Assembly: GCA_021018995.1 (NCBI GenBank)
Contig: CM037593.1
Location: forward strand, 18,194,088 to 18,258,087
DNA: 64,000 bases
Reading direction: 5' to 3'
DNA from: Chloranthus sessilifolius
Taxonomy: Eukaryota; Streptophyta; Magnoliopsida; Chloranthales; Chloranthaceae
Shown here: positions 1 to 64,000 of the stretch, one piece after another
How positions within the stretch are numbered: position 1 is the first letter of the stretch
How the letters are laid out: each line of letters opens with the position of its first letter
Program-made: the position numbers and the translations under genes
Notes under the pieces: model-generated
What the model was told of the DNA's origin: nothing
The model's database searches: none
What the model saw: the letters and a program-made list of their open reading frames with translations, nothing else

Positions 1-1326
1 AGTCTTTAGTGATCAATGCATCAAGGTCGCGTGGCTCCTTGTGCACTTTCGTTCTCACGTACCACCTATGGTACCATATAACATGTGAAACACATCACAA
101 AGGATGCTATAGAGAAGGTATAAGATCCCCCAAGAATCTTAAAGTCAAACCAAAGTCAACATAGTTTACTACAGTCGATTAATCGAACTCCAAAATCGAT
201 TAATCGAATGCGATTCGATGTCGATTTCCAAAATCGATTAATCGAAAGTCAATATCGATTAATCGAAGCAATTTCGATTAATCGAAATTCTCTTTATGAA
301 GTCCATTCTCGATTGAGCAGTTGAATTGTCATTCGATTAATCGAATCTAATTTCGATTAATCGAAATTCTTCTTCAAAGTAAATTCTTTATTCGACGATC
401 GAGCTTTCATTCGATTAATCGAATCCAATTTCGATTAATCGAAATCCTTCTTCATAAGCGGACCCTTAGTTGAATAGTCGATTTTCACAAGTTGATTAAT
501 CGATTCCAAATCGATTAATCGAAACCAAATCGATTAATCGAAATCCCATTCGATTAGTCGATTTTTCCTTAAGTTATTTCCTCCAACCCACAGGGTCCCT
601 TGGAGGTGCTTTCGGTCGATTAATCGATTCTCAAATCGATTAATCGAAATCCAAAGTCGATAAATCGAAATACAATTCGATTAATCGCAATCGAATCTCT
701 CGACTCTTCAACTTCGGCCAATTTCGATTAATGAGCAATTTCGATTAATCGAAATTGTATTCACCTTGAGCTATTCTTCCCAATCTTTTCCATACTTTTC
801 TTCTATCTTTCTAAGCCATTATCCTATGATTTAACCCACATTTCACTGCAACTTAACCCCTATAATCTATGCATCTCATTTACAAAAAATTTACCTTGGA
901 TAGACCTCAAGTTGATTTCTATCAATAGTTGGAAGGCTAGGGTATCTAGCTTTGGTTCTATCGGATCCCTTGCGTCGAATAAGCCTCTTTAATGCTTGAC
1001 TCCTCTTCCAAGCAGTTCTGATAACTCCTCTCTTACTCCTCTCTCTTTCTCTCTCTTCTTTACTTCTCTCAACCACCAAAACATGAAAGTTAGGGTTTTC
1101 AACCCTTTTTATCTTATCTCTTTTTCTCGGCGTGGAGCACATACACACTCATCAGTGTATGTAACTCTACAACTCCTCTATCTCTCCACTCTTCTACACT
1201 GATTCACACATCACTTCTGCTCATCTCCTTAAGTTCATCAATGAACTATCTCATGGTCAAACCTAAGACCAATCGGGCACGGATCCCGAGGTCATAGTTC
1301 AATGTGATTTTTTTCGGGCTATTACA
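1..1326 (-). mobile_element. Partial LTR of a Ty3/gypsy element (fossil), cut by the window edge
   Basis: Read on the minus strand, this begins TGTAATAGCCCG at 1326 and follows the same order of blocks as the LTRs at 36217 and 46547. The shared blocks are the GATCCGTGCCCGAT box, a pyrimidine/purine-rich leader with AAACCCTAGCC-like sequence, the TCGATTAATCGA array, and the block around a TATGGTACCATA palindrome. It is clearly more divergent from those two LTRs than they are from each other, so it is an older or different family member. The rest of the LTR and any internal part lie outside the window. Confidence 0.85.
170..765. repeat. Array of TCGATTAATCGA palindromes in the LTR
   Basis: More than a dozen copies of the perfect 12-bp palindrome TCGATTAATCGA, or one-base variants, lie in pairs and triplets about 19-21 bp apart. 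The array sits at the same place in the LTR as in the copies at 36.8-37.4 kb and 47.1-47.7 kb. Spacers differ between copies while the palindromes are kept. Confidence 0.9.
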
Positions 1327-1332
1327 AAAACG

Positions 1333-4041
1333 GTCTCAAACGTAAACTCACACAATGTATCAAGGCTAAAACAAGTCTCTCAAGAAATAAGAAAAAACTA
1401 GAGTAAAAGGGTTCTCAATGCTGGTAAAAATCAATCGAGTCTACGTTCTCATCAAGGTGGTAGTCGACATCCTCGTTTATATGAGTCGTCTCTAGATCAG
1501 CAGCTTCCGTATCATCAAGGACGGGATAAGTAGAATCTTTACCTGAAACTGTTAGATTTTGGGAGGGGGGTGAGTTTACTCAGTCGCGTATACTCAGTGG
1601 GTTGCACAATCGATCCACCATAACTTACCCAGGTGATCGTGTGTGCAATCGCTTGAGTTGCAGTATATTTTAAAACTAAAATTAACATTTAAATAAAATG
1701 ACTAATTTATCCATAACTCATAACATATCACAATCCAACTGAAAAGCATATTATAACAGAAAGGATACATGATGCTTCTAATTTTCTTCTCTCTTTTCCT
1801 ATTTGTCTCATCAACTTAGCATACGTGACATATCGTAAGTCTTATTAATTACTTCATACGCCTACACAACGTACTTCGCATATTATTTTATTTAAACGAT
1901 CTGTGCCAGGATCGCTGCTCGAGCCTACCACGCGAGGTCCACGTGTAGATAATCACCTAACCTCCATATCATAACATAAACCACCATCCAGCCAGATGAG
2001 GTTGCCGGCATAGTAACCACAATTTTCTCTTAGTTCGAGACAAGGTTATAATATCCTTAAGACTCGTCTTGGCTGCAGACGTTAGACCCTTACGGTGGCT
2101 CGTAAGGTATGGCACGTGTAGAAACTTAATTAATGTTTAGCTGACCTTCATAGCGTATCTTAATATATCATAATATTTATTCGATTCTGGGCTTAGGTCC
2201 CCGCCCCGATTTTATATTTGCTTGGGCTTAAGTCCCCACTTTCTTAATATACATGTATCTTAACATATTCTTTTCTCATTTTTTCTTAAAACTTAGTTAG
2301 AATGGGCCACGGTGCGATAGGCTTCACTAAACTACGTTTTCCAAGGGGCGAGTTCCGTAGTAACCTGGATGTACTTCGTGTGGTATCTCATACTACCATA
2401 GAGGGGTTACATCCGTATATGGATGCCTACATTCCAAGTTTCATGTGACCGTGAAAGAAACCCCTTCGTGATGAAAGCTTATGTCATATGTCATATCTTA
2501 TTCTTAACTTATATGCGTATGCCTATCGTGATTTTTTATATGATAAATGCCATATAATAATGGTGAACATATATAAGAATGAACTATAACATAAACCTTA
2601 AGCATTTTATATTAATAAAGAGTATAACACACAAAATATTGAAGTAAAACAGAAAATAAGAAATATTCACCTATATTTATTTTATAATAGAGTTAAAAAT
2701 ATACTTCATTAGGGTTAATTGTATCCATAAAATTTAGTGATTGACTGGTATAGCGATCCGACATGTTTTAAAATTTTAAAATAGCACATATGTCCATTCA
2801 AGGATTGTATAAGGCTTAAAAGAGGTAATAGAATGGTAAGTATTAAAAAACGTTAATATTTGACCCCTTAAACTTATAGATTGTTATTCGATGCAAGCTA
2901 TTTAATATATTTTATATAATTTTAGCGATTTATAAGTCTGGAGATAAGTTAAGCATAAGGTAGCCCAAGAGTTTAAAATTTTAATGTCAAACCCGTGCAC
3001 CTTAGATCATCTAAAATGTATCCCAACTTGCAGCTCAATTTTGACCTTAAAAATATTAAATTCGTGAAATTACTATTTCAACCAAAGTTGTAGATATCGT
3101 TGTCTTATTTCCAATGCTGTAAGAATCATGTCAATCCGAGTTTGAAGTAAAAAAGATATGGCCCAAATACCGAGGTTGTGTCTGTTAAAGAGTTTGGCCG
3201 AATTTCACGAAAATATGGGAAAAATGATCTTATCGATTTTGGGCTGAATTTTTATATTTTTAAGACTTGAAATTTATCAAAATTTAGGAAAATTTAGGGT
3301 TTTCTTTTTAAGAAATAACTGAATAATTTAAGATGAATTTAGAGGCACCCACTTGTTAAAGCGTGATTCGAATCCTACGATGATTTGGGTTGATGGAGAT
3401 CGGATTCGAGAGACGATATGCTCGAGTCTTTTCGCGAGAATTCATTTCTTACAATAGATCAATCGCGGCGATGAGGAGCTTTGATGGTGAAAGATTCTCT
3501 GATAAGATCAAAAAATCGATGGAGATCCGACAAGAAATTGTGAAAGATGGCACTGTCGAAGCTTTTATAGAGAAGAGAAAATAGAGAGAGACAACTGAGA
3601 GAATAAGTAAATATATATCTAATTCCCTTTCTAGGTTAACTCTAATTAAGACTTTCCGTACAAGATTTAATAAAATAGTAGTTTCTCTATGCAAGTAGAA
3701 TTCATATGTGACTTGAAAAGCTTAAGAAGAGGTTTTGTTTTAGCGCTTTGTGTAAGCACCAAGGTAAATGGTGATTCTCTCCCGAAATTATAGTTGTGCC
3801 CTTTAACCTACTTCATTCTTCAAACGGGTATAACTTTTTATATTCTTGTCGAAAATCGACAAATTATATATTGTTGAAATCGTATTGACGAGTACTTCGC
3901 AATGAGTATAATATTGATATATGAAAAAAAATTAAACTATTTTTAAAGTGGGTAAATTCCGGTGTGGAGCGTTAGCACCACGCACTGTGTAATACATCAT
4001 CTAATACCGTTAAATAATGTCAAAAAATCTGGGTTGTTACA
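1333..4041 (-). mobile_element. Gypsy-type LTR, probably solo or truncated (fossil)
   Basis: On the minus strand the sequence begins TGTAACAACCC at 4041, a common start of plant gypsy LTRs. About 2.7 kb later it runs into the start of the neighbouring LTR at 1326. No gag or pol coding was seen. Its far end carries a block (GATACATTGTGTGAGTTTA on the minus strand) that I associate from memory with long plant gypsy LTRs. The family call rests on the termini, the length and this block. No target duplication could be confirmed because the left border abuts the other LTR. Confidence 0.55.
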
Positions 4042-4099
4042 GTATCGTAGGCTTCAGCCTATATCATTATGAAAGGTTCCCAATATTGCATCTGTCATT

Positions 4100-4656
4100 T
4101 GGCTCTAACTTGAGGTTGGCTTGCTCGAGCAACCTTGATTATCACTCTAGCGAGGTGGGTCGCCCAAAGGTGAAAAGTTACGGGTGTAAGTCACTCGAGT
4201 GAGTTTGATTCTCGCTCGAGCAACTAACGCATTATTCAAAGGGGCGTTTTCTCGTGTTTGAGTCACTCGAGTGACTTTGGTTGTCGCTCGAGCGACCCGC
4301 AATGTCCCAGTTACCTGTAAACTCTGCATTTGGATAGTTTCTCTTAGATTAGAAGTAGGATTCGGGACTTCTATATAAATAGACCCTTAGTCGGATTGTA
4401 AGGTTGAGAATCCTTGTAAATCTTTGGAAAACCTATCTAAAGTTTTGAGGAGAGCTTTAGTGAAGCATAAGTGTTCTTGTATTCTTGTGTAATCATCAAT
4501 ATAATGGATTATCACTACCCGTGGATATAGGCATATTGCCGAATCACATAAATATTGTCTCTTGTGTGTTTGTAGTTGATTTTCTTCTATTTTTTACATT
4601 CTTATTTGATTGTTCATCGTAAGATCGTTGGTTAGTTTGTGACCTTTCGCGTAACA
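4100..4656 (+). repeat. 5' LTR of the copia fossil
   Basis: Begins TGGCTCTAAC and ends near GTAACA. It carries several self-complementary CTCGAG-cored motifs such as GTCACTCGAGTGAC and GTCGCTCGAGCGAC, then a TATA-like CTATATAAATAG at about 4371. The same order recurs in the 3' LTR, where several of the palindromes are eroded. Confidence 0.85.
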
Positions 4657-4698
4657 AATTAGTATAAAAGCTATTAGGTTTATATTCTATGATCGGAG

Positions 4699-7600
4699 AT
4701 GGCATCAAAGTCCACAAAAGTCTTGAACGTGAAGTTTGAGGTTGAGAAATTCTACGAGAAGATTACTTTCAGCTTATGGCAAGTACAAGTCGAGGATATC
4801 TTGATTCAATAAGGGTTGCACAAGACATTGAAAGAGCTTTCGGGTAAGTCGACGGATATATCTGATGGCGATTAAAAAAAAATCAAACTTTAGGTGTGTA
4901 GTACAATTCGGGTATGTCTAACAAAAGAGATTATGTATAATATGATGCGGGAGAACTAGATGGCCTCGCTGTGGGTCAAATTGGAGAGTCTCTATATGAT
5001 GAAATCTATGACGAGTTGGCTATATCTCAAGAACAACTGTACGAGTTGCACATGAAAACGGGTACTTCTCTCAACAAGCATATTAATGAATTCAATAGAA
5101 TAATATCTGAATTATTAAATATTACAGAAGAGGTTAAGGATGAAGACAAAGCACTAATACTTTTGTCTTAACTACCCGATTCCTATGAGTACCTAATTAC
5201 TACGATGTTCTATAGGAAGGATACTATTGAACTGAAGTCGGTTATATCGACACTGCTTTGTAACGACATGAGGAAGAAAGGTTCGGATAGTGATACACAA
5301 ACAGATGGCTTGTTGGTTAGGGAGAGAGTAGAGGACCGTAAATCTAGAAGGGGTAGATCAAAGTTCAAGTCTAAATTCAAAAACAGAAAGACAGTAGAAT
5401 GCTACAAATGTTATGAAAATGGTCACATCAGAAGGTAATGTCCATAATTATAAACAAAGAGGGACGATGCTCAGAATAAGAAGCAGAAATGAGTCGTTGA
5501 TGAGGCTGGAATAGCCGAACAAGTTTCGAATGATGATGAAAACGTGTTGTCAGTGATTTTAAATAAATACTCGCAGAATGCATGGATACTTGATTCGGGA
5601 TGCTCCTATCACATGTGTGCAAATAGGGACTGGTTCACGTCTTATAAAGAAATGGATGGTGGAACGATTTTAATGGGTAACAATATGGCCTGTAAAACAG
5701 TTGGAAGAGGGAGTAGCAGAATAAAGATGCACGATAGAGTTGTGAGAGCATTGACTGATGTACGCTATGTTCCGGAACTGAAGAAGAACCTCATATCACT
5801 CAGTAGATTCTAATGGGCTCAAGGTTACATGCAGCTCAAGGAGGAGTTTTGAAGGTGACAAAGGGATCTCTAGTTGTAATGAAAGCGAGAAAGGTTGGAA
5901 ACCTTTACTTTTTATCAGGGAGTACAGTGACATGTGGACCAATAGTATCTACATCAGATGATAGTGGTTTGCCCTCTACATAGTTCTGGCACACGCGCCT
6001 AGGGCATATGTCAAAAAGAGGGATGACAGAGTTGAGCAAGCAGGGCTTGTTGAAAGGTGTAAAGGCCGAAAAAGTTAACTTTTGTGAGCATTGTGTTTTC
6101 AGAAAATAGTTCAACACAACGATTCACTCTACAAAAGGCACATTGGATTATATACATTCAGGTGCATGGGAGCTTTCAAAGGTCCATTTTAAGACGACGG
6201 GTACTTTGTCTCCTTCATCGATGATTATTCTCGGTACGTATGGATCTACATGATGAAGAGTAAGGATGAGGTATTGAAAATCTTCAAGAGGTAAAAAATA
6301 TTATTTAAGAATCAGATTGAACGGAAGATCAACCGGTTGATAACCAATAATGGTGGTGAGTACACCAGTGGACAGTTCCAGGAGTTCTGTGAAAAAATAG
6401 TATTACTAGACACTTCACAGTGAGGAATACATCGCAACAGATTGGGGTAGCAGAATATATGAATATAATTCTACTTGAAAAAATAAGATGTATGTTATTC
6501 AATGTGGGATTGGGTAGAGAGTTCTGGGCCGAAGCAGTGAGTACAACGTGCTATCTAGTAAATAGATCATCGTCTATAATAATAGCATGCTAGACTCCGA
6601 TTGAGATGTGGTCAGGGAGCGTGTTGATTATAGTGCATTGAAAGTTTTTGATTGCCCAACTATCATATCAAAGATAGTAAAATTGACCCAAGGGCTAAAA
6701 AAGATATTTTTTAGGATATGCAAATGGTGTGAAATGATACATGTTATGGTGTCCTGAGTAGAATAAGGATGTGATCAACATAGATGTGAACTTTGATGAA
6801 TCTGTTATGCGAACTTCTAGCAAACAGATCATAAAAATTAGAAAAAAGGTGGCGGAAGATCAAGTTGAGGTGGAGTTGGAAACTCATACAATTATTACAT
6901 CAGAGAACAAACTGGAAATAGTTAAGAGGGAGCCAAAACAATCCTTAGCAAGTGGAAGACCCAAAAGGAATTTTAAAGCACCCGTTTGCTACGATTACGA
7001 GGATATGATCTCCTACGCATGGACTTTGGATGATAATGAGTCGTCTTCATTCAAAGATGCAATCGGTGGTAAATGTGCATGAGAATGAAGGACAGCAATG
7101 AGTGGAGAGATGGATTCTCTTTTCAAGAATCAAACTTAGGAACTGGTACAGTCACCTAAAGAAAAGAGAGTGATTGGGGTGTAAGTGGATTTATAAGAAG
7201 AAAGAGGGTTCTCTGAAAAGTAGTGGTGCAAGGTACAAAGCATGGCTAGTAGCAAAAGGCTATGCGCAAAAGGAAGACATTGATTACAATGAGGTGTTCT
7301 CACCGGTCGTGAAACACACTTCAATACGAGTTTTGTTGTCAATTGTAGCACAATTGGACTGAGAGTTAAAGCAACTCGATATGAAAACAACGTTTCTACA
7401 CGGTGATCTAGAGGAGGAGATTTATATGAAGCAACATGAAGGGTTTGAGTCTCCTGGAGGAGATGTTAGTGTGCAAACTAAAGAAGTTCTTGTATAGGTT
7501 GAGACAGTCGTCAAGATAGTGGTACAAGTAGTTTAACACGTTCATAGTGGGCCAAAATTATATTCGAAGTGAATACGATAACTGTGTTTACTTCAAGAGG

Positions 7601-8560
7601 CTAGCGGATGACTCATTTATTTATCTTCTCTTATATGTTGATGGCATGCTTATAGCTACAAAGAGTATGGTGGAGATCAACAAGTTAAAATCTCAAGTTG
7701 GCATGAAATTTGAGATGAAGAATATTAGTGCAGTAACAAAGATTCTTGGGATGGAGATTCAAAGAGACAGAAAAAATGGCAGTTGTGTCTGAGACAGAAG
7801 TGTTATCTAGAGAAGGTACTAGTACGATTTGAGATTGAGAATTCAAAGGTTGTGGGTACTCCAGTAGCAGCTCACTTTCGTCTTTTGGCTAACATGTCTT
7901 CTACTACAGATGAGGACTGTGAGTCCATGACTTGTGTGCCCTACGCGACTACAGTTGGTAGCTTGATGTACGCTATGATATATACTCGACCAGATATTTT
8001 ACAGATAGTTAACGTGGTCAACTGGTATATGGCTAATCCAGACAAGGAGCATTGGCAAGCGGTGAAATGGAATATGAGGTACATACGAGTTACCAAAGAT
8101 GTCAGTCTATTTTTTCGCAGTGGTACAGGTCATCAGTTATGCGGATACGTAGATTCAGATTACGCGAGTGATTTGGGTAAGCATCTGTCTACAATGAGAT
8201 ATGTGTTTATGCTATCAAGAGGTCCGATTAGCTAGAGGTCAATGTAACAGGATACAATGGCTTTGTCTACTATCGAGGCAGAGTATATGATAATGACAGA
8301 GGTAGTGAAAGAAGCATTGTGACTTTAGGGCTTAGTTGGTGACTTGGAGATCGCACAGGAAAGTGTCGATGTGTTTTGCGATAGTCATAATGTTATTTAC
8401 TTAGCAAAGAATTATGCTCATACTAAGCATATTGATATATGATATCACTTCGAACAGGAAGTAATCGAATATGGAAATATATTTTTAAAGAAGGTGAGTA
8501 CGAAGGACAATCTTACGGATATGATAACAAAGGTGGTAATGGTAGTCAAGACTAAGCATT
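4699..8560 (+). pseudogene. copia gag-pol remains (fossil)
   Basis: Recognisable zones in order: a UBN2-type gag domain from about 4.70 to 5.40 kb followed by a CX2C-type knuckle remnant near 5.40 kb; a protease with [10 protein letters not shown] near 5.58 kb; a GAG-pre-integrase and integrase zone to about 6.7 kb; a reverse-transcriptase zone starting with GCKWIYKKK near 7.17 kb and holding the YVDGM active-site region near 7.64 kb; and an RNase H zone to about 8.56 kb. All parts are on the same strand. It cannot encode a working polyprotein. The lineage within copia was not resolved. Confidence 0.88.
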
Positions 8561-8690
8561 GTTTGGATTTGATCAATGTTCAATAGGTTTGAGCGCCCTC
8601 GGCGTATTGGTGGTCACAGTGTTATGAATATAGCAATGATCGGAGAAAGAGTACATGGTGAAGCTTAGAGCCAGGTGGAGAATTATTATT

Positions 8691-9256
8691 TGGCTCTAAC
8701 TTGAGGTTGGCTCACTTGAGCGATTTTGGTTGTTGCTCAAGCGAGGTGGGTCGCCCAAAGGGGCAAAGTTATGGGTGTAAGTCACTCGAGCGAGTTTGGT
8801 TTTCACCCGACCGACTAGCGCACTATTCAAAGAGGTGTTTTTCAGGATTTAGTCGCTCAAACGACTTTGGTTGTCGCTTGAGTAACCGACGACGCCCATG
8901 TTACATGCAGTCTCCTCTTTTAGGCAGTTTCTCTTGGGTTAGAAGTAGTATTCGAGACTTCTATATAAAAAGAAAACTCTTGGTCGAATTGTAAGGTTTA
9001 GATATCATTGTAAAGCTTTGGATAACCTATCTATGGTCTTGAGGAGAGCTTTGGTGAGGTTTGAGCATTTTTATTTTTTTTGTGTAATCATCAATATAGT
9101 GGATTATCGCTGCCCGTGGATGTAGGCATATTGTTGCCTAACCACGTAAATATTATCTCGTGTGTTTGTGGTTGATTTTCTTTTATTTTTTGTGTTCTTA
9201 TCGATCATTCATCATGAGATAATTGGTTAGTTTGTGAGCTTCCGCGCAATAGCAAC
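8691..9256 (+). repeat. 3' LTR of the copia fossil
   Basis: Direct repeat of 4100-4656 with many scattered differences. It begins TGGCTCTAAC right after the purine tract and ends near AGCAACA. Confidence 0.85.
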
Positions 9257-9788
9257 ATCAAGGTCGCAGTTAGCTTTCCTATCAGAAAAAAGGGTATTGT
9301 TCATAGAGGACAATAATAATGAAGTTCAATTTTCCCATGAACAGATGAAAGATATAAAGTATCGTTTATTTATAACTAGGGCTCTCAATGGGCTGGGTTA
9401 AGGCTGGGCTAGGATTCAACTCGGACCGACCCTACTCGGGTCGGTTTCCCAAATTTTTTAGCCCGGCCATAAGCCTGGCTGCTTGTACTCAGCCCAAGCT
9501 CGACCCATAGGAGGCAGGGCTGGGCTTGGGCTTTTTTCCATGCATTTTTTGGGCGATTTATTTATTTTTTTTAAAACATTGTTACAAAAATTTTTAATTA
9601 ATTTTCCACAAGAGAGAGTTTGAGGGAGAGGCTTGCTTTAATTGGGACTGAAGAGGGTAGAGCGATAAAATGAAAGCTTCTGTTAGGATTTCTATTTATG
9701 AAGCTAGTACCGACTAATATTGCAACTGCATTTTTACTTAAATATCATTGATTTTAATTCATTCAATGTTTTATTCTTAGAGCATTTA
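9257..9788. other. Intergenic; GGGCTGGG-rich repeat fragment at 9390-9540
   Basis: No gene is visible. 9390-9540 is rich in GGCTGGGC, GGGTCGG and AGCCCGGCC-type words. That composition is often seen at the ends of plant hAT-like elements and resembles the copy at 32.16-33.1 kb. No matching second terminus was found close by. Confidence 0.4.
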
Positions 9789-9796
9789 GTTAAAAC

Positions 9797-10767
9797 CATA
9801 GTGACGAATTTCAGCAAATTAGGGGTCAAACGAAAATTTCAAAGAAATTTCAGGTCTTTTCAATAATTTCGACAATTTCGGTATTTTTCGACGAAATTTC
9901 AAATTTTCGGTGCATTTTAGAATTTCAATATTTTTTTTCAAAGTTTTTTTTTTTCTTTTTATTTTTTAAATAAATTAGTAATTTAGTGGTAAGCGGGGTG
10001 GAAATCTCGCTCACCAGGCACCACACGACTGCATATGCATTTGAAAGAGAATCTTAATATAGCTGGCTAGAGTGGGGGAGATTTCCCCCTTCACCGATGT
10101 GGGACTAAAGAGAGTTGCTTTCTTTAGGTGAATGGGTACCATCCACTTCACCAGCTGCTTTCTCACCCCACCTTATTCAGCGGGCAATCATTGACTGCTC
10201 TTGAATAAGATGTTTGAGGTCGTTTTTCGTCCTCATCCTCTACACAATGGATCTATGGGTCGTGGGGGAACCATCAGACGGTCGATTTTTTATTACATGT
10301 GACACAGATCTCAAAAGTGACCCTAAAATCATATGACCCCCATTACGGTCAAGTATGATTTAGCGTCACTTTTTGAGATGTGTACCATGTGTAATAAAAA
10401 ATCGACCATCTGATAGTACGCTCACGATCCATATATGCATTGTGCAAAAGATGGGGCGAAAAATGACCTCCACCATCTTATCAAAGGCCGTCAATGCATG
10501 CTTGGTGGAAGAGGTGGGGTGAAAAAGCAGCCTTTGGGTGAGCATAATTGTACCCTTTGTTAATTTGTCTTCTGTAGTTCTATGCTTAAGCTCACTGTCA
10601 GTGCTTGGCCACTTGGATCAATTGCTAATTTTTTTTTAAAATATTAAATATATTTTTTATATTTTTTTAATCCCCGAAACTTTCCCAAAATTTTTCTGAA
10701 ATGTATCAAAATTAATTCGAAATGTACCCCCACCGAAAAATTATCGAAAACAAAATTTGTCGCTATG
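9797..10767. mobile_element. hAT-like MITE with 8-bp target duplication, carrying nested insertions
   Basis: The left end CATAGTGACGAATTT and right end AAATTTGTCGCTATG are inverted repeats. They are flanked by an exact 8-bp duplication GTTAAAAC at 9789-9796 and 10768-10775, which fits hAT elements. The arms consist of many AATTTCG and GAAATTTC words. Shorter relatives with the same ends are at about 32495-32845 and 56447-56828. Those lack the foldback block at 10.1-10.56 kb, so that block is a later insertion. Confidence 0.8.
10110..10555. mobile_element. Foldback MITE nested in the hAT-like element
   Basis: The region is largely self-complementary. GTCGATTTTTTATTACATG near 10282 pairs with CATGTGTAATAAAAAATCGAC near 10390. 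CACCAGCTGCTTTCTCACCCC on the left pairs with GGGGTGAAAAAGCAGCCTTTGG on the right. No coding capacity. Copies of the same foldback theme occur at 12.96-13.40 and 13.91-14.31 kb. Confidence 0.7.
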
Positions 10768-10780
10768 GTTAAAACGTTCT

Positions 10781-10782
<2 letters not shown>

Positions 10783-10807
<25 letters not shown>
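10783..10807. repeat. (TA)n microsatellite
   Basis: Uninterrupted TA dinucleotides just outside the right target duplication of the hAT-like MITE. Confidence 0.95.
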
Positions 10808-10811
<4 letters not shown>

Positions 10812-10817
10812 CCGAGC

Positions 10818-11183
10818 TGGGTGTGGACCGAGTGTCGGAAGATTCAATCCAAGTCCAGCTCAGATCAATCAATCCGGGTCACCACATGCTTAGCCCGACC
10901 TAGGTATTGGGCCGGGTTGACTTCATAAAATATACCACTTTTTGGGGGGTAGATGGGGGCTAAAATCCGGCCGTGGACAATTGAATTGGGTGACATGGAG
11001 TGGGTGCGGACCGAGTGTCGGAAGATTCAATCCAAGTCCAGCTCAGATCAATCAATCTGGGTCACCATATGCTTAGCCCAACCTGGGTATTGGGCCGGTT
11101 GACTTCATAAAATTTACCACTTTTTTGGGGGCGGATGCAGGCTAAGATCCGGTCGTGGACAATTGAACTAGGTGGCATGGAGT
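10818..11183. repeat. Two tandem copies of a 183-bp unit
   Basis: 10818-11000 and 11001-11183 are direct repeats beginning TGGGTGTGGACCGAG and TGGGTGCGGACCGAG, with a few percent difference. The unit seems to be internal sequence of the small LTR element whose LTR lies at 11208-11325. Confidence 0.85.
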
Positions 11184-11207
11184 GAAAAAATACTTGCTCT
11201 GATACCC

Positions 11208-11325
11208 TGAAGATTTCTATGGACCTAACTCAACCTCACAAAACCGGCTTATAAAGTGAGGAGTGCCCAAATTATATATAGCTCAAGACCTCCAAGCCCA
11301 CAATCATATTGGGACTATTCTAACA
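11208..11325 (-). mobile_element. TRIM-like LTR with tRNA-Met primer site (fossil)
   Basis: On the minus strand a short LTR-like unit begins TGTTAGAATAGTCCC at 11325 and ends near 11208. It is followed at once by GGTATCAGAGCA (11206-11195), a match to the usual initiator-tRNA-Met primer-binding site. About 118 bp is typical for a TRIM LTR. The internal part would run leftwards into the 183-bp tandem repeat. No second LTR was identified, so the element is incomplete. Confidence 0.65.
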
Positions 11326-11720
11326 CTTATAACAAGGGTAGCGGTATTCTAGGTATTAAAATTTATTCTTCAAGCTATGTGACAAATTGGGTATAATTTT
11401 TATACTAAACAGGCTACTAACTAATGCCCGTTTAGTTAGGGTTATAAAGTTAGAAAATCGTATACTAACTACTAAGGTGTATCAAGTTAATTGCTAAGAG
11501 GCCAAACTTTGCTTTAAATGGGAAAATTATAATCTGACCTTTGTGGAGCCAATCCATGCTCAACCCTGACTTACTAATTGGGCCAGCTCGCCTTTTTACA
11601 AAAGTAATTTTTAGGTGCTATGTAGAGGTGTGTTAATGTTGTTTCACATAAACTACTTTTCAAAAAGGTCTAATTATGTGTTGAAAATAGTGTTGAGTGT
11701 GAAGTGCATGACACAGTTCA

Positions 11721-12090
11721 CTGGCGGAGTCAAGATTTTTCTGATGGGAGATCCCTTATAGTCGTAAGATAGTAATAATTTTATTACACTCACTTTTATC
11801 AAACCGCAATCACAAAATAAAAAATAATAACAATAATTAAACAACTCTAAAAAAGAAATAATTTCCACTAAAAAATAATAAATTAGAGTTTTTATTTTTT
11901 ATTAAAAAATAATAATTATAACATACCTTTGACTTCAACGAAAAATCGACGACAATCAGAGATCTAGGCATTAGTGATCAGAGAGTGAATGAGATATCAT
12001 AAAAAGAGATGGGTGGCTACGATTTGAGAGAGAGAGAATGGAGAGAGAGAAAAGATAGACTTGGGACTTGGGATTGGGGGGGGAGACTCT

Positions 12091-12142
<52 letters not shown>

Positions 12143-12261
12143 GAAGAGAAAGTGAGATGGAGATTGGAGAGTAGTTGAGCTTGGGGAACTGAGAGATAAT
12201 TTTGGGATGGGATTTGGGGAGAGAGAGAGAGAGAGAGAATTTTAGTGTGTGAGATTTGAGA

Positions 12262-12300
<39 letters not shown>

Positions 12301-12548
12301 ATAAATAAATTTGGGAGTAATATTTGGGAATCGAGAGAGAGAGAGAGAGAAATTTGGGAGTCTATTTCTGTTAAAAAATTTGTGGATAAAAAAGTAAGTT
12401 TTTTAAATATTTTAAGAAGTTTTCAAATTTGGGAGATCCTTATTAAAAAATCTTGCCCCTAAAAAGATGGAACTTACAAGACTTTAAAGAAAAAGAACTT
12501 ACGATGGGGGCTCTCAGGACTCCCAATTGAACAACGTGGCTCCGCCAC
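11721..12548. mobile_element. Non-autonomous element with GTGGCGGAG-type inverted termini and GA-rich interior
   Basis: The left end CTGGCGGAGTCAAGATT and the right end ACGTGGCTCCGCCAC are inverted repeats. The interior is dominated by GA runs (12020-12350) and has no plausible gene. Open frames there are artefacts of the simple repeat. It sits inside an older foldback-like sequence, because GTTGAGTGTGAAGTG and related words occur on both sides. Confidence 0.5.
12000..12350. repeat. (GA)n/(TG)n simple-sequence tract
   Basis: Several blocks of GAGAGA with one TGTGTG block, interrupted by short unique stretches. Low complexity, not coding. Confidence 0.95.
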
Positions 12549-12954
12549 TAACACAGTTTCTCAACTCAACACCATTTTTAATTATACTTGGTCAGTTCCT
12601 TGGGTGAAATGTGATTTTCACCAAATATTTTTCCCTTTGAAAAGTACTTCTTGGAAAAGGGTTGCCAAACTGGGCCTTAACCTAACACCTCTTTTTCAAA
12701 AAGTACTTTCAAGTATTGTCAAGTAGGGTGTTATATGTTGTTTGCCAATTGTTGCTTCTCAAAAAGGTCTTACAAATGTTGAAAATGGTGTTGTGTGCAT
12801 AAGGCAACTTCTCAACATAACACTATCTTCAAATAGAGGTAGCTTACGTCTTTGAGGTGAAATGTGCTTTTCACCCAACATTTTCTTCTTGAAAATTGTT
12901 GTGGAGAAATTAGTTGCAAACGAGGGTTATAGTTCGGCCCCAAAAACAAAAGAG

Positions 12955-13395
12955 ACCAGTTTTTTAACCCAACGATGGTTTTTTTAGTACCTTTAAATCC
13001 ACCCACCGAATCTTTGAGTTCACCCACGCTGAAACACATTGACTGTGTTGAATCAGATGATGGAGATCGTTAATCATCCCAATCTTTCACGCGATGGATC
13101 TTGAGATCATGGGCGTACCATCAGACAATTAGTGTTTTATTTCACGTGACACACATCTCAGAAAAGTGGCCTTAACATCACATGCACACTTAAAATTGAT
13201 TTTAAGGTCACTTTTTTGAATATGTACCACATGAAACAAGTAATTGACCGTCTTATGGAACGTCCATGATCTCAATATCCATCATTTGAAAGATTAATAC
13301 GATAAATAATCTGGATCATTTGATTCAATGGAGACCATGCATTTCACTCAAAAAATTTGTGGGTGGATGTAAAGGTAATTTTATTTTTTTTTAAT
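12955..13395. mobile_element. Foldback MITE
   Basis: Self-complementary block. The left half holds GATCTTGAGATCATGGGCGT, CATCAGACAATTA and CACGTGACACACATCTCAG. The right half holds the approximate reverse complements, ending in GTGGGTGGATGTAAAGGTA. It belongs to the same theme as the elements at 10.1 and 13.9 kb. No coding capacity. Confidence 0.65.
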
Positions 13396-13904
13396 TTTTA
13401 ATTTTTAATTATTTTTATTTTTATTTTTTTTATGAGGCATTAAAGCTACTTTCTAGAGGAGTTGTCATTCGGTTTCTAATGCAAGCACCATTGGCCATAC
13501 TTGGGCCAATCACCTTCAACTTAGTCAAGCCTCAGGCGTGAAGAAGTGGACAAAATTTTTATAAACATACAAAGCAGTGAAAATACGCTTAACATTCCAC
13601 TGATTTGGCCTAAAAATATCGTAGCAAACATGCTCTATCATATGATATATTCAACGCAATCAATGGTTGAATTGAAGGATTGCCTGTTACTGCATTGAGT
13701 CATATGATTGAGATCATGCTTCACACTATTTTTTTTATAATAAAAATTTTTAGATAATGTCCTTCAAATCATATGATTTAAATGGCGTTTCACATGACAC
13801 ATGTTCTCAAAATACAATATCTATCTTTTGAATTGTATGCAAGGGTCAACATTATGCGTGCAAGAAATGGCTCCCTAAAACAACTAAGAGTAGCTCAATT
13901 TGCA

Positions 13905-14310
13905 CTCACGGGTTTTCTGAAAGCACCTACATGTGCAACACCTTAATATCCATTGATTGGGTCGGATTAGAGACTCATTGATTGGATTCGATCTTCCACA
14001 TAATAGATCTTGAGACCATGTCACACCTATCAAACGGTCAGTTTTGAATTCCACATGTCACATATCCCCAAAATATGCATCTTGTGTGCAATGGCCTAGA
14101 TCACGCTCAAACGTGATTTTAGTTAGGGTCATATTTTTGGAATCTGTGATATGTGGAATAAAAATTGACCATCTGATAGGTGTGACATAGTATCAAGATC
14201 CATTACGTGGAAGATCGGGGTGGAACACAATCTCTATCGTCTGATCCGATCCAATCAATGAGTTTTAAGGGATTTTCAATATAAGTGCTTTCAGAGAATG
14301 CGTGAGTGGG
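13905..14310. mobile_element. Foldback MITE
   Basis: Arms pair across a centre near 14100: TTTCTGAAAGCACCTA on the left with the AAGTGCTTTCAGAGAA region on the right, and GATCTTGAGACCATGTCACA with TGTGACATAGTATCAAGATC. It is the third copy of this foldback family in 4 kb, and lies about 390 bp beyond the 3' end of the F-box gene. Confidence 0.7.
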
Positions 14311-14702
14311 AAAAAAAGCTACCCAACAACTAAACTGTGAAGTAAGCCCTTTGTGATTATTCAAGCATCAAATCAAGATGGTTCAATCTCAATTACCAAT
14401 GTAAAATTTTACCAACATACACCCTCAACTGAACTTTGGCAAACCCTAGGAAACCCAGGGCTTGATCTTTCAATCATTTACAACAACTATTGTAATAAGT
14501 CTAACCCTAGTTTGCATGATCAATCCATGAAGACGATTATAAGATCGAATTCGCTTTCTGAGGTGAATTTACGCGTGTGTGTAGTATCAAGTCTTTTTCG
14601 GTTCCAGCTTCTTTAAAAATAAGGGGAAATGATCGCTCGTTCTATATATTATGGAACTCGGAAACCCTAAATCATAAACCCTAAACATTAGACTTATGGA
14701 AA

Positions 14703-15869
14703 TCAAAGTCTAAATGCAGACGAGATGGAAATACCCGCCATATTTAAACCATCCATCCCACACTCCGACAAGGGAACCAACGACCAATCACGGGTCTCAA
14801 GGTCAAAATTAAGCCAAATCAAGTTCCACAACCCCTTACAATGAGACACTAAAACAACCCTAATAACCCCATTTCTCTCCTCTAAACAACCCACCATCAC
14901 ACTAAAAGGGTTCTTAATCTTTTCAATCAATATCTCTTCCACTTTTGTGATAAATTCCCATTTTGCCCCGTCTAAGCTCAACCCCCACACTTCTATACTA
15001 TTAAAAAACCTAACCCCTATAACCTCATCTACACCGTCCGATCTAACAACAACCATGTACCGATCACCGTACACGTGGAGCTGATATATCGGATCTCCGG
15101 CCAAATTCATTTCTTCACCAAAATTCGGCCGGAAAACAATCGGTGCGTCACTTTCCCGGCCGGCGAAATTAATTAACAAACTTTCGCTCCATCGATTAAT
15201 AACGCTGAGGAAAAAAGCGCTCTCCCTTTTATTGACACGTGGCAGATTCAGATTTCTTTCTCTCGCTTCTAAAGCTTCCCACGTGTCATCCTCTGAGCAG
15301 TACGAAAACAAAAACGACCGGTTTCTATAAAACTCCGCGAAGAAAAACCGGAAAATCTCCGAACCGGGAGGACCGGCGACAAGTTTCAACCCAGATCTAC
15401 GCCACGACGACGTGCCACGTGGCCCTAACGGACTCATCCTTATCCTCCTAACGGCGTTCGTTGTTACATTAACGGCGATCAAGTCCCCGCGATCGTTCGA
15501 CGCGAAGAGGAAATAATCGCCGGAAGCCGTCAAAAAGTAGAGGTCTTCTCCCGGAGGAACGGCCGGAGACAGGAATTCAGCGACGGGAATTCGAAACCAA
15601 CGGTTAGATCTGTCATTGAATCCGTGGAGGGTGGAATCGCGAGCCGATCGCTTGGTGTAGAGGAAAAGCCAAGTTTCGGAGATCGAACGGCTGTTGTAGA
15701 GGTAGCGGAAATCGTTAGTGGTGATAACGGAGGCTAGGGTTTTGGAGACGGAGGTTAGAAGGATGATTTCCGGTGAAGATAGCCGGAAGAAGATGTCTTG
15801 TAGGAGCTCTGACGGTAGGAGGCAGAGGCCGACTGCGTTGGGTGTCGGATTCCGGTTGGGGCCGTCCAT
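14703..15869 (-). CDS. F-box protein, substrate-binding subunit of an SCF-type ubiquitin ligase
   Basis: Single-exon gene of 388 codons. I start it at the ATG at 15869 (MDGPNRNPTP); the open frame reaches three codons further to a GTG that is not a plausible plant start. Residues about 18-60 (LPSELLQDIFFRLSSPEIIL and following) fit an F-box, the segment that binds SKP1. The remaining 330 residues carry spaced aromatic strands (WLFLYTK, WFRIPV, WEALEARE, WEFITKVEE) as in the beta-propeller or kelch-like target-binding half of plant F-box proteins, but no clear kelch signature was seen. The coding part is GC-rich compared with its AT-rich surroundings, and the frame is clean. It is the only intact host gene I find. 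The substrate is unknown. Confidence 0.88.
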   Translation of the reverse strand: MDGPNRNPTPNAVGLCLLPSELLQDIFFRLSSPEIILLTSVSKTLASVITTNDFRYLYNSRSISETWLFLYTKRSARDSTLHGFNDRSNRWFRIPVAEFLSPAVPPGEDLYFLTASGDYFLFASNDRGDLIAVNVTTNAVRRIRMSPLGPRGTSSWRRSGLKLVAGPPGSEIFRFFFAEFYRNRSFLFSYCSEDDTWEALEARERNLNLPRVNKRESAFFLSVINRWSESLLINFAGRESDAPIVFRPNFGEEMNLAGDPIYQLHVYGDRYMVVVRSDGVDEVIGVRFFNSIEVWGLSLDGAKWEFITKVEEILIEKIKNPFSVMVGCLEERNGVIRVVLVSHCKGLWNLIWLNFDLETRDWSLVPLSECGMDGLNMAGISISSAFRL

Positions 15870-16017
15870 TTTTTCCACTGAGTGGGTTTTGTTCCTGGCT
15901 TTGGTAATCTTTGTTTTCAGAGTTTGGCGGTTTTATTTGAGTCGGTTTTTTGTCCTGTTTTTTTGTGGGGTTTCTTTCTACGTCACTCAAGCTTTTGACG
16001 GCTGCTTCATTTTCATA

Positions 16018-16029
16018 AAGTATATATTT
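16018..16029 (-). promoter_or_regulatory. Probable TATA box of the F-box gene
   Basis: On the minus strand AAATATATACTT lies about 150 bp upstream of the ATG. Transcription would then start about 30 bp downstream, giving a leader of roughly 120 nt. A TGACGT word, the core bound by plant bZIP factors, lies just downstream near 15980. Position and sequence are seen; function is inferred. Confidence 0.5.
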
Positions 16030-16039
16030 GTTTAAAAAA

Positions 16040-16400
16040 ATAGATATAATGGGAGCTGGCTCGTTCCCGGGGAGGATGGAGGACGGTGACCGTCCTCCGC
16101 GGCCCCATGTGGAGATATATACATGGAACTAGTGTGGATGATTTAGATCAATTTTTTTAAAAGAATTTTTGAATTTTTTTTTCAAAAACATAAGTCAATG
16201 TTTAACTAGCTTCAATGATTTACAATTCATAGCTCAAAAAACACACGGTCGAAATCAATTTTCAAAATTATTTTTTTTTTAAAAATGATCTAATCAATAT
16301 ATCTCAGGTCCATATGTCGTTGAAACAATGTTTTGGATATCACGTAGACCTCTACTTGAAACCTTAGAGGACGGTGATCATAATTTCTATATATATACTA
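16040..16400. other. Intergenic, MITE-like, with GAGGACGGTGACCGTCCTC palindrome
   Basis: A 9-bp-arm palindrome sits near 16077-16097, and GAGGACGGTGATCA recurs near 16369. Recurring GAGGACGGTGA at both ends suggests a small non-autonomous element, but clear termini and a target duplication were not found. Confidence 0.35.
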
Positions 16401-17266
16401 GTAAAAAGTTTGTGCGTTGCACGTAATTTCATATCTTCTATGTAAGAGAACTTGCGGATGAAGACCTAAAAGGTTCAAACACCAAATTCGGTGCTCTCTC
16501 TAGGCGATTTTGAGAGTCGGTATCGAGAAAAGACATTTTATAAGAGGGGGTGGGAAAAGGAGATTTAATCCCTTTTCATCTAAATTTTTTTATGTTTTTA
16601 ATAAATCGATTATTTAGGGGTCGGTTTTTGCTTAGAGGTTTCGCCTTTTTATTGTTCTCTCCTTGTTTTTTCTTATTTTAGGATTAGAATATAGGAGTTT
16701 TATCCTCTTTTTGGTGAAAGTCTTCTTTTTCGAAGAGATTGCTTCTATGAAGGCTTTTTTACAATCCATATTTATTTCTGAAACAATTTTGATCACGAGT
16801 TTTACCGACGTATTGATGGCTTCGTTATTGCACGAACATATACACTATATCTACACCATGAGGCATTGTTTAAAAGTTTCAATTGAAGCGATGTTTGAAG
16901 ATTTTGGTCGGTTGTTGCCTCCGTTTCCAATGTGATGGGAGATTTTGTGGATTGTGAGTTTGCCGATGGTAGTGGGGTCTCTTCGGGTGGGTCTTCGGTG
17001 TCGATTACCGACTGATGTTCATGATGGTGGTGGATTCTCGAATTTTTACCTTACTTTGAAGGTCCCTGAATTCTGTGTCGTTGTTAGATAGGTCTTGGAT
17101 GTCATTCAAAGTATTTTAATGTTAGCTATTGTAATTACCACTCTTTGGATTGTGGCCCTCTACTCTGTACCCGTTCATTTGGGGTTACTTATTTTTCAGT
17201 TTGTAATCGTTCTCCATTTCTAATGAAAAGGATAAAAGTATCATCTCAAAAAAAAAAAAAAAAAAC
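16400..17266 (+). mobile_element. Possible retroposed sequence (LINE-like 3' end) with poly(A)
   Basis: The segment ends in AATGAAAAGGATAAAAGTATCATC followed by 17-18 A residues at about 17249-17266, the look of an integrated poly(A) tail. Upstream is GT-rich sequence without stable frames. No reverse transcriptase or endonuclease motif is visible, so it may be a 5'-truncated LINE or a retrocopy of a transcript. Target duplication not found. Confidence 0.35.
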
Positions 17267-17924
17267 TTGTTCAAAATACATGTGTTGTGGAGGATGACAT
17301 TTCAAACTTGGAAGTTAAAAAATAGTAATCAATGGCAGATGAATATTATATGAGGTAAATTGAAAAGTGTGAATAGCACATATTACAAAGTTTGAAATGT
17401 TCTCTTCTTAAGAAGAGAACAAAATGTAGTTTTTCATCTAATTAAAAAGGAAAATCTAAAAATTATACATAGAGCATGATATTTGATTCACAAGTCCTTC
17501 CAAAGATTCGGGCATCTTCATCATCTTTGAAATGCACTTATTTGTTTCTATACACAAATACTTTTAAATGCATACTTGAAGCCATCATTTTTGGTGAGTG
17601 AAGAATTTTGACCTAGAAGTGTGAAGGAAAGAAATTTAGGAAGCTCATATTTGAAGGTTCACTCAAAAGTACATACAAATACTTGTAGATGGCAACATTG
17701 GACACATAGTATACTGCTTACAGTACATAGTGCAGGCAATTCATTGCTAGGGAAGGAACAATTATGGAGAAGTGTGGGGGTCTTCCTTTCCGGCCAATGA
17801 ACACTACTCAGTACTTAGTACTATACAAGATCTTATTATTTCTCAGATTATATGTGTGTAGCTACAATCACATGGTATAATTAAATACAACAAAACTAAA
17901 TGAAGAAATTTATCGCAATTCAGT
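17267..17924. other. Intergenic, no gene seen
   Basis: AT-rich sequence without coding signal or recognisable repeat ends. Confidence 0.5.
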
Positions 17925-18724
17925 AGTATTGTGACAGCCCGATTTTCCTGTTTCCACAAAATCCATTACAATATATATATTTTTTCTTCATTAAACCAGA
18001 TTCAATAGGAAAATCGAATCGTCAGGTCACACTTCACAATCCGAATACAGAATTTTATTTGGTACCTCCACATATACGTGAGGAAATCGAAGCAGATATC
18101 ATACATGTGCGGAATTTAAAATCTAGATATCCCAAAGCAGATATAAAGCCTTCTACTTTATACACAACATCTAACACATATAATAAAAGGGCCCAAAGGA
18201 AAATCACCGGTGATGGCCGACCATCACCTAACCAGTGGCCTACAAATATACATCCAAATTTATCTTTTTAATCATCGAATTTAGTCATAGGACATACCAA
18301 GTCCAAATATCTAAAAGTCCATAAAATCTACCATACAAACTCAAAACACGCCAAATCCAAGTCCTTACCTAGGGTAGAATTTCTCAAATGAAAGATCTTA
18401 TACCTTTCTCCAGTTCCAGATCCTGATCAACACCTGTGCCTGTGACGTATAGTCGGGGAGTGAGCTTCATCCAAGCTCAATAGGAAATAACTAATGCTAA
18501 TAGAAACTAAAAGACGAACTTGATACATAAATAGAAATACATGATCAAAGCAGGAATTTCTTTAACTAAAATCAAACTTATTCTTTCATGAATGCAAGTG
18601 ATCAGGTCATTCAACATAATGCATGTACAATCAAAAAAGTGTATTAGGAGCATGGGAAACAAACAAAGCGAGTACAATATCAGAGCGTATAGCAAGGAAT
18701 CAAAACAAAGTCGAACATCAAGTT

Positions 18725-19165
18725 GTTAAGCCCCTGTACTACGTTAACATGGTCACTTGAACCAAGACATCGACCCCTTGAGCTATGTTAACAGGGTCAC
18801 TCAACTCAAGAAGTCAAGCCCCTGAGTTACGTTAACAGGGTCACTTGGGCCGAGACGGATTGTCGAACCCCTGAGCTAGTTAACAGGGTCACTTGAGCCA
18901 AGACATTGAGCCCCTGAGCTATGTTCACAGGGTCACTCAACTCAAGAAGTCAAGCCCCTAAGCTATATTAACAGGGTCACTTGGGCCGAGACGGATTGCC
19001 AAGCCCCTGAGCTAGTTAACAGGGTCACTTGCGCCGGATTGCCAAGCCTCTGAGCAAGTTAGCAAGGTCACTTAAACCGAAACGTCAAGCCCCTGAGCTA
19101 AGTTAACAGGGTCACTTGAACTGAGACCATCAAACCCCTGAGCTAAGTTAACAGGGTCACTCGAT
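18725..19165. repeat. Tandem repeats, left arm of the inverted repeat
   Basis: About ten units of roughly 40-50 bp built on CAAGCCCCTGAGCTA, GTTAACAGGGTCACTTG and a GAGAC spacer. Units vary in length and spacer. The complementary series is at 19865-20215. Confidence 0.9.
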
Positions 19166-19639
19166 CAGAGACACAACGGGATCACAAAGTCAAACATGTA
19201 TATAAACCAAAAGACAATGATACAATTGAGATATCGAAACTTACAATTTATGGAATCACATAGAGAAATCATTACAAGATGCTCTGTATCAAAGGCATGC
19301 AAAATATATACAAAAAACTAATTCTTAACACTTCAAAACATGTCAAGAATTTCTTATATCAATTCTAGAAAATATCAGATGTATACTATGTGCATAAATG
19401 ACGAGAATTCGAGGAGACAAGCAGTCGGGCACGAGGTTCTTTCCTACCTCAAATCACACTTAGCTCAATCTACACATAATCCTCTTGAGAATTTACACGT
19501 AAGCTCAACACTTTAAGTCTTACATTCACAATATACAAATACCTCTTAGGAAGGCTTACGAAAACCTAAAAATATACAGTTCCAAAGAATTCACATAAAA
19601 AGAGTCCAAACCTTGACTTCAGTAGCGCCAAGAACATCA

Positions 19640-19860
19640 AGGTCAAACTTCGAGATGACCAACTGGATTTTAGTGCACTGGAGCCAGTCACGCGAGGCCT
19701 CACGCGAGTGAACCTCAAAGTCACTTAAGCTTCGCGCGAGTGAGTCTCAAAGCCTCACGGGCACTTATGTTTTACTGAAGGCTTCTCGCGCGAGCGAGCC
19801 TCGAAGCTCAGGCGCGCAAGAACCAGAGTCAATCAAATTCGAGCTTTTTCTCAACTCGAT
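19640..19860. repeat. CGCGCGAG palindromic word cluster in the LTR
   Basis: CACGCGAGG, CACGCGAGTG, CGCGCGAGTGAG, CGCGCGAGCGAG and GGCGCGC occur within about 200 bp of otherwise AT-rich LTR. The position between an upstream unique block and a tandem-repeat block recalls the TCGATTAATCGA arrays of the related LTRs. Confidence 0.7.
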
Positions 19861-19864
19861 GTGA

Positions 19865-20215
19865 CCCTGCTAACTTGCTTTAGGGCTTAGCAATCCAGCT
19901 CAAGTGACCCTGTTAACTAGCTCAGGGGCTTGGCAATCTGTCTTGGCCCAAGTGACCCTGTTAACGTAGCTCAAGGGCTTGACTTCTTGAGTTGAGTGAC
20001 CCTATTAGCATAACTCAAGGGCTCGATGTCTTGGCTCAAGTGACCCTGTCAACTAGCTCGGGGGCTTGGCAATCTGTCTCGGCCCAAGTGACCCTGTTAA
20101 CGTAACTCAGGGGCTTGGCTTCTTGAGTTGAGTGACCTTGTTAATATAGCTCAAGGGCTCGATGTATTTATTCAAGTGACATGTTAACGTAGCTCAGAGG
20201 CTTGAAAACTTGATG
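19865..20215. repeat. Tandem repeats, right arm of the inverted repeat
   Basis: Units of GTGACCCTGTTAAC, TAGCTCAGGGGCTTG and a CTTGGCCCAA or TTGAGTTGA spacer. This is the reverse complement of the units at 18725-19165. Confidence 0.9.
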
Positions 20216-21009
20216 TTCGACTTTATTTTGATTTCTTGTTATACGCTTTGGTATTGTACTCGCTTTGTTTGTTTCCTATGCTCCTAATACACTCGTTCGA
20301 TTATACATGCATTATGTTGAATGACCTTATCACTTGCATTCATGAAAGAATAAGTTTCATTTTAGTTAAAAAAATTCCTGCGTTGATCATGTATTTCTAT
20401 TTATGTATCAAGTTCGTCGTTTAGATTCTATTAGCATTGGTTATTCCCTATTGAGCTTGGATGAAGCTCACTTCCCTACTAGACGTCAGAGGCACAAGTG
20501 TCAATCGGGATCTGGAACTGGAGAAAGATATAGGATCTTTCGTTTGGGGAATTCTACCCTAGGTGAGGACATAGATTTGGCGTGTTTTGAGTTCGTGCAA
20601 AGCTTGTACACTTAAACCAAGTATTACTCATATATCGAAAGGTCCTACTAAGTCCCAACATTGTCGACCCAATTAGTCAGCCCAACCTAGTTGGCCTAAA
20701 TAGTCGGCCCAAATAGTCCAACTAGTGTTAATCCTTAATAAGCTTTCATTTTGTTCCAAAATTTTGCCTCTAAGTTGTACACACGCACAACATGTCATCT
20801 CACGCAGGCGCACTTAGTCAGTATGTGCGGTTCAAAATTTAGGGTTGTTACAAGTATGATCTAGGAGTATGATCTAGAGGAGGCACCACACCCAGATAAA
20901 TATTGACTTCTATATTCTTCAATTGGGTACCCTACCCTCTCATAACCAACACGATCACTTGGAATAATCCTGATGAAGCATTGACCAAGTCAAACACAAG
21001 TGAAATAAA

Positions 21010-22621
21010 GGATACAGGTTATGTTTCCCACCATAACTTCATAAGTTGATGCATACTTTGAATATTCATCATAAGCAAAAATACTACACTGTGGATATAT
21101 GCATCCATCTCCAATACTGATCGACTTCCACGCCTCGTACGAGAACTTGACACAAAGTCGTCGTCATTCTACATGAGAAGGGTCAACTCAAAAAAAAAAA
21201 CCAACAAAGAAAAAGCTGGAAACTGGCAAGCAAATTAAGTGCATGAAACTTACAAGTGTAGAATAGGGGCGTTTTATTCCAGAGGATGTAGGATAATCAT
21301 AAGCAACTGCTACTCTATCCTCATAAAGGTCGAACTAAGGATCATAAATATCATCCGAGTATCGTGGTGGAGAAGGAAACTGAGAATAGGAATCACGTCT
21401 ACCGGACAAACGACTCTCGGTATAGAGATCATATCTAATATGAGATACAACTGGAGCATAAATTTAACCTCGAAAGTCTAAATATCAAAGAAAACAACAT
21501 AAGAACTATATGAAATACAAACTACAAAATTCATGAAAGAGAACATATTTCTTTCCAGATAAAAGTATAAACTTACTAGGTTCTCGTCTAAGAATATCCC
21601 TTCGAAGATGATCACCGTATTTTCCTATAGGAGCCATATTGAATTCATCCTCTCTAACTGATTACTGACTAAGATTATCAAATCTACCGCTACGATGCCT
21701 ACTATGGTATGAGCGATTAATACCCCATGGTCCTAACACTCTAGTACCATAACTTTTACTCGTGTACCCTCCTCTCCAACCACTCATCACTGGTGGTAAC
21801 CTTTTCTGCAAAGGTTTCTGCAAAGTAGCTCCCACTAACACCTATGGCCCCAGCACATGCCAATGTAGGCATAAGAAAATACAGGATATAGAAAAAATAA
21901 AGTAGATAAAACGTAATAATGCATAACTTCAAAGTAACAATTCCAGCACATGACAATACAAAGGTACATGGATGATTATAGAAATGAAGTATGACAGATG
22001 AAAGTAACCATTACCTTTTGCTCACCCTCAACAATGCCATCTTTATTGACCTCTTCAATGTAAGCAGATGCTGCTTCTCGAGTTGTAAAGTTGACAAACC
22101 CGAAGTCCTTACGTTTTGCCGTAGGCATATTGCGAGCAAGTTGCACATTATCCATTTCACCATACTTCTTGAACTGCTCACGCACTTGCTCTTCATCTGA
22201 GCTCGTCAGTATACAATCTAATTAAATAGATTTCACCTGCAGAAAGATTTAAGGTCAATAAAGATTACTAAAGAACTATGCAACTGCGTGAGAGTTAGGA
22301 AACATCAACCAAACAAACATATTTGAAGTCACAAATCCAAATATACAGAACCTAACATAAGTTCAACTGGAATAAATCTTTTACCTGTGGCATAACTTCC
22401 TCGTCTGGTTCTGCAGATTTAGAAAAAGCAACCTCTACTCTGACATCTGTGCCAAAGAAAACATTTGCCTTCCGCAGTTTAATGCAAGCAGACACAACAT
22501 CAATATAGGTGCTGAAATCTAGGAACGCATAGTCTCTATTCTTTCCTTTGTTGGTAGGGTCATCAATCAGATGAACCTCTTCAAGGTTTTCTAACTCGTA
22601 GGGCTTCAATTTTTCAACAAA
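21010..22621 (-). pseudogene. Broken copy of a plant hnRNP Q-like (three-RRM) nuclear RNA-binding protein gene
   Basis: Minus-strand exons keep splice sites and family order. 22621-22385 is RRM2 (KPYELENLEEVHLIDDP; FGTDVRVEVAFSKSAEPDEE), acceptor CCCAG and donor CAG/GTAAAA. 22236-22015 is most of RRM3 (FKKYGEMDNVQLARNMP; KRKDFGFVNF). 21841-21577 is a Gly/Arg/Tyr-rich tail (SGWRGGYTSKSYGTR). 21477-21253 is a Tyr-rich segment ending SSGIKRPYSTL, and a last piece lies at about 21168-21010. RRM1 and the start are missing upstream of 22.63 kb. An in-frame TAA at 22224-22222 falls in the RRM3 RNP2 strand, and further stops occur in the tail exons. The family includes Arabidopsis LIF2-type proteins. 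Retained introns point to a segmental copy, not a retrocopy. Confidence 0.8.
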
Positions 22622-22767
22622 CTGGGTAAAACAAAGTGAATATTCATATATGACTGCAGCTACCACAAAAAAGCTCCTAACTATAGAAAAGTGGTGCAAG
22701 ACTATCAACAACGACCACGAAATGAATCTAAAATACTTGTGTACAGTTGCTGGAAAGACTTAGTGAA

Positions 22768-23085
22768 GAAGGTAGAGTTGTTTTTAATATAATTTCTAAA
22801 GGATTGGATGCCATGCTCATTTAATGTATCATGCTTATTTAATGTTGGCAGAATGGTACACTCAAACCCTCTAATTTAATTACATATTAAGCAAACTTGG
22901 TGGAGAAGGTAGATTTTTTTTAATATAATTTTTAAAGGCTTGGATACCATGCTCATTTAATGTATCATGCTTATTTAATGTTAGCCAAATGGTACACTCA
23001 AACCCTCTAATTTTATTACATATTAAGCAAACTTGGTGGAGAAGGTAGAGTTTTTTTAATATAATTTCTAAAGGCTAGTTGTACA
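22768..23085. repeat. Tandem repeat, period 136-137 bp, about 2.3 copies
   Basis: Units begin GAAGGTAGAGTTG at 22768, GAAGGTAGATTTT at 22905 and GAAGGTAGAGTTT at 23041. They contain the inner near-duplicate CATGCTCATTTAATG / CATGCTTATTTAATG. No coding. Confidence 0.9.
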
Positions 23086-23180
23086 AAGATGAGATAGGAA
23101 GTGATACTTTACACTATTTGAAATTGTACAAAGATGAGAAGTGATACTTTATACTCTTTGAAGTTGTATAAGGATGAGAA
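23080..23180. repeat. Short tandem repeat of about 45 bp
   Basis: Three degenerate units around TTGTACAAAGATGAGA and AGTGATACTTTA directly follow the 137-bp repeat. Confidence 0.7.
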
Positions 23181-23710
23181 ATTACTAATGATACCCTATA
23201 AAAGTACAAAAGACAAGTAAGAATATTCAAAATATTAGCATCTAACACTATTCCTTGTAGGGTCAGTGTTGAAAACCTATAAATTAAGTAAGTTTTTCCT
23301 AAAATTTCCCTCCCCATCTTTTTCTTTTCTAAGTATTTGCATAAAAGTATTGTACTATGTTTAAATAAATATAACTATTTTTGTCATTGTGAAAAAAATG
23401 GACCAAATTGGTAGACTATCAAGCCCTTTCCACATCAGGGTTGCTCGATTTACGTAACAAGAGGAGAGCTCACAAAAGGCCAGCTCCAAGCCAAGCCCTT
23501 TCCACATCAGCACCGACTTTGAAATGTCTCAAATACCCTTGTGTTTTAAAATCCTTTATATTTTTAAACTGTTAAAAACTTTTTACTTTTCACTATTACT
23601 GCTATAATAATTGAGAGAGCGGCAATGAAGCGGCGACACAGCGGGCTTAATTTTTCAGGCATTTTTTTTTGCTTTTTATTAAAATTTGATTCTCCACTGT
23701 CATTTTATCA

Positions 23711-23965
23711 TAGTCCGCTACCTTACCGCTATCTTAGCGTAGCGAAGCACTACTATTAGATAACGGAACGCTACCTTGCCGTTATCTTAGCGCAGCGTTC
23801 CGCTACATTACCGCTATCTTAGCGTAGCGGAACGCTACCCTAAGATAGTGGAGCGCTACGATAAGATAGTGTTCCGCTATATAAAGGTAAGGTAGCGGAA
23901 CGCTATGCTAAGATAGCGACAAGGCAGCGTTCCGCTATCTTAGGTAGCGGTAAGGTAGCGGATTG
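23711..23965. repeat. Left subterminal array of the MULE
   Basis: More than ten copies, in both orientations, of CGCTATCTTAG, GGTAAGGTAGCGG and GGAACGCTA words, giving nested short palindromes. The same vocabulary forms the right array at 30971-31176 and a small cluster at 25480-25530. Confidence 0.88.
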
Positions 23966-24009
23966 ATTTTATAATTATTTTTTTAATTACTTAGAAATTT
24001 TTATGATCT

Positions 24010-26990
24010 ATGCAGTTATCACTCTCTGATTCTAAGATGTCTAAGCAAATAAAGGCCTATGGGAAATATATAGGAATTAGTGTTAAAAAATTTTACATGC
24101 ATTGTAGCAAAGCGAGGAAGAAGATACTAGATGGATCAATTTTCGGTCGTTTATTTAGTATTTCTGAGAATATAGTATTTATTGGACACTTCGTTGATGC
24201 GATATTGAGTTTTTGGGTTAAAGACAACATTTTTAAAGTGAAGAATACCAAGCTGTTTCTGGATGAGGCAGATATATAATTGATTTTAGGCCTTAATATG
24301 TTAACAGGTTCTGAGACTGAGCATGTGACAATAGCAGAGGGAGAAATCATTCAATTCAAATTCTTCCGGGGACAGACAACTAAAAGGTTTTGTATTGAAG
24401 AAATTGTTAATAATGTTGATCTTTCCAACAATGAATTTTTAAAATTATCGTTGTTGTTTCTCGTATGTTCATTCTTAGTTCCGGACACATACCAAAAAGT
24501 GGATAGCAAATACTTAGACTTAGTCGATAACCTCGAAGAATTCAACGAATATCCGTAGGGGTTGGTGGTTTACAAATATTTAGTTGATTGCATAAGTAAA
24601 ACGATAGTCAGAAGAGAAGCGGCAAAATTGTCACCAAAAGGACACTATAATATCTACGGGTGCATTATCGTCTTACAGATTTGGGCGTTGGAGCACTTTC
24701 CAGAAGTCCACCCCGCTCGTACTCAGCTAAAAGTCTCTTTCCAAGGCTGTTGAAATGGGAAGCAATGAAATTTAGCCGAAATCCATATTATTACCGAAGA
24801 AAAATTCTTAACTCTCCGGTTACCCTCAACCTCGATGTTGAGAAACACGAATTACAATATCGATCAGTTCGGCTCTTTTTCAGGCAAAGAGGTATAGAAA
24901 GAGAATGGAAAATAGAACAGGAACACCCAACCCAAAAAAAGGTGAAAGAGTTGCATGATGATTACGATGAGAATGATGATGATAACGATGACGATGATAA
25001 CAGTGACGATAATGACAATGACGAGGTCGTTTTACGTCACCAAGCGAAATCAAAGGGAAAAGAAAAGGAAAGTATGCAGCAGCCAATAAGAGAACTGTTG
25101 GCTAGGCATCCCCAAGTTATAAACGAAGTAACGGAGCTTCGTAAAGTGTGTTTGTCTCTCCGAATGGCAGTTAGAGAAATGAAAGGCGATTTCAATTGCG
25201 CCTTTGCTATTTTAAAAGGACAGGCAATACAAGTTGAGCAGCTTGGAAGAGAAAAGAAAACCTTATAAGCGAAAGTAGGGTCTTTAGAAGATCAAGTAGC
25301 TTACTTGAAGAGCAAAATTGCTGCTATGAAGAACGATCTTGAGGCAGTAAAATCTCATTTATCAAAGGTATATACTAACTTAAAATATATAATTTTTTTT
25401 ATATTCTTTTTATATATAACATTATTTTTAGATCACTAACACTAAAAATGGTAAACTATATTTTTTTAGATAACTAAGATAGCGGTCTGCTATCCTAAGA
25501 TAGCAGTATGATAGCAGATATTGTGAAATTATTTAAACTTCTTTTTTTGTAATTATATAGGGTGAAGTGCTATCTTCAGTGCTATTTGATACTTTTGTTA
25601 CCCCCAGGTCCCCTCCCTCTCATCAATTTGCCCCTGAGCCCTTTATACCTAAGCTTTCTACCACTCAACCCTCTACTCACTAACCTCCTGAACCCTCTTT
25701 ACCTAAGCCTTCTACCACTCAACCCTCTGCACCACAATCCTCTCCACCCAAGCCTTCCTCCTCTGAACCCATTTACCGTTAATCCTCTCCACCCAAGCCT
25801 TCCTCCTCTCATCCCACTACACTCCAACCGTCGATCAACAAAGTGGTTGAAGCTCCAGTAACCCAGCCTACTTACGAGTCGCAACCGACATCACTTAAAT
25901 CACTTTTAGTAAAAATTTCTGCGTCAAAGAGTAAAGTCGACTTAAAAAAGAAGGGCACGGGGTACGAGTTGCGAGCACAAAAAAAAAGAAAGACGCCAAC
26001 TAAGAGAGATGGTGCAAAACGACAAAGAGTGGCCGTTGTTGAAAAAGAAGAAGAAGAAGAGCCACAGTCCATGGAACATAAATTTATGCTCAGTATGTGG
26101 AACCGGCTTGGGGATGACGATCTTGCTCTTGTGAATATAATCTCTGGTGTCGACTTCACCGTAGAGAATTTAAGGGTCTTCCAAGGAAGGGGTGGCTTGG
26201 CAATGAAGTGATGGACACATACTTTAAAGTCTTAGAGATAAAAAATGACTATATTTACGGAAATGGCGGACAAGAGCTGGTTTGCATCGACCTCGGCCCT
26301 GGCATCATTTTTTTCCTTTATTATTTTATTTATTTATTTACGTCATTCGTGCTTTTCAATTAATTAATTATTCTAATCATCAATTATAGACCCTGATTAT
26401 AGCGGACCACTTAAAATTTAATAAATTTGTGATTGATGAAAATCTAGAACCACTCAATGACTTAGATAAATGAGAGGCGTATTATAACAGGTGGAATGTT
26501 CGTCACAAATGCAAACCGCTTGAGGTCCTGTTTAAGAGTACGACAAGCGGTATTAATGCTGCCGATCGTGGGACTGTAAGTTCTTTTTTAAATTACATTA
26601 ACACTTTTCACATTTCTTAATAAGCACAGTACTAATTAGATCTCCGGTTATATACTGATTTATTTTCCAATGCATAGTCAGAGACATTAACATTCGGCAT
26701 TGGCTATTGTGTCTATAGTGAGCCGCGTTGTGAAGCTGATAGACTCGGCCAACCCAGAGTCTTCAAGGAAGTTCAAATCGCACAAAGAAAGTTTGTTGCA
26801 TCACCTGTCGTGACTTCTTCACACTGTCGGATTGAGTTCTGCTCTCGATCAACCGTGATAGCTAACGGTGATGGACGGTGTCGATCTTCCCCGCCAACAC
26901 AACAGGTGTGACTGTGATATTTTTGTATTGAAGTATATTGAGTACTTTTCGAATGGCAAAGAATAGATTTCGACGAGAAAAAAAAGGCAC
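24010..26990 (+). pseudogene. MULE-borne Ulp1-like (C48) protease gene with DUF1985-type N-terminus, broken
   Basis: 24010-24750 reads as the N-terminal domain common to Ulp1-bearing MULEs (KIKAYGKYI-type start, ILGLNMLTGSE, and GCIIVLQIWALEHFPEVHP at the end), interrupted by in-frame stops near 24277 and 24556. 24750-25270 is a helical segment with an Asp-rich run. After an intron-like AT-rich gap come Pro/Ser/Thr repeats (PPKPSSS, STTQPS), a Lys/Arg-rich region and WLGNEVMDTYF near 26190, then more gaps. The C48 cysteine region survives as CDCDIFVLKYIEYFSNGKE at 26907-26963; the usual DCG is DCD here and a stop follows. The His/Asp part was not found. Ulp1-family enzymes cleave SUMO; this copy cannot be active. 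Confidence 0.72.
25480..25530. repeat. Internal cluster of MULE subterminal words
   Basis: GATAGCGGTCTGCTATCC and neighbours repeat the vocabulary of the end arrays inside a presumed intron of the Ulp1-like gene. Confidence 0.6.
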
Positions 26991-27228
26991 AATTTTGAGC
27001 CGAAATTGGACATTCCTCATGCACGTTTGGAAAAATAACTTAGTAGTTATTTTTCTTTTACTTATATATTTTTGTGTAAATTCTGTGTAAATTTTTCATT
27101 CATATATTTCTGTGTAAATTTTTATATCAATTTTCTTTCACTTGTATTTCATCCATATATTTTTTTATGAATTTTTTTATCCTTGCACTGATGCCAACTC
27201 ATCTTCAGTTGGGATCTCTAGGTTCTGT

Positions 27229-27250
27229 AGGGCCGAAAGTGTAAATTTCC
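27229..27250. repeat. Internal copy of the MULE right-terminus word
   Basis: GGGCCGAAAGTGTAAATTT matches 31470-31488 in the same orientation. It suggests that the Ulp1-bearing part once ended here, or that two MULEs are fused. Confidence 0.6.
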
Positions 27251-27483
27251 CAATAAAAAATTATGTATGTATAACCAGGGCAACCACTGCATTCACTTTT
27301 CAATCACGTTGACCTCACAAAATTATTTGGCCAGTGAAATCTGAATCATTGATTGATCGTGTATCATCACTTGATCGATGTGGAAATGTCGTGAGGCTAG
27401 CAATCACTTTTAGTTAAAATTTTCTCTCAACCATCTTGATCTATGATTTTCACTATTGAACCCTTTTGCATAATTGTATTTTT

Positions 27484-27628
27484 CATACTCTCAAATGGAT
27501 TCATCAATCTTATTGCCAAATGATAGATGGTGCCATGACGCTCCATTTAGAGCCCATGAAATTAAATGGAGCGTCATGGCACCATCTATCATTTGGCAAT
27601 AAGATTGATGAATCCATTTGAGAGTATG
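27484..27628. repeat. Perfect 66-bp inverted repeat with 13-bp loop
   Basis: 27484-27549 and 27563-27628 are exact reverse complements over all 66 positions, with the loop GAGCCCATGAAAT between. Pairing stops abruptly at both outer ends. A transcript would fold into one long perfect hairpin, like a young miRNA or hairpin-siRNA precursor. Absence of any mismatch points to recent origin or active homogenisation. No transposon termini or coding frame fit it. Confidence 0.9.
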
Positions 27629-27677
27629 AGCTCATCAAATAGAACTTATAAAAAGTTCAAGTAATCTAAGTGGTATG

Positions 27678-27975
27678 TGTGACGACCCTAATAGTCCCAC
27701 CTCAATAGGGAAATGTCCAGAGCGTAATTTATAAGTGATTCCCTTCCTCTTCTTGAGATGACGCATTTTAGGTGAGGACAACAAAACATAAATAAAATTG
27801 AGGTGAGGACTTAAGCCCATAATCGGACAATGGCATATCAGGTCAGAGTCGTCACAGATGATATCAAAGTCAAGGACACCTCTTCTATAAGGTGGACCGG
27901 AGGCTATAATAGTCCCACATCATATGGGAAACTGTTCAGAGCTTCGGTTGTAAGTGACAGATCAGAGTCATCACA
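27678..27975 (+). mobile_element. TRIM-like miniature LTR element (fossil)
   Basis: An LTR of 179 bp (27678-27856) begins TGTGACGACCC and ends AGTCGTCACA. It is followed at once by TGATATCAAAGTC, a worn tRNA-Met primer site. After about 45 bp a shorter second LTR piece follows (to 27975, ending GTCATCACA). There is no room for coding. The two LTRs differ at many sites and the second is incomplete, so it is old. It lies in the centre of the MULE. Confidence 0.65.
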
Positions 27976-28095
27976 GTATGTCAAAAGGGTATTTTTGAAA
28001 TTTTGTCTATTCATACCGAATACATATCGGCCAATATTTGACATGTTTAACCCTATATCGGACATGCATATATGTTGTATTGGATAGGCCCCAAA

Positions 28096-28099
<4 letters not shown>

Positions 28100-28158
<59 letters not shown>
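28100..28158. repeat. (AT)n microsatellite
   Basis: Uninterrupted AT dinucleotides in the middle of the MULE. Confidence 0.97.
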
Positions 28159-28161
<3 letters not shown>

Positions 28162-28339
28162 AGCCCGCTATATGTGGATATTAATCATCGGATTGATGAA
28201 ATTTAATATCAAATATTAACTAAAAATAGTGATTGATATTCTAACAAATTACACAATGAAATAAGTTTCATATTCTAACAAATTTACATGAGCAGCAATT
28301 ATGTCTGTATTCGTTACAATTTTTACACCATAGCAGTCG

Positions 28340-30910
28340 AACTTCGTCTTTAGATCTTATCCTCCTTTTCTTCGGACGACCGGCTTGATGTAGCTTGTGC
28401 GGAGGCAAAACTTTGATGTCTTCTCTTAGAATGGTCCATTGGCACTTATCAACGGTCGAAACAAAGTGTTTCTTATAAGTTTCTCTAAATAAGGAACTGG
28501 TAAACCAATGCTCACAAAACTAAGGAATCTCTTTGTCCCTGTTCCTTCGCGATAATGCAGCGATCGCATGCGAATATGGTAATCCAAGGATAGCCCAACG
28601 TCTGCATGTGCACGTTCGTTTCTCTAGATCGACATTGTGAGTATATTGCCCTTGTTTAACTTGAAATGTATCGCGACCATAGGGAACAACATTCTTTTGA
28701 CGGACCCATCCTGAATTTCGTGTTAGGTGCTCTTCCGTCATCGGTGTCAATACGTGTGTCATTTTATTTCCTTTCTCCTGATGTCGGAGGTAGAATTCGG
28801 CTACCTTCGTGCGAATGGTTTCTAGCATTGTCACGATTGGTTCCTCTCTGGTTATCTTCAACACACTATTAATACTTTCTGCTATATTTGTTGTTAGCAT
28901 ATCATAATACTTTCCTCCGAGAATGCACGAGTAGCAACCCAGAGTATCGATCGGGAGATTGTATCCTTATATGTATCAAAAAAATTTAAAGCTAGGTATC
29001 GCTTACAATAGCTGTAAAAGGCGTTAGGAAAAATATTATGCAACTTCCATCAACCCCTTCTGCCGATCTGATATTAATACAAACTATTCTTGAAAGTCCC
29101 CGATTATACGTCTCCCTAATAGATCAAGGAACTATGTCCAATGATCTTCATTTTCTTTGGATACAACACCAAATGTTATAGGGAATAAATGTTTATTCTC
29201 ATCTATTCCCGTAGCTATTAACAACTCCTTTTAATCGTTCGTGCAAATATGTCCCATCTACCGTAATTATTCTTCGCAAAGTATTACGGAAGCTCCTAAT
29301 GCAAGGTCCAATTGCTACGAAGAACCTCTGAAAGGCATTATCAGGCTCGCGACACAATTCGGTCTATACGTTTGGATCAACCCTCTGTAATTCGGCGACA
29401 TAGGACGGTAGCATCTTAAATTGCTCATTCCAGCTACCATGAATATTATTCAACGCCATTTCTTTCTCTCTCTATGCTTTCCAGTAGCTGACTGTTACAT
29501 CGTATTTTTTTTCAATATAAAAAATTATTGAAGCAGGGCTTTCGTCAAAGCCTTTTAACAACTTATCCCTCACGAAGGAAGCTATTCACGATATCGTACA
29601 TTGACGATGTCCTCTTTCGAAAGCTAGCATTTCACACTTATGTTTCGGGCAAAAAGTCTTTACGATAAACGTGTCTACACCAACTAATTTTGATGCATAT
29701 ATTCGCCAAACATACCCTACTTCAATACACCTTGCCGTAACTCGAAGAAGACTGATTTTTATTGGTTTAATTTAAAAATTATTTGTCATAACAAACTCTT
29801 TAAGAGCTTTTTAGAAGGATTTTTTATTTCTGGATGTCTGACCAACAGTTAATGACCCCCCTTCATACAGTTTTTATCATCCGAATTTATATACTTGTCC
29901 TCTGAGTCATTAAGATTACAGTCTTCGTCCACTAGAGGTTGATCAATTTTCCTATTAGTATCAACACGTGAAGTGGGCGACCGCAATGCTTCATTATTTT
30001 CAGGATCACTATCACCATCATCGACTGGATGATTATTACGTGATTGAGATGAAGTCCGTTGAGGTACATTTGGTTGAAGTACAGTTGTTTGGATTGAGGT
30101 TGGCTGAGGTGGGAATGTTTGAGGTGCGAGAGGCTGTTCTGTTGAAGGCTTGATTATCGTTTGCTTCGAAGCTATTTGTTCGGAAGGCCATTGATATGGA
30201 CTAAGGCCTCCTAAAAATGTTTCCCACTGATTCCAGTCAAATGTATTGTTTATCGATTCGAAATTAAGCTGAGATGTATCATGCATCGGATTCATTTGAG
30301 GACAATATCTTTGATCTTCATCGCTTTTTTTCATTTGAATGTCTGAAAAAGATTGCTTCAGAGGCCTACGGTAGGGGCAAAATCCTATATTTGTATTTCT
30401 ATCATCGTCGACTGTTGTCGGTGCATTGAAGTTCTCCTCTTCAAATCGTATTCCTTGATTTTCAATCGAATGCTCTGATTCTATACTATCATCATCTCCT
30501 AATCTGACGTTTTCCTCAATTTCTTTATCATCTTCATTTGTTTCCTGTTGGAACAGTTTAAATGCTTCAATAGACAATAAAATTTATGTCATAAGAGTTA
30601 CTAATGATTTTTTGATATAAACATTTATCACACCATCACCAATACGATATGCCTTAAATAAGTTTGCAAGATCATCGGAGTCGGACATTTCGGCAAACAC
30701 TAACTCCTTTCCTATGCACAAAGAAATCGATAGTGTAATTGAATGTTCTTCCGGTCGAGTCTTACTAACATTGTACATTTTCTATTTAAATTGATCAAAT
30801 GATATCTTCTCTCTAACAATGACAATCTTTCGATGCCCATCGTTGTAAGTATTATCACCAATTCGGACACCATCAAAATAACAAAGTAAGGGAACATCCA
30901 TTTCATCATA
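28340..30910 (-). pseudogene. MURA-type (MuDR) transposase of the MULE, broken
   Basis: On the minus strand from about 30.9 kb: a PB1-like N-terminal domain (FDGVRIGDNTYNDGHRK); an acidic, Gln/Pro-rich linker (29849-30577) with LGGLSPYQWP; a MuDR zinc/FLYWCH-like domain near 29.7 kb (RIYASKLVGVDTFIVKTFCP); the DDE region with ITVDGTYLHERLKG near 29.25 kb; the C-terminal block with TNIAESINSVL; and a SWIM zinc finger CTCRRWAILGLPYSHAIAAL, where the usual PCSH cysteine is Tyr. Stops and shifts interrupt the DDE part. Gene order and domains match plant MULE transposases of about 700-800 residues. Confidence 0.82.
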
Positions 30911-30970
30911 AAATATAAAAAATAATGAATATTAAATCGTCAAACTAACTTCTTCATTTTTTTCAGTTAT

Positions 30971-31176
30971 GTAGCGGGTAACTATCTTAAGATAGCGACG
31001 CTGACATAAGGTAGTGGGTCGCTATCCTAAGGTAGCGCCGCTAACATAATTTAACGGTTCGCTACCTTATGTTAGTGCCACTATCTTAAGATAGCTATCC
31101 GCTACCTTAAGATAGCAGCGCTAACTTAAGGTAGGGATACGCTACCTTATGTCAGCGGCGCGCTACCATAAGGTAG
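30971..31176. repeat. Right subterminal array of the MULE
   Basis: Repeated GCTATCCTAAGGTAGCG, GCTACCTTATGTTAG and CTATCTTAAGATAG words, the same vocabulary as at 23711-23965. Palindromic pairs flank short spacers of about 10 bp. Confidence 0.88.
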
Positions 31177-31490
31177 CGGATATGACCATTATTTTCTTAT
31201 CTTATAATTTTTTATAACCACTATCAAAATGTTATATCTTATCAGTGCTCATTGTATTGCAACTTATAGTGTGGTCTGATCTGGCATAGAGTAAACAAAC
31301 TACTTGAAATTTTTTTATAGGAGGAAAATCTAATATCAAGAACATTCTCATGTATAAAGAACGAATAGGGGATATATGTTTGCTGATGTGGAAATGGCTT
31401 GGCTTGGAGCTGACTTTTTGCATAAAGGTTGAAATTATAAGGCTGTTTTTGCAAATAAGTAAAATTATAGGGCCGAAAGTGTAAATTTTC

Positions 31491-32162
31491 TTATTTTTTT
31501 TAAAGGTACCGATACAACTCAGCATCAGTCGATACGTATCAGTCTTCTTTTGATTGATATCGGATACCTTGCTTCAGACACTTACCTAACACTAACTTTT
31601 TATTCTTTTTGGGTTATAATCGATTAATAGCACCTCACAGGCATCATAAGATTATAAAGCTTAAGCTTTATTCAACAATTTTATAAAACGTTGACTTCTG
31701 CCAATGCCAAAGCTCAGGGTTCATATGATTCAGCTTAAGTTCATATGATTCAGCTGCTTAAGCTCGCTAAACTTATTACTTTTTATTTATTTATTAAACT
31801 AAACTTATTACTTTTAAAGCTGCTTTTCCTTCCTCGATATCCCAAAAAGAAAATTAGTGAATTGTAGATAGGAAAACTTAGTGTGCAATTAGAACAAACT
31901 TATTTATTTAATAAAAAGGATTACAAAATTAGGAAAAAGTTGTCGCACAGCCAAAAGCTTCAACAGATAATTGTTGCTAACTATTATGTCTTGGATCTTT
32001 ATGTCATCGAAAAATTAAAACTTAGTTACTTTATTAATTAGTGTGCGGAGAGCAATAGTTGGTATGCATTTATAAATTTAGTTGGTAGCAGCAGCCCCAT
32101 TTTTCAACTTAAAATAGCTTGTGAGACACATACTAATACTAGAATTTGTTTAATTTTAATTA
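31491..32162. other. Intergenic, AT-rich, no gene seen
   Basis: A short CGATACGTATC-type fragment lies at 31505-31575, similar in wording to the repeat at 63.57-64 kb. The rest shows no coding signal. Confidence 0.45.
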
Positions 32163-32284
32163 AGGTGCAGACATGTCGGGTTTGGGCCGAGTTGGGATAG
32201 ACCCACCCCGCCAACCTTGACCTTCAAATGGAACCGAGCTGACCAGTTTATTTAAAACCCTTAACTACGAGTGGAGCCAGGTAG

Positions 32285-32316
<32 letters not shown>

Positions 32317-33096
32317 GTAAAAGATTGAAATAACATCCCTAATCTCAAGATTTATTTTGTAAAAGATGGAAATGAAAACAATTTCCATCATTTAATTCGG
32401 ACAAACGTCATTTAAAATTGAAAGTATACTGGATTTTCATGAGAAGCATTAATTTCATAATGCACTTGATGCCTTTTAAGTTATATGGCGTTGGTGCTAT
32501 GGTGACAAACTTCGTTTTCGGCAACATTTCGGTAGGGTGTCAGTTTGGTTTATTTCAGATAAATTTTGAGAAAATTTTGAAAAGTGTCGAAAAATAATTT
32601 TGGAGAGTACAAAAAATATTAAATATAAATTATATTTAAATTTCATAAAAATTTTATTTAATATTTAAAAAATGACAAAAATTAGAAAAGATTTATTAAT
32701 TTCGGCAAAATTTTGTTAATTTTACCGACATTAATGAAATTTCAGCGATTTCAGAGATATCATCGAAATTTAGCCAAAAGTTTGGCCCGACCCCTGTTTC
32801 GGTAAATTTCGAAGAAATTTCAGAAAAATTTGTCACTATGATTTATGCCCCTTGGAAAAATATCATGGCTCCTTTGCCCTCAACCCGACCGGACCTGACC
32901 AGTTTAGCAAATACTCGAGTCAGATCGGACAAATTAGGGTAAAATGTAAGGGAAGGTGTCGGGTTGGGTCAGTTTGGGTAAATAACCTCAATCTAAACTT
33001 GTCCCGAGTTGGAAGTGTCAAACTGACCCGACGGGTCATAAGTCTTAACCCCTTTGCTTCACCCATGGGGTTGACCCCCCCACTTGCACCCTTAAT
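32163..33096. mobile_element. Non-autonomous hAT-like element rich in GGGTCGGG words
   Basis: The left end TAAGGTGCAGACATGTCGGG and the right end TTGCACCCTTA are imperfect inverted termini of the Ac-like kind. Subterminal regions are full of GGGTTGGG and CCGACC words. The interior holds a T tract at 32290-32316 and a shorter hAT-like MITE (32495-32845). No transposase frame. Confidence 0.55.
32495..32845. mobile_element. Short copy of the CATAGTGAC-ended hAT-like MITE
   Basis: Ends CTATGGTGACAAACTTCG and AAATTTGTCACTATG match the element at 9797-10767 and carry the same AATTTCG-rich arms. Target duplication not recognisable. Confidence 0.65.
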
Positions 33097-34222
33097 ATCA
33101 ATATGGATTGGGTGCAACTTTCCATTTTTGGGCCATGTGACCTATATCTTTAAATAATCCAAGTATTTCAATTCCCAGCCATCAGTGGCACATATCTCAG
33201 CCAACAAGACACGGGTATCAGAGGATTGATTTGAATTATCAGATCAACGGTTCAAGTACATCACTGGATGGTCTAGATTTTTTATGAGTGTGATTTATAT
33301 ATGCCACTTCAATTCCATATGAGTTACGAATCCTGGTACACAGTTCATGTACCAATCCATGTATCGGAATATGAGCAGCCTGGTACACATTCCAAGTGCC
33401 GCTGGCAATGCACCCACCAATCTCAGTCCACCTGCAGTATTAGACTGTGGGACGCACACGGATTTCTAAGATCTGCAAAAGCAGTGCAGGTTAGCTAATG
33501 ACCATGCAGATGGGTGGAGATTGATTTGAAAAGTACTGCTGCTGGTGCACAGCCCTTGTACCTAATACAAACTCTTCCCAAAAGGATATAGAAATAGTTG
33601 ATTATGAGCTGTGGTGATCTATATCTTTACTTAGCAATAGCCATCTTTGATCTGTGCTAGAGCTATTCCATATAAAATTATATTTATATTTATTTTCCAA
33701 TTAATCTACAATATTGGTATAATTAATTTAATATTTTTATAAATTTGATTTTGGACACAGGTTTGTGTTGAAGAATCTCATTATTCCTACCTCTATTAGT
33801 GGGTCCTAACAGCAAAGATGATGAGCTGCTATTTAAATTATTTATTTATTTATTAATAATTGCAATAAAAAAATAATTTACATTTTACTTATAATTTTGG
33901 AATTGTCTATAATAATTATAATTATTTAATTAAACTATTAAAGTCAACTAACACATGCTTAAGCTTGCCATCCTGTCTAAGCAAGCACGCGTTCACTTTT
34001 GACCAACATATTCCTTAGAGATGATGATTAAGGCGTGAAGTGGGACTTCATTTTAGTGTAATAATAAAGATTGGATAAACAATTATAAATAAATTTATAA
34101 ATAAATAAATAAATATTGCTTGTTGCCCCACTAAGATTTGATGGTTTGGCTGGCCACTGTGCTTTTGAGCAATCTAGGTCATCAAAGTGGTAGCTCACGT
34201 TGAGAGCTACCGCTTAAAAATC
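33097..34222. other. Intergenic, no gene seen
   Basis: AT-rich, with TTTATTTATTTA and AAATAAATAAAT runs near 33.84 and 34.09 kb. No supported coding region. Confidence 0.5.
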
Positions 34223-34225
34223 TTA

Positions 34226-34284
34226 GGCTGTATATGGCATAGCTCTCTGCTAGCCCCTGTCATAGCAGAGTTCACTTATTTTAG
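34226..34284 (+). mobile_element. Left end of a Tourist-like MITE split by nested insertions
   Basis: GGCTGTATATGGCATAGCTC and the following bases match the left ends of the full copies at 59117 and 60420. TTA precedes it at 34223-34225. The matching middle piece is at about 49463-49500 and the right piece at 58449-58679, which is followed by TTA (58680-58682). The MITE was therefore opened by the copia fossil here and by the CACTA element at 49501. Confidence 0.75.
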
Positions 34285-34819
34285 ATCCATGCGTTTGGCT
34301 TGAAAAGATCCATGCCATATGTATATGGAAGCTTACCTTTCATATTGCTTAGTTTGAAAAGCGGAACATAACTCATAGCAGCGGTTCACCGCTACGCACG
34401 CGTACGTGCGTGTGTGTGAAGTGTGAATAGCGCAATTGACGCTTTTGGAAGGTGCACCAAAAGTTATAAATAGAGGCTACAGGAGGGATTCTTATTAACT
34501 TATAATTCTGAATCCTGCATCTGAGTCCTTAGAATTCGTGTGCCAATCAGAGTATTCTGTGTTTTCGTTTCGTTAGGTCGCACATTATAGTGCAACGTAG
34601 CGTGTGACAGATCGGTGCTTCACCAAGGCTTCATTGTATCCTGAAGGAGAATTTGCCGTTCTCCCGTTGTAAGTGGATTTTCAAAAGAAAACTTAATCCT
34701 AATGATACTATAAATAAGTTTAAGGCTAGACTTATTACTAAAGGTTTTAGACAGAAGAAGCATATTTCTCATTGGTATTGAACTTAAACATTTCGTAAGA
34801 GACATACCCTTTGCCTACA

Positions 34820-36040
34820 AACATGTCTTTCTTAGAAAGTACAATGGAATCGAATTCGATCACAATTTTGAATCCATGTTTGTTAAGAATACAAGCCGAT
34901 ACAAAATTCTTTCAGATTTCAGGGACATGAAGTACATCATTAAAAGTAACAAATTTACCAGAAGTTTAGAACAACTTTTTCGTGTCCTACAATTTTGGCA
35001 GTAGTAAAATTTCTCATGAACAATTCATGTCCATCATGTGACTTCTCATAGGAAATAAAGTTATTTCCATCAGAGGTCACATGCCTAGTAGCCCTAGAAT
35101 GGAGCCACCATTTATTTCCATCATCTACCATAGTGACCTCGGAGATCACTGCAACGAGGTCTTCTTCACCCACAATGTTTGCCTGATTCTTATTATTCAA
35201 GAATTCACAATAATCACATTTGAAATGGCCAAGTTTCTTGTAATAAAAGCAAGTACCCTTCTTTGTTTTTTCATTGTCTTTTCCTCTCTTGAAATCCTTC
35301 TTATGCGGCTTAAGTTTGAAATTCTTTCCTTTATTTTTCTTCTTCGATGTAGATATATTTTCAACAATGTGAGCATTGGAGACGAGTTTAGTTTTCTCCT
35401 CCTCCTTGTCACGCAGACGAGCCTCTTCTTCTATACGAAGATGAGTCAAGAGTTCCTCTATAGTTCGATATTCTTTAGTGTATTTCAAACTCCTACGATA
35501 ATCTTTCCATCCCAATGGTAATTTTCTAATAATCGAAAAGACTTGAAAACCTTCGTTTATTGTGCCTCCTTCCATCACAAGATTGTTGCAGATAATCTGC
35601 ATATGGTGCACTTGCATCAAAATTGATTTAGAATCATACATCTTAAAATTAAATAACTTACTTACTAAGTATGTGCGCATGCGAACTTCTACTTTGTATT
35701 TCCGTTAAAAATCCTCTCATATCGCCTTCGCAGTCTTGTAAGTTTGATAGACATTAAAAAGAGAATCGGCAAGAGCATTGAGAATATATCCTTTGCATGT
35801 GTAATTGTTGTTTTTCCATTTCGTACGAATTCTACCTTCTTCAAGCGTTTCATCTTCATGCTCCGATGGTAGTGAATCCATAGTGAGAACGTATTCGACT
35901 TTCAAGATTGTGAGTAGGAAATGTACTTTTGATTGTCATCGTTTGAAATTTGTGTCATTGAAACACTCGAGTTTCGTGATCTTCGTTTTGGAGAGTTTCA
36001 TCATCTTTTGTGCTATGAAAACAGTCATATTCGGACAACT
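34820..36040 (-). pseudogene. copia gag and protease remains (fossil)
   Basis: On the minus strand a UBN2-type gag domain (SKLFNFKMYDSKSILMQVHH; ELLTHLRIEEEARL) is followed by a Lys-rich stretch, a knuckle remnant CFYYKKLGHFKCDYC and a protease-like zone near WWLHSRATRHV. Length and order fit a copia gag. The copy is broken. Confidence 0.8.
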
Positions 36041-36216
36041 TAGTTAATGACTGTTGAATACCAAAAGTTGTAATTGCTCGAGTATGATCGTTGGAACCTT
36101 GCAACTGTTAATCGGATCGAACAGGGCCCTCAATTACAAGCAATCACAGAGACAACTGCCCCTGAAAAAGTACTCCGAGAGTTATAAATAGAGGCTACAG
36201 GAGGGATTTTGATTAA

Positions 36217-38857
36217 TGTAATAGCCCGAAAAATCACGCTAAAACTATGACCTCGGGATCCGTGCCCGATCGGTCATAGGTTTGACCAAATGGAAGTCCA
36301 ATAGTTAGCATGAGGTGTGATGAACGGATGAGATGTGATAAACTTAATGTCGATGTGGTGTGTGTTGTAAATGTGAAGTCGCATATACCTACCGCGGTAT
36401 ATGTGCTCAACACACAAGTGAGAAAAGAGGATAAAAAGGGTTTAATAACCCTAGAGGTGTATTTTGGTTGTTGAAGGAGAGTAAAGAAGAGAGAGAGAAA
36501 GAGAAAAGTAAGAGAGGAGTTATTGCAATTGATTGGAAGAAGGATTCAAGTATTAAAGAGGCTGATTCAACGCAAGAGATCCGTTAGAACAAAAGCTGGA
36601 AACCCTAGCCTTCCAACTATCTGATTGAAATCAACTTTAGATCTATTCAAGGTAAGATTTTTGTAAATAAAATGCATAGATTATAGGGGTTAAGTTGTAG
36701 TTGAATGTGGGTCAAAATCATAGGATAATGGCTTAGAAAATAGGGGAAAAAGTATGGAAAAAGATTGGGAAGAACAACTCGAAAGGGGCTGAATCTGACA
36801 ATTTCGATTAATCGAAATTGGGTTTCGATTAATCGAAATTGGCCAGGAAGTTGAAAGGTCAGAGGACCCCGATTTCGATTAATCGAATTTGATTTCGATT
36901 AATCGACTTTGGATTTCGATTGATCGATTTGGGGATCGATTAATCGACTGAGAACCTCCAGTGGACCCCAGGGGTTGGAGGAAATGACTTGAGGAAAAAT
37001 CGACTAATCGAAATGGGATTTCGATTAATCGATTTTAGTTTTCGATTAATCGATTTGGGATCGATTAATCAACTTGTGAAACTCGACTGTTCGAACTGAG
37101 AGTCTACTTTGCGAAAAGAAGAATTTCGATTAATCGAAATTGGATTCGATTAATCGAATGAAAACTCGACTATTCGAACAGTGAAATTACTTTGCGAAAA
37201 GAGGAATTTCGATTAATCGAAATTGGATTCGATTAATCGAATGAAAACTCGACTGTTCGAATAGTAAAATTACTTTGCGAAAAGGAGAATTTCGATTAAT
37301 CGAAATTGCTTCGATTAATCGATATTGACCTTCGATTAATCGATTTTGGAAATCGATTAATCGAATCAGATTCGATTGATCGATTTTGGAGTTCGATTAA
37401 TCGACTGACATGAATTATGTTGACTTTTGGGTTTGACTTTAAGATTCTTGGAGGGTCTTATACCTTCTTTATTGAATCCTTTGTGATGTGTTTTACCTGT
37501 TATATGGTACCATAGGTGGTACGTGTGGACTAGTGCACAAGGAGCCACGTGGGACCTTGATGCAATGATCGAATAAAGACTTGAGGTAGGGAACACCTTG
37601 AGCATGTACCTTATTTTACAAGAGCATGTATGTAGTGATATAGAATTCAATTCAATTGTTATTTCTTAAGAATTTGTGGAAAGTGTGTGTGTGTGACATT
37701 CATAAGAGTAATCATAATGAGCCATCCCCAGGGGATGAAGAAGTAAAGAGATAAGAGCATCGGTGTGATGAGTAAATGGATACATCCAGGATGTATCCAA
37801 GGATTGAATCATGTTTGATAGGGCCTAAGCGATATAAGATAGCACAATTACGGTGAATAACTATATATAGCACCGATATTTTGTTATTTGAGGTTTGATA
37901 GGGTACCCACCGGCGTGGCGGGATATCCACGCGACACGGCGGGATATCCGTGGCCAAATCTGGGCGGCGAAACCGTAGGCCAGTGCGGAGGCTTATCCGT
38001 ACATAGTAAGCACACCCCAGGGGTGTTGATTGAGACAAGTGAAACCCCGCCACCAATCCCCAGGGGAAAGGGGCTTGGGTACTATTTGTATTCCCAGGGA
38101 ATACGGTTAAAACTGTCTATATAGATGACGATGATGGGTATCTCATCGGGGCTCGATGCTATATTGCTCGGGGATTACTTAAGTTGAAAGTTTAAGTTTT
38201 GCTTTAGGCCTTCTCAGCATCATTCATGAGTAAATGAAAATATAAGAAATCAACAGTAAAACGAAATGCTTTTTAACTGTTCATTAACAACTGCATAGAT
38301 ACATCATGCATGGCATATCATGGAATATATGTGAGTTATAATTTATATGTTCAACCGTGTTCGTTCCCTATTGAGCTAGGATGTAGCTCACCCTATAGAC
38401 TATACGTCGCAGGTCCACTACTAGCACGAGGCTTGAGACGCCGATCCCATGAGTCGGACCTTCTTGCGGTAGGTGAAGAGTTGGAGCCACCTCGGAGGAC
38501 TTCTTCTAGAGGACTCCGTTGTGCCACTTTGAGGATTTTGGAGAGAGTTTTTATGCGGCTTGGTATGTCAAGCCTTGATTTATTTAAACCATGTATATAT
38601 GTATATAGATGGGATTATTCTTTTAGGCGAACCATCGTGATGATTGCTATCATCGATGGTTGAATCGTTCTCCATTCATGTAGAGGCATGAGGGTAGAAA
38701 GTCTTTTGGAGTTAATTAATATAGATTCAAATTCCATAATTTCGTTTATTATTTATTACAATACTTGATACACCAATGTTATCCGTGCTTAGCTAAGGGG
38801 CACGGTCAAGATAAATCGTCTTGATGGCACGGGTTTCGGGTGCAATCCGGTCATCAC
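36217..38857 (+). repeat. 5' LTR of the gypsy element
   Basis: Begins TGTAATAGCCCG. Order of parts: a GATCCGTGCCCGATCGG box; a purine-rich leader with AAACCCTAGCC; a splice-donor-like CAAGGTAAG near 36650; the palindrome array at 36800-37405; a TATGGTACCATA block; a cluster of CCCCAGGGG-type palindromes at 37720-38100; and a CTATATAGATG box near 38115. Over most of its length it differs from the 3' LTR at only a few sites. Confidence 0.9.
36800..37405. repeat. Phased TCGATTAATCGA palindrome array (5' LTR)
   Basis: About sixteen exact copies of the 12-bp perfect palindrome TCGATTAATCGA plus one-base variants (TCGACTAATCGA, TCGATTGATCGA). Neighbours within a group are 19-21 bp apart, start to start. 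Groups are separated by longer spacers such as GAAAACTCGACTGTTCGA. Confidence 0.93.
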
Positions 38858-38860
38858 GAT

Positions 38861-38872
38861 TGGTATCAAAGC
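38861..38872 (+). promoter_or_regulatory. tRNA-Met-type primer-binding site
   Basis: TGGTATCAAAGC lies four bases after the 5' LTR end and matches the initiator-tRNA-Met complement TGGTATCAGAGC except for one base. Confidence 0.85.
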
Positions 38873-38949
38873 TATTTTCTTTTAGCAATTCTGACAAGGG
38901 TTCTTTCGTCAGAACATAGGGGCTTCTGCTAACGAAACTTTAGTTTCAA

Positions 38950-40229
38950 ATGCAGCCGCAAATGTCGTCTAGAGGAAGAGGCCGACCAAGGGGAGGCCAG
39001 CAGAGGAGTCTACGTAGTGGAGATGGTTACATCTCTCCTACTAATAGAGTGCCTTTAGGGGGTACTGAGGCCCCAGGGGGCAGTAGTAGTAGACAGCGTG
39101 ATGAAGAAGATCGAGATCATCAGGATCAAGATCTAAGAGAACAAGAAAGATTGAGAGAAAGACAAGAAGATGCGAGAAGAGGCGACAAAGGATGATGCAC
39201 ACTATGGAGACTATGGCTGCCATGGCACAACAAGCCGCATCCTTTGCTCATCATGCATCAAGAAATGACCACCTACACCACATGGGACTGCGTTTGCCTG
39301 TGCCCACATCATTTACAGAGTTTAGGAGGATGAGACCTCCTTCATTTTCTGGGCGGATACAATGGCCACGAGAACTGATGGAGATGGAGAAAGTCTTTAG
39401 CGTGCTAACTTGCACGGAAGATGAGAATGTAAGATGGGCAGCTTACATGTTGGATGGGGAGGCTGGGCCTTGGTGGAAGTCCGTGATACGGACTCGGGCT
39501 CAGGAGACCCCAGAGTTGCCTTGGACTTGGGAGGAGTTTGTTGAGGAGTTCAACAAACAATATTTTCCAGAAGTGGTGAGGAACCAATTAGAGATACAAT
39601 TTTTACAATTGGTGCAAGGGAGAATGACAGTGAGAGAATACGGGGTAGAGTTTCTACGACTTGCCCGTTTTGCTCCGGACTACGTCGCTACTGAGATGAT
39701 GAAGTCCAAGAGGTTTCAGCAAGGTTTGAAGCCTGAGGTTAGGGGAGGCGTAGCTCCATTTCAACTGAGGACCTATGAAGAGGTCATGAGTAAAGCACTG
39801 GTAGTTGAAGAGGAGAACACAAATAGATATCGACAGAGGGAACAACAGAGAGGAGGAAATGAACAAGGAAGGTCGGGGCACTATGAACCGGTGAACAAAA
39901 AGCCGAGGTTCATGGGCCAGAATCAGAGACCACAGTTCCAAGGGGGTTTCGGAAGACCGGCGCAACAACAACAACAACAACACCAACAGAGGTTTCCATT
40001 GCTTGCGTCGGGGAGACCTATTCGCTATGAGAGCCCTGCCATGCCTACTGGCGCCACTATCACACAGGGTTCTCGTCGTTTCTTCACCTCGGGAGACTTT
40101 GAAAGTGTGGCAAGCCTCATAGGACGGTGGGTAGTAGATCGGGAACTAGGGGCTGTTTCCGATGTGGCAAAGGTGGGCCACTTGATCAAGGATTGCCAGA
40201 CGGATAAGAGAAAGAGCGGTTTCGATTGA
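38950..40229 (+). pseudogene. gypsy gag region (fossil)
   Basis: An Arg/Gly-rich start (SSRGRGRPRGGQQ) is followed by a retrotransposon gag domain with RPPSFSGRI, MLDGEAGPWWKSV and FNKQYFPEVV, a Gln-rich linker and a worn zinc-knuckle region near 40.16 kb. It encodes the capsid/nucleocapsid part. The region is not a single open frame. Confidence 0.85.
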
Positions 40230-40489
40230 CACCATGACCAATTCAAGTAAGGAAACCGATCGTCGGGGAGAGCCTGTATGCGATCCTTTGCCGTCATCAA
40301 GGTGAGATTTTTATTTTAATTAAAGAAAATTTTCATTTCATTAAGATTTTAGATAGAGAAGAGCATGCGTTAGAAATTATATAGATTTTTTTTCTCAATA
40401 CAAAAAGCTGTATATGAATTCAGAGTGTAAATTGATGTGTAAATTATCGTATGTATGTATGTATACTATAGGTACTCTAAATATATATG

Positions 40490-43400
40490 AAAAAGGATGT
40501 TTCGGTGGATATGACGCTCGAGTGTTGATAGACCCCGGGTCTACCCACTCATTCGTTACTCCACGTTTCGCTAAGAAGATGAAGATTGTTCCAGAGACGT
40601 TGGATTTCGTCCTATCTGTGTCTATTCCGACTGGAGAGTTAGTAGACACGGAGTTAGCTTGCAAATCCATCCTAGTAGTAGTTCGAGACTTAGAGGTGCA
40701 TGAACTAGAAGCAAAGTTGATACTGTTAGACATGTAAGGGTTTGATGTGATCCTTGGCATGGACTGGTTGGCGCAGCATTGTGCAACCGTCGATTGCAAG
40801 AACAAGGTAGTTATTTTCAGACCCAACACAAGAAGATCATTTCGGTTTCAAGGAGTGAGGTCATCATCATGTACCTTGATCTCGGTGATGAGGGCGAAAA
40901 TGATGGAAATGGTTGCGATGGATACTTAGCTTTCTTAAAGGAGGACAAGGAAGAAAAGAAACGTCATTTACGAGATAACGGTTATGCGAGACTTACGATG
41001 TGTTTCGGAGGAATTACAGGTTACCTCCAGAAAGAGAAGTAGAATTCGCCATTGACTTAGCACTAGGAACGGAGCCTATTTCAAAAGCACCTTATAGAAT
41101 GGCTCTCGCTGAGTTAAAGGAGTTGAAGGAACAACTACAAGAGCTTATGTACAAGGGGTTTGTTAGACCGAGCGTGTCTCCATGGGGAGCACCGGTCTTG
41201 TTTGTCAAGAAGAAGGATGGGTCAATGCGGTTATGCATTGACTATCGACAATTGAACAAACTCACTGTGAAGAACCGCTACCCTTTTCCTAGAATAGACG
41301 ATCTATTCGACCAACTGCAAGGAGCAAGGTATTTTTCCAAGATCGACCTGAGATCTGGGTATCATCAGTTGCGAGTCAAAGCTAAGGACATTCAGAAGAC
41401 AGCTTTCCGGACGCGGTATGGACACTATGAATTCCTTGTGATGCCGTTTGGATTAACGAATGCTCCGGCATCGTTTATGGATCTGATGAACCGAGTGTTT
41501 AAACCACACTTGGACTCCTGCGTAGTAGTGTTTGTTGATGATATACTGATATACTCCAAATCCAAGACGGAACACGAAGAACATTTGAGGATTGCTCTAC
41601 AGACGCTACGTGAACACCAATTGTACGCCAAACTCAGCAAGTGTGAGTTTCGGTTGGAAGAAGTTAGCTTTTTGGGACACGTTGTCTCAAAGCATGGTGT
41701 CACTGTAGATCCAGCAAAGATAGAAGCAGTAGTTAAATGGGAGCAGCTAAAGACAGTGACCGATGTCCGAAGTTTTCTGGGCTTAGCAGGCTATTATCGA
41801 CGTTTCGTCGAGGGGTTTTCAAAGATATCGGGACCTCTCACAAAGCTGACACGAAAAGATTCAAGGTTTGAGTGGAGTGAGGCATGCGAGAAGAGTTTTC
41901 AAGAACTCAAAACGAGACTCACTTCGGCTCCAGTATTAGCGATTCCTTCAGTGGAGGATCGCCGTGTCTTGACCGTCATACAATGGCCTTGGTTGTGTGC
42001 TCAACCAACACAAGAAGGTGATAGCTTACGGATCAAGACAGCTGAAGGAACACGAGAAAAATTACCCGACTCATGACTTGGAACTAGCAGCAGTCATTTT
42101 TGCGCTGAAGATTTGGAGACATTACTTGTATGGTGAGACGTTTGAAATTTTCACCGATCATAAGAGCCTCCGATACTTGTTTACACAGAAAGAGCTCAAC
42201 ATGAGACAGCGCAGATGGATGGAATTCCTCAAGGATTATGATTGCTCCATACAATACCATCCTGGCAAGGCGAATGTAGTAGCCGATGCATTGAGTCGGA
42301 AAGGTTCAGCTCAGTTAGCTTCTTTGATTTTGGGTATGCACCGATGGAAATTATTGGAAGACCTGGCACTCTATGATGCGAACATTGAGTCAAAGGACCT
42401 TTGGATCCTTTTGGCTAACATATCAGTAAAGCCAGTGATATTCGAGCATATCCACGATCTACAGATGAAAGATCCGACATTAACAAAGATTCATCAAGAC
42501 GTGAGTGAAGGCATCGGGTCGGACTTCTCAGTAAAAGAAGATGGTTCCTTGTTGTTTAAAGGCCGTCTATGCATTCCGGACAACGCCGATCTAAGACGAA
42601 CGATTCTTGATGAGGCCCATAAGTCAAATTATGCTATCCACCCTGGTAGCACCAAAATGTACCAAGATTTGAAAAAGAACTCTTTGGTGGAAGGTGAAAC
42701 AAGGCGTGGCGAGTATGTGTCACGATGTTTGACTTGTCGACAAGTGAAGGTTGATCATAGGCATCTGTTTGGACTATTGCAACCTTTACCAATCCCGAAT
42801 GGAAGTGGGAATCGATCTCAATGGATTTCATTGTTGGATTACCCCGTCTTTGCCAAGAGACACAATGCCATTTGGGTCGTTGAACGATTGACCAAATCGG
42901 CGCACTTTTTGGTACAATACTCATTATCTGCGGGAAGGTAGCGGACTTATACATGAAGGAGATGTAAGATTACATGGTATTCCAAGACATAGTTCGGTCG
43001 TGATCCACTATATACGTCCAAGTTTTGGAAGAAATTTCAAGAAGGAATGGGAACACGACTAGACTTTAGTTCAGCTTTCCATCCTCAAACTGATGGGCAG
43101 ACAGAGCGAGTGAACCAAGTAATAGAAGACATGCTCAGGGCATGCATGCTTGACATGCAAGGATACTGGGATGAGTATCTACCGATGCTCAAGTTCGCAT
43201 ACAACAACAGTTTCCAAACGAGCATTGGCATGGCACCGTACGAAGCTCTGTATGGACGACGATGCAAATCACCCCTCAATTGGGAGGAAACGGGTGAGAA
43301 ATTTGTGTTAGGACCAAAACTACTTGAAGATAACGCTACCGTCGTTCGAATTATCAGAGAAAGGTTGAAGACAACACGAGGTAAAGCAGAAAAATTGACT

Positions 43401-43790
43401 AGTGTTGACTATAAAGTGGGCGAGCATGTGTTTGTGAAGGTGTCACCTATGAAAGGTGTAATGAGATTTGGCAAGAGAGGGAAGTTAAGTCCACGTTATG
43501 TTGGACCATTCGAAATTTTGGGACGCGTAGGTGAAGTTGCATATCGCATTGGTTTACCACCACTATTTGATCGAGTGCATAATGTTTTCCACATATCGAT
43601 GCTCAGAAAGTACGTGAATGATCCGTCTCATGTGTTAGGAAAGCAACCTATAGAGATGTGTGAGGACATGAGCATGATAGAGGAACTAGTGGAAATCTTG
43701 GATCGAAAGGAACAAGTACTGCGCACTAAAGTGATTTCCTTAGTGCTAGTTCGGTGGAACAATTATCCTAAAGAAGAGGCTACTTGAGAA
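40490..43790 (+). pseudogene. gypsy pol region: protease, RT, RNase H, integrase, chromodomain-like tail (fossil)
   Basis: Domain zones: protease with LIDPGSTHSFVTPRF near 40.53 kb and ILGMDWL near 40.75 kb; reverse transcriptase 41.05-41.70 kb with [10 protein letters not shown] and [11 protein letters not shown]; RNase H 42.0-42.3 kb with [11 protein letters not shown] and VVADALSRK; integrase from about 42.6 kb with an H2C2 zinc finger, then HPQTDGQTERVNQ near 43.09 kb; and a C-terminal zone ending in a chromodomain-like stretch near 43.7 kb (ILDRKEQVLRTK). The chromodomain and pol type indicate a chromovirus. Broken at several points. Confidence 0.88.
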
Positions 43791-43984
43791 CGAGAGGCCG
43801 ATGTGAAAGAACAATATCCAGCCTTGTTTCCAACGACGTGAGAATTCAATGTAAATCACAAACATGTTTGTGAAATCTCCACTATGCTTATAATTCAATA
43901 GAAATCTTGATCCAATCTGTCATAAATTGTCAAAAATAGTAAAAGAAATAAAGAGATTAAAATTTTGTAGAAATTGGGCAAAAC

Positions 43985-44560
43985 CGATTAATCGAATTTC
44001 AAATCGATTAATCGATTTGGAATTTCGATTAATCGATTTTGTTCGATTAGTCGACTGGCATGTGCCAGTGACTAGAAATTGAAAGGAGAGTTAGAATATA
44101 CATGAAGACACATTTCGATTGATCGAATTGGAATCTCGACTAATCGATTTTGAAAATTCGATTAATCGAATTATAATTCGACTAATCGATTTACTTTAGG
44201 GACTTAGAAGAAATTGGAATTTCGATTAATCGAAATGGATTTCGATTAATCGAATAATTTAAGAAATTCTGGAAAAATTAGAAGTTATAGCCCGATTTCG
44301 ATTAATCGAAACTAAATTCGATTAATCGATTTTGGAATTTCGATTAATCGAAATGGATTTTGATTAATCGACTGGCTCGCGCCAGTGAGCTCAAAATTTT
44401 AAAATTTTAAACAGACACGATTTCGATTAATCGAAATGGTTTCGACTAATCGAATTTGACTTTCGATTAATCGATTTGGGAAATCGATTAATCGATTTTA
44501 CGCGGCTTAACTTAGTTTGAAATCTCGATTAATCGATTCTGGATTTCGATTAATCGAGCC
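43985..44560. repeat. Second TCGATTAATCGA array, internal to the gypsy element
   Basis: Over a dozen copies of the same palindrome and close variants, again 18-21 bp apart in groups. They lie between the end of pol and the extra coding region. The spacers differ from those in the LTR array, so it is not a plain recent LTR duplication. Confidence 0.92.
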
Positions 44561-44792
44561 GAGGCCTATATATTAGAAATTAGGGATTTTCTTCCCCATT
44601 CGAATCATTTGCGCTTTGAGTTTTCGAGCGCCTTTTTCTCCTTCTTCTCCGGCCATCCATCCGTGCTAGGGTTTTGGGGTTCTTCGACGATTTCAGACCA
44701 AGATCGCCTATTTTGGATCGAAACTCCACGGTAAACCCTAGATTTATACTTTCCTTTTTCGTTTGAAATAGATAAACCCTAGTTTTCTCAAA
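44561..44792 (+). promoter_or_regulatory. Leader-like region ahead of the extra gypsy ORF
   Basis: CCTATATATTAG near 44569 resembles a TATA box. It is followed by a pyrimidine-rich stretch with two AAACCCTAG words, a donor-like CACGGTAAACC near 44730, and the context CTCAAAATGCCGCC at the first ATG. Taken together this looks like a plant promoter and leader lying directly after the palindrome array. Inferred from sequence only. Confidence 0.4.
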
Positions 44793-46040
44793 ATGCCGCC
44801 TAAAACTCCTCTATCTTCAAGGAAGGCGACTTCCAAGCTACCGGTTAGGCGTAAGAACGCCGCACCACCACCACCTACCCCATCGCCGGTGAGGACTCCT
44901 TCACCGTCGGAATCGGAGACCACCTCCGGTTCGGCCGGCGATCTCTGTGTGAGTCTTCCAAATCCACCCCCATGCCACCACCACCCACCAATGTCGAACA
45001 ACCAAATGAATGGTAGGCGGCAAAGACCTTTGAGGTCGAATACAACATCGACCCTACCCTTTTCACCAATCCCGATTTACCGGGCGAGACCCAATGGGCT
45101 CGAAATTACCTCACCAACGCCGGACTCGGCAACCTTCTAAAACCAATCCGGGGTTCTTACTACCCTAGATTGGTTAGGCTCTTTTACCAAGGGCTAACCG
45201 ATGGCCCTACCGATGATTGCATAATCACCAAGATTGAGGGTCGTCTCTATACGATCACTCGTCGCCACATCCACGAGGTACTCGAGTGTTACCTCGATTT
45301 CACCCCGGAGACCACTCTTTTCCCACCTTTTGAGGAGGAACCCCGTTTTGAGGAGGTCATGACCCGTATGACCAACGGGAAAAAGGGGTCGGGATCCTCC
45401 ATCAAGAGGGTTGACCTTCCACCTTACATGTGGATGCTTGATTCTATAATCAAGTGTAACCTCTACCGTCGCCCGACCGAGCGTGGACAAAGTGCAACAT
45501 GCACTTCTGTGACCTTCTGTGGCGGTGGTTGACATACGATGGTCATCCTAGAGGGGATGAAATACATCAAGGGGAAGTTGATGAAGGGCAACATGAGGCC
45601 CAAGGAAAAGATGCCCTATGGTCGTCTCATATCGAGCATGTTGGAGTGCTACTCCGCCGAGCCATCCTACACCATCTCACCTCACGAGGTGAGGGCTACG
45701 GATCGCGTGAAGACATTTACAAAGTCTTCATGGACCCGTAGCTACAACCTTTTAAAGCGGACCCTACCAGCTCCGGGTCCCGCTCCGCCCAGCAGTGCGT
45801 GGCAGATGCCGCCACCACCCCACCACCTCGGCCAGACCCACGTGGGTGGGGCACACCCTATTCCCATCAGAGCCATCCGTGGAGAGGTTCCCTCCACACC
45901 AGCCTCACCAGGCACCACACTGCACACTCCGCGCCCGACACCCACCTCATCCCTCTGCCGGCAGCCTCCACCCGGTCCTACCATCGAGGGGCGTGTTGGC
46001 TCGCATGGAGGCCAACAATGAGAGGATGAAGCCAGGATAG
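44793..46040 (+). pseudogene. Extra sense coding region between pol and 3' LTR; plant transposon-protein-like domain (fossil)
   Basis: Begins MPPKTPLSSRKATSKLPVRR, followed by a Pro/Ser-rich segment. A globular part with YYPRLVRLFYQGLTDGPTDD, RRHIHEVLECYLDFTPETT and MPYGRLISSMLECYS resembles the putative plant transposon protein domain (Transposase_32, PF20167), recalled by motif and not by search. A Pro/His-rich tail follows. It lies in sense, ahead of the purine tract, so it belongs to the element. Codon use is GC-rich compared with pol. It is broken. Its function is not known; captured or accessory ORFs at this site occur in some plant LTR elements. Confidence 0.65.
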
Positions 46041-46529
46041 ACTTCCTCCTATTCCACACACTCACATCTACCACCGACTACCGCCGCTACCTCGCCCAGG
46101 AGGAGGAGTGGACGGCCGACGCACCGCCTTCCATCGAGGACCCGTCTTCCATCCCACCACAGACGCGACTCCTTCCACATCCACATCTGCTCACGCTGAT
46201 CGCTTCCTGACAGAGCAGCTCAAGCAGACACACCACCACGGTCGCACCGTCCGGCTGGCGAGGGGACTGTTTGAGTCTTGTATTTATTTTTGAGTTCTGA
46301 TTGTATACCTGTAAATTGTATTATACGCCAATTTATCTGGCATTGTAAATTTCCAAAGTTTAAATATAAATCAAACTTTTTGGTCGAATTGTTTCCTTTA
46401 TTAATGTACTTCCATACTTGTATTGTAACTGTCGAATGCGTCTAAGTAATATTGACCACCTCACCTGAGAGTGAGGGGGGGGGAGTGCCCCAGACAGACA
46501 AACCTTGGGTTATTTTCGAGGATGAAAAT

Positions 46530-46546
46530 TCCCAAGGTGGGGAGGA
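46530..46546 (+). promoter_or_regulatory. Polypurine tract
   Basis: AAGGTGGGGAGGA immediately before the 3' LTR, the usual plus-strand primer site of LTR elements. Confidence 0.85.
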
Positions 46547-49191
46547 TGTAATAGCCCGAAAAATCACGCTAAAACTATGACCTCGGGATCCGTGCCCGAT
46601 CGGTCATAGGTTTGACCAAACGGAAGTCCAATAGTTAGCATGAGGTGTGATGAACGGATGAGATGTGATAAACTTAATGTCGATGTGGTGTGTGTTGTAA
46701 ATGTGAAGTCGCATATACCTACCGCGATATATGTGCTCAACACACAAGTGAGAAAAGAGGATAAAAAGGGTTTAATAACCCTAGAGGTGTATTTTGGTTG
46801 TTGAAGGAGAGTAAAGAAGAGAGAGAGAAAGAGAAAAGTAAGAGAGGAGTTATTGCAATTGATTGGAAGAAGGATTCAAGTATTAAAGAGGCTGATTCAA
46901 CGCAAGGGATTCGTTAGAACAAAAGCTGGAAACCCTAGCCTTCCAACTATCTGATTGAAATCAACTTTAGATCTATTCAAGGTAAGATTTTTGTAAATAA
47001 AATGCATAGATTATAGGGGTTAAGTTGTAGTTGAATGTGGGTCAAAATCATAGGATAATGGCTTAGAAAATAGGGGAAAAAGTATGGAAAAAGATTGGGA
47101 AGAACAACTCGAAGAAATGAATCTGACAATTTCGATTAATCGAAATTGGGTTTCGATTAATCGAAATTGGCCAGGAAGTTGAAAGGTCATAGGACCCCGA
47201 TTTCGATTAATCGAATTTGATTTCGATTAATCGACTTTGGATTTCGATTGATCGATTTGGGGATCGATTAATCGACTGGGAACCTCCAGTGGACCCCAGG
47301 GGTTGGAGGAAATGACTTGAGGAAAAATCGACTAATCGAAATGAGATTTCGATTAATCGATTTTAGTTTTCGATTAATCGATTTGGGATCGATTAATCAA
47401 CTTGAAACTCATTTATTGACGAGAGTCTACTTTGCGAAAAGAAGAATTTCGATTAATCGAAATTGGATTCGATTAATCGAATGAAAACTCATTTATTGAC
47501 GGTGAAATTACTTTGAAAGAGGAATTTCGATTAATCGAAATTGGATTCGATTAATCGAATGAAAACTCGACTGTTCGAATAGTGAAATTACTTTGCGAAA
47601 AGGAGAATTTCGATTAATCGAAATTGCTTCGATTAATCGATATTGACCTTCGATTAATCGATTTTGGAAATCGATTAATCGAATCAGATTCGATTGATCG
47701 ATTTTGGAGTTCGATTAATCGACTGACATGAATTATGTTGACTTTTGGGTTTGACTTTAAGATTCTTGGAGGGTCTTATACCTTCTTTATTGCATCCTTT
47801 GTGATGTGTTTTACCTGTTATATGGTACCATAGGTGGTACGTGTGGACTAGTGCACAAGGAGCCACGTGGGACCTTGATGCAATGATCGAATGAAGACTT
47901 GAGGTAGGGAACACCTTGAACATGTACCTTATTTTATAAGAGCATGTATGTAGTGATATAGAATTCAATTCAATTGTTATTTCTTAAGAATTTGTGGAAA
48001 GTGTGTGTGTGTGACATTCATAAGAGTAATCATAATGAGCCATCCCCAGGGGATGAAGAAGTAAAGAGATAAGAGCATCAGGTGTGATGCAAGTAAATGG
48101 ATACATCCCAGGGATGTATCCAAGGATTGAATCATGTTTGATAGGGCCTAACTGATATAAGATAGCACAATTACACGGTGAATAACTATATGTAAGGCAC
48201 CGATATTTTTGTTATTTGAGGTTTGATAGGGTACCCCACCGACGTGGCGGGATATCCACGACTGACACGGCAGGATATCCGTGACCGTCTGGCGGAAACC
48301 GTAGGCTGCAGTGAGGCTTATCCAGACATAGTAAGCACACCCGGGGTTGAGACAAGTGAAACCCGCCACCAATCCCGAGGAAAGGGGCTTGGGTACTATT
48401 TGTATTCCCAGGGAATACGGTTAAAACTGTCTATATAGATGACGATGATGGGTATCTCATCGGGGCTCGATGCTATATTGCTCGGGGATTACTTAAGTTG
48501 AAAGTTTAAGTTTTGCTTTAGGCCTTCTCAGCATCATTCATGAGTAAATGAAAATATAAGAAATCAACAGTAAAACGAAATGCTTTTTAACTGTTCATTA
48601 ACAACTGCATAGATACATCATGCATGGCATATCATGGAATATATGTGAGTTATAATTTATATGTTCAACCGTGTTCGTTCCCTATTGAGCTAGGATGTAG
48701 TTCACCCTATAGACTATACGTCGCAGGTCCACTACTAGCAGCTGTCGAGGCTTCAGGAGACGCTGATCCCGACGAGTCGGACCTTGCGGCCGGTGAAGAG
48801 TTGGAGCCACCTCCAGAGGACTTCTTCTAGAGGACTCCGTTGTGCCACTTTGAGGGATTTTGAAGAGAGTTTTTGTACGGCTTGGTATGTCAAGCCTTGA
48901 TTCTGTTTAAACCATGTATATATGTATATAGATGGGATTATTCTTTTGGGGCGAACCATCCGTGATGATTGCTATCATCGATGGTTCGAATCGGTTCTCC
49001 ATTCATGTAGAGGCATGAGGGTAGAATTGTCTTTTGGAGAGTTAATTAATATAGATTCAAATTCCGCAATTTCGTTTATTATTTTATTACAATGCTTGAT
49101 ACACCAGTGTTCCGTGCTTAGCTAAGGGGCACGGTCAAGACGATCGTGCTGATGGCACGGGTTTCGGGGTGCCGAAATCCGGGCTGTCACA
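46547..49191 (+). repeat. 3' LTR of the gypsy element
   Basis: 2645 bp, TGTAATAGCCCG to GGGCTGTCACA, colinear with the 5' LTR including the palindrome array at 47125-47730. Long sections are almost identical to the 5' LTR, but the palindromic CG-rich part at about 48060-48400 and a few array spacers differ by many small length changes. Confidence 0.92.
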
Positions 49192-49462
49192 ATTAACTTG
49201 CAATTCCGAATCCTACATTTGAGTCCTTAGAATTCATGTGCCAACTAGAGCATTATGTATTTTCGTTTCGTTGGGTCGCATACTACAGTACAACGTAATA
49301 TGTGACAGATCAGCGTTTCATCGCAATTTTATTGTATCCTAGAGGCGAATTTATCATTATTCCATTATATATAGGAGGCAAATATTGTCTTAAAGACAAT
49401 AATTTATTCGTGTCTTGAAGTAATTTTTGATCTATTTTCCGTCAATTTTTATGCACCCCACT

Positions 49463-49500
49463 GCCAATCCTTTCTCCTTGTTAACTCCTTGCATAAGGAA
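49463..49500 (+). mobile_element. Middle piece of the split Tourist-like MITE
   Basis: TCTCCTTGTTAACTCCTTGC and neighbours match TCTCCTTGATAACTCATTGC inside the full copy at 59117. It ends exactly where the CACTA element starts, and the next MITE bases resume at 58449. Confidence 0.7.
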
Positions 49501-49599
49501 CACTACAAAATTTTAAACTTTCAACGGCGCCCTCTTCGCGGAAAGCCGCTTGTCGGGGAAGGGGCAATTTTTTTGCGCACGCAATATTTGATTTGGCGC

Positions 49600-49818
49600 T
49601 AGTGGTTTCTAAAATCTTTTCAGCTTTATTTCCTTTCCTTCTAAAGACAAAGAAGAGCTTTTCTCACAACAACCCTTCGACTTCCATCGCCCATCCTCTT
49701 CTAAACCCTTCCATCACCCATCGCTCTCCATTCTCTTCTTCTTCGTTGCAAAAACGGATCTGAACGGTCTTCCTCCTCTTATTCTTCACCAAAGTCTTTC
49801 TCAAGCTGCTTCTCTAAG
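49600..49818 (+). other. Leader-like exon with splice donor inside the CACTA element
   Basis: A C/T-rich stretch typical of plant 5' leaders ends in TCTCTAAG, followed by the donor GTATGAGC at 49819. A T-rich intron-like sequence follows. No ATG-led frame is convincing within it. It may be the captured 5' end of a host gene. Confidence 0.4.
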
Positions 49819-50124
49819 GTATGAGCTCCTCCCTTTCCTTTAATTTATTTTACTTTTTATTTTATTATATATATATTTATATTCCTCTTCTCTGATCACT
49901 GGAACTATCGTCGGTTAACCATCGCGTTGCTCCGATCACTGGAGAAATCCACGATCATCAATTGAACCTTTTCACCTACATCTGTCACCAACTTTGCCAC
50001 CATCACAGACACAATTTTTTCATCGCCATTGATGGAATCTTAGTAGAAGATGATGAAGGGGCTGCTCGTCTGATAGGAGCAGCTGCGATCAAAATCCCCA
50101 ACTTTAATGCCCACATTTCCTTGA

Positions 50125-50160
50125 AACCCCCCCCCCCCCCTCCTTTTTTTTTCTTTTTTA
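50125..50160. repeat. Poly(C)/poly(T) tract
   Basis: A run of 14 C residues is followed by T-rich sequence. Low complexity; length is likely to vary or to be misread. Confidence 0.9.
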
Positions 50161-51282
50161 ATGATAACCTGGGTATCCGGGCCTCTTAAAGCACCCGCCT
50201 AATCCCAATAGACCCCTTTTTCTTGTTCTGTTTTATTCACATTTGGAAAGGCACACAGCTAAGCCATAAAAGTTAATATTAGGCGTTAACTTTTTTATTT
50301 ATTTATATAACTTCTCCAATTAAAACTTCAACTCCATTACAATGTGTTTTTAGGATATTCACATATTAATAATGGTGACTAATATAATTTGTTGATCTTT
50401 GTTTATTGTGTAATGGCCATGGAAAGGCCAACTACTATCTTCTACATGGTCACTATTTTTTTAAATTTGAATTATCTATTTTTTGGGTTTATTTGAATTT
50501 TTATATTATCATTTGTGCATTACATATTATATAGAATCAAGCTACTTACATGTGCATGCTAACTGTTTGATGAATTTACCCAAAGAGTTATTACTCAATG
50601 TTATATTCATTATGTTCTTAAAGCATGGTTTGTCTGTATAGTAGTTTTAGTAGTAGGCTTATATTTGATCATCAAGTCATTTTATTTTCAATTGCTGATT
50701 TACTTCACCACATGGTTCGCAAATGAGATAGTCTACCAAAGGAGCTGTATAAACACGTAAGACTGCTCACTTTGCTTATTGATACTACCAAGGTATCATA
50801 AAATTACTTCATTAATAGAAAATAGAGTGTGGATCACTTGTATCTAAACAAGATATAAGTCATTCTTCCCATCATGATCTCCATCATGATCCATTGCCTT
50901 ACTTAAAAAGTGTGGGATTTGCTTAAGTTTAACATAATGATATGATGTAATAGAATTGGACCTTGCACTTTACTTGGATCTTGTAATTAAATTGGACTTT
51001 GTATTGGACTTGGACCTTGAAACTTCATTTGGACCCTTTGAGATGTTTCGAGCTTGAATTAGAATTGAATCTTTTGAAAGATTTTGAACTTGAAGTAGAC
51101 TTGGACTTTTGACTAAAATCTTTATAAAGTTTACTCTCGAACTTTTGAACCAATTGAACACATAAGACTTGATAAACTTGACTTTTGAACTATTGAACCC
51201 ATTGGACAAAGATGGGTCTATGATGAACTTGACTCTTGAATTCTTGAAGTTGAGAGAGGGAGGGCTATGCGTGAGAATGATA

Positions 51283-51284
<2 letters not shown>

Positions 51285-51331
<47 letters not shown>
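51285..51331. repeat. (GA)n microsatellite
   Basis: Uninterrupted GA repeat. The open frames across it are artefacts. Confidence 0.97.
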
Positions 51332-51334
<3 letters not shown>

Positions 51335-51892
51335 TGCATATATGGAGAAGAGAAGGGACACAAATGATGGGTCCTCTCTACTCTTCCCAAATCTATCTCT
51401 CACACTACATGGCATGGGAAAAGGGGAAAAGTTCTTGGGCACCCAAGTGAGTTTACTCTCTTTGACCTCCCTTCTTACCCCTCCATGTGGTCAAGAGTGG
51501 ACTTTTGTCCACTTGTGTGCCACTTGGAATTGTGATAGGCCAAGATCCAAAGCATCTTGTCACTGCATGAACCCTTTTATCTATAGTTGAACTTGCCCCG
51601 TAGTCAATAGTGAACTAATCCAATGGCTCAAATGGACTTAGCCAATGGGTCAAATTAAATCAATGGTTCTCATTCATCGAGTTCAATAGATTATAGCTAT
51701 TGAGAATTAAAGCTATAAACCCACTCTTTCCTTCACATTAGAACCCTCACGACTATTTTGTCACCCATTTGATTCCTTTGAAGAATCAATCAATCATTCT
51801 TTAGGATATGAGTGTTACTTAGTTTTTTTTTCTTATCCCTAATACATAACTTTATCTTAGAGTTTCCAGAACACCCCCAAATACATCTAACC

Positions 51893-53500
51893 TGTAACAC
51901 CTCCAAATCCATCTAAGTAGATTTGGTATGCCACTCATCTATAACATGTGGACCTGGCAACAATGCAACTAGAATATAACTATAAAAGCATAATGCAAGC
52001 TGAGATGCATAATACAATAAAAAAATATACTAATCAAACCAAGCAAAAGCTTTATTACATAAAAAAATTAGTAGAAGTACCTGCACTCCTGACAAGGGCC
52101 CACTATCTATAACTGGAGTCTTTCACACTTTATATACAGGAACCACACAGCTCTCTAACATTGTTCTCTCTTACCATTTATACAAAAAACTATTAAACTC
52201 ACCTCTTCTCTCTTTCCAACTGGATTTTCTGCTCCATGATGCCTTTACCTTTCCTGTCTTCTGGTTTATCTGTGTAAAATCAGTGTGAGTAAAGTACCAA
52301 TACTCATCAAACCCTACCCCTTAAGTAGGTAAGTCCAAAGAGACTGATTTTGAATAAAAACGTGTTCTTTTTTAACACATTTTTGGTTCTTTATGGTAAT
52401 TCCTTTACTTAACCATGAACCGCTTTAAAACGGTTGGGTTGCCACAAGCCTAAGCTGCGGTGTATGCATAGGCTGGCCAGCACTTTCCATATATTCGTGG
52501 ATTCACCACGACCTTTTCTCTATGATATTCCTATAAGAAATATCATAAAACCATATCGTTTGGTTTTCGAATCATGGTTTTATGCATTTCTATACTCTGT
52601 TATATATTATCATCTCTATCAGATTGCATGCGCAATCATATGCAGGCTAAAACCAATATTTATCATGCACTGTGTTGATAATAAGCATGTATATACCTTT
52701 ATGTTCAATTCTTTATACGATAAAATCATTTGTTCTAGGCTTTAATCACTATTTCAAAACTATGCATTTAGTAATTTCTGAAATGCATAGTTACAATTAT
52801 TGTTCATGTGCTATTAAGCATAAAACTCTTGTTCTATGATTCATCTATTTTGGTAATCAACTTTATTGCATCACTTAATGGTGCTTGACTAGTACCACAC
52901 CCTGCTGAACTCATGTAGGGTTGATAGATTGAACAGGGCAGCCCCTAAGCAGGGACTATTTAATCTTTTAGGTGCTGGTTTAGGGCAGATTAACCCTTAA
53001 AATGGACTATTCAACTTTTGTGGGCTGATCATTCCAGCAGTGTTGCTGTATTTCAGGAGCCTACTAGGCTGTAGAGGCTGAAATAAGGCAATCCAACCCT
53101 TAAGTTGAATTTAATTACAGCTTTATACAATAAACCAGGGAGACCAACCCATAACTTTGGTTAATCATCTTAATAAAGTGCTAATTTAGGTGATGGATTT
53201 CTTGAAATCATATACATGGATATGAGTGTATTTAATCAAAGCCTTAGATATGCATTTATTTGATAGCTTCGAGCATCTTCACATTTCCATTTCATTAACA
53301 ATAGCGAGTACATGAAATCTATTTGATACAATCTAGGTCCAAGGTTCTTTCAATTCTATAGTAAACACCCTATTTTGATAAAAAGTTGAATTGAGGCCTT
53401 GGATATGCATTTATTTGAGAACTTCGACCGTTCTTACGTTCTTACGTTTCCATCTCATTAGTACCTACGGGTATTTTGATAGGGCCATATTTTTTTATAA
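51893..53500 (+). mobile_element. Possible LTR piece inside the CACTA element (fossil)
   Basis: TGTAACACCTCCAAATCC at 51893 looks like a plant LTR start. It is followed by blocks with repeated short words (AGGGCAGATTAACCC, GGGCAGCCCCTAAGC) recalling the palindromic middle of gypsy LTRs. No right end, primer site or coding part was found. Confidence 0.3.
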
Positions 53501-53818
53501 AGGGCATAAAGTTGCTCCGGGATGCAGAGGGAAACTAAAATTGTGAGGCTCAATTTAATGCAGCATAAGTAAACAAAGCGCCTACTTTCCAACCAAAACT
53601 GAGAGTTTCATTGTTAGGTTTTGGAAGTGTGAATTGACTCCTATTCCATGTTCATACGGAGGCCTTATTCAGTCAGGGAGCCGAGATGTTGTGGATTTGC
53701 ATCATTTTATGTACTCAGTATGGTATAGTTATTATAATCGCTATCACTTCATTTTGTAGTTATGTTGAGATAGAAGCTGTGATCTTTCTTTGATCAGTGA
53801 TACGAGCTGCGATCTCAT

Positions 53819-53907
53819 TTTTTTTTGATAGGTAAGCTGAGCTCGAACCTGCGACCATGAGGTTACAATATTGTCAACCTTCAATTGTGCGATAGGCGCA
53901 AGCCCAA
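53819..53907 (-). mobile_element. SINE-like insertion with 12-bp target duplication
   Basis: An insert with a T run at its left (a minus-strand A tail) and a box-B-like GGTTCGAGCTC on the minus strand is flanked by CTGCGATCTCAT (53807-53818) and CTGTGATCTCAT (53908-53919), one mismatch in twelve. About 90 bp, short for a SINE, so probably 5'-truncated or a minimal family. No A box is clear. Confidence 0.55.
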
Positions 53908-54147
53908 CTGTGATCTCATCCTTGCAACCTTTATGCACTGTGTTTTGTCGCTATGGTTTACCACTTTACCTATGCAAATTGGCCTTTTTTTTAAAGTTGT
54001 TGCCCATCTATACATTGATCTTGTAAACTGTCTTTCAAATTTGTATTTTGTTTTGATAATGCTTTTGTTTGCCAATTTCTATGCATTGCCAAGGACCTTT
54101 TTGGGGTTTTGTGTTTCATTCTTTCTTTTATCATTTCAACCTTGCAG

Positions 54148-54461
54148 AAGTTGTAGTAATCACTAATCAGGCTGCCGATTACATTGCTTCACTAGCTATA
54201 AAGTCAGTACCAATTCTTTATTTCAAAGTTAAATTGTATCAATAAGGAAACTAGGTCTACTCTTTGGTCTAATTTTGTTTGGATTTTTTGCCATCATTTT
54301 TTTTATAGTGTTGTAGTAATATGTGTTCTGCTCTATGACCACCTTACTTTTTTAGTGGAAAACAGGGACTCTTGTTTAAGCATTCTGATGGGACCGCCTC
54401 ACCCGTTGATAGATTTTTGTTAGATGAAGATGCTTGCCCTGCAGATACCTCATCTTCTAAG
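54148..54461 (+). pseudogene. Two exon-like islands of an unidentified host gene inside the CACTA element
   Basis: Exon 54148-54202 has acceptor TTGCAG and donor GTCAGT. Exon 54356-54461 has acceptor TTTTTAG and donor GTAGGG. Both are open in one frame that joins without a shift: VVVITNQAADYIASLAI in the first, and GKQGLLFKHSDGTASPVDRF then LLDEDACPADTSSSK in the second. Phases fit (the split codon becomes Asn). I do not recognise the protein. Weaker islands lie near 55351, 55765 and 56974. Clean frames and good splice sites suggest either a recently captured gene fragment or part of a real gene. Confidence 0.5.
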
Positions 54462-54519
54462 GTAGGGAATCGATTGGGTCATAAGATCTGCTCCTTTTAA
54501 TTTACTTGATCAAATTAGG

Positions 54520-54620
<101 letters not shown>

Positions 54621-56446
54621 ACAACTTTCATGAGGCTTTACTTTGCATAGGATTATCTAACACAATATTTTGGTAGCTTATTTCAAAGTTCTCTTTGAGA
54701 CATTTGATGTTAAACTCTAATTTAAGAATCCTTATTCACTAGGAGACTAAACAAATAACCCATTTAAAGTCTTAAAAAAACAGGAAACTAACTTAACAAC
54801 TAAGGAAACAAATTAAGAAACCTAATTTAACTAAATCTGTGTGTAGCAAGCCTCATTGAAACCTCTGTTTTTATGTGACTCCAACTTATCGTAAGGCATC
54901 ACAGCCCCTAAAAATCTGATCCTCTTGCAATCTCATAGTCACCAACAAACTGACTTCTCTCAGGTGATATTATTATTTGTTTTTCTAAAATTCTTTTGGG
55001 ACCTGTATTGCAGGCTTGTTGGGTCTTAATATTGGCCCATTGAAAACCCTTTGCATGGCCTATTTTAGACCTACTAGTAATCCTTTTTATGACATGTAAT
55101 TAGCACATCTTGTTTACCGTATCAGGCCTTCATCTCTTATCTTTTTTAATCTTTGATTTCTCTCGTTTCACAAATTTCATTACATCAAGAAGCATGGTGC
55201 GTCTAAACTTCTAGTTGATCTAAATAATGTTGATACTTGATATTATATATTATTCTACATATAATGTCTATATTTTTCCATTGTATATTTTTTCTTACTT
55301 AATATGCTCATCTATTATTTTGTGGTGATGTTATGTCTGTGCATTGTACCAGGTGCCACCACATTCAACATGTTGGAATGGATACTGCAAATTTCCTTGG
55401 CATTTGTTGCATATATTATTCATCTATAAGATTTAAATTGTTGTTGTAGGCAATCACTGTTCTCATAGTATTCCCATAACACATCATTTCAACTTTAGAT
55501 GGTTAGTATGTGGGTTGAGCATACAAAGATGATGAGAACACATGGTTTGAGTTTCAGTGCAGATGGTTAACTAAATTTCATTTTGTCTTAGAGACTTTAG
55601 AGACTGCGGCAGGTTGCATTCTTTGGAATTTCATTACGTTTAGTTTTTTAATCCTGTTCATCTCATGGTATTTTTATGGGGGTCATTTTTTATGCTAGAT
55701 TTGTCAAGTGCATCGGTGCTCATCAACGGTATTTTTATGTGAGCTAATTTTTGTTCTAAGTGCTCGTATCCAAGCGGAAATTGTCAAAGAACAGATGACC
55801 AGAGAATTGGGGTGTGTTTGAATTTCTTTGTTATATTATGCTATCATTCACTAAGATAACTTTTCAGATTTTGTTGATTTTGATGAAAATAACATTCTCT
55901 ATATGTTATTATTAATGAATCTTTTTTGTTCTGCTTCATGTTGTATGTTTTGATCAATTACAACAGGTGCTGTTCATGAAAAGTGGCTTCTTCCACAGGA
56001 CTATAAGTAGAAAATAACATATCCCTTTTATAGGAAACTATCATAAATATTTGTTTTTCTAATGCTTAAAACTAGAATAAATGTTAAAGAAAAATTTGAG
56101 GTGAATGATTCCTCATTGTATTTGTGGTGTTTTAGTTTTCTTTTCAACTGCCTATATATATTGCTATCCTCGTCACCTTCACACATGTTATTGGGAAATA
56201 TATGTGATTCACTATTGATATCTAGTTGTTACTTTGGATCCCTGCAAACAGAGCTTGGTGTTTTCAAGTTGACGTCATTCAATCAGCTTGATTCATGAAC
56301 TGTGAATTGGTGGTGAACTAGTTTTTTTTTCTCTTGGAGAGCAGCTCCGTCGAATATGAGGCCTTCTAGTGTAAAGGTCTACATCGAGCCAGCCAATGCA
56401 CGTGATTCCTTTTACCGTGCATTGGTTGACTTTGTTCTGAATAGTT

Positions 56447-56525
56447 GTAGCCATAGGGACAAATTTTGTTTTCGGCAATATTTTAATAGGGGGTCATTTC
56501 GGTTCTTTTTCGGATAAATTTCGAT

Positions 56526-56593
<68 letters not shown>

Positions 56594-56828
56594 CTTATAT
56601 TTAATATTTGTAAAATCTTATTTGTTATTTAAAAATGATTAAAATTATAAAAAAAAATTATTATTTTCAGCAAAAATTTCATTAATTTCGCCGAAATTAA
56701 GAAATTTCAGCAATTTTGGAGAAATCCCAATTTTATCGAAAGTTTTGCCCAACCCATATTGTAGTAAATTTCAGAGAAATTTTAGAGAGAAATTTTGGAG
56801 AATTTTAGAGAAATTTGTCACCCTGATT
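56447..56828. mobile_element. Short copy of the CATAGTGAC-ended hAT-like MITE
   Basis: Ends AGCCATAGGGACAAATTTTG and GAAATTTGTCACCCTG with AATTTCG-rich arms match the elements at 9797 and 32495. A (TA)n run at 56527-56592 has expanded inside it. Confidence 0.65.
56527..56592. repeat. (TA)n microsatellite
   Basis: Uninterrupted TA dinucleotides inside the hAT-like MITE. Confidence 0.97.
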
Positions 56829-57907
56829 GCAACAGGTGTTATTTCCTTTCATTTCTTTGTCTTCCAATTTATGTGGCTTGCATGGTTTCAAGTCCATTGT
56901 GTGTGGTTCTTCTACTTTATTGTGTGATATGTATTTCCTTTGTCCTTATTGCCCTTTTTTTTGAAATAGTACAGCAGAACAGGCCAATCTACCCTTATTC
57001 AAATTGATGGTGAGGAGGTCTGCTAATTCTTCGTCATACTGTTCAAAAAGGAAAAAGTTTTTTTGATCTCTGTTGCAAGTAGCGATCCTGGGTATGTGAA
57101 ATGTATTCGTGATTGTTTGGATGATTTTAAACTTTTGGTATGGACCTCTCTAATATAATTAATTTTCTTTCTATAGTTTGTAAAGTTATTTATTATCAAT
57201 GGTCTGTTTTGGTCATTGATAACTCCTGTACCTTTTTATATAAGGATGGCTTGTTCCAATTTACGCATTTTTCATCAATTTTAATTGCATATTCATGGCA
57301 TCTGAGCCTAGCCTTCCTTTTTCTTTTATTTTTGCAAATACTTAAATATAATTGATGATTTATGTATTTTCATCTATATTTTTCTTAATTATTTCCAAGG
57401 GTATGTGAGAATTTTGTCCTTGTAGTGTTGTTAGGCTTCTTTTGGCCAATCTTTGGTCAGCTTCAAAGCTTAACGTGGTAAAGTAGTAATTGCTATGATT
57501 TACCAAATATTTTGTCTTACATACTCCATGGCACAATAGTTTAGATTATATTTCTCAGGCCTTTCTTATTCAAGTAATATCTGAACAAGGGACTCCATTT
57601 CAATTGGGTAATAGAAAATCATATTTTTTTTTATGCAAAAGATTGCATGGAAGAACATCTCTATCATATGATTCAATGCAGTGAACTAAAGAATAAAAAA
57701 TGACCTTTGACTGCATTGATTCATATGGTAAAGCCGTTTGGTGCCAATCTTTTGACCTAAGATCCTTAGATCATGGTCTTTAATCAGACTGCATAGGTGA
57801 TGTTTTCACATGTTCCGAGTCCCCAAGATACCCGTCCTTTTAAATTATATGCAAGTACCCACCTCGTAATCACGTTTGCAAGTAATGACTTACAAAATAT
57901 ATTTGGG

Positions 57908-58018
57908 TAGCTTTATTAGTTCCCATCGAAACTCCAAAAGCAGCCACTTGTAAATACATTTACAAATAGGTGGTTAGGTGGCTGCTTTCAGAGTTTTGGC
58001 ATGGGCTCTAATAAAGTT
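57908..58018. repeat. Hairpin MITE-like inverted repeat
   Basis: AGCTTTATTAG..CAAAAGCAGCCAC pairs with GTGGCTGCTTTCAGAG..CTAATAAAGTT around a short AAATACATTTA centre. Arms are about 45 bp with several mismatches. Confidence 0.65.
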
Positions 58019-58039
58019 ATTTAATATTTTTTTTTAAAA

Positions 58040-58430
58040 GAAAATAGTATTGTCGGCACTCGCATTGTCTGTTGGCAACAAAAAAAAAAATAGTATTGCC
58101 GGCACGCACATTGTCTGCCGGTAAAAAAAAAATAATAGTATTGTCGGCACACACATTGGCTGTCGGCAAAAAAAATACTAGTATTGCCGGCACGCACATT
58201 GTCTACCGGCAAATAAAAGTACTATTACCGGCAGTCTCATTGTCCGCCAGTAAAACTTACATGCTGCTTGTAAATCATGCAGTCAATGAGAGTCTCCCGC
58301 TGGCAAAAAGCTTAATATCCGCCGGCAGTAGTAATGACGACAAAAGAATTAGTGGCGGACCAGTAGCCGCCTGCAATAGTATTACCGGCGGTTTTGGGAG
58401 TATTGCTGGCGAGTATTAGCCGTCGGGAAA
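58040..58430. repeat. Right subterminal repeats of the CACTA element
   Basis: About five units of 50-57 bp of the form AGTATTGCCGGCACGCACATTGTCTGCCGG plus an A-rich spacer, decaying towards the terminus into GCCGGCAGTAG and ACCGGCGG words. Such subterminal repeats are the known transposase-binding zones of CACTA elements. Confidence 0.85.
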
Positions 58431-58448
58431 AGACAAATTTTTGTAGTG

Positions 58449-58679
58449 AAAATTTTATGTAAGATTTACCCTGTTCAATAGTTCTACCCTCCTCTTTACT
58501 CACTCCTAGCCAGAGTAGATTTTATTTGCTCTGGTAGAGAGTTAGTAGAGAGCAGGGAGGTTGCTGCTAGAGCAGGTAAATCCTCCTTTGCAGGGAGTTA
58601 AAAAAGAGAATGAAAATCAACTAAAGCATGTGAACTTTGCTATGACAGGGGCTAGTAAAGAGCTATGTCATATGCTACC
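58449..58679 (+). mobile_element. Right piece of the split Tourist-like MITE
   Basis: Begins AATTTTATGTAAGATTTACCC directly after the CACTA terminus and ends GAGCTATGTCATATGCTACC, followed by TTA. It aligns with the right half of the full copy at 59117-59540. Confidence 0.8.
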
Positions 58680-59116
58680 TTAATAATCAGAGATTTGAAC
58701 CATCCAATCTATACACCCTAATATAGATAAATGTGCATATTTTTTAATGATCCATATTGAAGTGCACCAGTTCTCATTGGCATGACTTTTTAGATATGTG
58801 CTATAGATGGCTGCTATTTGTACTACTTGGATTGATCATAAATGTGCACCACATTGCGTAAAACTGTAGTGTCATAGCCCTATTTGTGTACAAGCATTCA
58901 ACATAATCAATCTCTTATACAATGTACTAAAATTTACAAGAGTTAGTCTATAATGGGTGTCCACTTATCATGTGCATTAAAGCAGTCCACATATACGTCT
59001 AACTACTTGACTTGCACGGACTTCCATGCATTGAAAGTCCGTGCACGCCACGCAGTCACACAGGCGTATGGACTGTTATCTCCACCCATGATAGGTGGGC
59101 ACTCATTGTAGACTAA

Positions 59117-59540
59117 GGTTGTGTATGATATAGCTCTCTGCTAGCCCTTGTCATACCAGAGTTCACCTGCTTTAACAGATTCCCATCATCTTTGCTAACA
59201 TTCTGGTACTTAGTTTAGTAGGTAGCCCTTCTCCTTGATAACCCTCTTTGCTAACATCCTGCTACTTGCTTTAGTAGGTATCCCTTCTCCTTGATAACTC
59301 ATTGCATAGTAAGATTTTATGCAAGATTTACTTGTTCAGTAGTTCTATCCTCCTCTCTATTCACTCTTTGCCTGAGCAGAGTTTATTTGCTCTGGTAGAG
59401 AGTTAATAAAGAGTAGAGAGGTACCTGCTAGAGCAAGTAAATCCTCTTTTGCAGGGAGTTAGAAAAGAGAATGAGAACCAATTAAAGCTGATGAATTTTA
59501 CTGTGGCAAGGGCTAGCAAAGAGCTATGCCATACGCAGCC
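59117..59540 (+). mobile_element. Tourist-like MITE, full-length copy
   Basis: Terminal inverted repeats GGTTGTGTATGATATAGCTC and GAGCTATGCCATACGCAGCC. The interior holds an internal duplication of TTAGTAGGTA, CCCTTCTCCTTGATAAC and GCTAACAT. No coding. Confidence 0.8.
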
Positions 59541-59948
59541 CGACTCAATTTACAAACCCACTCTCCTCCCATTCATTCCTTAAGCATAAAGTATAGCACG
59601 AAAAAGGTTTAAACACCATTTTCGTGTTTAAACCGTGTAAAACAAATAAAAATGTAAGATGTGGGTAACAATCAAAATGATTGTATAAAATAGAGCTCAT
59701 CACACTGTTTTTGAGAGATTTGAATCATCCAATCTATGCACTGCAGTATCGATTGTTGTTCTTATTTTTTATAATCAATATTAAAGTTCCCCTATTGGAT
59801 GATTCACAATTAGTTAATTATATGTGTAATTCTTTGGTTGTGACATTTTCCATTGTTGGATGCCAGCTTTGACAATTTAGATTAATGGTAGATGTGAGGT
59901 ATGTAGCAAGACATTCAAATATACTTTGGTGTAAGATCATCTAAACAT

Positions 59949-60312
59949 AGGGATGCAAGTTTTGAACTGAACACCGAAATCGAACCGAAACCCGACACAA
60001 ACCTAACCGAACCCCTATTTGGTTCGGTTTCGGTTTGAAAGGCTTGAAACCAAAAATCGAGGGAGTAGGTTGAGTAAATCGAAAAAAATCAGGAAAAATC
60101 GAAAAAACAAAAAAATATAAAAAATACCATAAAAATATGTATTTTAACTAAACTGAATCAAACCGAATCGGTTTTGGTTTTAGAAAAAAAAAAATTTGAA
60201 CAGAACTAAACCGAACCAAATGGTTTCGGTTCGGCTTCGGTTTGGGGTGTACTGAACCCAACACCGAAAAAATCGGGTTCGATTTGGTACACCGAACTTG
60301 CATCCCTATTTA
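59949..60312. mobile_element. GGTTCGG-rich MITE
   Basis: Ends AGGGATGCAAGTT and AACTTGCATCCCT are perfect inverted repeats. Both arms are packed with CCGAACC, GGTTCGG and AAACCGAA words. Non-coding, probably hAT-derived. Related pieces are at 61350-61456 and 61773-62315. Confidence 0.8.
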
Positions 60313-60419
60313 AACACCATTTTGGTGTTGAAATCTCAATCATGCCCACTAGTCTTCACAATGACGTAAATTCACAAGATATCATCATCTTGTAGTCCTT
60401 GTGTTATGGTAGAGATTAT

Positions 60420-60794
60420 GGCTGCATATGGCATAACTCTCTGCCAGCCCATCCCACAACACAGTTTACTTGTTTTAGTTGGTTCACATTCTCTTTTCTA
60501 ACTCCTTGCAAAGGAGGATTTACCTGCTCTAGCACTAACCACCCTGCTCTCTACTAACTCCCTACCAGAGCAAATAACATCTGCTTTGACAATGAGTGAG
60601 TAGAGAGGAGGGTAGAACTGCTGAACAAGTAAATCTTGCATAAAATCTTGCTATACAATAAGTTATCAAGGAGAAGGGGCACCTAGTAAAACAGGTAGCA
60701 TGATGTTAGCAAAAAGAATGAAATCTTGTTAAAGCAGATGAACTCTGCTATAGTATATGATAAGGACTAGCAAAGAGCTATGCCATACCCAACC
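60420..60794 (-). mobile_element. Tourist-like MITE, second full-length copy, opposite orientation
   Basis: Ends GGCTGCATATGGCATAACTC and GAGCTATGCCATACCCAACC, flanked by TAT on both sides (60417-60419 and 60795-60797). The interior is the reverse complement of the copy at 59117. Confidence 0.8.
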
Positions 60795-61349
60795 TATTTG
60801 GATAAGATATGTACCTAAAGATATAATCTCAGGTACATATATTAATAAACATGTAATTCATTTGTCCTTAAAATGGGTAACCAATTATTTAACGTACCAA
60901 CTCTCCTCACCATCATTTATACAATTGATATTTAAATGATCGTATAGCATCAATGCCTTAAGATGTGGGTATTCCATATCGTCAAAGTAGTAGATCATAG
61001 ATTAAAAGGCAATGGGCTCAAAAATCACATTGTTTTTAGAGTTTTAAACAATCCGACATGTGCACTCTACTCCCAACCGTTGTGCTTAGTTTATATGGCA
61101 AAGTTCGCCATCCAGTGGCTAAAGCATTTTCTATGATGGACTGCCACATAGACAAACTTTGATTGATCATAAATGTGTGCCACATGTTATAATAGTTAAC
61201 CATACTTTAATGGTGTGAGATCAAAGTTTCTAATTTAGCAGTGGAAGACGATTTAAACAATATTTGGTGTTTTGATGTTGTTCATGAGCCGTGATCCATT
61301 TTTTAAATTGTGTTTGATCACTATTAATATCGAAGCATAGATGGTTTTT

Positions 61350-61456
61350 CAACTCAATGGGTTTGGTTCGGTTTGAATTGGTTTTCGGTGCGGTTTGATT
61401 CGGTTCGGGAGCCTCAGTTTTCTGTTCGGTGTTCAGTTCAAAACTTGCATCCCTCA
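61350..61456. mobile_element. End fragment of the GGTTCGG-rich MITE
   Basis: GGTTCGGTTTGAATTGG to AAAACTTGCATCCCT is one arm and terminus only. Confidence 0.7.
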
Positions 61457-61772
61457 GTGTGACTATCCAAACAGTAGAAAATGATGGAAACGAAGGAATC
61501 TACAACTGCAAACTAAGAATCCGTGAGAAAATATAAGATTAATAAAAAAAAATTCACTATTTTTTTATGTTTTCATCCAAACACACCGTTTACAAAAATA
61601 TGAGTCTTGTTAACTCATAGAGAAGAAGTTGGAATTAGGTGTAGGATTTGTTACAAAGGGTGGTTCATGAATCTCGTTGCACCAATCTTAAGAAATTTAC
61701 ATGCATTTTTTAACTTAAACTTTGCCCATTCTATGGAAGGAGATTGACCCTTGCATCAACCTTTGTAGTAGG

Positions 61773-62315
61773 GCTTTAAACCCTAAACCGAAAACTGGGG
61801 GTCCCGAACCGGCTTGAACTGCACCGAAAATTGACGTAGACCGAACTGAACTGAATTCAATTTGGTTCGGTTTTCGGTTTGGGTTCCTCAAAACCGATTC
61901 CCGATTTGGTAGGTTGTGAGTAAACCGATCTTTAAATGGGCCTTAACTGATCCAAATCAGACCCGAACTGGTGGTACACCGAGCCCAGAACCGACAATAC
62001 CCGACCAAGACCTGCGCCCAGAACGGACGATAGTCTATATATATACTAACTATAGTCTATATGTAATATTATATACACTAACTTTGCTCTAAGTAAAGCT
62101 AACATAATATTTTGTAGCCCCAACCCGTTTCCTAACCGAAGCGAACACCGAAATACACTGACACAAAGTGATCGTACTAAACCCAAACTTATGTACCGAA
62201 CCGAACACTGAAATGCATCAAAATATTCGGTTTCGGTTCGAAAATGGGTTGGGGATTACCGAAGTGAAAACCGAAAAATTCCGGTTCGGTTCGGTATACC
62301 GAACTTGCATCCCTA
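61773..62315. mobile_element. Larger GGTTCGG-rich MITE relative
   Basis: Begins near AACCCTAAACCGAAAACTGG and ends TACCGAACTTGCATCCCT. Arms have the same vocabulary, with a TATATA centre near 62037. The left terminus is worn. Confidence 0.6.
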
Positions 62316-62446
62316 AACCTTTGTGAACGTTTCTTACAACTAACACCAATACTGTCATTTTTAAGTTAGTATTGGGTAGTTAACGCAAACACCAAAGAAA
62401 GTATACATGTCAAACAACGTTCACTGACTTTATCAGATATCATGAG

Positions 62447-62481
<35 letters not shown>

Positions 62482-63560
62482 TCTCATGCTTTGACCATCT
62501 TGATGGAGGGAGATTGATATGTGTAAAGCCTTTGTGGATGAGCGGAGCACCTACTACCATGTCATTTTCGTAATTTTTAGAGTTGTTACTTCTCCATAAA
62601 CTAAAAAATCGCTAAACTTCACCTATTGCCAATACGTTGGAGCTAGTATTGGGTACTTAACCCACACACCAAGAACAGTACACATATCAATCTCCTTCTG
62701 CTCAATTGGTCAAATTAATGTTAAAAGATATAAAAATATTTATCAATGAAAAGGTCGAAAATACTTTCATTGATTTGACACTGAATATTTATATGTCTCC
62801 CATGGCTTTATCATTTTGATGAATGATAGGTGATCAAAAGCCTTTGGTGGATGGGTTGAGCACCAAATACCATCTCTATATTTTCATAATTTGTGCATAT
62901 TTTCTAGAGTGCCACTTTGCCATAAGTTAAAAACTCTTTACCCTTCGTAAACCTTACATTAATTAATTCACATAAACTCTCATTTCAATGGTTTAGATTG
63001 AGGTATGATAAGAGAATTTTGTAATATTTTGATAAAGTTATAGATTATTTATTCATGAACCCACCTGACTTGATCTCTTCGGCTAAAATTTAAAATCTAA
63101 TTAAATTAGATGATTACAGACATTATAAGCAAAGTTAAAAATCTCAATTTCGTCAAGATATCAGACGATATATCTAACCCTTTATAAAAATGGTTTCCTA
63201 GGCACATATAACAAAGACGACTTCCTTAAGGTTGTTTTTTTGTTTCTATATTTTACTAATAAAAGAGCACGTTGCCTCCCATTTGGGTGAGCTCCCATTA
63301 ACTCATTAACCCATCTTTTTTACTTATTAGAGTTGAGCTCCCATTAACCCTTTGTAGACCCTAAACCTGCCTAAGGCTACAAAACCTGAAGCCAGTCTGC
63401 TACAATACAGCCATGGGAGCCAGATAACAAAAAAATTAAAATTGGGAATCATTAGTTGACTTTTGAGGTAGACTTCGAGAACTCGAATAGAAAAGAAATG
63501 TACTTAATAAACTCTTTGTGGTTTTCGTTATCTAGAGACTAGGGTAAGAATCACGGATTA
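62316..63560. other. Intergenic, no gene seen
   Basis: AT-rich, with an (AT)n run at 62451-62479. The word TTAGTATTGGGTA occurs at about 62361 and in similar form near 62646, and similar phrases (TGATGGAGGGAGATTGATATG, ACACCAAG) recur, so two diverged copies of one sequence may be present. No coding signal. Confidence 0.45.
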
Positions 63561-63569
63561 AATTATCGT

Positions 63570-64000
63570 CTGATACCAATACATATCGTCCGATACGTAT
63601 CGGTTTTGGATCGGAACAATATGGTAAAATGGGTTTTTATCTGCCTCCTTTAAAAACAGTCAAATTATCGTTCGTATCGTCTGTATCGTTCAATGTATCG
63701 TCCGTATCATTTGTATCATCCAACTTATCGGTCAATTTATCGTCTGTCCCAGAAATTTATGGTTTTTCTATGGCCCCTTAGAAATAGTCAAATTATCGAT
63801 CAAATTATCGTCTGTATCGTCTAATTTATCTGTATTGTCCGTATCGTCCAAATTATCGTCAATTTATCGTTCGTCTTAGAATTTTAATATATTTTTTGAG
63901 ATTTAAAAAAAAAAATTTGTATTACGACGATACATGATACGTATCGTCCTAGAGGTTTGGACAATACGTATCGAAAATCCGATTTTTTGATCCATGGTAA
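63570..64000. mobile_element. CGTATCG-rich repeat element, cut by the window end
   Basis: Dense ATCGTCC, TCGTCTGTATCG and GATACGTATCG words, with an outer CGATACGTATCGG-like motif on the left and ATACGTATCGAAAATCCG on the right. This looks like a non-autonomous element with subterminal repeats; a terminus lies near 63570. Confidence 0.55.

Follow-up and report, generated by a model that had tools for sequence, protein, structure and literature searches.

This study focused on why a perfect 12-bp palindrome should recur throughout part of the long terminal repeat (LTR) of a plant retrotransposon, and on whether the resulting array is a set of sites read by a protein or a tandem repeat without function. 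The palindrome, TCGATTAATCGA, was noticed in a 64-kb stretch of the Chloranthus sessilifolius genome (hereafter, the window), and no report of the motif was found in the literature searched; of 258 papers containing related strings, the 20 listed appeared from their titles to be unrelated. The palindromes proved to be under selection. On balance we consider it probable that the arrays are operators for a dimeric protein at the LTR promoter and at an internal promoter, the protein being more likely host-encoded. The operator-like system appears to be real and selected, and a mechanism of the kind set out below is likely. Such a system bears on the question of how plant retrotransposons capture, or escape from, host control.

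The host element and its LTR array

The array lies in an element that extends from about 36217 to 49191 and is bounded, as read from the sequence, by an ATTAA target-site duplication (36212-36216 and 49192-49196). The 5' LTR (36217..38856, forward strand) was 95.0% identical by self-BLAST to 46546-49182, and the 3' LTR was placed at 46547..49191 on the same strand, the ends of both having been read from the sequence. These coordinates bear out an initial sequence-only reading, which had put the array inside a gypsy LTR. The reading frames of gag and pol (39192..43787, forward strand) are broken in the window copy. Pfam matches among the window ORFs were Retrotrans_gag, RVT_1, RNase H, Integrase_H2C2 and SH3_Tf2-1, and a relative, L041, carried a Chromo domain (PF00385, 30.6 bits, cut-off 25.1). 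Because gag, reverse transcriptase (RT), RNase H and integrase are present in this order in the window and a chromodomain in the relative, the element is a Ty3/gypsy chromovirus, presumably of the Tekay/Del group. Direct repeats, 80% identical, flank it on both sides (34494-34654 and 49192-49352), which suggests that the chromovirus is nested in another repeated element.

A putative LTR promoter is marked by a TATA-like box (36430..36439, forward strand), which reads TAAAAAGG in the window copy and TAAAAGG or TATAAGG in relatives, and which was present near LTR position 213 in 11/11 aligned LTR rows. A predicted splice donor, AG/GTAAGA (36650..36659, forward strand), follows, and its AGGTRA form was found in the same 11/11 rows; these rows come from the window and from the first-listed site clusters of contig 1, and several are pairs or near-pairs. 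A GA-rich leader was also seen in the aligned rows, and in the window copy the array starts about 150 bp past the donor-like site. Beyond the LTR, a primer binding site was recognized from the sequence (38861..38872, forward strand; similar in L039 and L041), which we take to be of the initiator-Met type. Directly after it comes a candidate splice acceptor, TCTTTTAG (38880..38885, forward strand), seen in three of seven aligned rows, those of the window, L039 and L041. Given these predicted signals for transcription start and splicing, the first intron is the probable location of the LTR array. The array follows the TATA-like box instead of preceding it, which counts against reading it as an operator.

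The array itself (36804..37404, no strand assigned) holds 16 exact copies of TCGATTAATCGA together with variants, in line with the original count of about sixteen in 600 bp. At up to two mismatches, 21 slots were recognized in this copy, spaced 21, 50, 20, 21, 20, 64, 21, 21, 19, 65, 20, 20, 43, 20, 63, 19, 21, 21, 19 and 21 bp apart; that is, groups at 19-21 bp are parted by gaps of 43, 50 and 63-65 bp. The window as a whole contains 59 exact sites in four clusters, as against a mean of 0.02 in shuffled sequences. Three of the clusters were absent from the sequence-only reading: that of the 3' LTR (47132..47722, no strand assigned, 16 exact sites), an internal one (44004-44557), and one of 14 exact sites (175-752) in an inverted and truncated LTR (1..1326, reverse strand) that belongs to a related subfamily and matched the main LTR at about 82% identity in self-BLAST.

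Across the genome (2,168,743,587 bases) TCGATTAATCGA occurred exactly 241,617 times, compared with 55 times for the reversed control, and seven 10-kb stretches (L052-L058; six chosen blindly, the other adjoining the window) held no site at one mismatch or fewer. Within a 30-copy family, 441 of 624 slots were exact. Two slot variants recurred there, TCGACTAATCGA (n=27) and TCGATTAATCAA (n=43), at fixed slots, and were met in other subfamilies too; both look largely inherited. With these two set aside, CpG transitions made up 36 of the 65 remaining changes in slots of this family with one or two mismatches.

The internal array and the accessory gene

The internal array occupies 43985..44557 (no strand assigned), with 13 exact sites at 44004-44557 and 20 slots at up to two mismatches, and its spacing pattern differs from that of the LTR array. 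The TATA box of a predicted internal promoter (44567..44574, forward strand) stands 9 bp past the last palindrome. TATATA was found 5-9 bp downstream of the last internal site in 10/10 copies, and at exactly 9 bp in 8/10, but eight of these ten arrays were chosen from the best 40 of 4097 candidates, a selection that favours conserved promoters, and that of L041, with an accessory region about 72% identical, was included solely for holding contig-1 sites. Another relative, L039, is without the pol end and without the internal array. Neither the internal promoter array nor the location of the LTR array downstream of a TATA-like box and donor-like site had been remarked upon in the sequence-only reading.

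The internal promoter would serve an accessory gene (44793..46021, forward strand), which is weakly PF20167-like and broken in the window into ORFs at 44793-45140, 45170-45532 and 45539-46021. In L039 the gene (8293-9705) is open across 470 residues. For the 229 codons compared between L039 and L041 its dN/dS was 0.158, synonymous positions having already changed a great deal (pS 0.56), and the gene is, from these two copies, constrained at the protein level. Compared with PF20167 the protein scored 29.4 bits, below the cut-off of 45. No DNA-binding domain was recognized in it by Pfam and PDB comparison, and a PDB search with the L039 protein gave no sequence relative. A structure predicted for window ORF 45170-45532 from its sequence alone was uninformative (mean pLDDT 41.5).

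A wider site grammar and a second Ty3 element

The site grammar is broader than TCGATTAATCGA and can be written TCGAT-NN-ATCGA. In loci chosen for the TA form, a two-base centre between TCGAT and ATCGA was counted 65, 97 and 21 times, and centres of 0, 1, 3 or 4 bases were not seen. Such an arrangement, with half-sites inverted around a centre of constant length, is one that a dimeric protein would read. Genome-wide, 75,208 places carried a site with a centre starting in a base other than T (TCGATVNATCGA), compared with 719 for controls, and a survey of the families at these places covered L045-L048. Two of them, L045 and L046 on contig 1, carry gag, RT and rve by Pfam. Their RT is 29% identical to that of the chromovirus, and comparison of both loci with the chromovirus parts gave no match of at least 100 bases. 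Judged by its integrase, we take this second element to be Athila-like.

In the LTR of L045/L046, TCGATACATCGA is spaced 21 bp from TCGATTAATCGA, and TCGATGCATCGA is spaced 22 bp from another TCGATTAATCGA; the leader holds four further sites at spacings of 21, 19 and 19 bp. Two pairs at 21 bp are also present in L047, a relative that has suffered deletion. The sites are located at 1358-1488 (LTR) and 2939-3009 (leader) of L045 and at 2089-2201 of L047, and their centres are AC, TA, GC, TG and CA in L045/L046 and CG in L047. Because other families differ in the two central bases, GATTAATC, which had been named as the core of the palindrome, is not invariant. Recognition by a homeodomain, for which an invariant ATTA/TAAT core would be expected, had been suggested by the look of that core and is at this stage a conjecture. 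Among 84,980 prokaryotic genomes (about 257 Gb), 23 stretches contained a general-motif pair at 19-22 bp, and no exact TCGATTAATCGA pair occurred in the viral contigs scanned.

A host factor is favoured as the reader of the sites because two Ty3 clades share their grammar, and the original proposal of such a factor is supported to this extent. An alternative, which we hold to be rather unlikely, is that the PF20167-like accessory protein is itself the reader of the sites and either activates both promoters or relieves their repression, in the manner of VANC or Tas. Here the array adjoins the TATA box of the very gene that encodes the protein, a gene that is constrained between the two copies compared. 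VANC motifs also form tandem repeats in introns and upstream regions, according to the accessible part of PMC5735166, and sunflower Athila has a PF20167-like protein, according to that of PMC11728184. A related protein could then serve the second clade, and a shared accessory-protein family may be the common reader of both. Against this stand the sub-threshold PF20167 score and the lack of a recognized DNA-binding domain or PDB relative noted above, as well as L045/L046, which are without such an ORF in the short parts examined, a copy that may be decayed.

That the palindromes act in RNA, with neighbours pairing as hairpins or dimerising the genomic RNA for packaging or processing, is very unlikely. 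Adjacent self-complementary 12-mers are able to pair, and transcription from the TATA-like box at 36430, if it occurs, would include the LTR array. However, the internal array ends 9 bp upstream of a TATA box, which is a DNA-level position, the AC, TG and CA centres of L045/L046 are not self-complementary, and it is the letters that have been kept, not pairing alone.

Spacing of the sites

Exact TCGATTAATCGA pairs at 19-21 bp numbered 104,328 genome-wide, with none for the control, which, together with the slot spacings of the window LTR, agrees with the within-group spacing first described; the outcome that would have spoken against it, a lack of any such peak, was not seen. Pairs with a centre not starting in T were at 21 bp in 6,443 cases and at 20 bp in 1,398. 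Among the matches listed, adjacent distances were 21 bp (14 times), 22 bp (four times), 18 bp and 4 bp (once each), and none was 19, 20 or 23-37 bp. This sample took the first 100 listed places with a non-T centre and 100 listed TA places on contig 1, with clusters of at least four TA sites removed, and used one strand, so that the centres TG, TC and TT are missing from it. A preference for a spacing of two helical turns is supported by these data. A strict helical rule allowing any whole number of turns, by which the sites would in general face the same side of the helix, was not supported: two-turn spacing dominates, general-motif pairs at 31-32 bp, or three turns, are very scarce, numbering 283 genome-wide (control 0), and the gaps of 50 and 55-56 bp between groups are out of phase, not being whole helical turns.

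Nucleosome positioning, through TTAA centres recurring every two turns with CG about half a turn off, would match the 19-21 bp period and the placement of AT and CG within the palindrome. We nevertheless consider it highly improbable, since elsewhere the central two bases vary (GC, AC, TG, CA) while TCGAT and ATCGA are kept, and the 31-32 bp spacing is so rare.

Divergence of palindromes and spacers

The LTRs of an element are identical at insertion, so differences between them arose later. Nine LTR pairs, judged to be pairs by position and likeness, were compared at non-CpG sites, and palindromes (38/1365) and spacers (61/2211) had changed at equal rates (OR 1.01, p=1). L043/L044 was excluded from this pool, the intervening DNA being unlike one element; by itself it gave 5/146 in palindromes and 17/269 in spacers. 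Between subfamilies the result was quite different: eight representatives, in 28 non-independent comparisons, differed at 195/3663 palindrome positions versus 1113/5068 spacer positions, with flank differences of 1793/8582 (left) and 1294/8552 (right), or 15-21%. Four pairs that used each representative once, and which were chosen as independent without a tree, gave an OR of 0.25 (p=2.4e-6) against the LTR pairs, and the distant pair L033-L051 alone gave p=1.3e-4. The ratio of the palindrome/spacer contrast ranged from 0.23 to 0.56 across nine settings of alignment score and slot definition. Under the strictest slot definition palindromes were slower even in the LTR pairs (1.7% versus 3.3%), an effect that is partly definitional there.

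CpG positions, counted separately, were conserved between subfamilies as well, having changed at 21/247 in palindromes versus 41/123 elsewhere in the four subfamily pairs; a smaller contrast was seen in the LTR pairs, at 37/620 in palindromes versus 26/241 outside (OR 0.52, p=0.02). The internal arrays gave a largely concordant, though uneven, picture: palindromes and spacers differed at 3/151 versus 58/250 (L041-L066) and 2/163 versus 61/324 (L059-L066), and in three other comparisons at 11/163, 11/166 and 21/178 versus 78/288, 62/252 and 54/220, respectively, the one with 21/178 including the decayed window copy. All rates refer to aligned columns, unaligned stretches being excluded, and these pairwise counts replaced a column-wise count in which the left flank, as the search query, is biased low and the array alignment may favour palindromes.

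Selection on the sites is shown by these comparisons. Because subfamilies hold their palindromes and LTR pairs do not, the sites are selected in propagating lineages and free to decay once inserted. The description of palindromes as fixed amid changing spacers thus holds between subfamilies, where the rate contrast expected by the sequence-only reading was found, and fails after insertion, where equal rates are as expected of dead copies. Likewise upheld, by this contrast and by the 19-21 bp peak, is the view of the array as a platform of the protein-binding type and not a random satellite. A contrast of this kind, between LTR pairs (after death) and subfamilies (while alive), tells selection apart from mutation and is usable for any LTR family.

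Gap runs arising after insertion were about fourfold commoner in arrays (80/4298 aligned columns) than in flanks (31/6632) of the nine LTR pairs, while between subfamilies they amounted to 351/10555 columns in arrays and 713/17774 in flanks. This suggests that array length is likewise held in lineages, the gap counts being rough at high divergence. A functionless repeat spread by slippage or unequal exchange would suit the post-insertion gaps, but it is scarcely credible, as slippage would copy the spacers too, whereas spacers drift and sites are held, array gap runs are no commoner than flank ones between subfamilies, and the site recurs in a second clade as well as in an internal array with other spacings; the rate contrast between subfamilies contradicts a neutral satellite in all nine settings.

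Proposed mechanism

Under the operator reading, a dimeric DNA-binding protein would read TCGAT-NN-ATCGA, two inverted TCGAT half-sites with two bases between them, and would prefer sites grouped in runs or pairs at a distance of about 21 bp. One array lies past the LTR promoter, within the predicted first intron, and the other immediately before the TATA box of the putative internal promoter of the accessory gene. Binding would most likely raise or protect transcription from both promoters, through activation or anti-silencing, and copies with intact arrays would thereby multiply; after insertion, the sites of a copy decay at the spacer rate. We infer that the reader protein is more likely a host factor from the identical site grammar of an unrelated Ty3 clade. 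If so, hundreds of thousands of its sites reside in mobile DNA, and could titrate the factor or rewire genes near insertions.

A bolder reading, put forward tentatively and with less than even confidence, is that the chromovirus and the Athila-like element converged on, or exchanged, a single operator code of inverted TCGAT half-sites with a two-base centre, about 21 bp apart, one dimeric factor reading both and, in the chromovirus, driving the LTR promoter and the internal accessory-gene promoter together. Were this true, the genome would hold more than 300,000 sites for one factor, mostly in retrotransposons.

Relationship to known systems

Palindromes in the LTRs of maize Sireviruses are reportedly dealt with in one paper. 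The closest known kind of array is formed by the palindromic repeated-motif (RM) boxes of Sireviruses, which are Ty1/copia elements. As given in the accessible sections of PMC2829016, these consist of a short palindrome repeated 8-32 times in each element, for the most part within the upper half of the LTR and ahead of its TATA box, with a CGG-CCG core except in Tnd-1 (ACAATCGATTGT) and extra copies before the ENV-like gene where this is present. The same sections term palindromic RMs Sirevirus-specific (Bousios et al. 2010, PMC2829016) and propose a regulatory role for them, an internal promoter being suggested and not conclusively found. The chromovirus resembles Sireviruses in having a high-copy palindrome in the LTR and again before a post-pol gene. 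It differs in that the host is a Ty3/gypsy chromovirus by domain content, the motif is TCGAT-NN-ATCGA, the TATA-like box precedes the LTR array, and the internal array abuts a TATA box. Repeated LTR palindromes had therefore been noted already, and a selection test on them was not found in those sections of PMC2829016; the test, and the sharing of the site with a second clade, go beyond that report.

The VANC and Tas systems are, by analogy, best regarded as functional likenesses and not as families that contain the chromovirus arrays. In VANDAL elements a single short motif is clustered throughout the transposon, both in introns and in upstream regions, and a sequence-specific protein reads the motif and permits element expression; in the portion of PMC5735166 available, VANDALs are DNA transposons, unlike the chromovirus, and the VANC21 motif, YAGTATTAY, is non-palindromic and largely confined to its own family. 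In foamy viruses one regulator, Tas, serves both the LTR and an internal promoter (PMC8670036, in part), a likeness to the chromovirus in layout only. Retand-like elements share an accessory ORF and repeats between pol and the 3' LTR, but their ORFs are mainly antisense with a TRP28 domain, unlike the chromovirus accessory gene, and no shared LTR/internal operator is described for Retand in the accessible text of PMC11963269.

Other features of the window

Inverted arms of about 737 bases, 90% identical, are present at 18335-19071 and 19861-20596, each with arrays of a 44-base tandem repeat. Five self-complementary stretches of 180-400 bases (69-78%), at 10154-10531, 12988-13377, 13903-14308, 23758-23940 and 30982-31176, resemble old hairpin-type small transposons.
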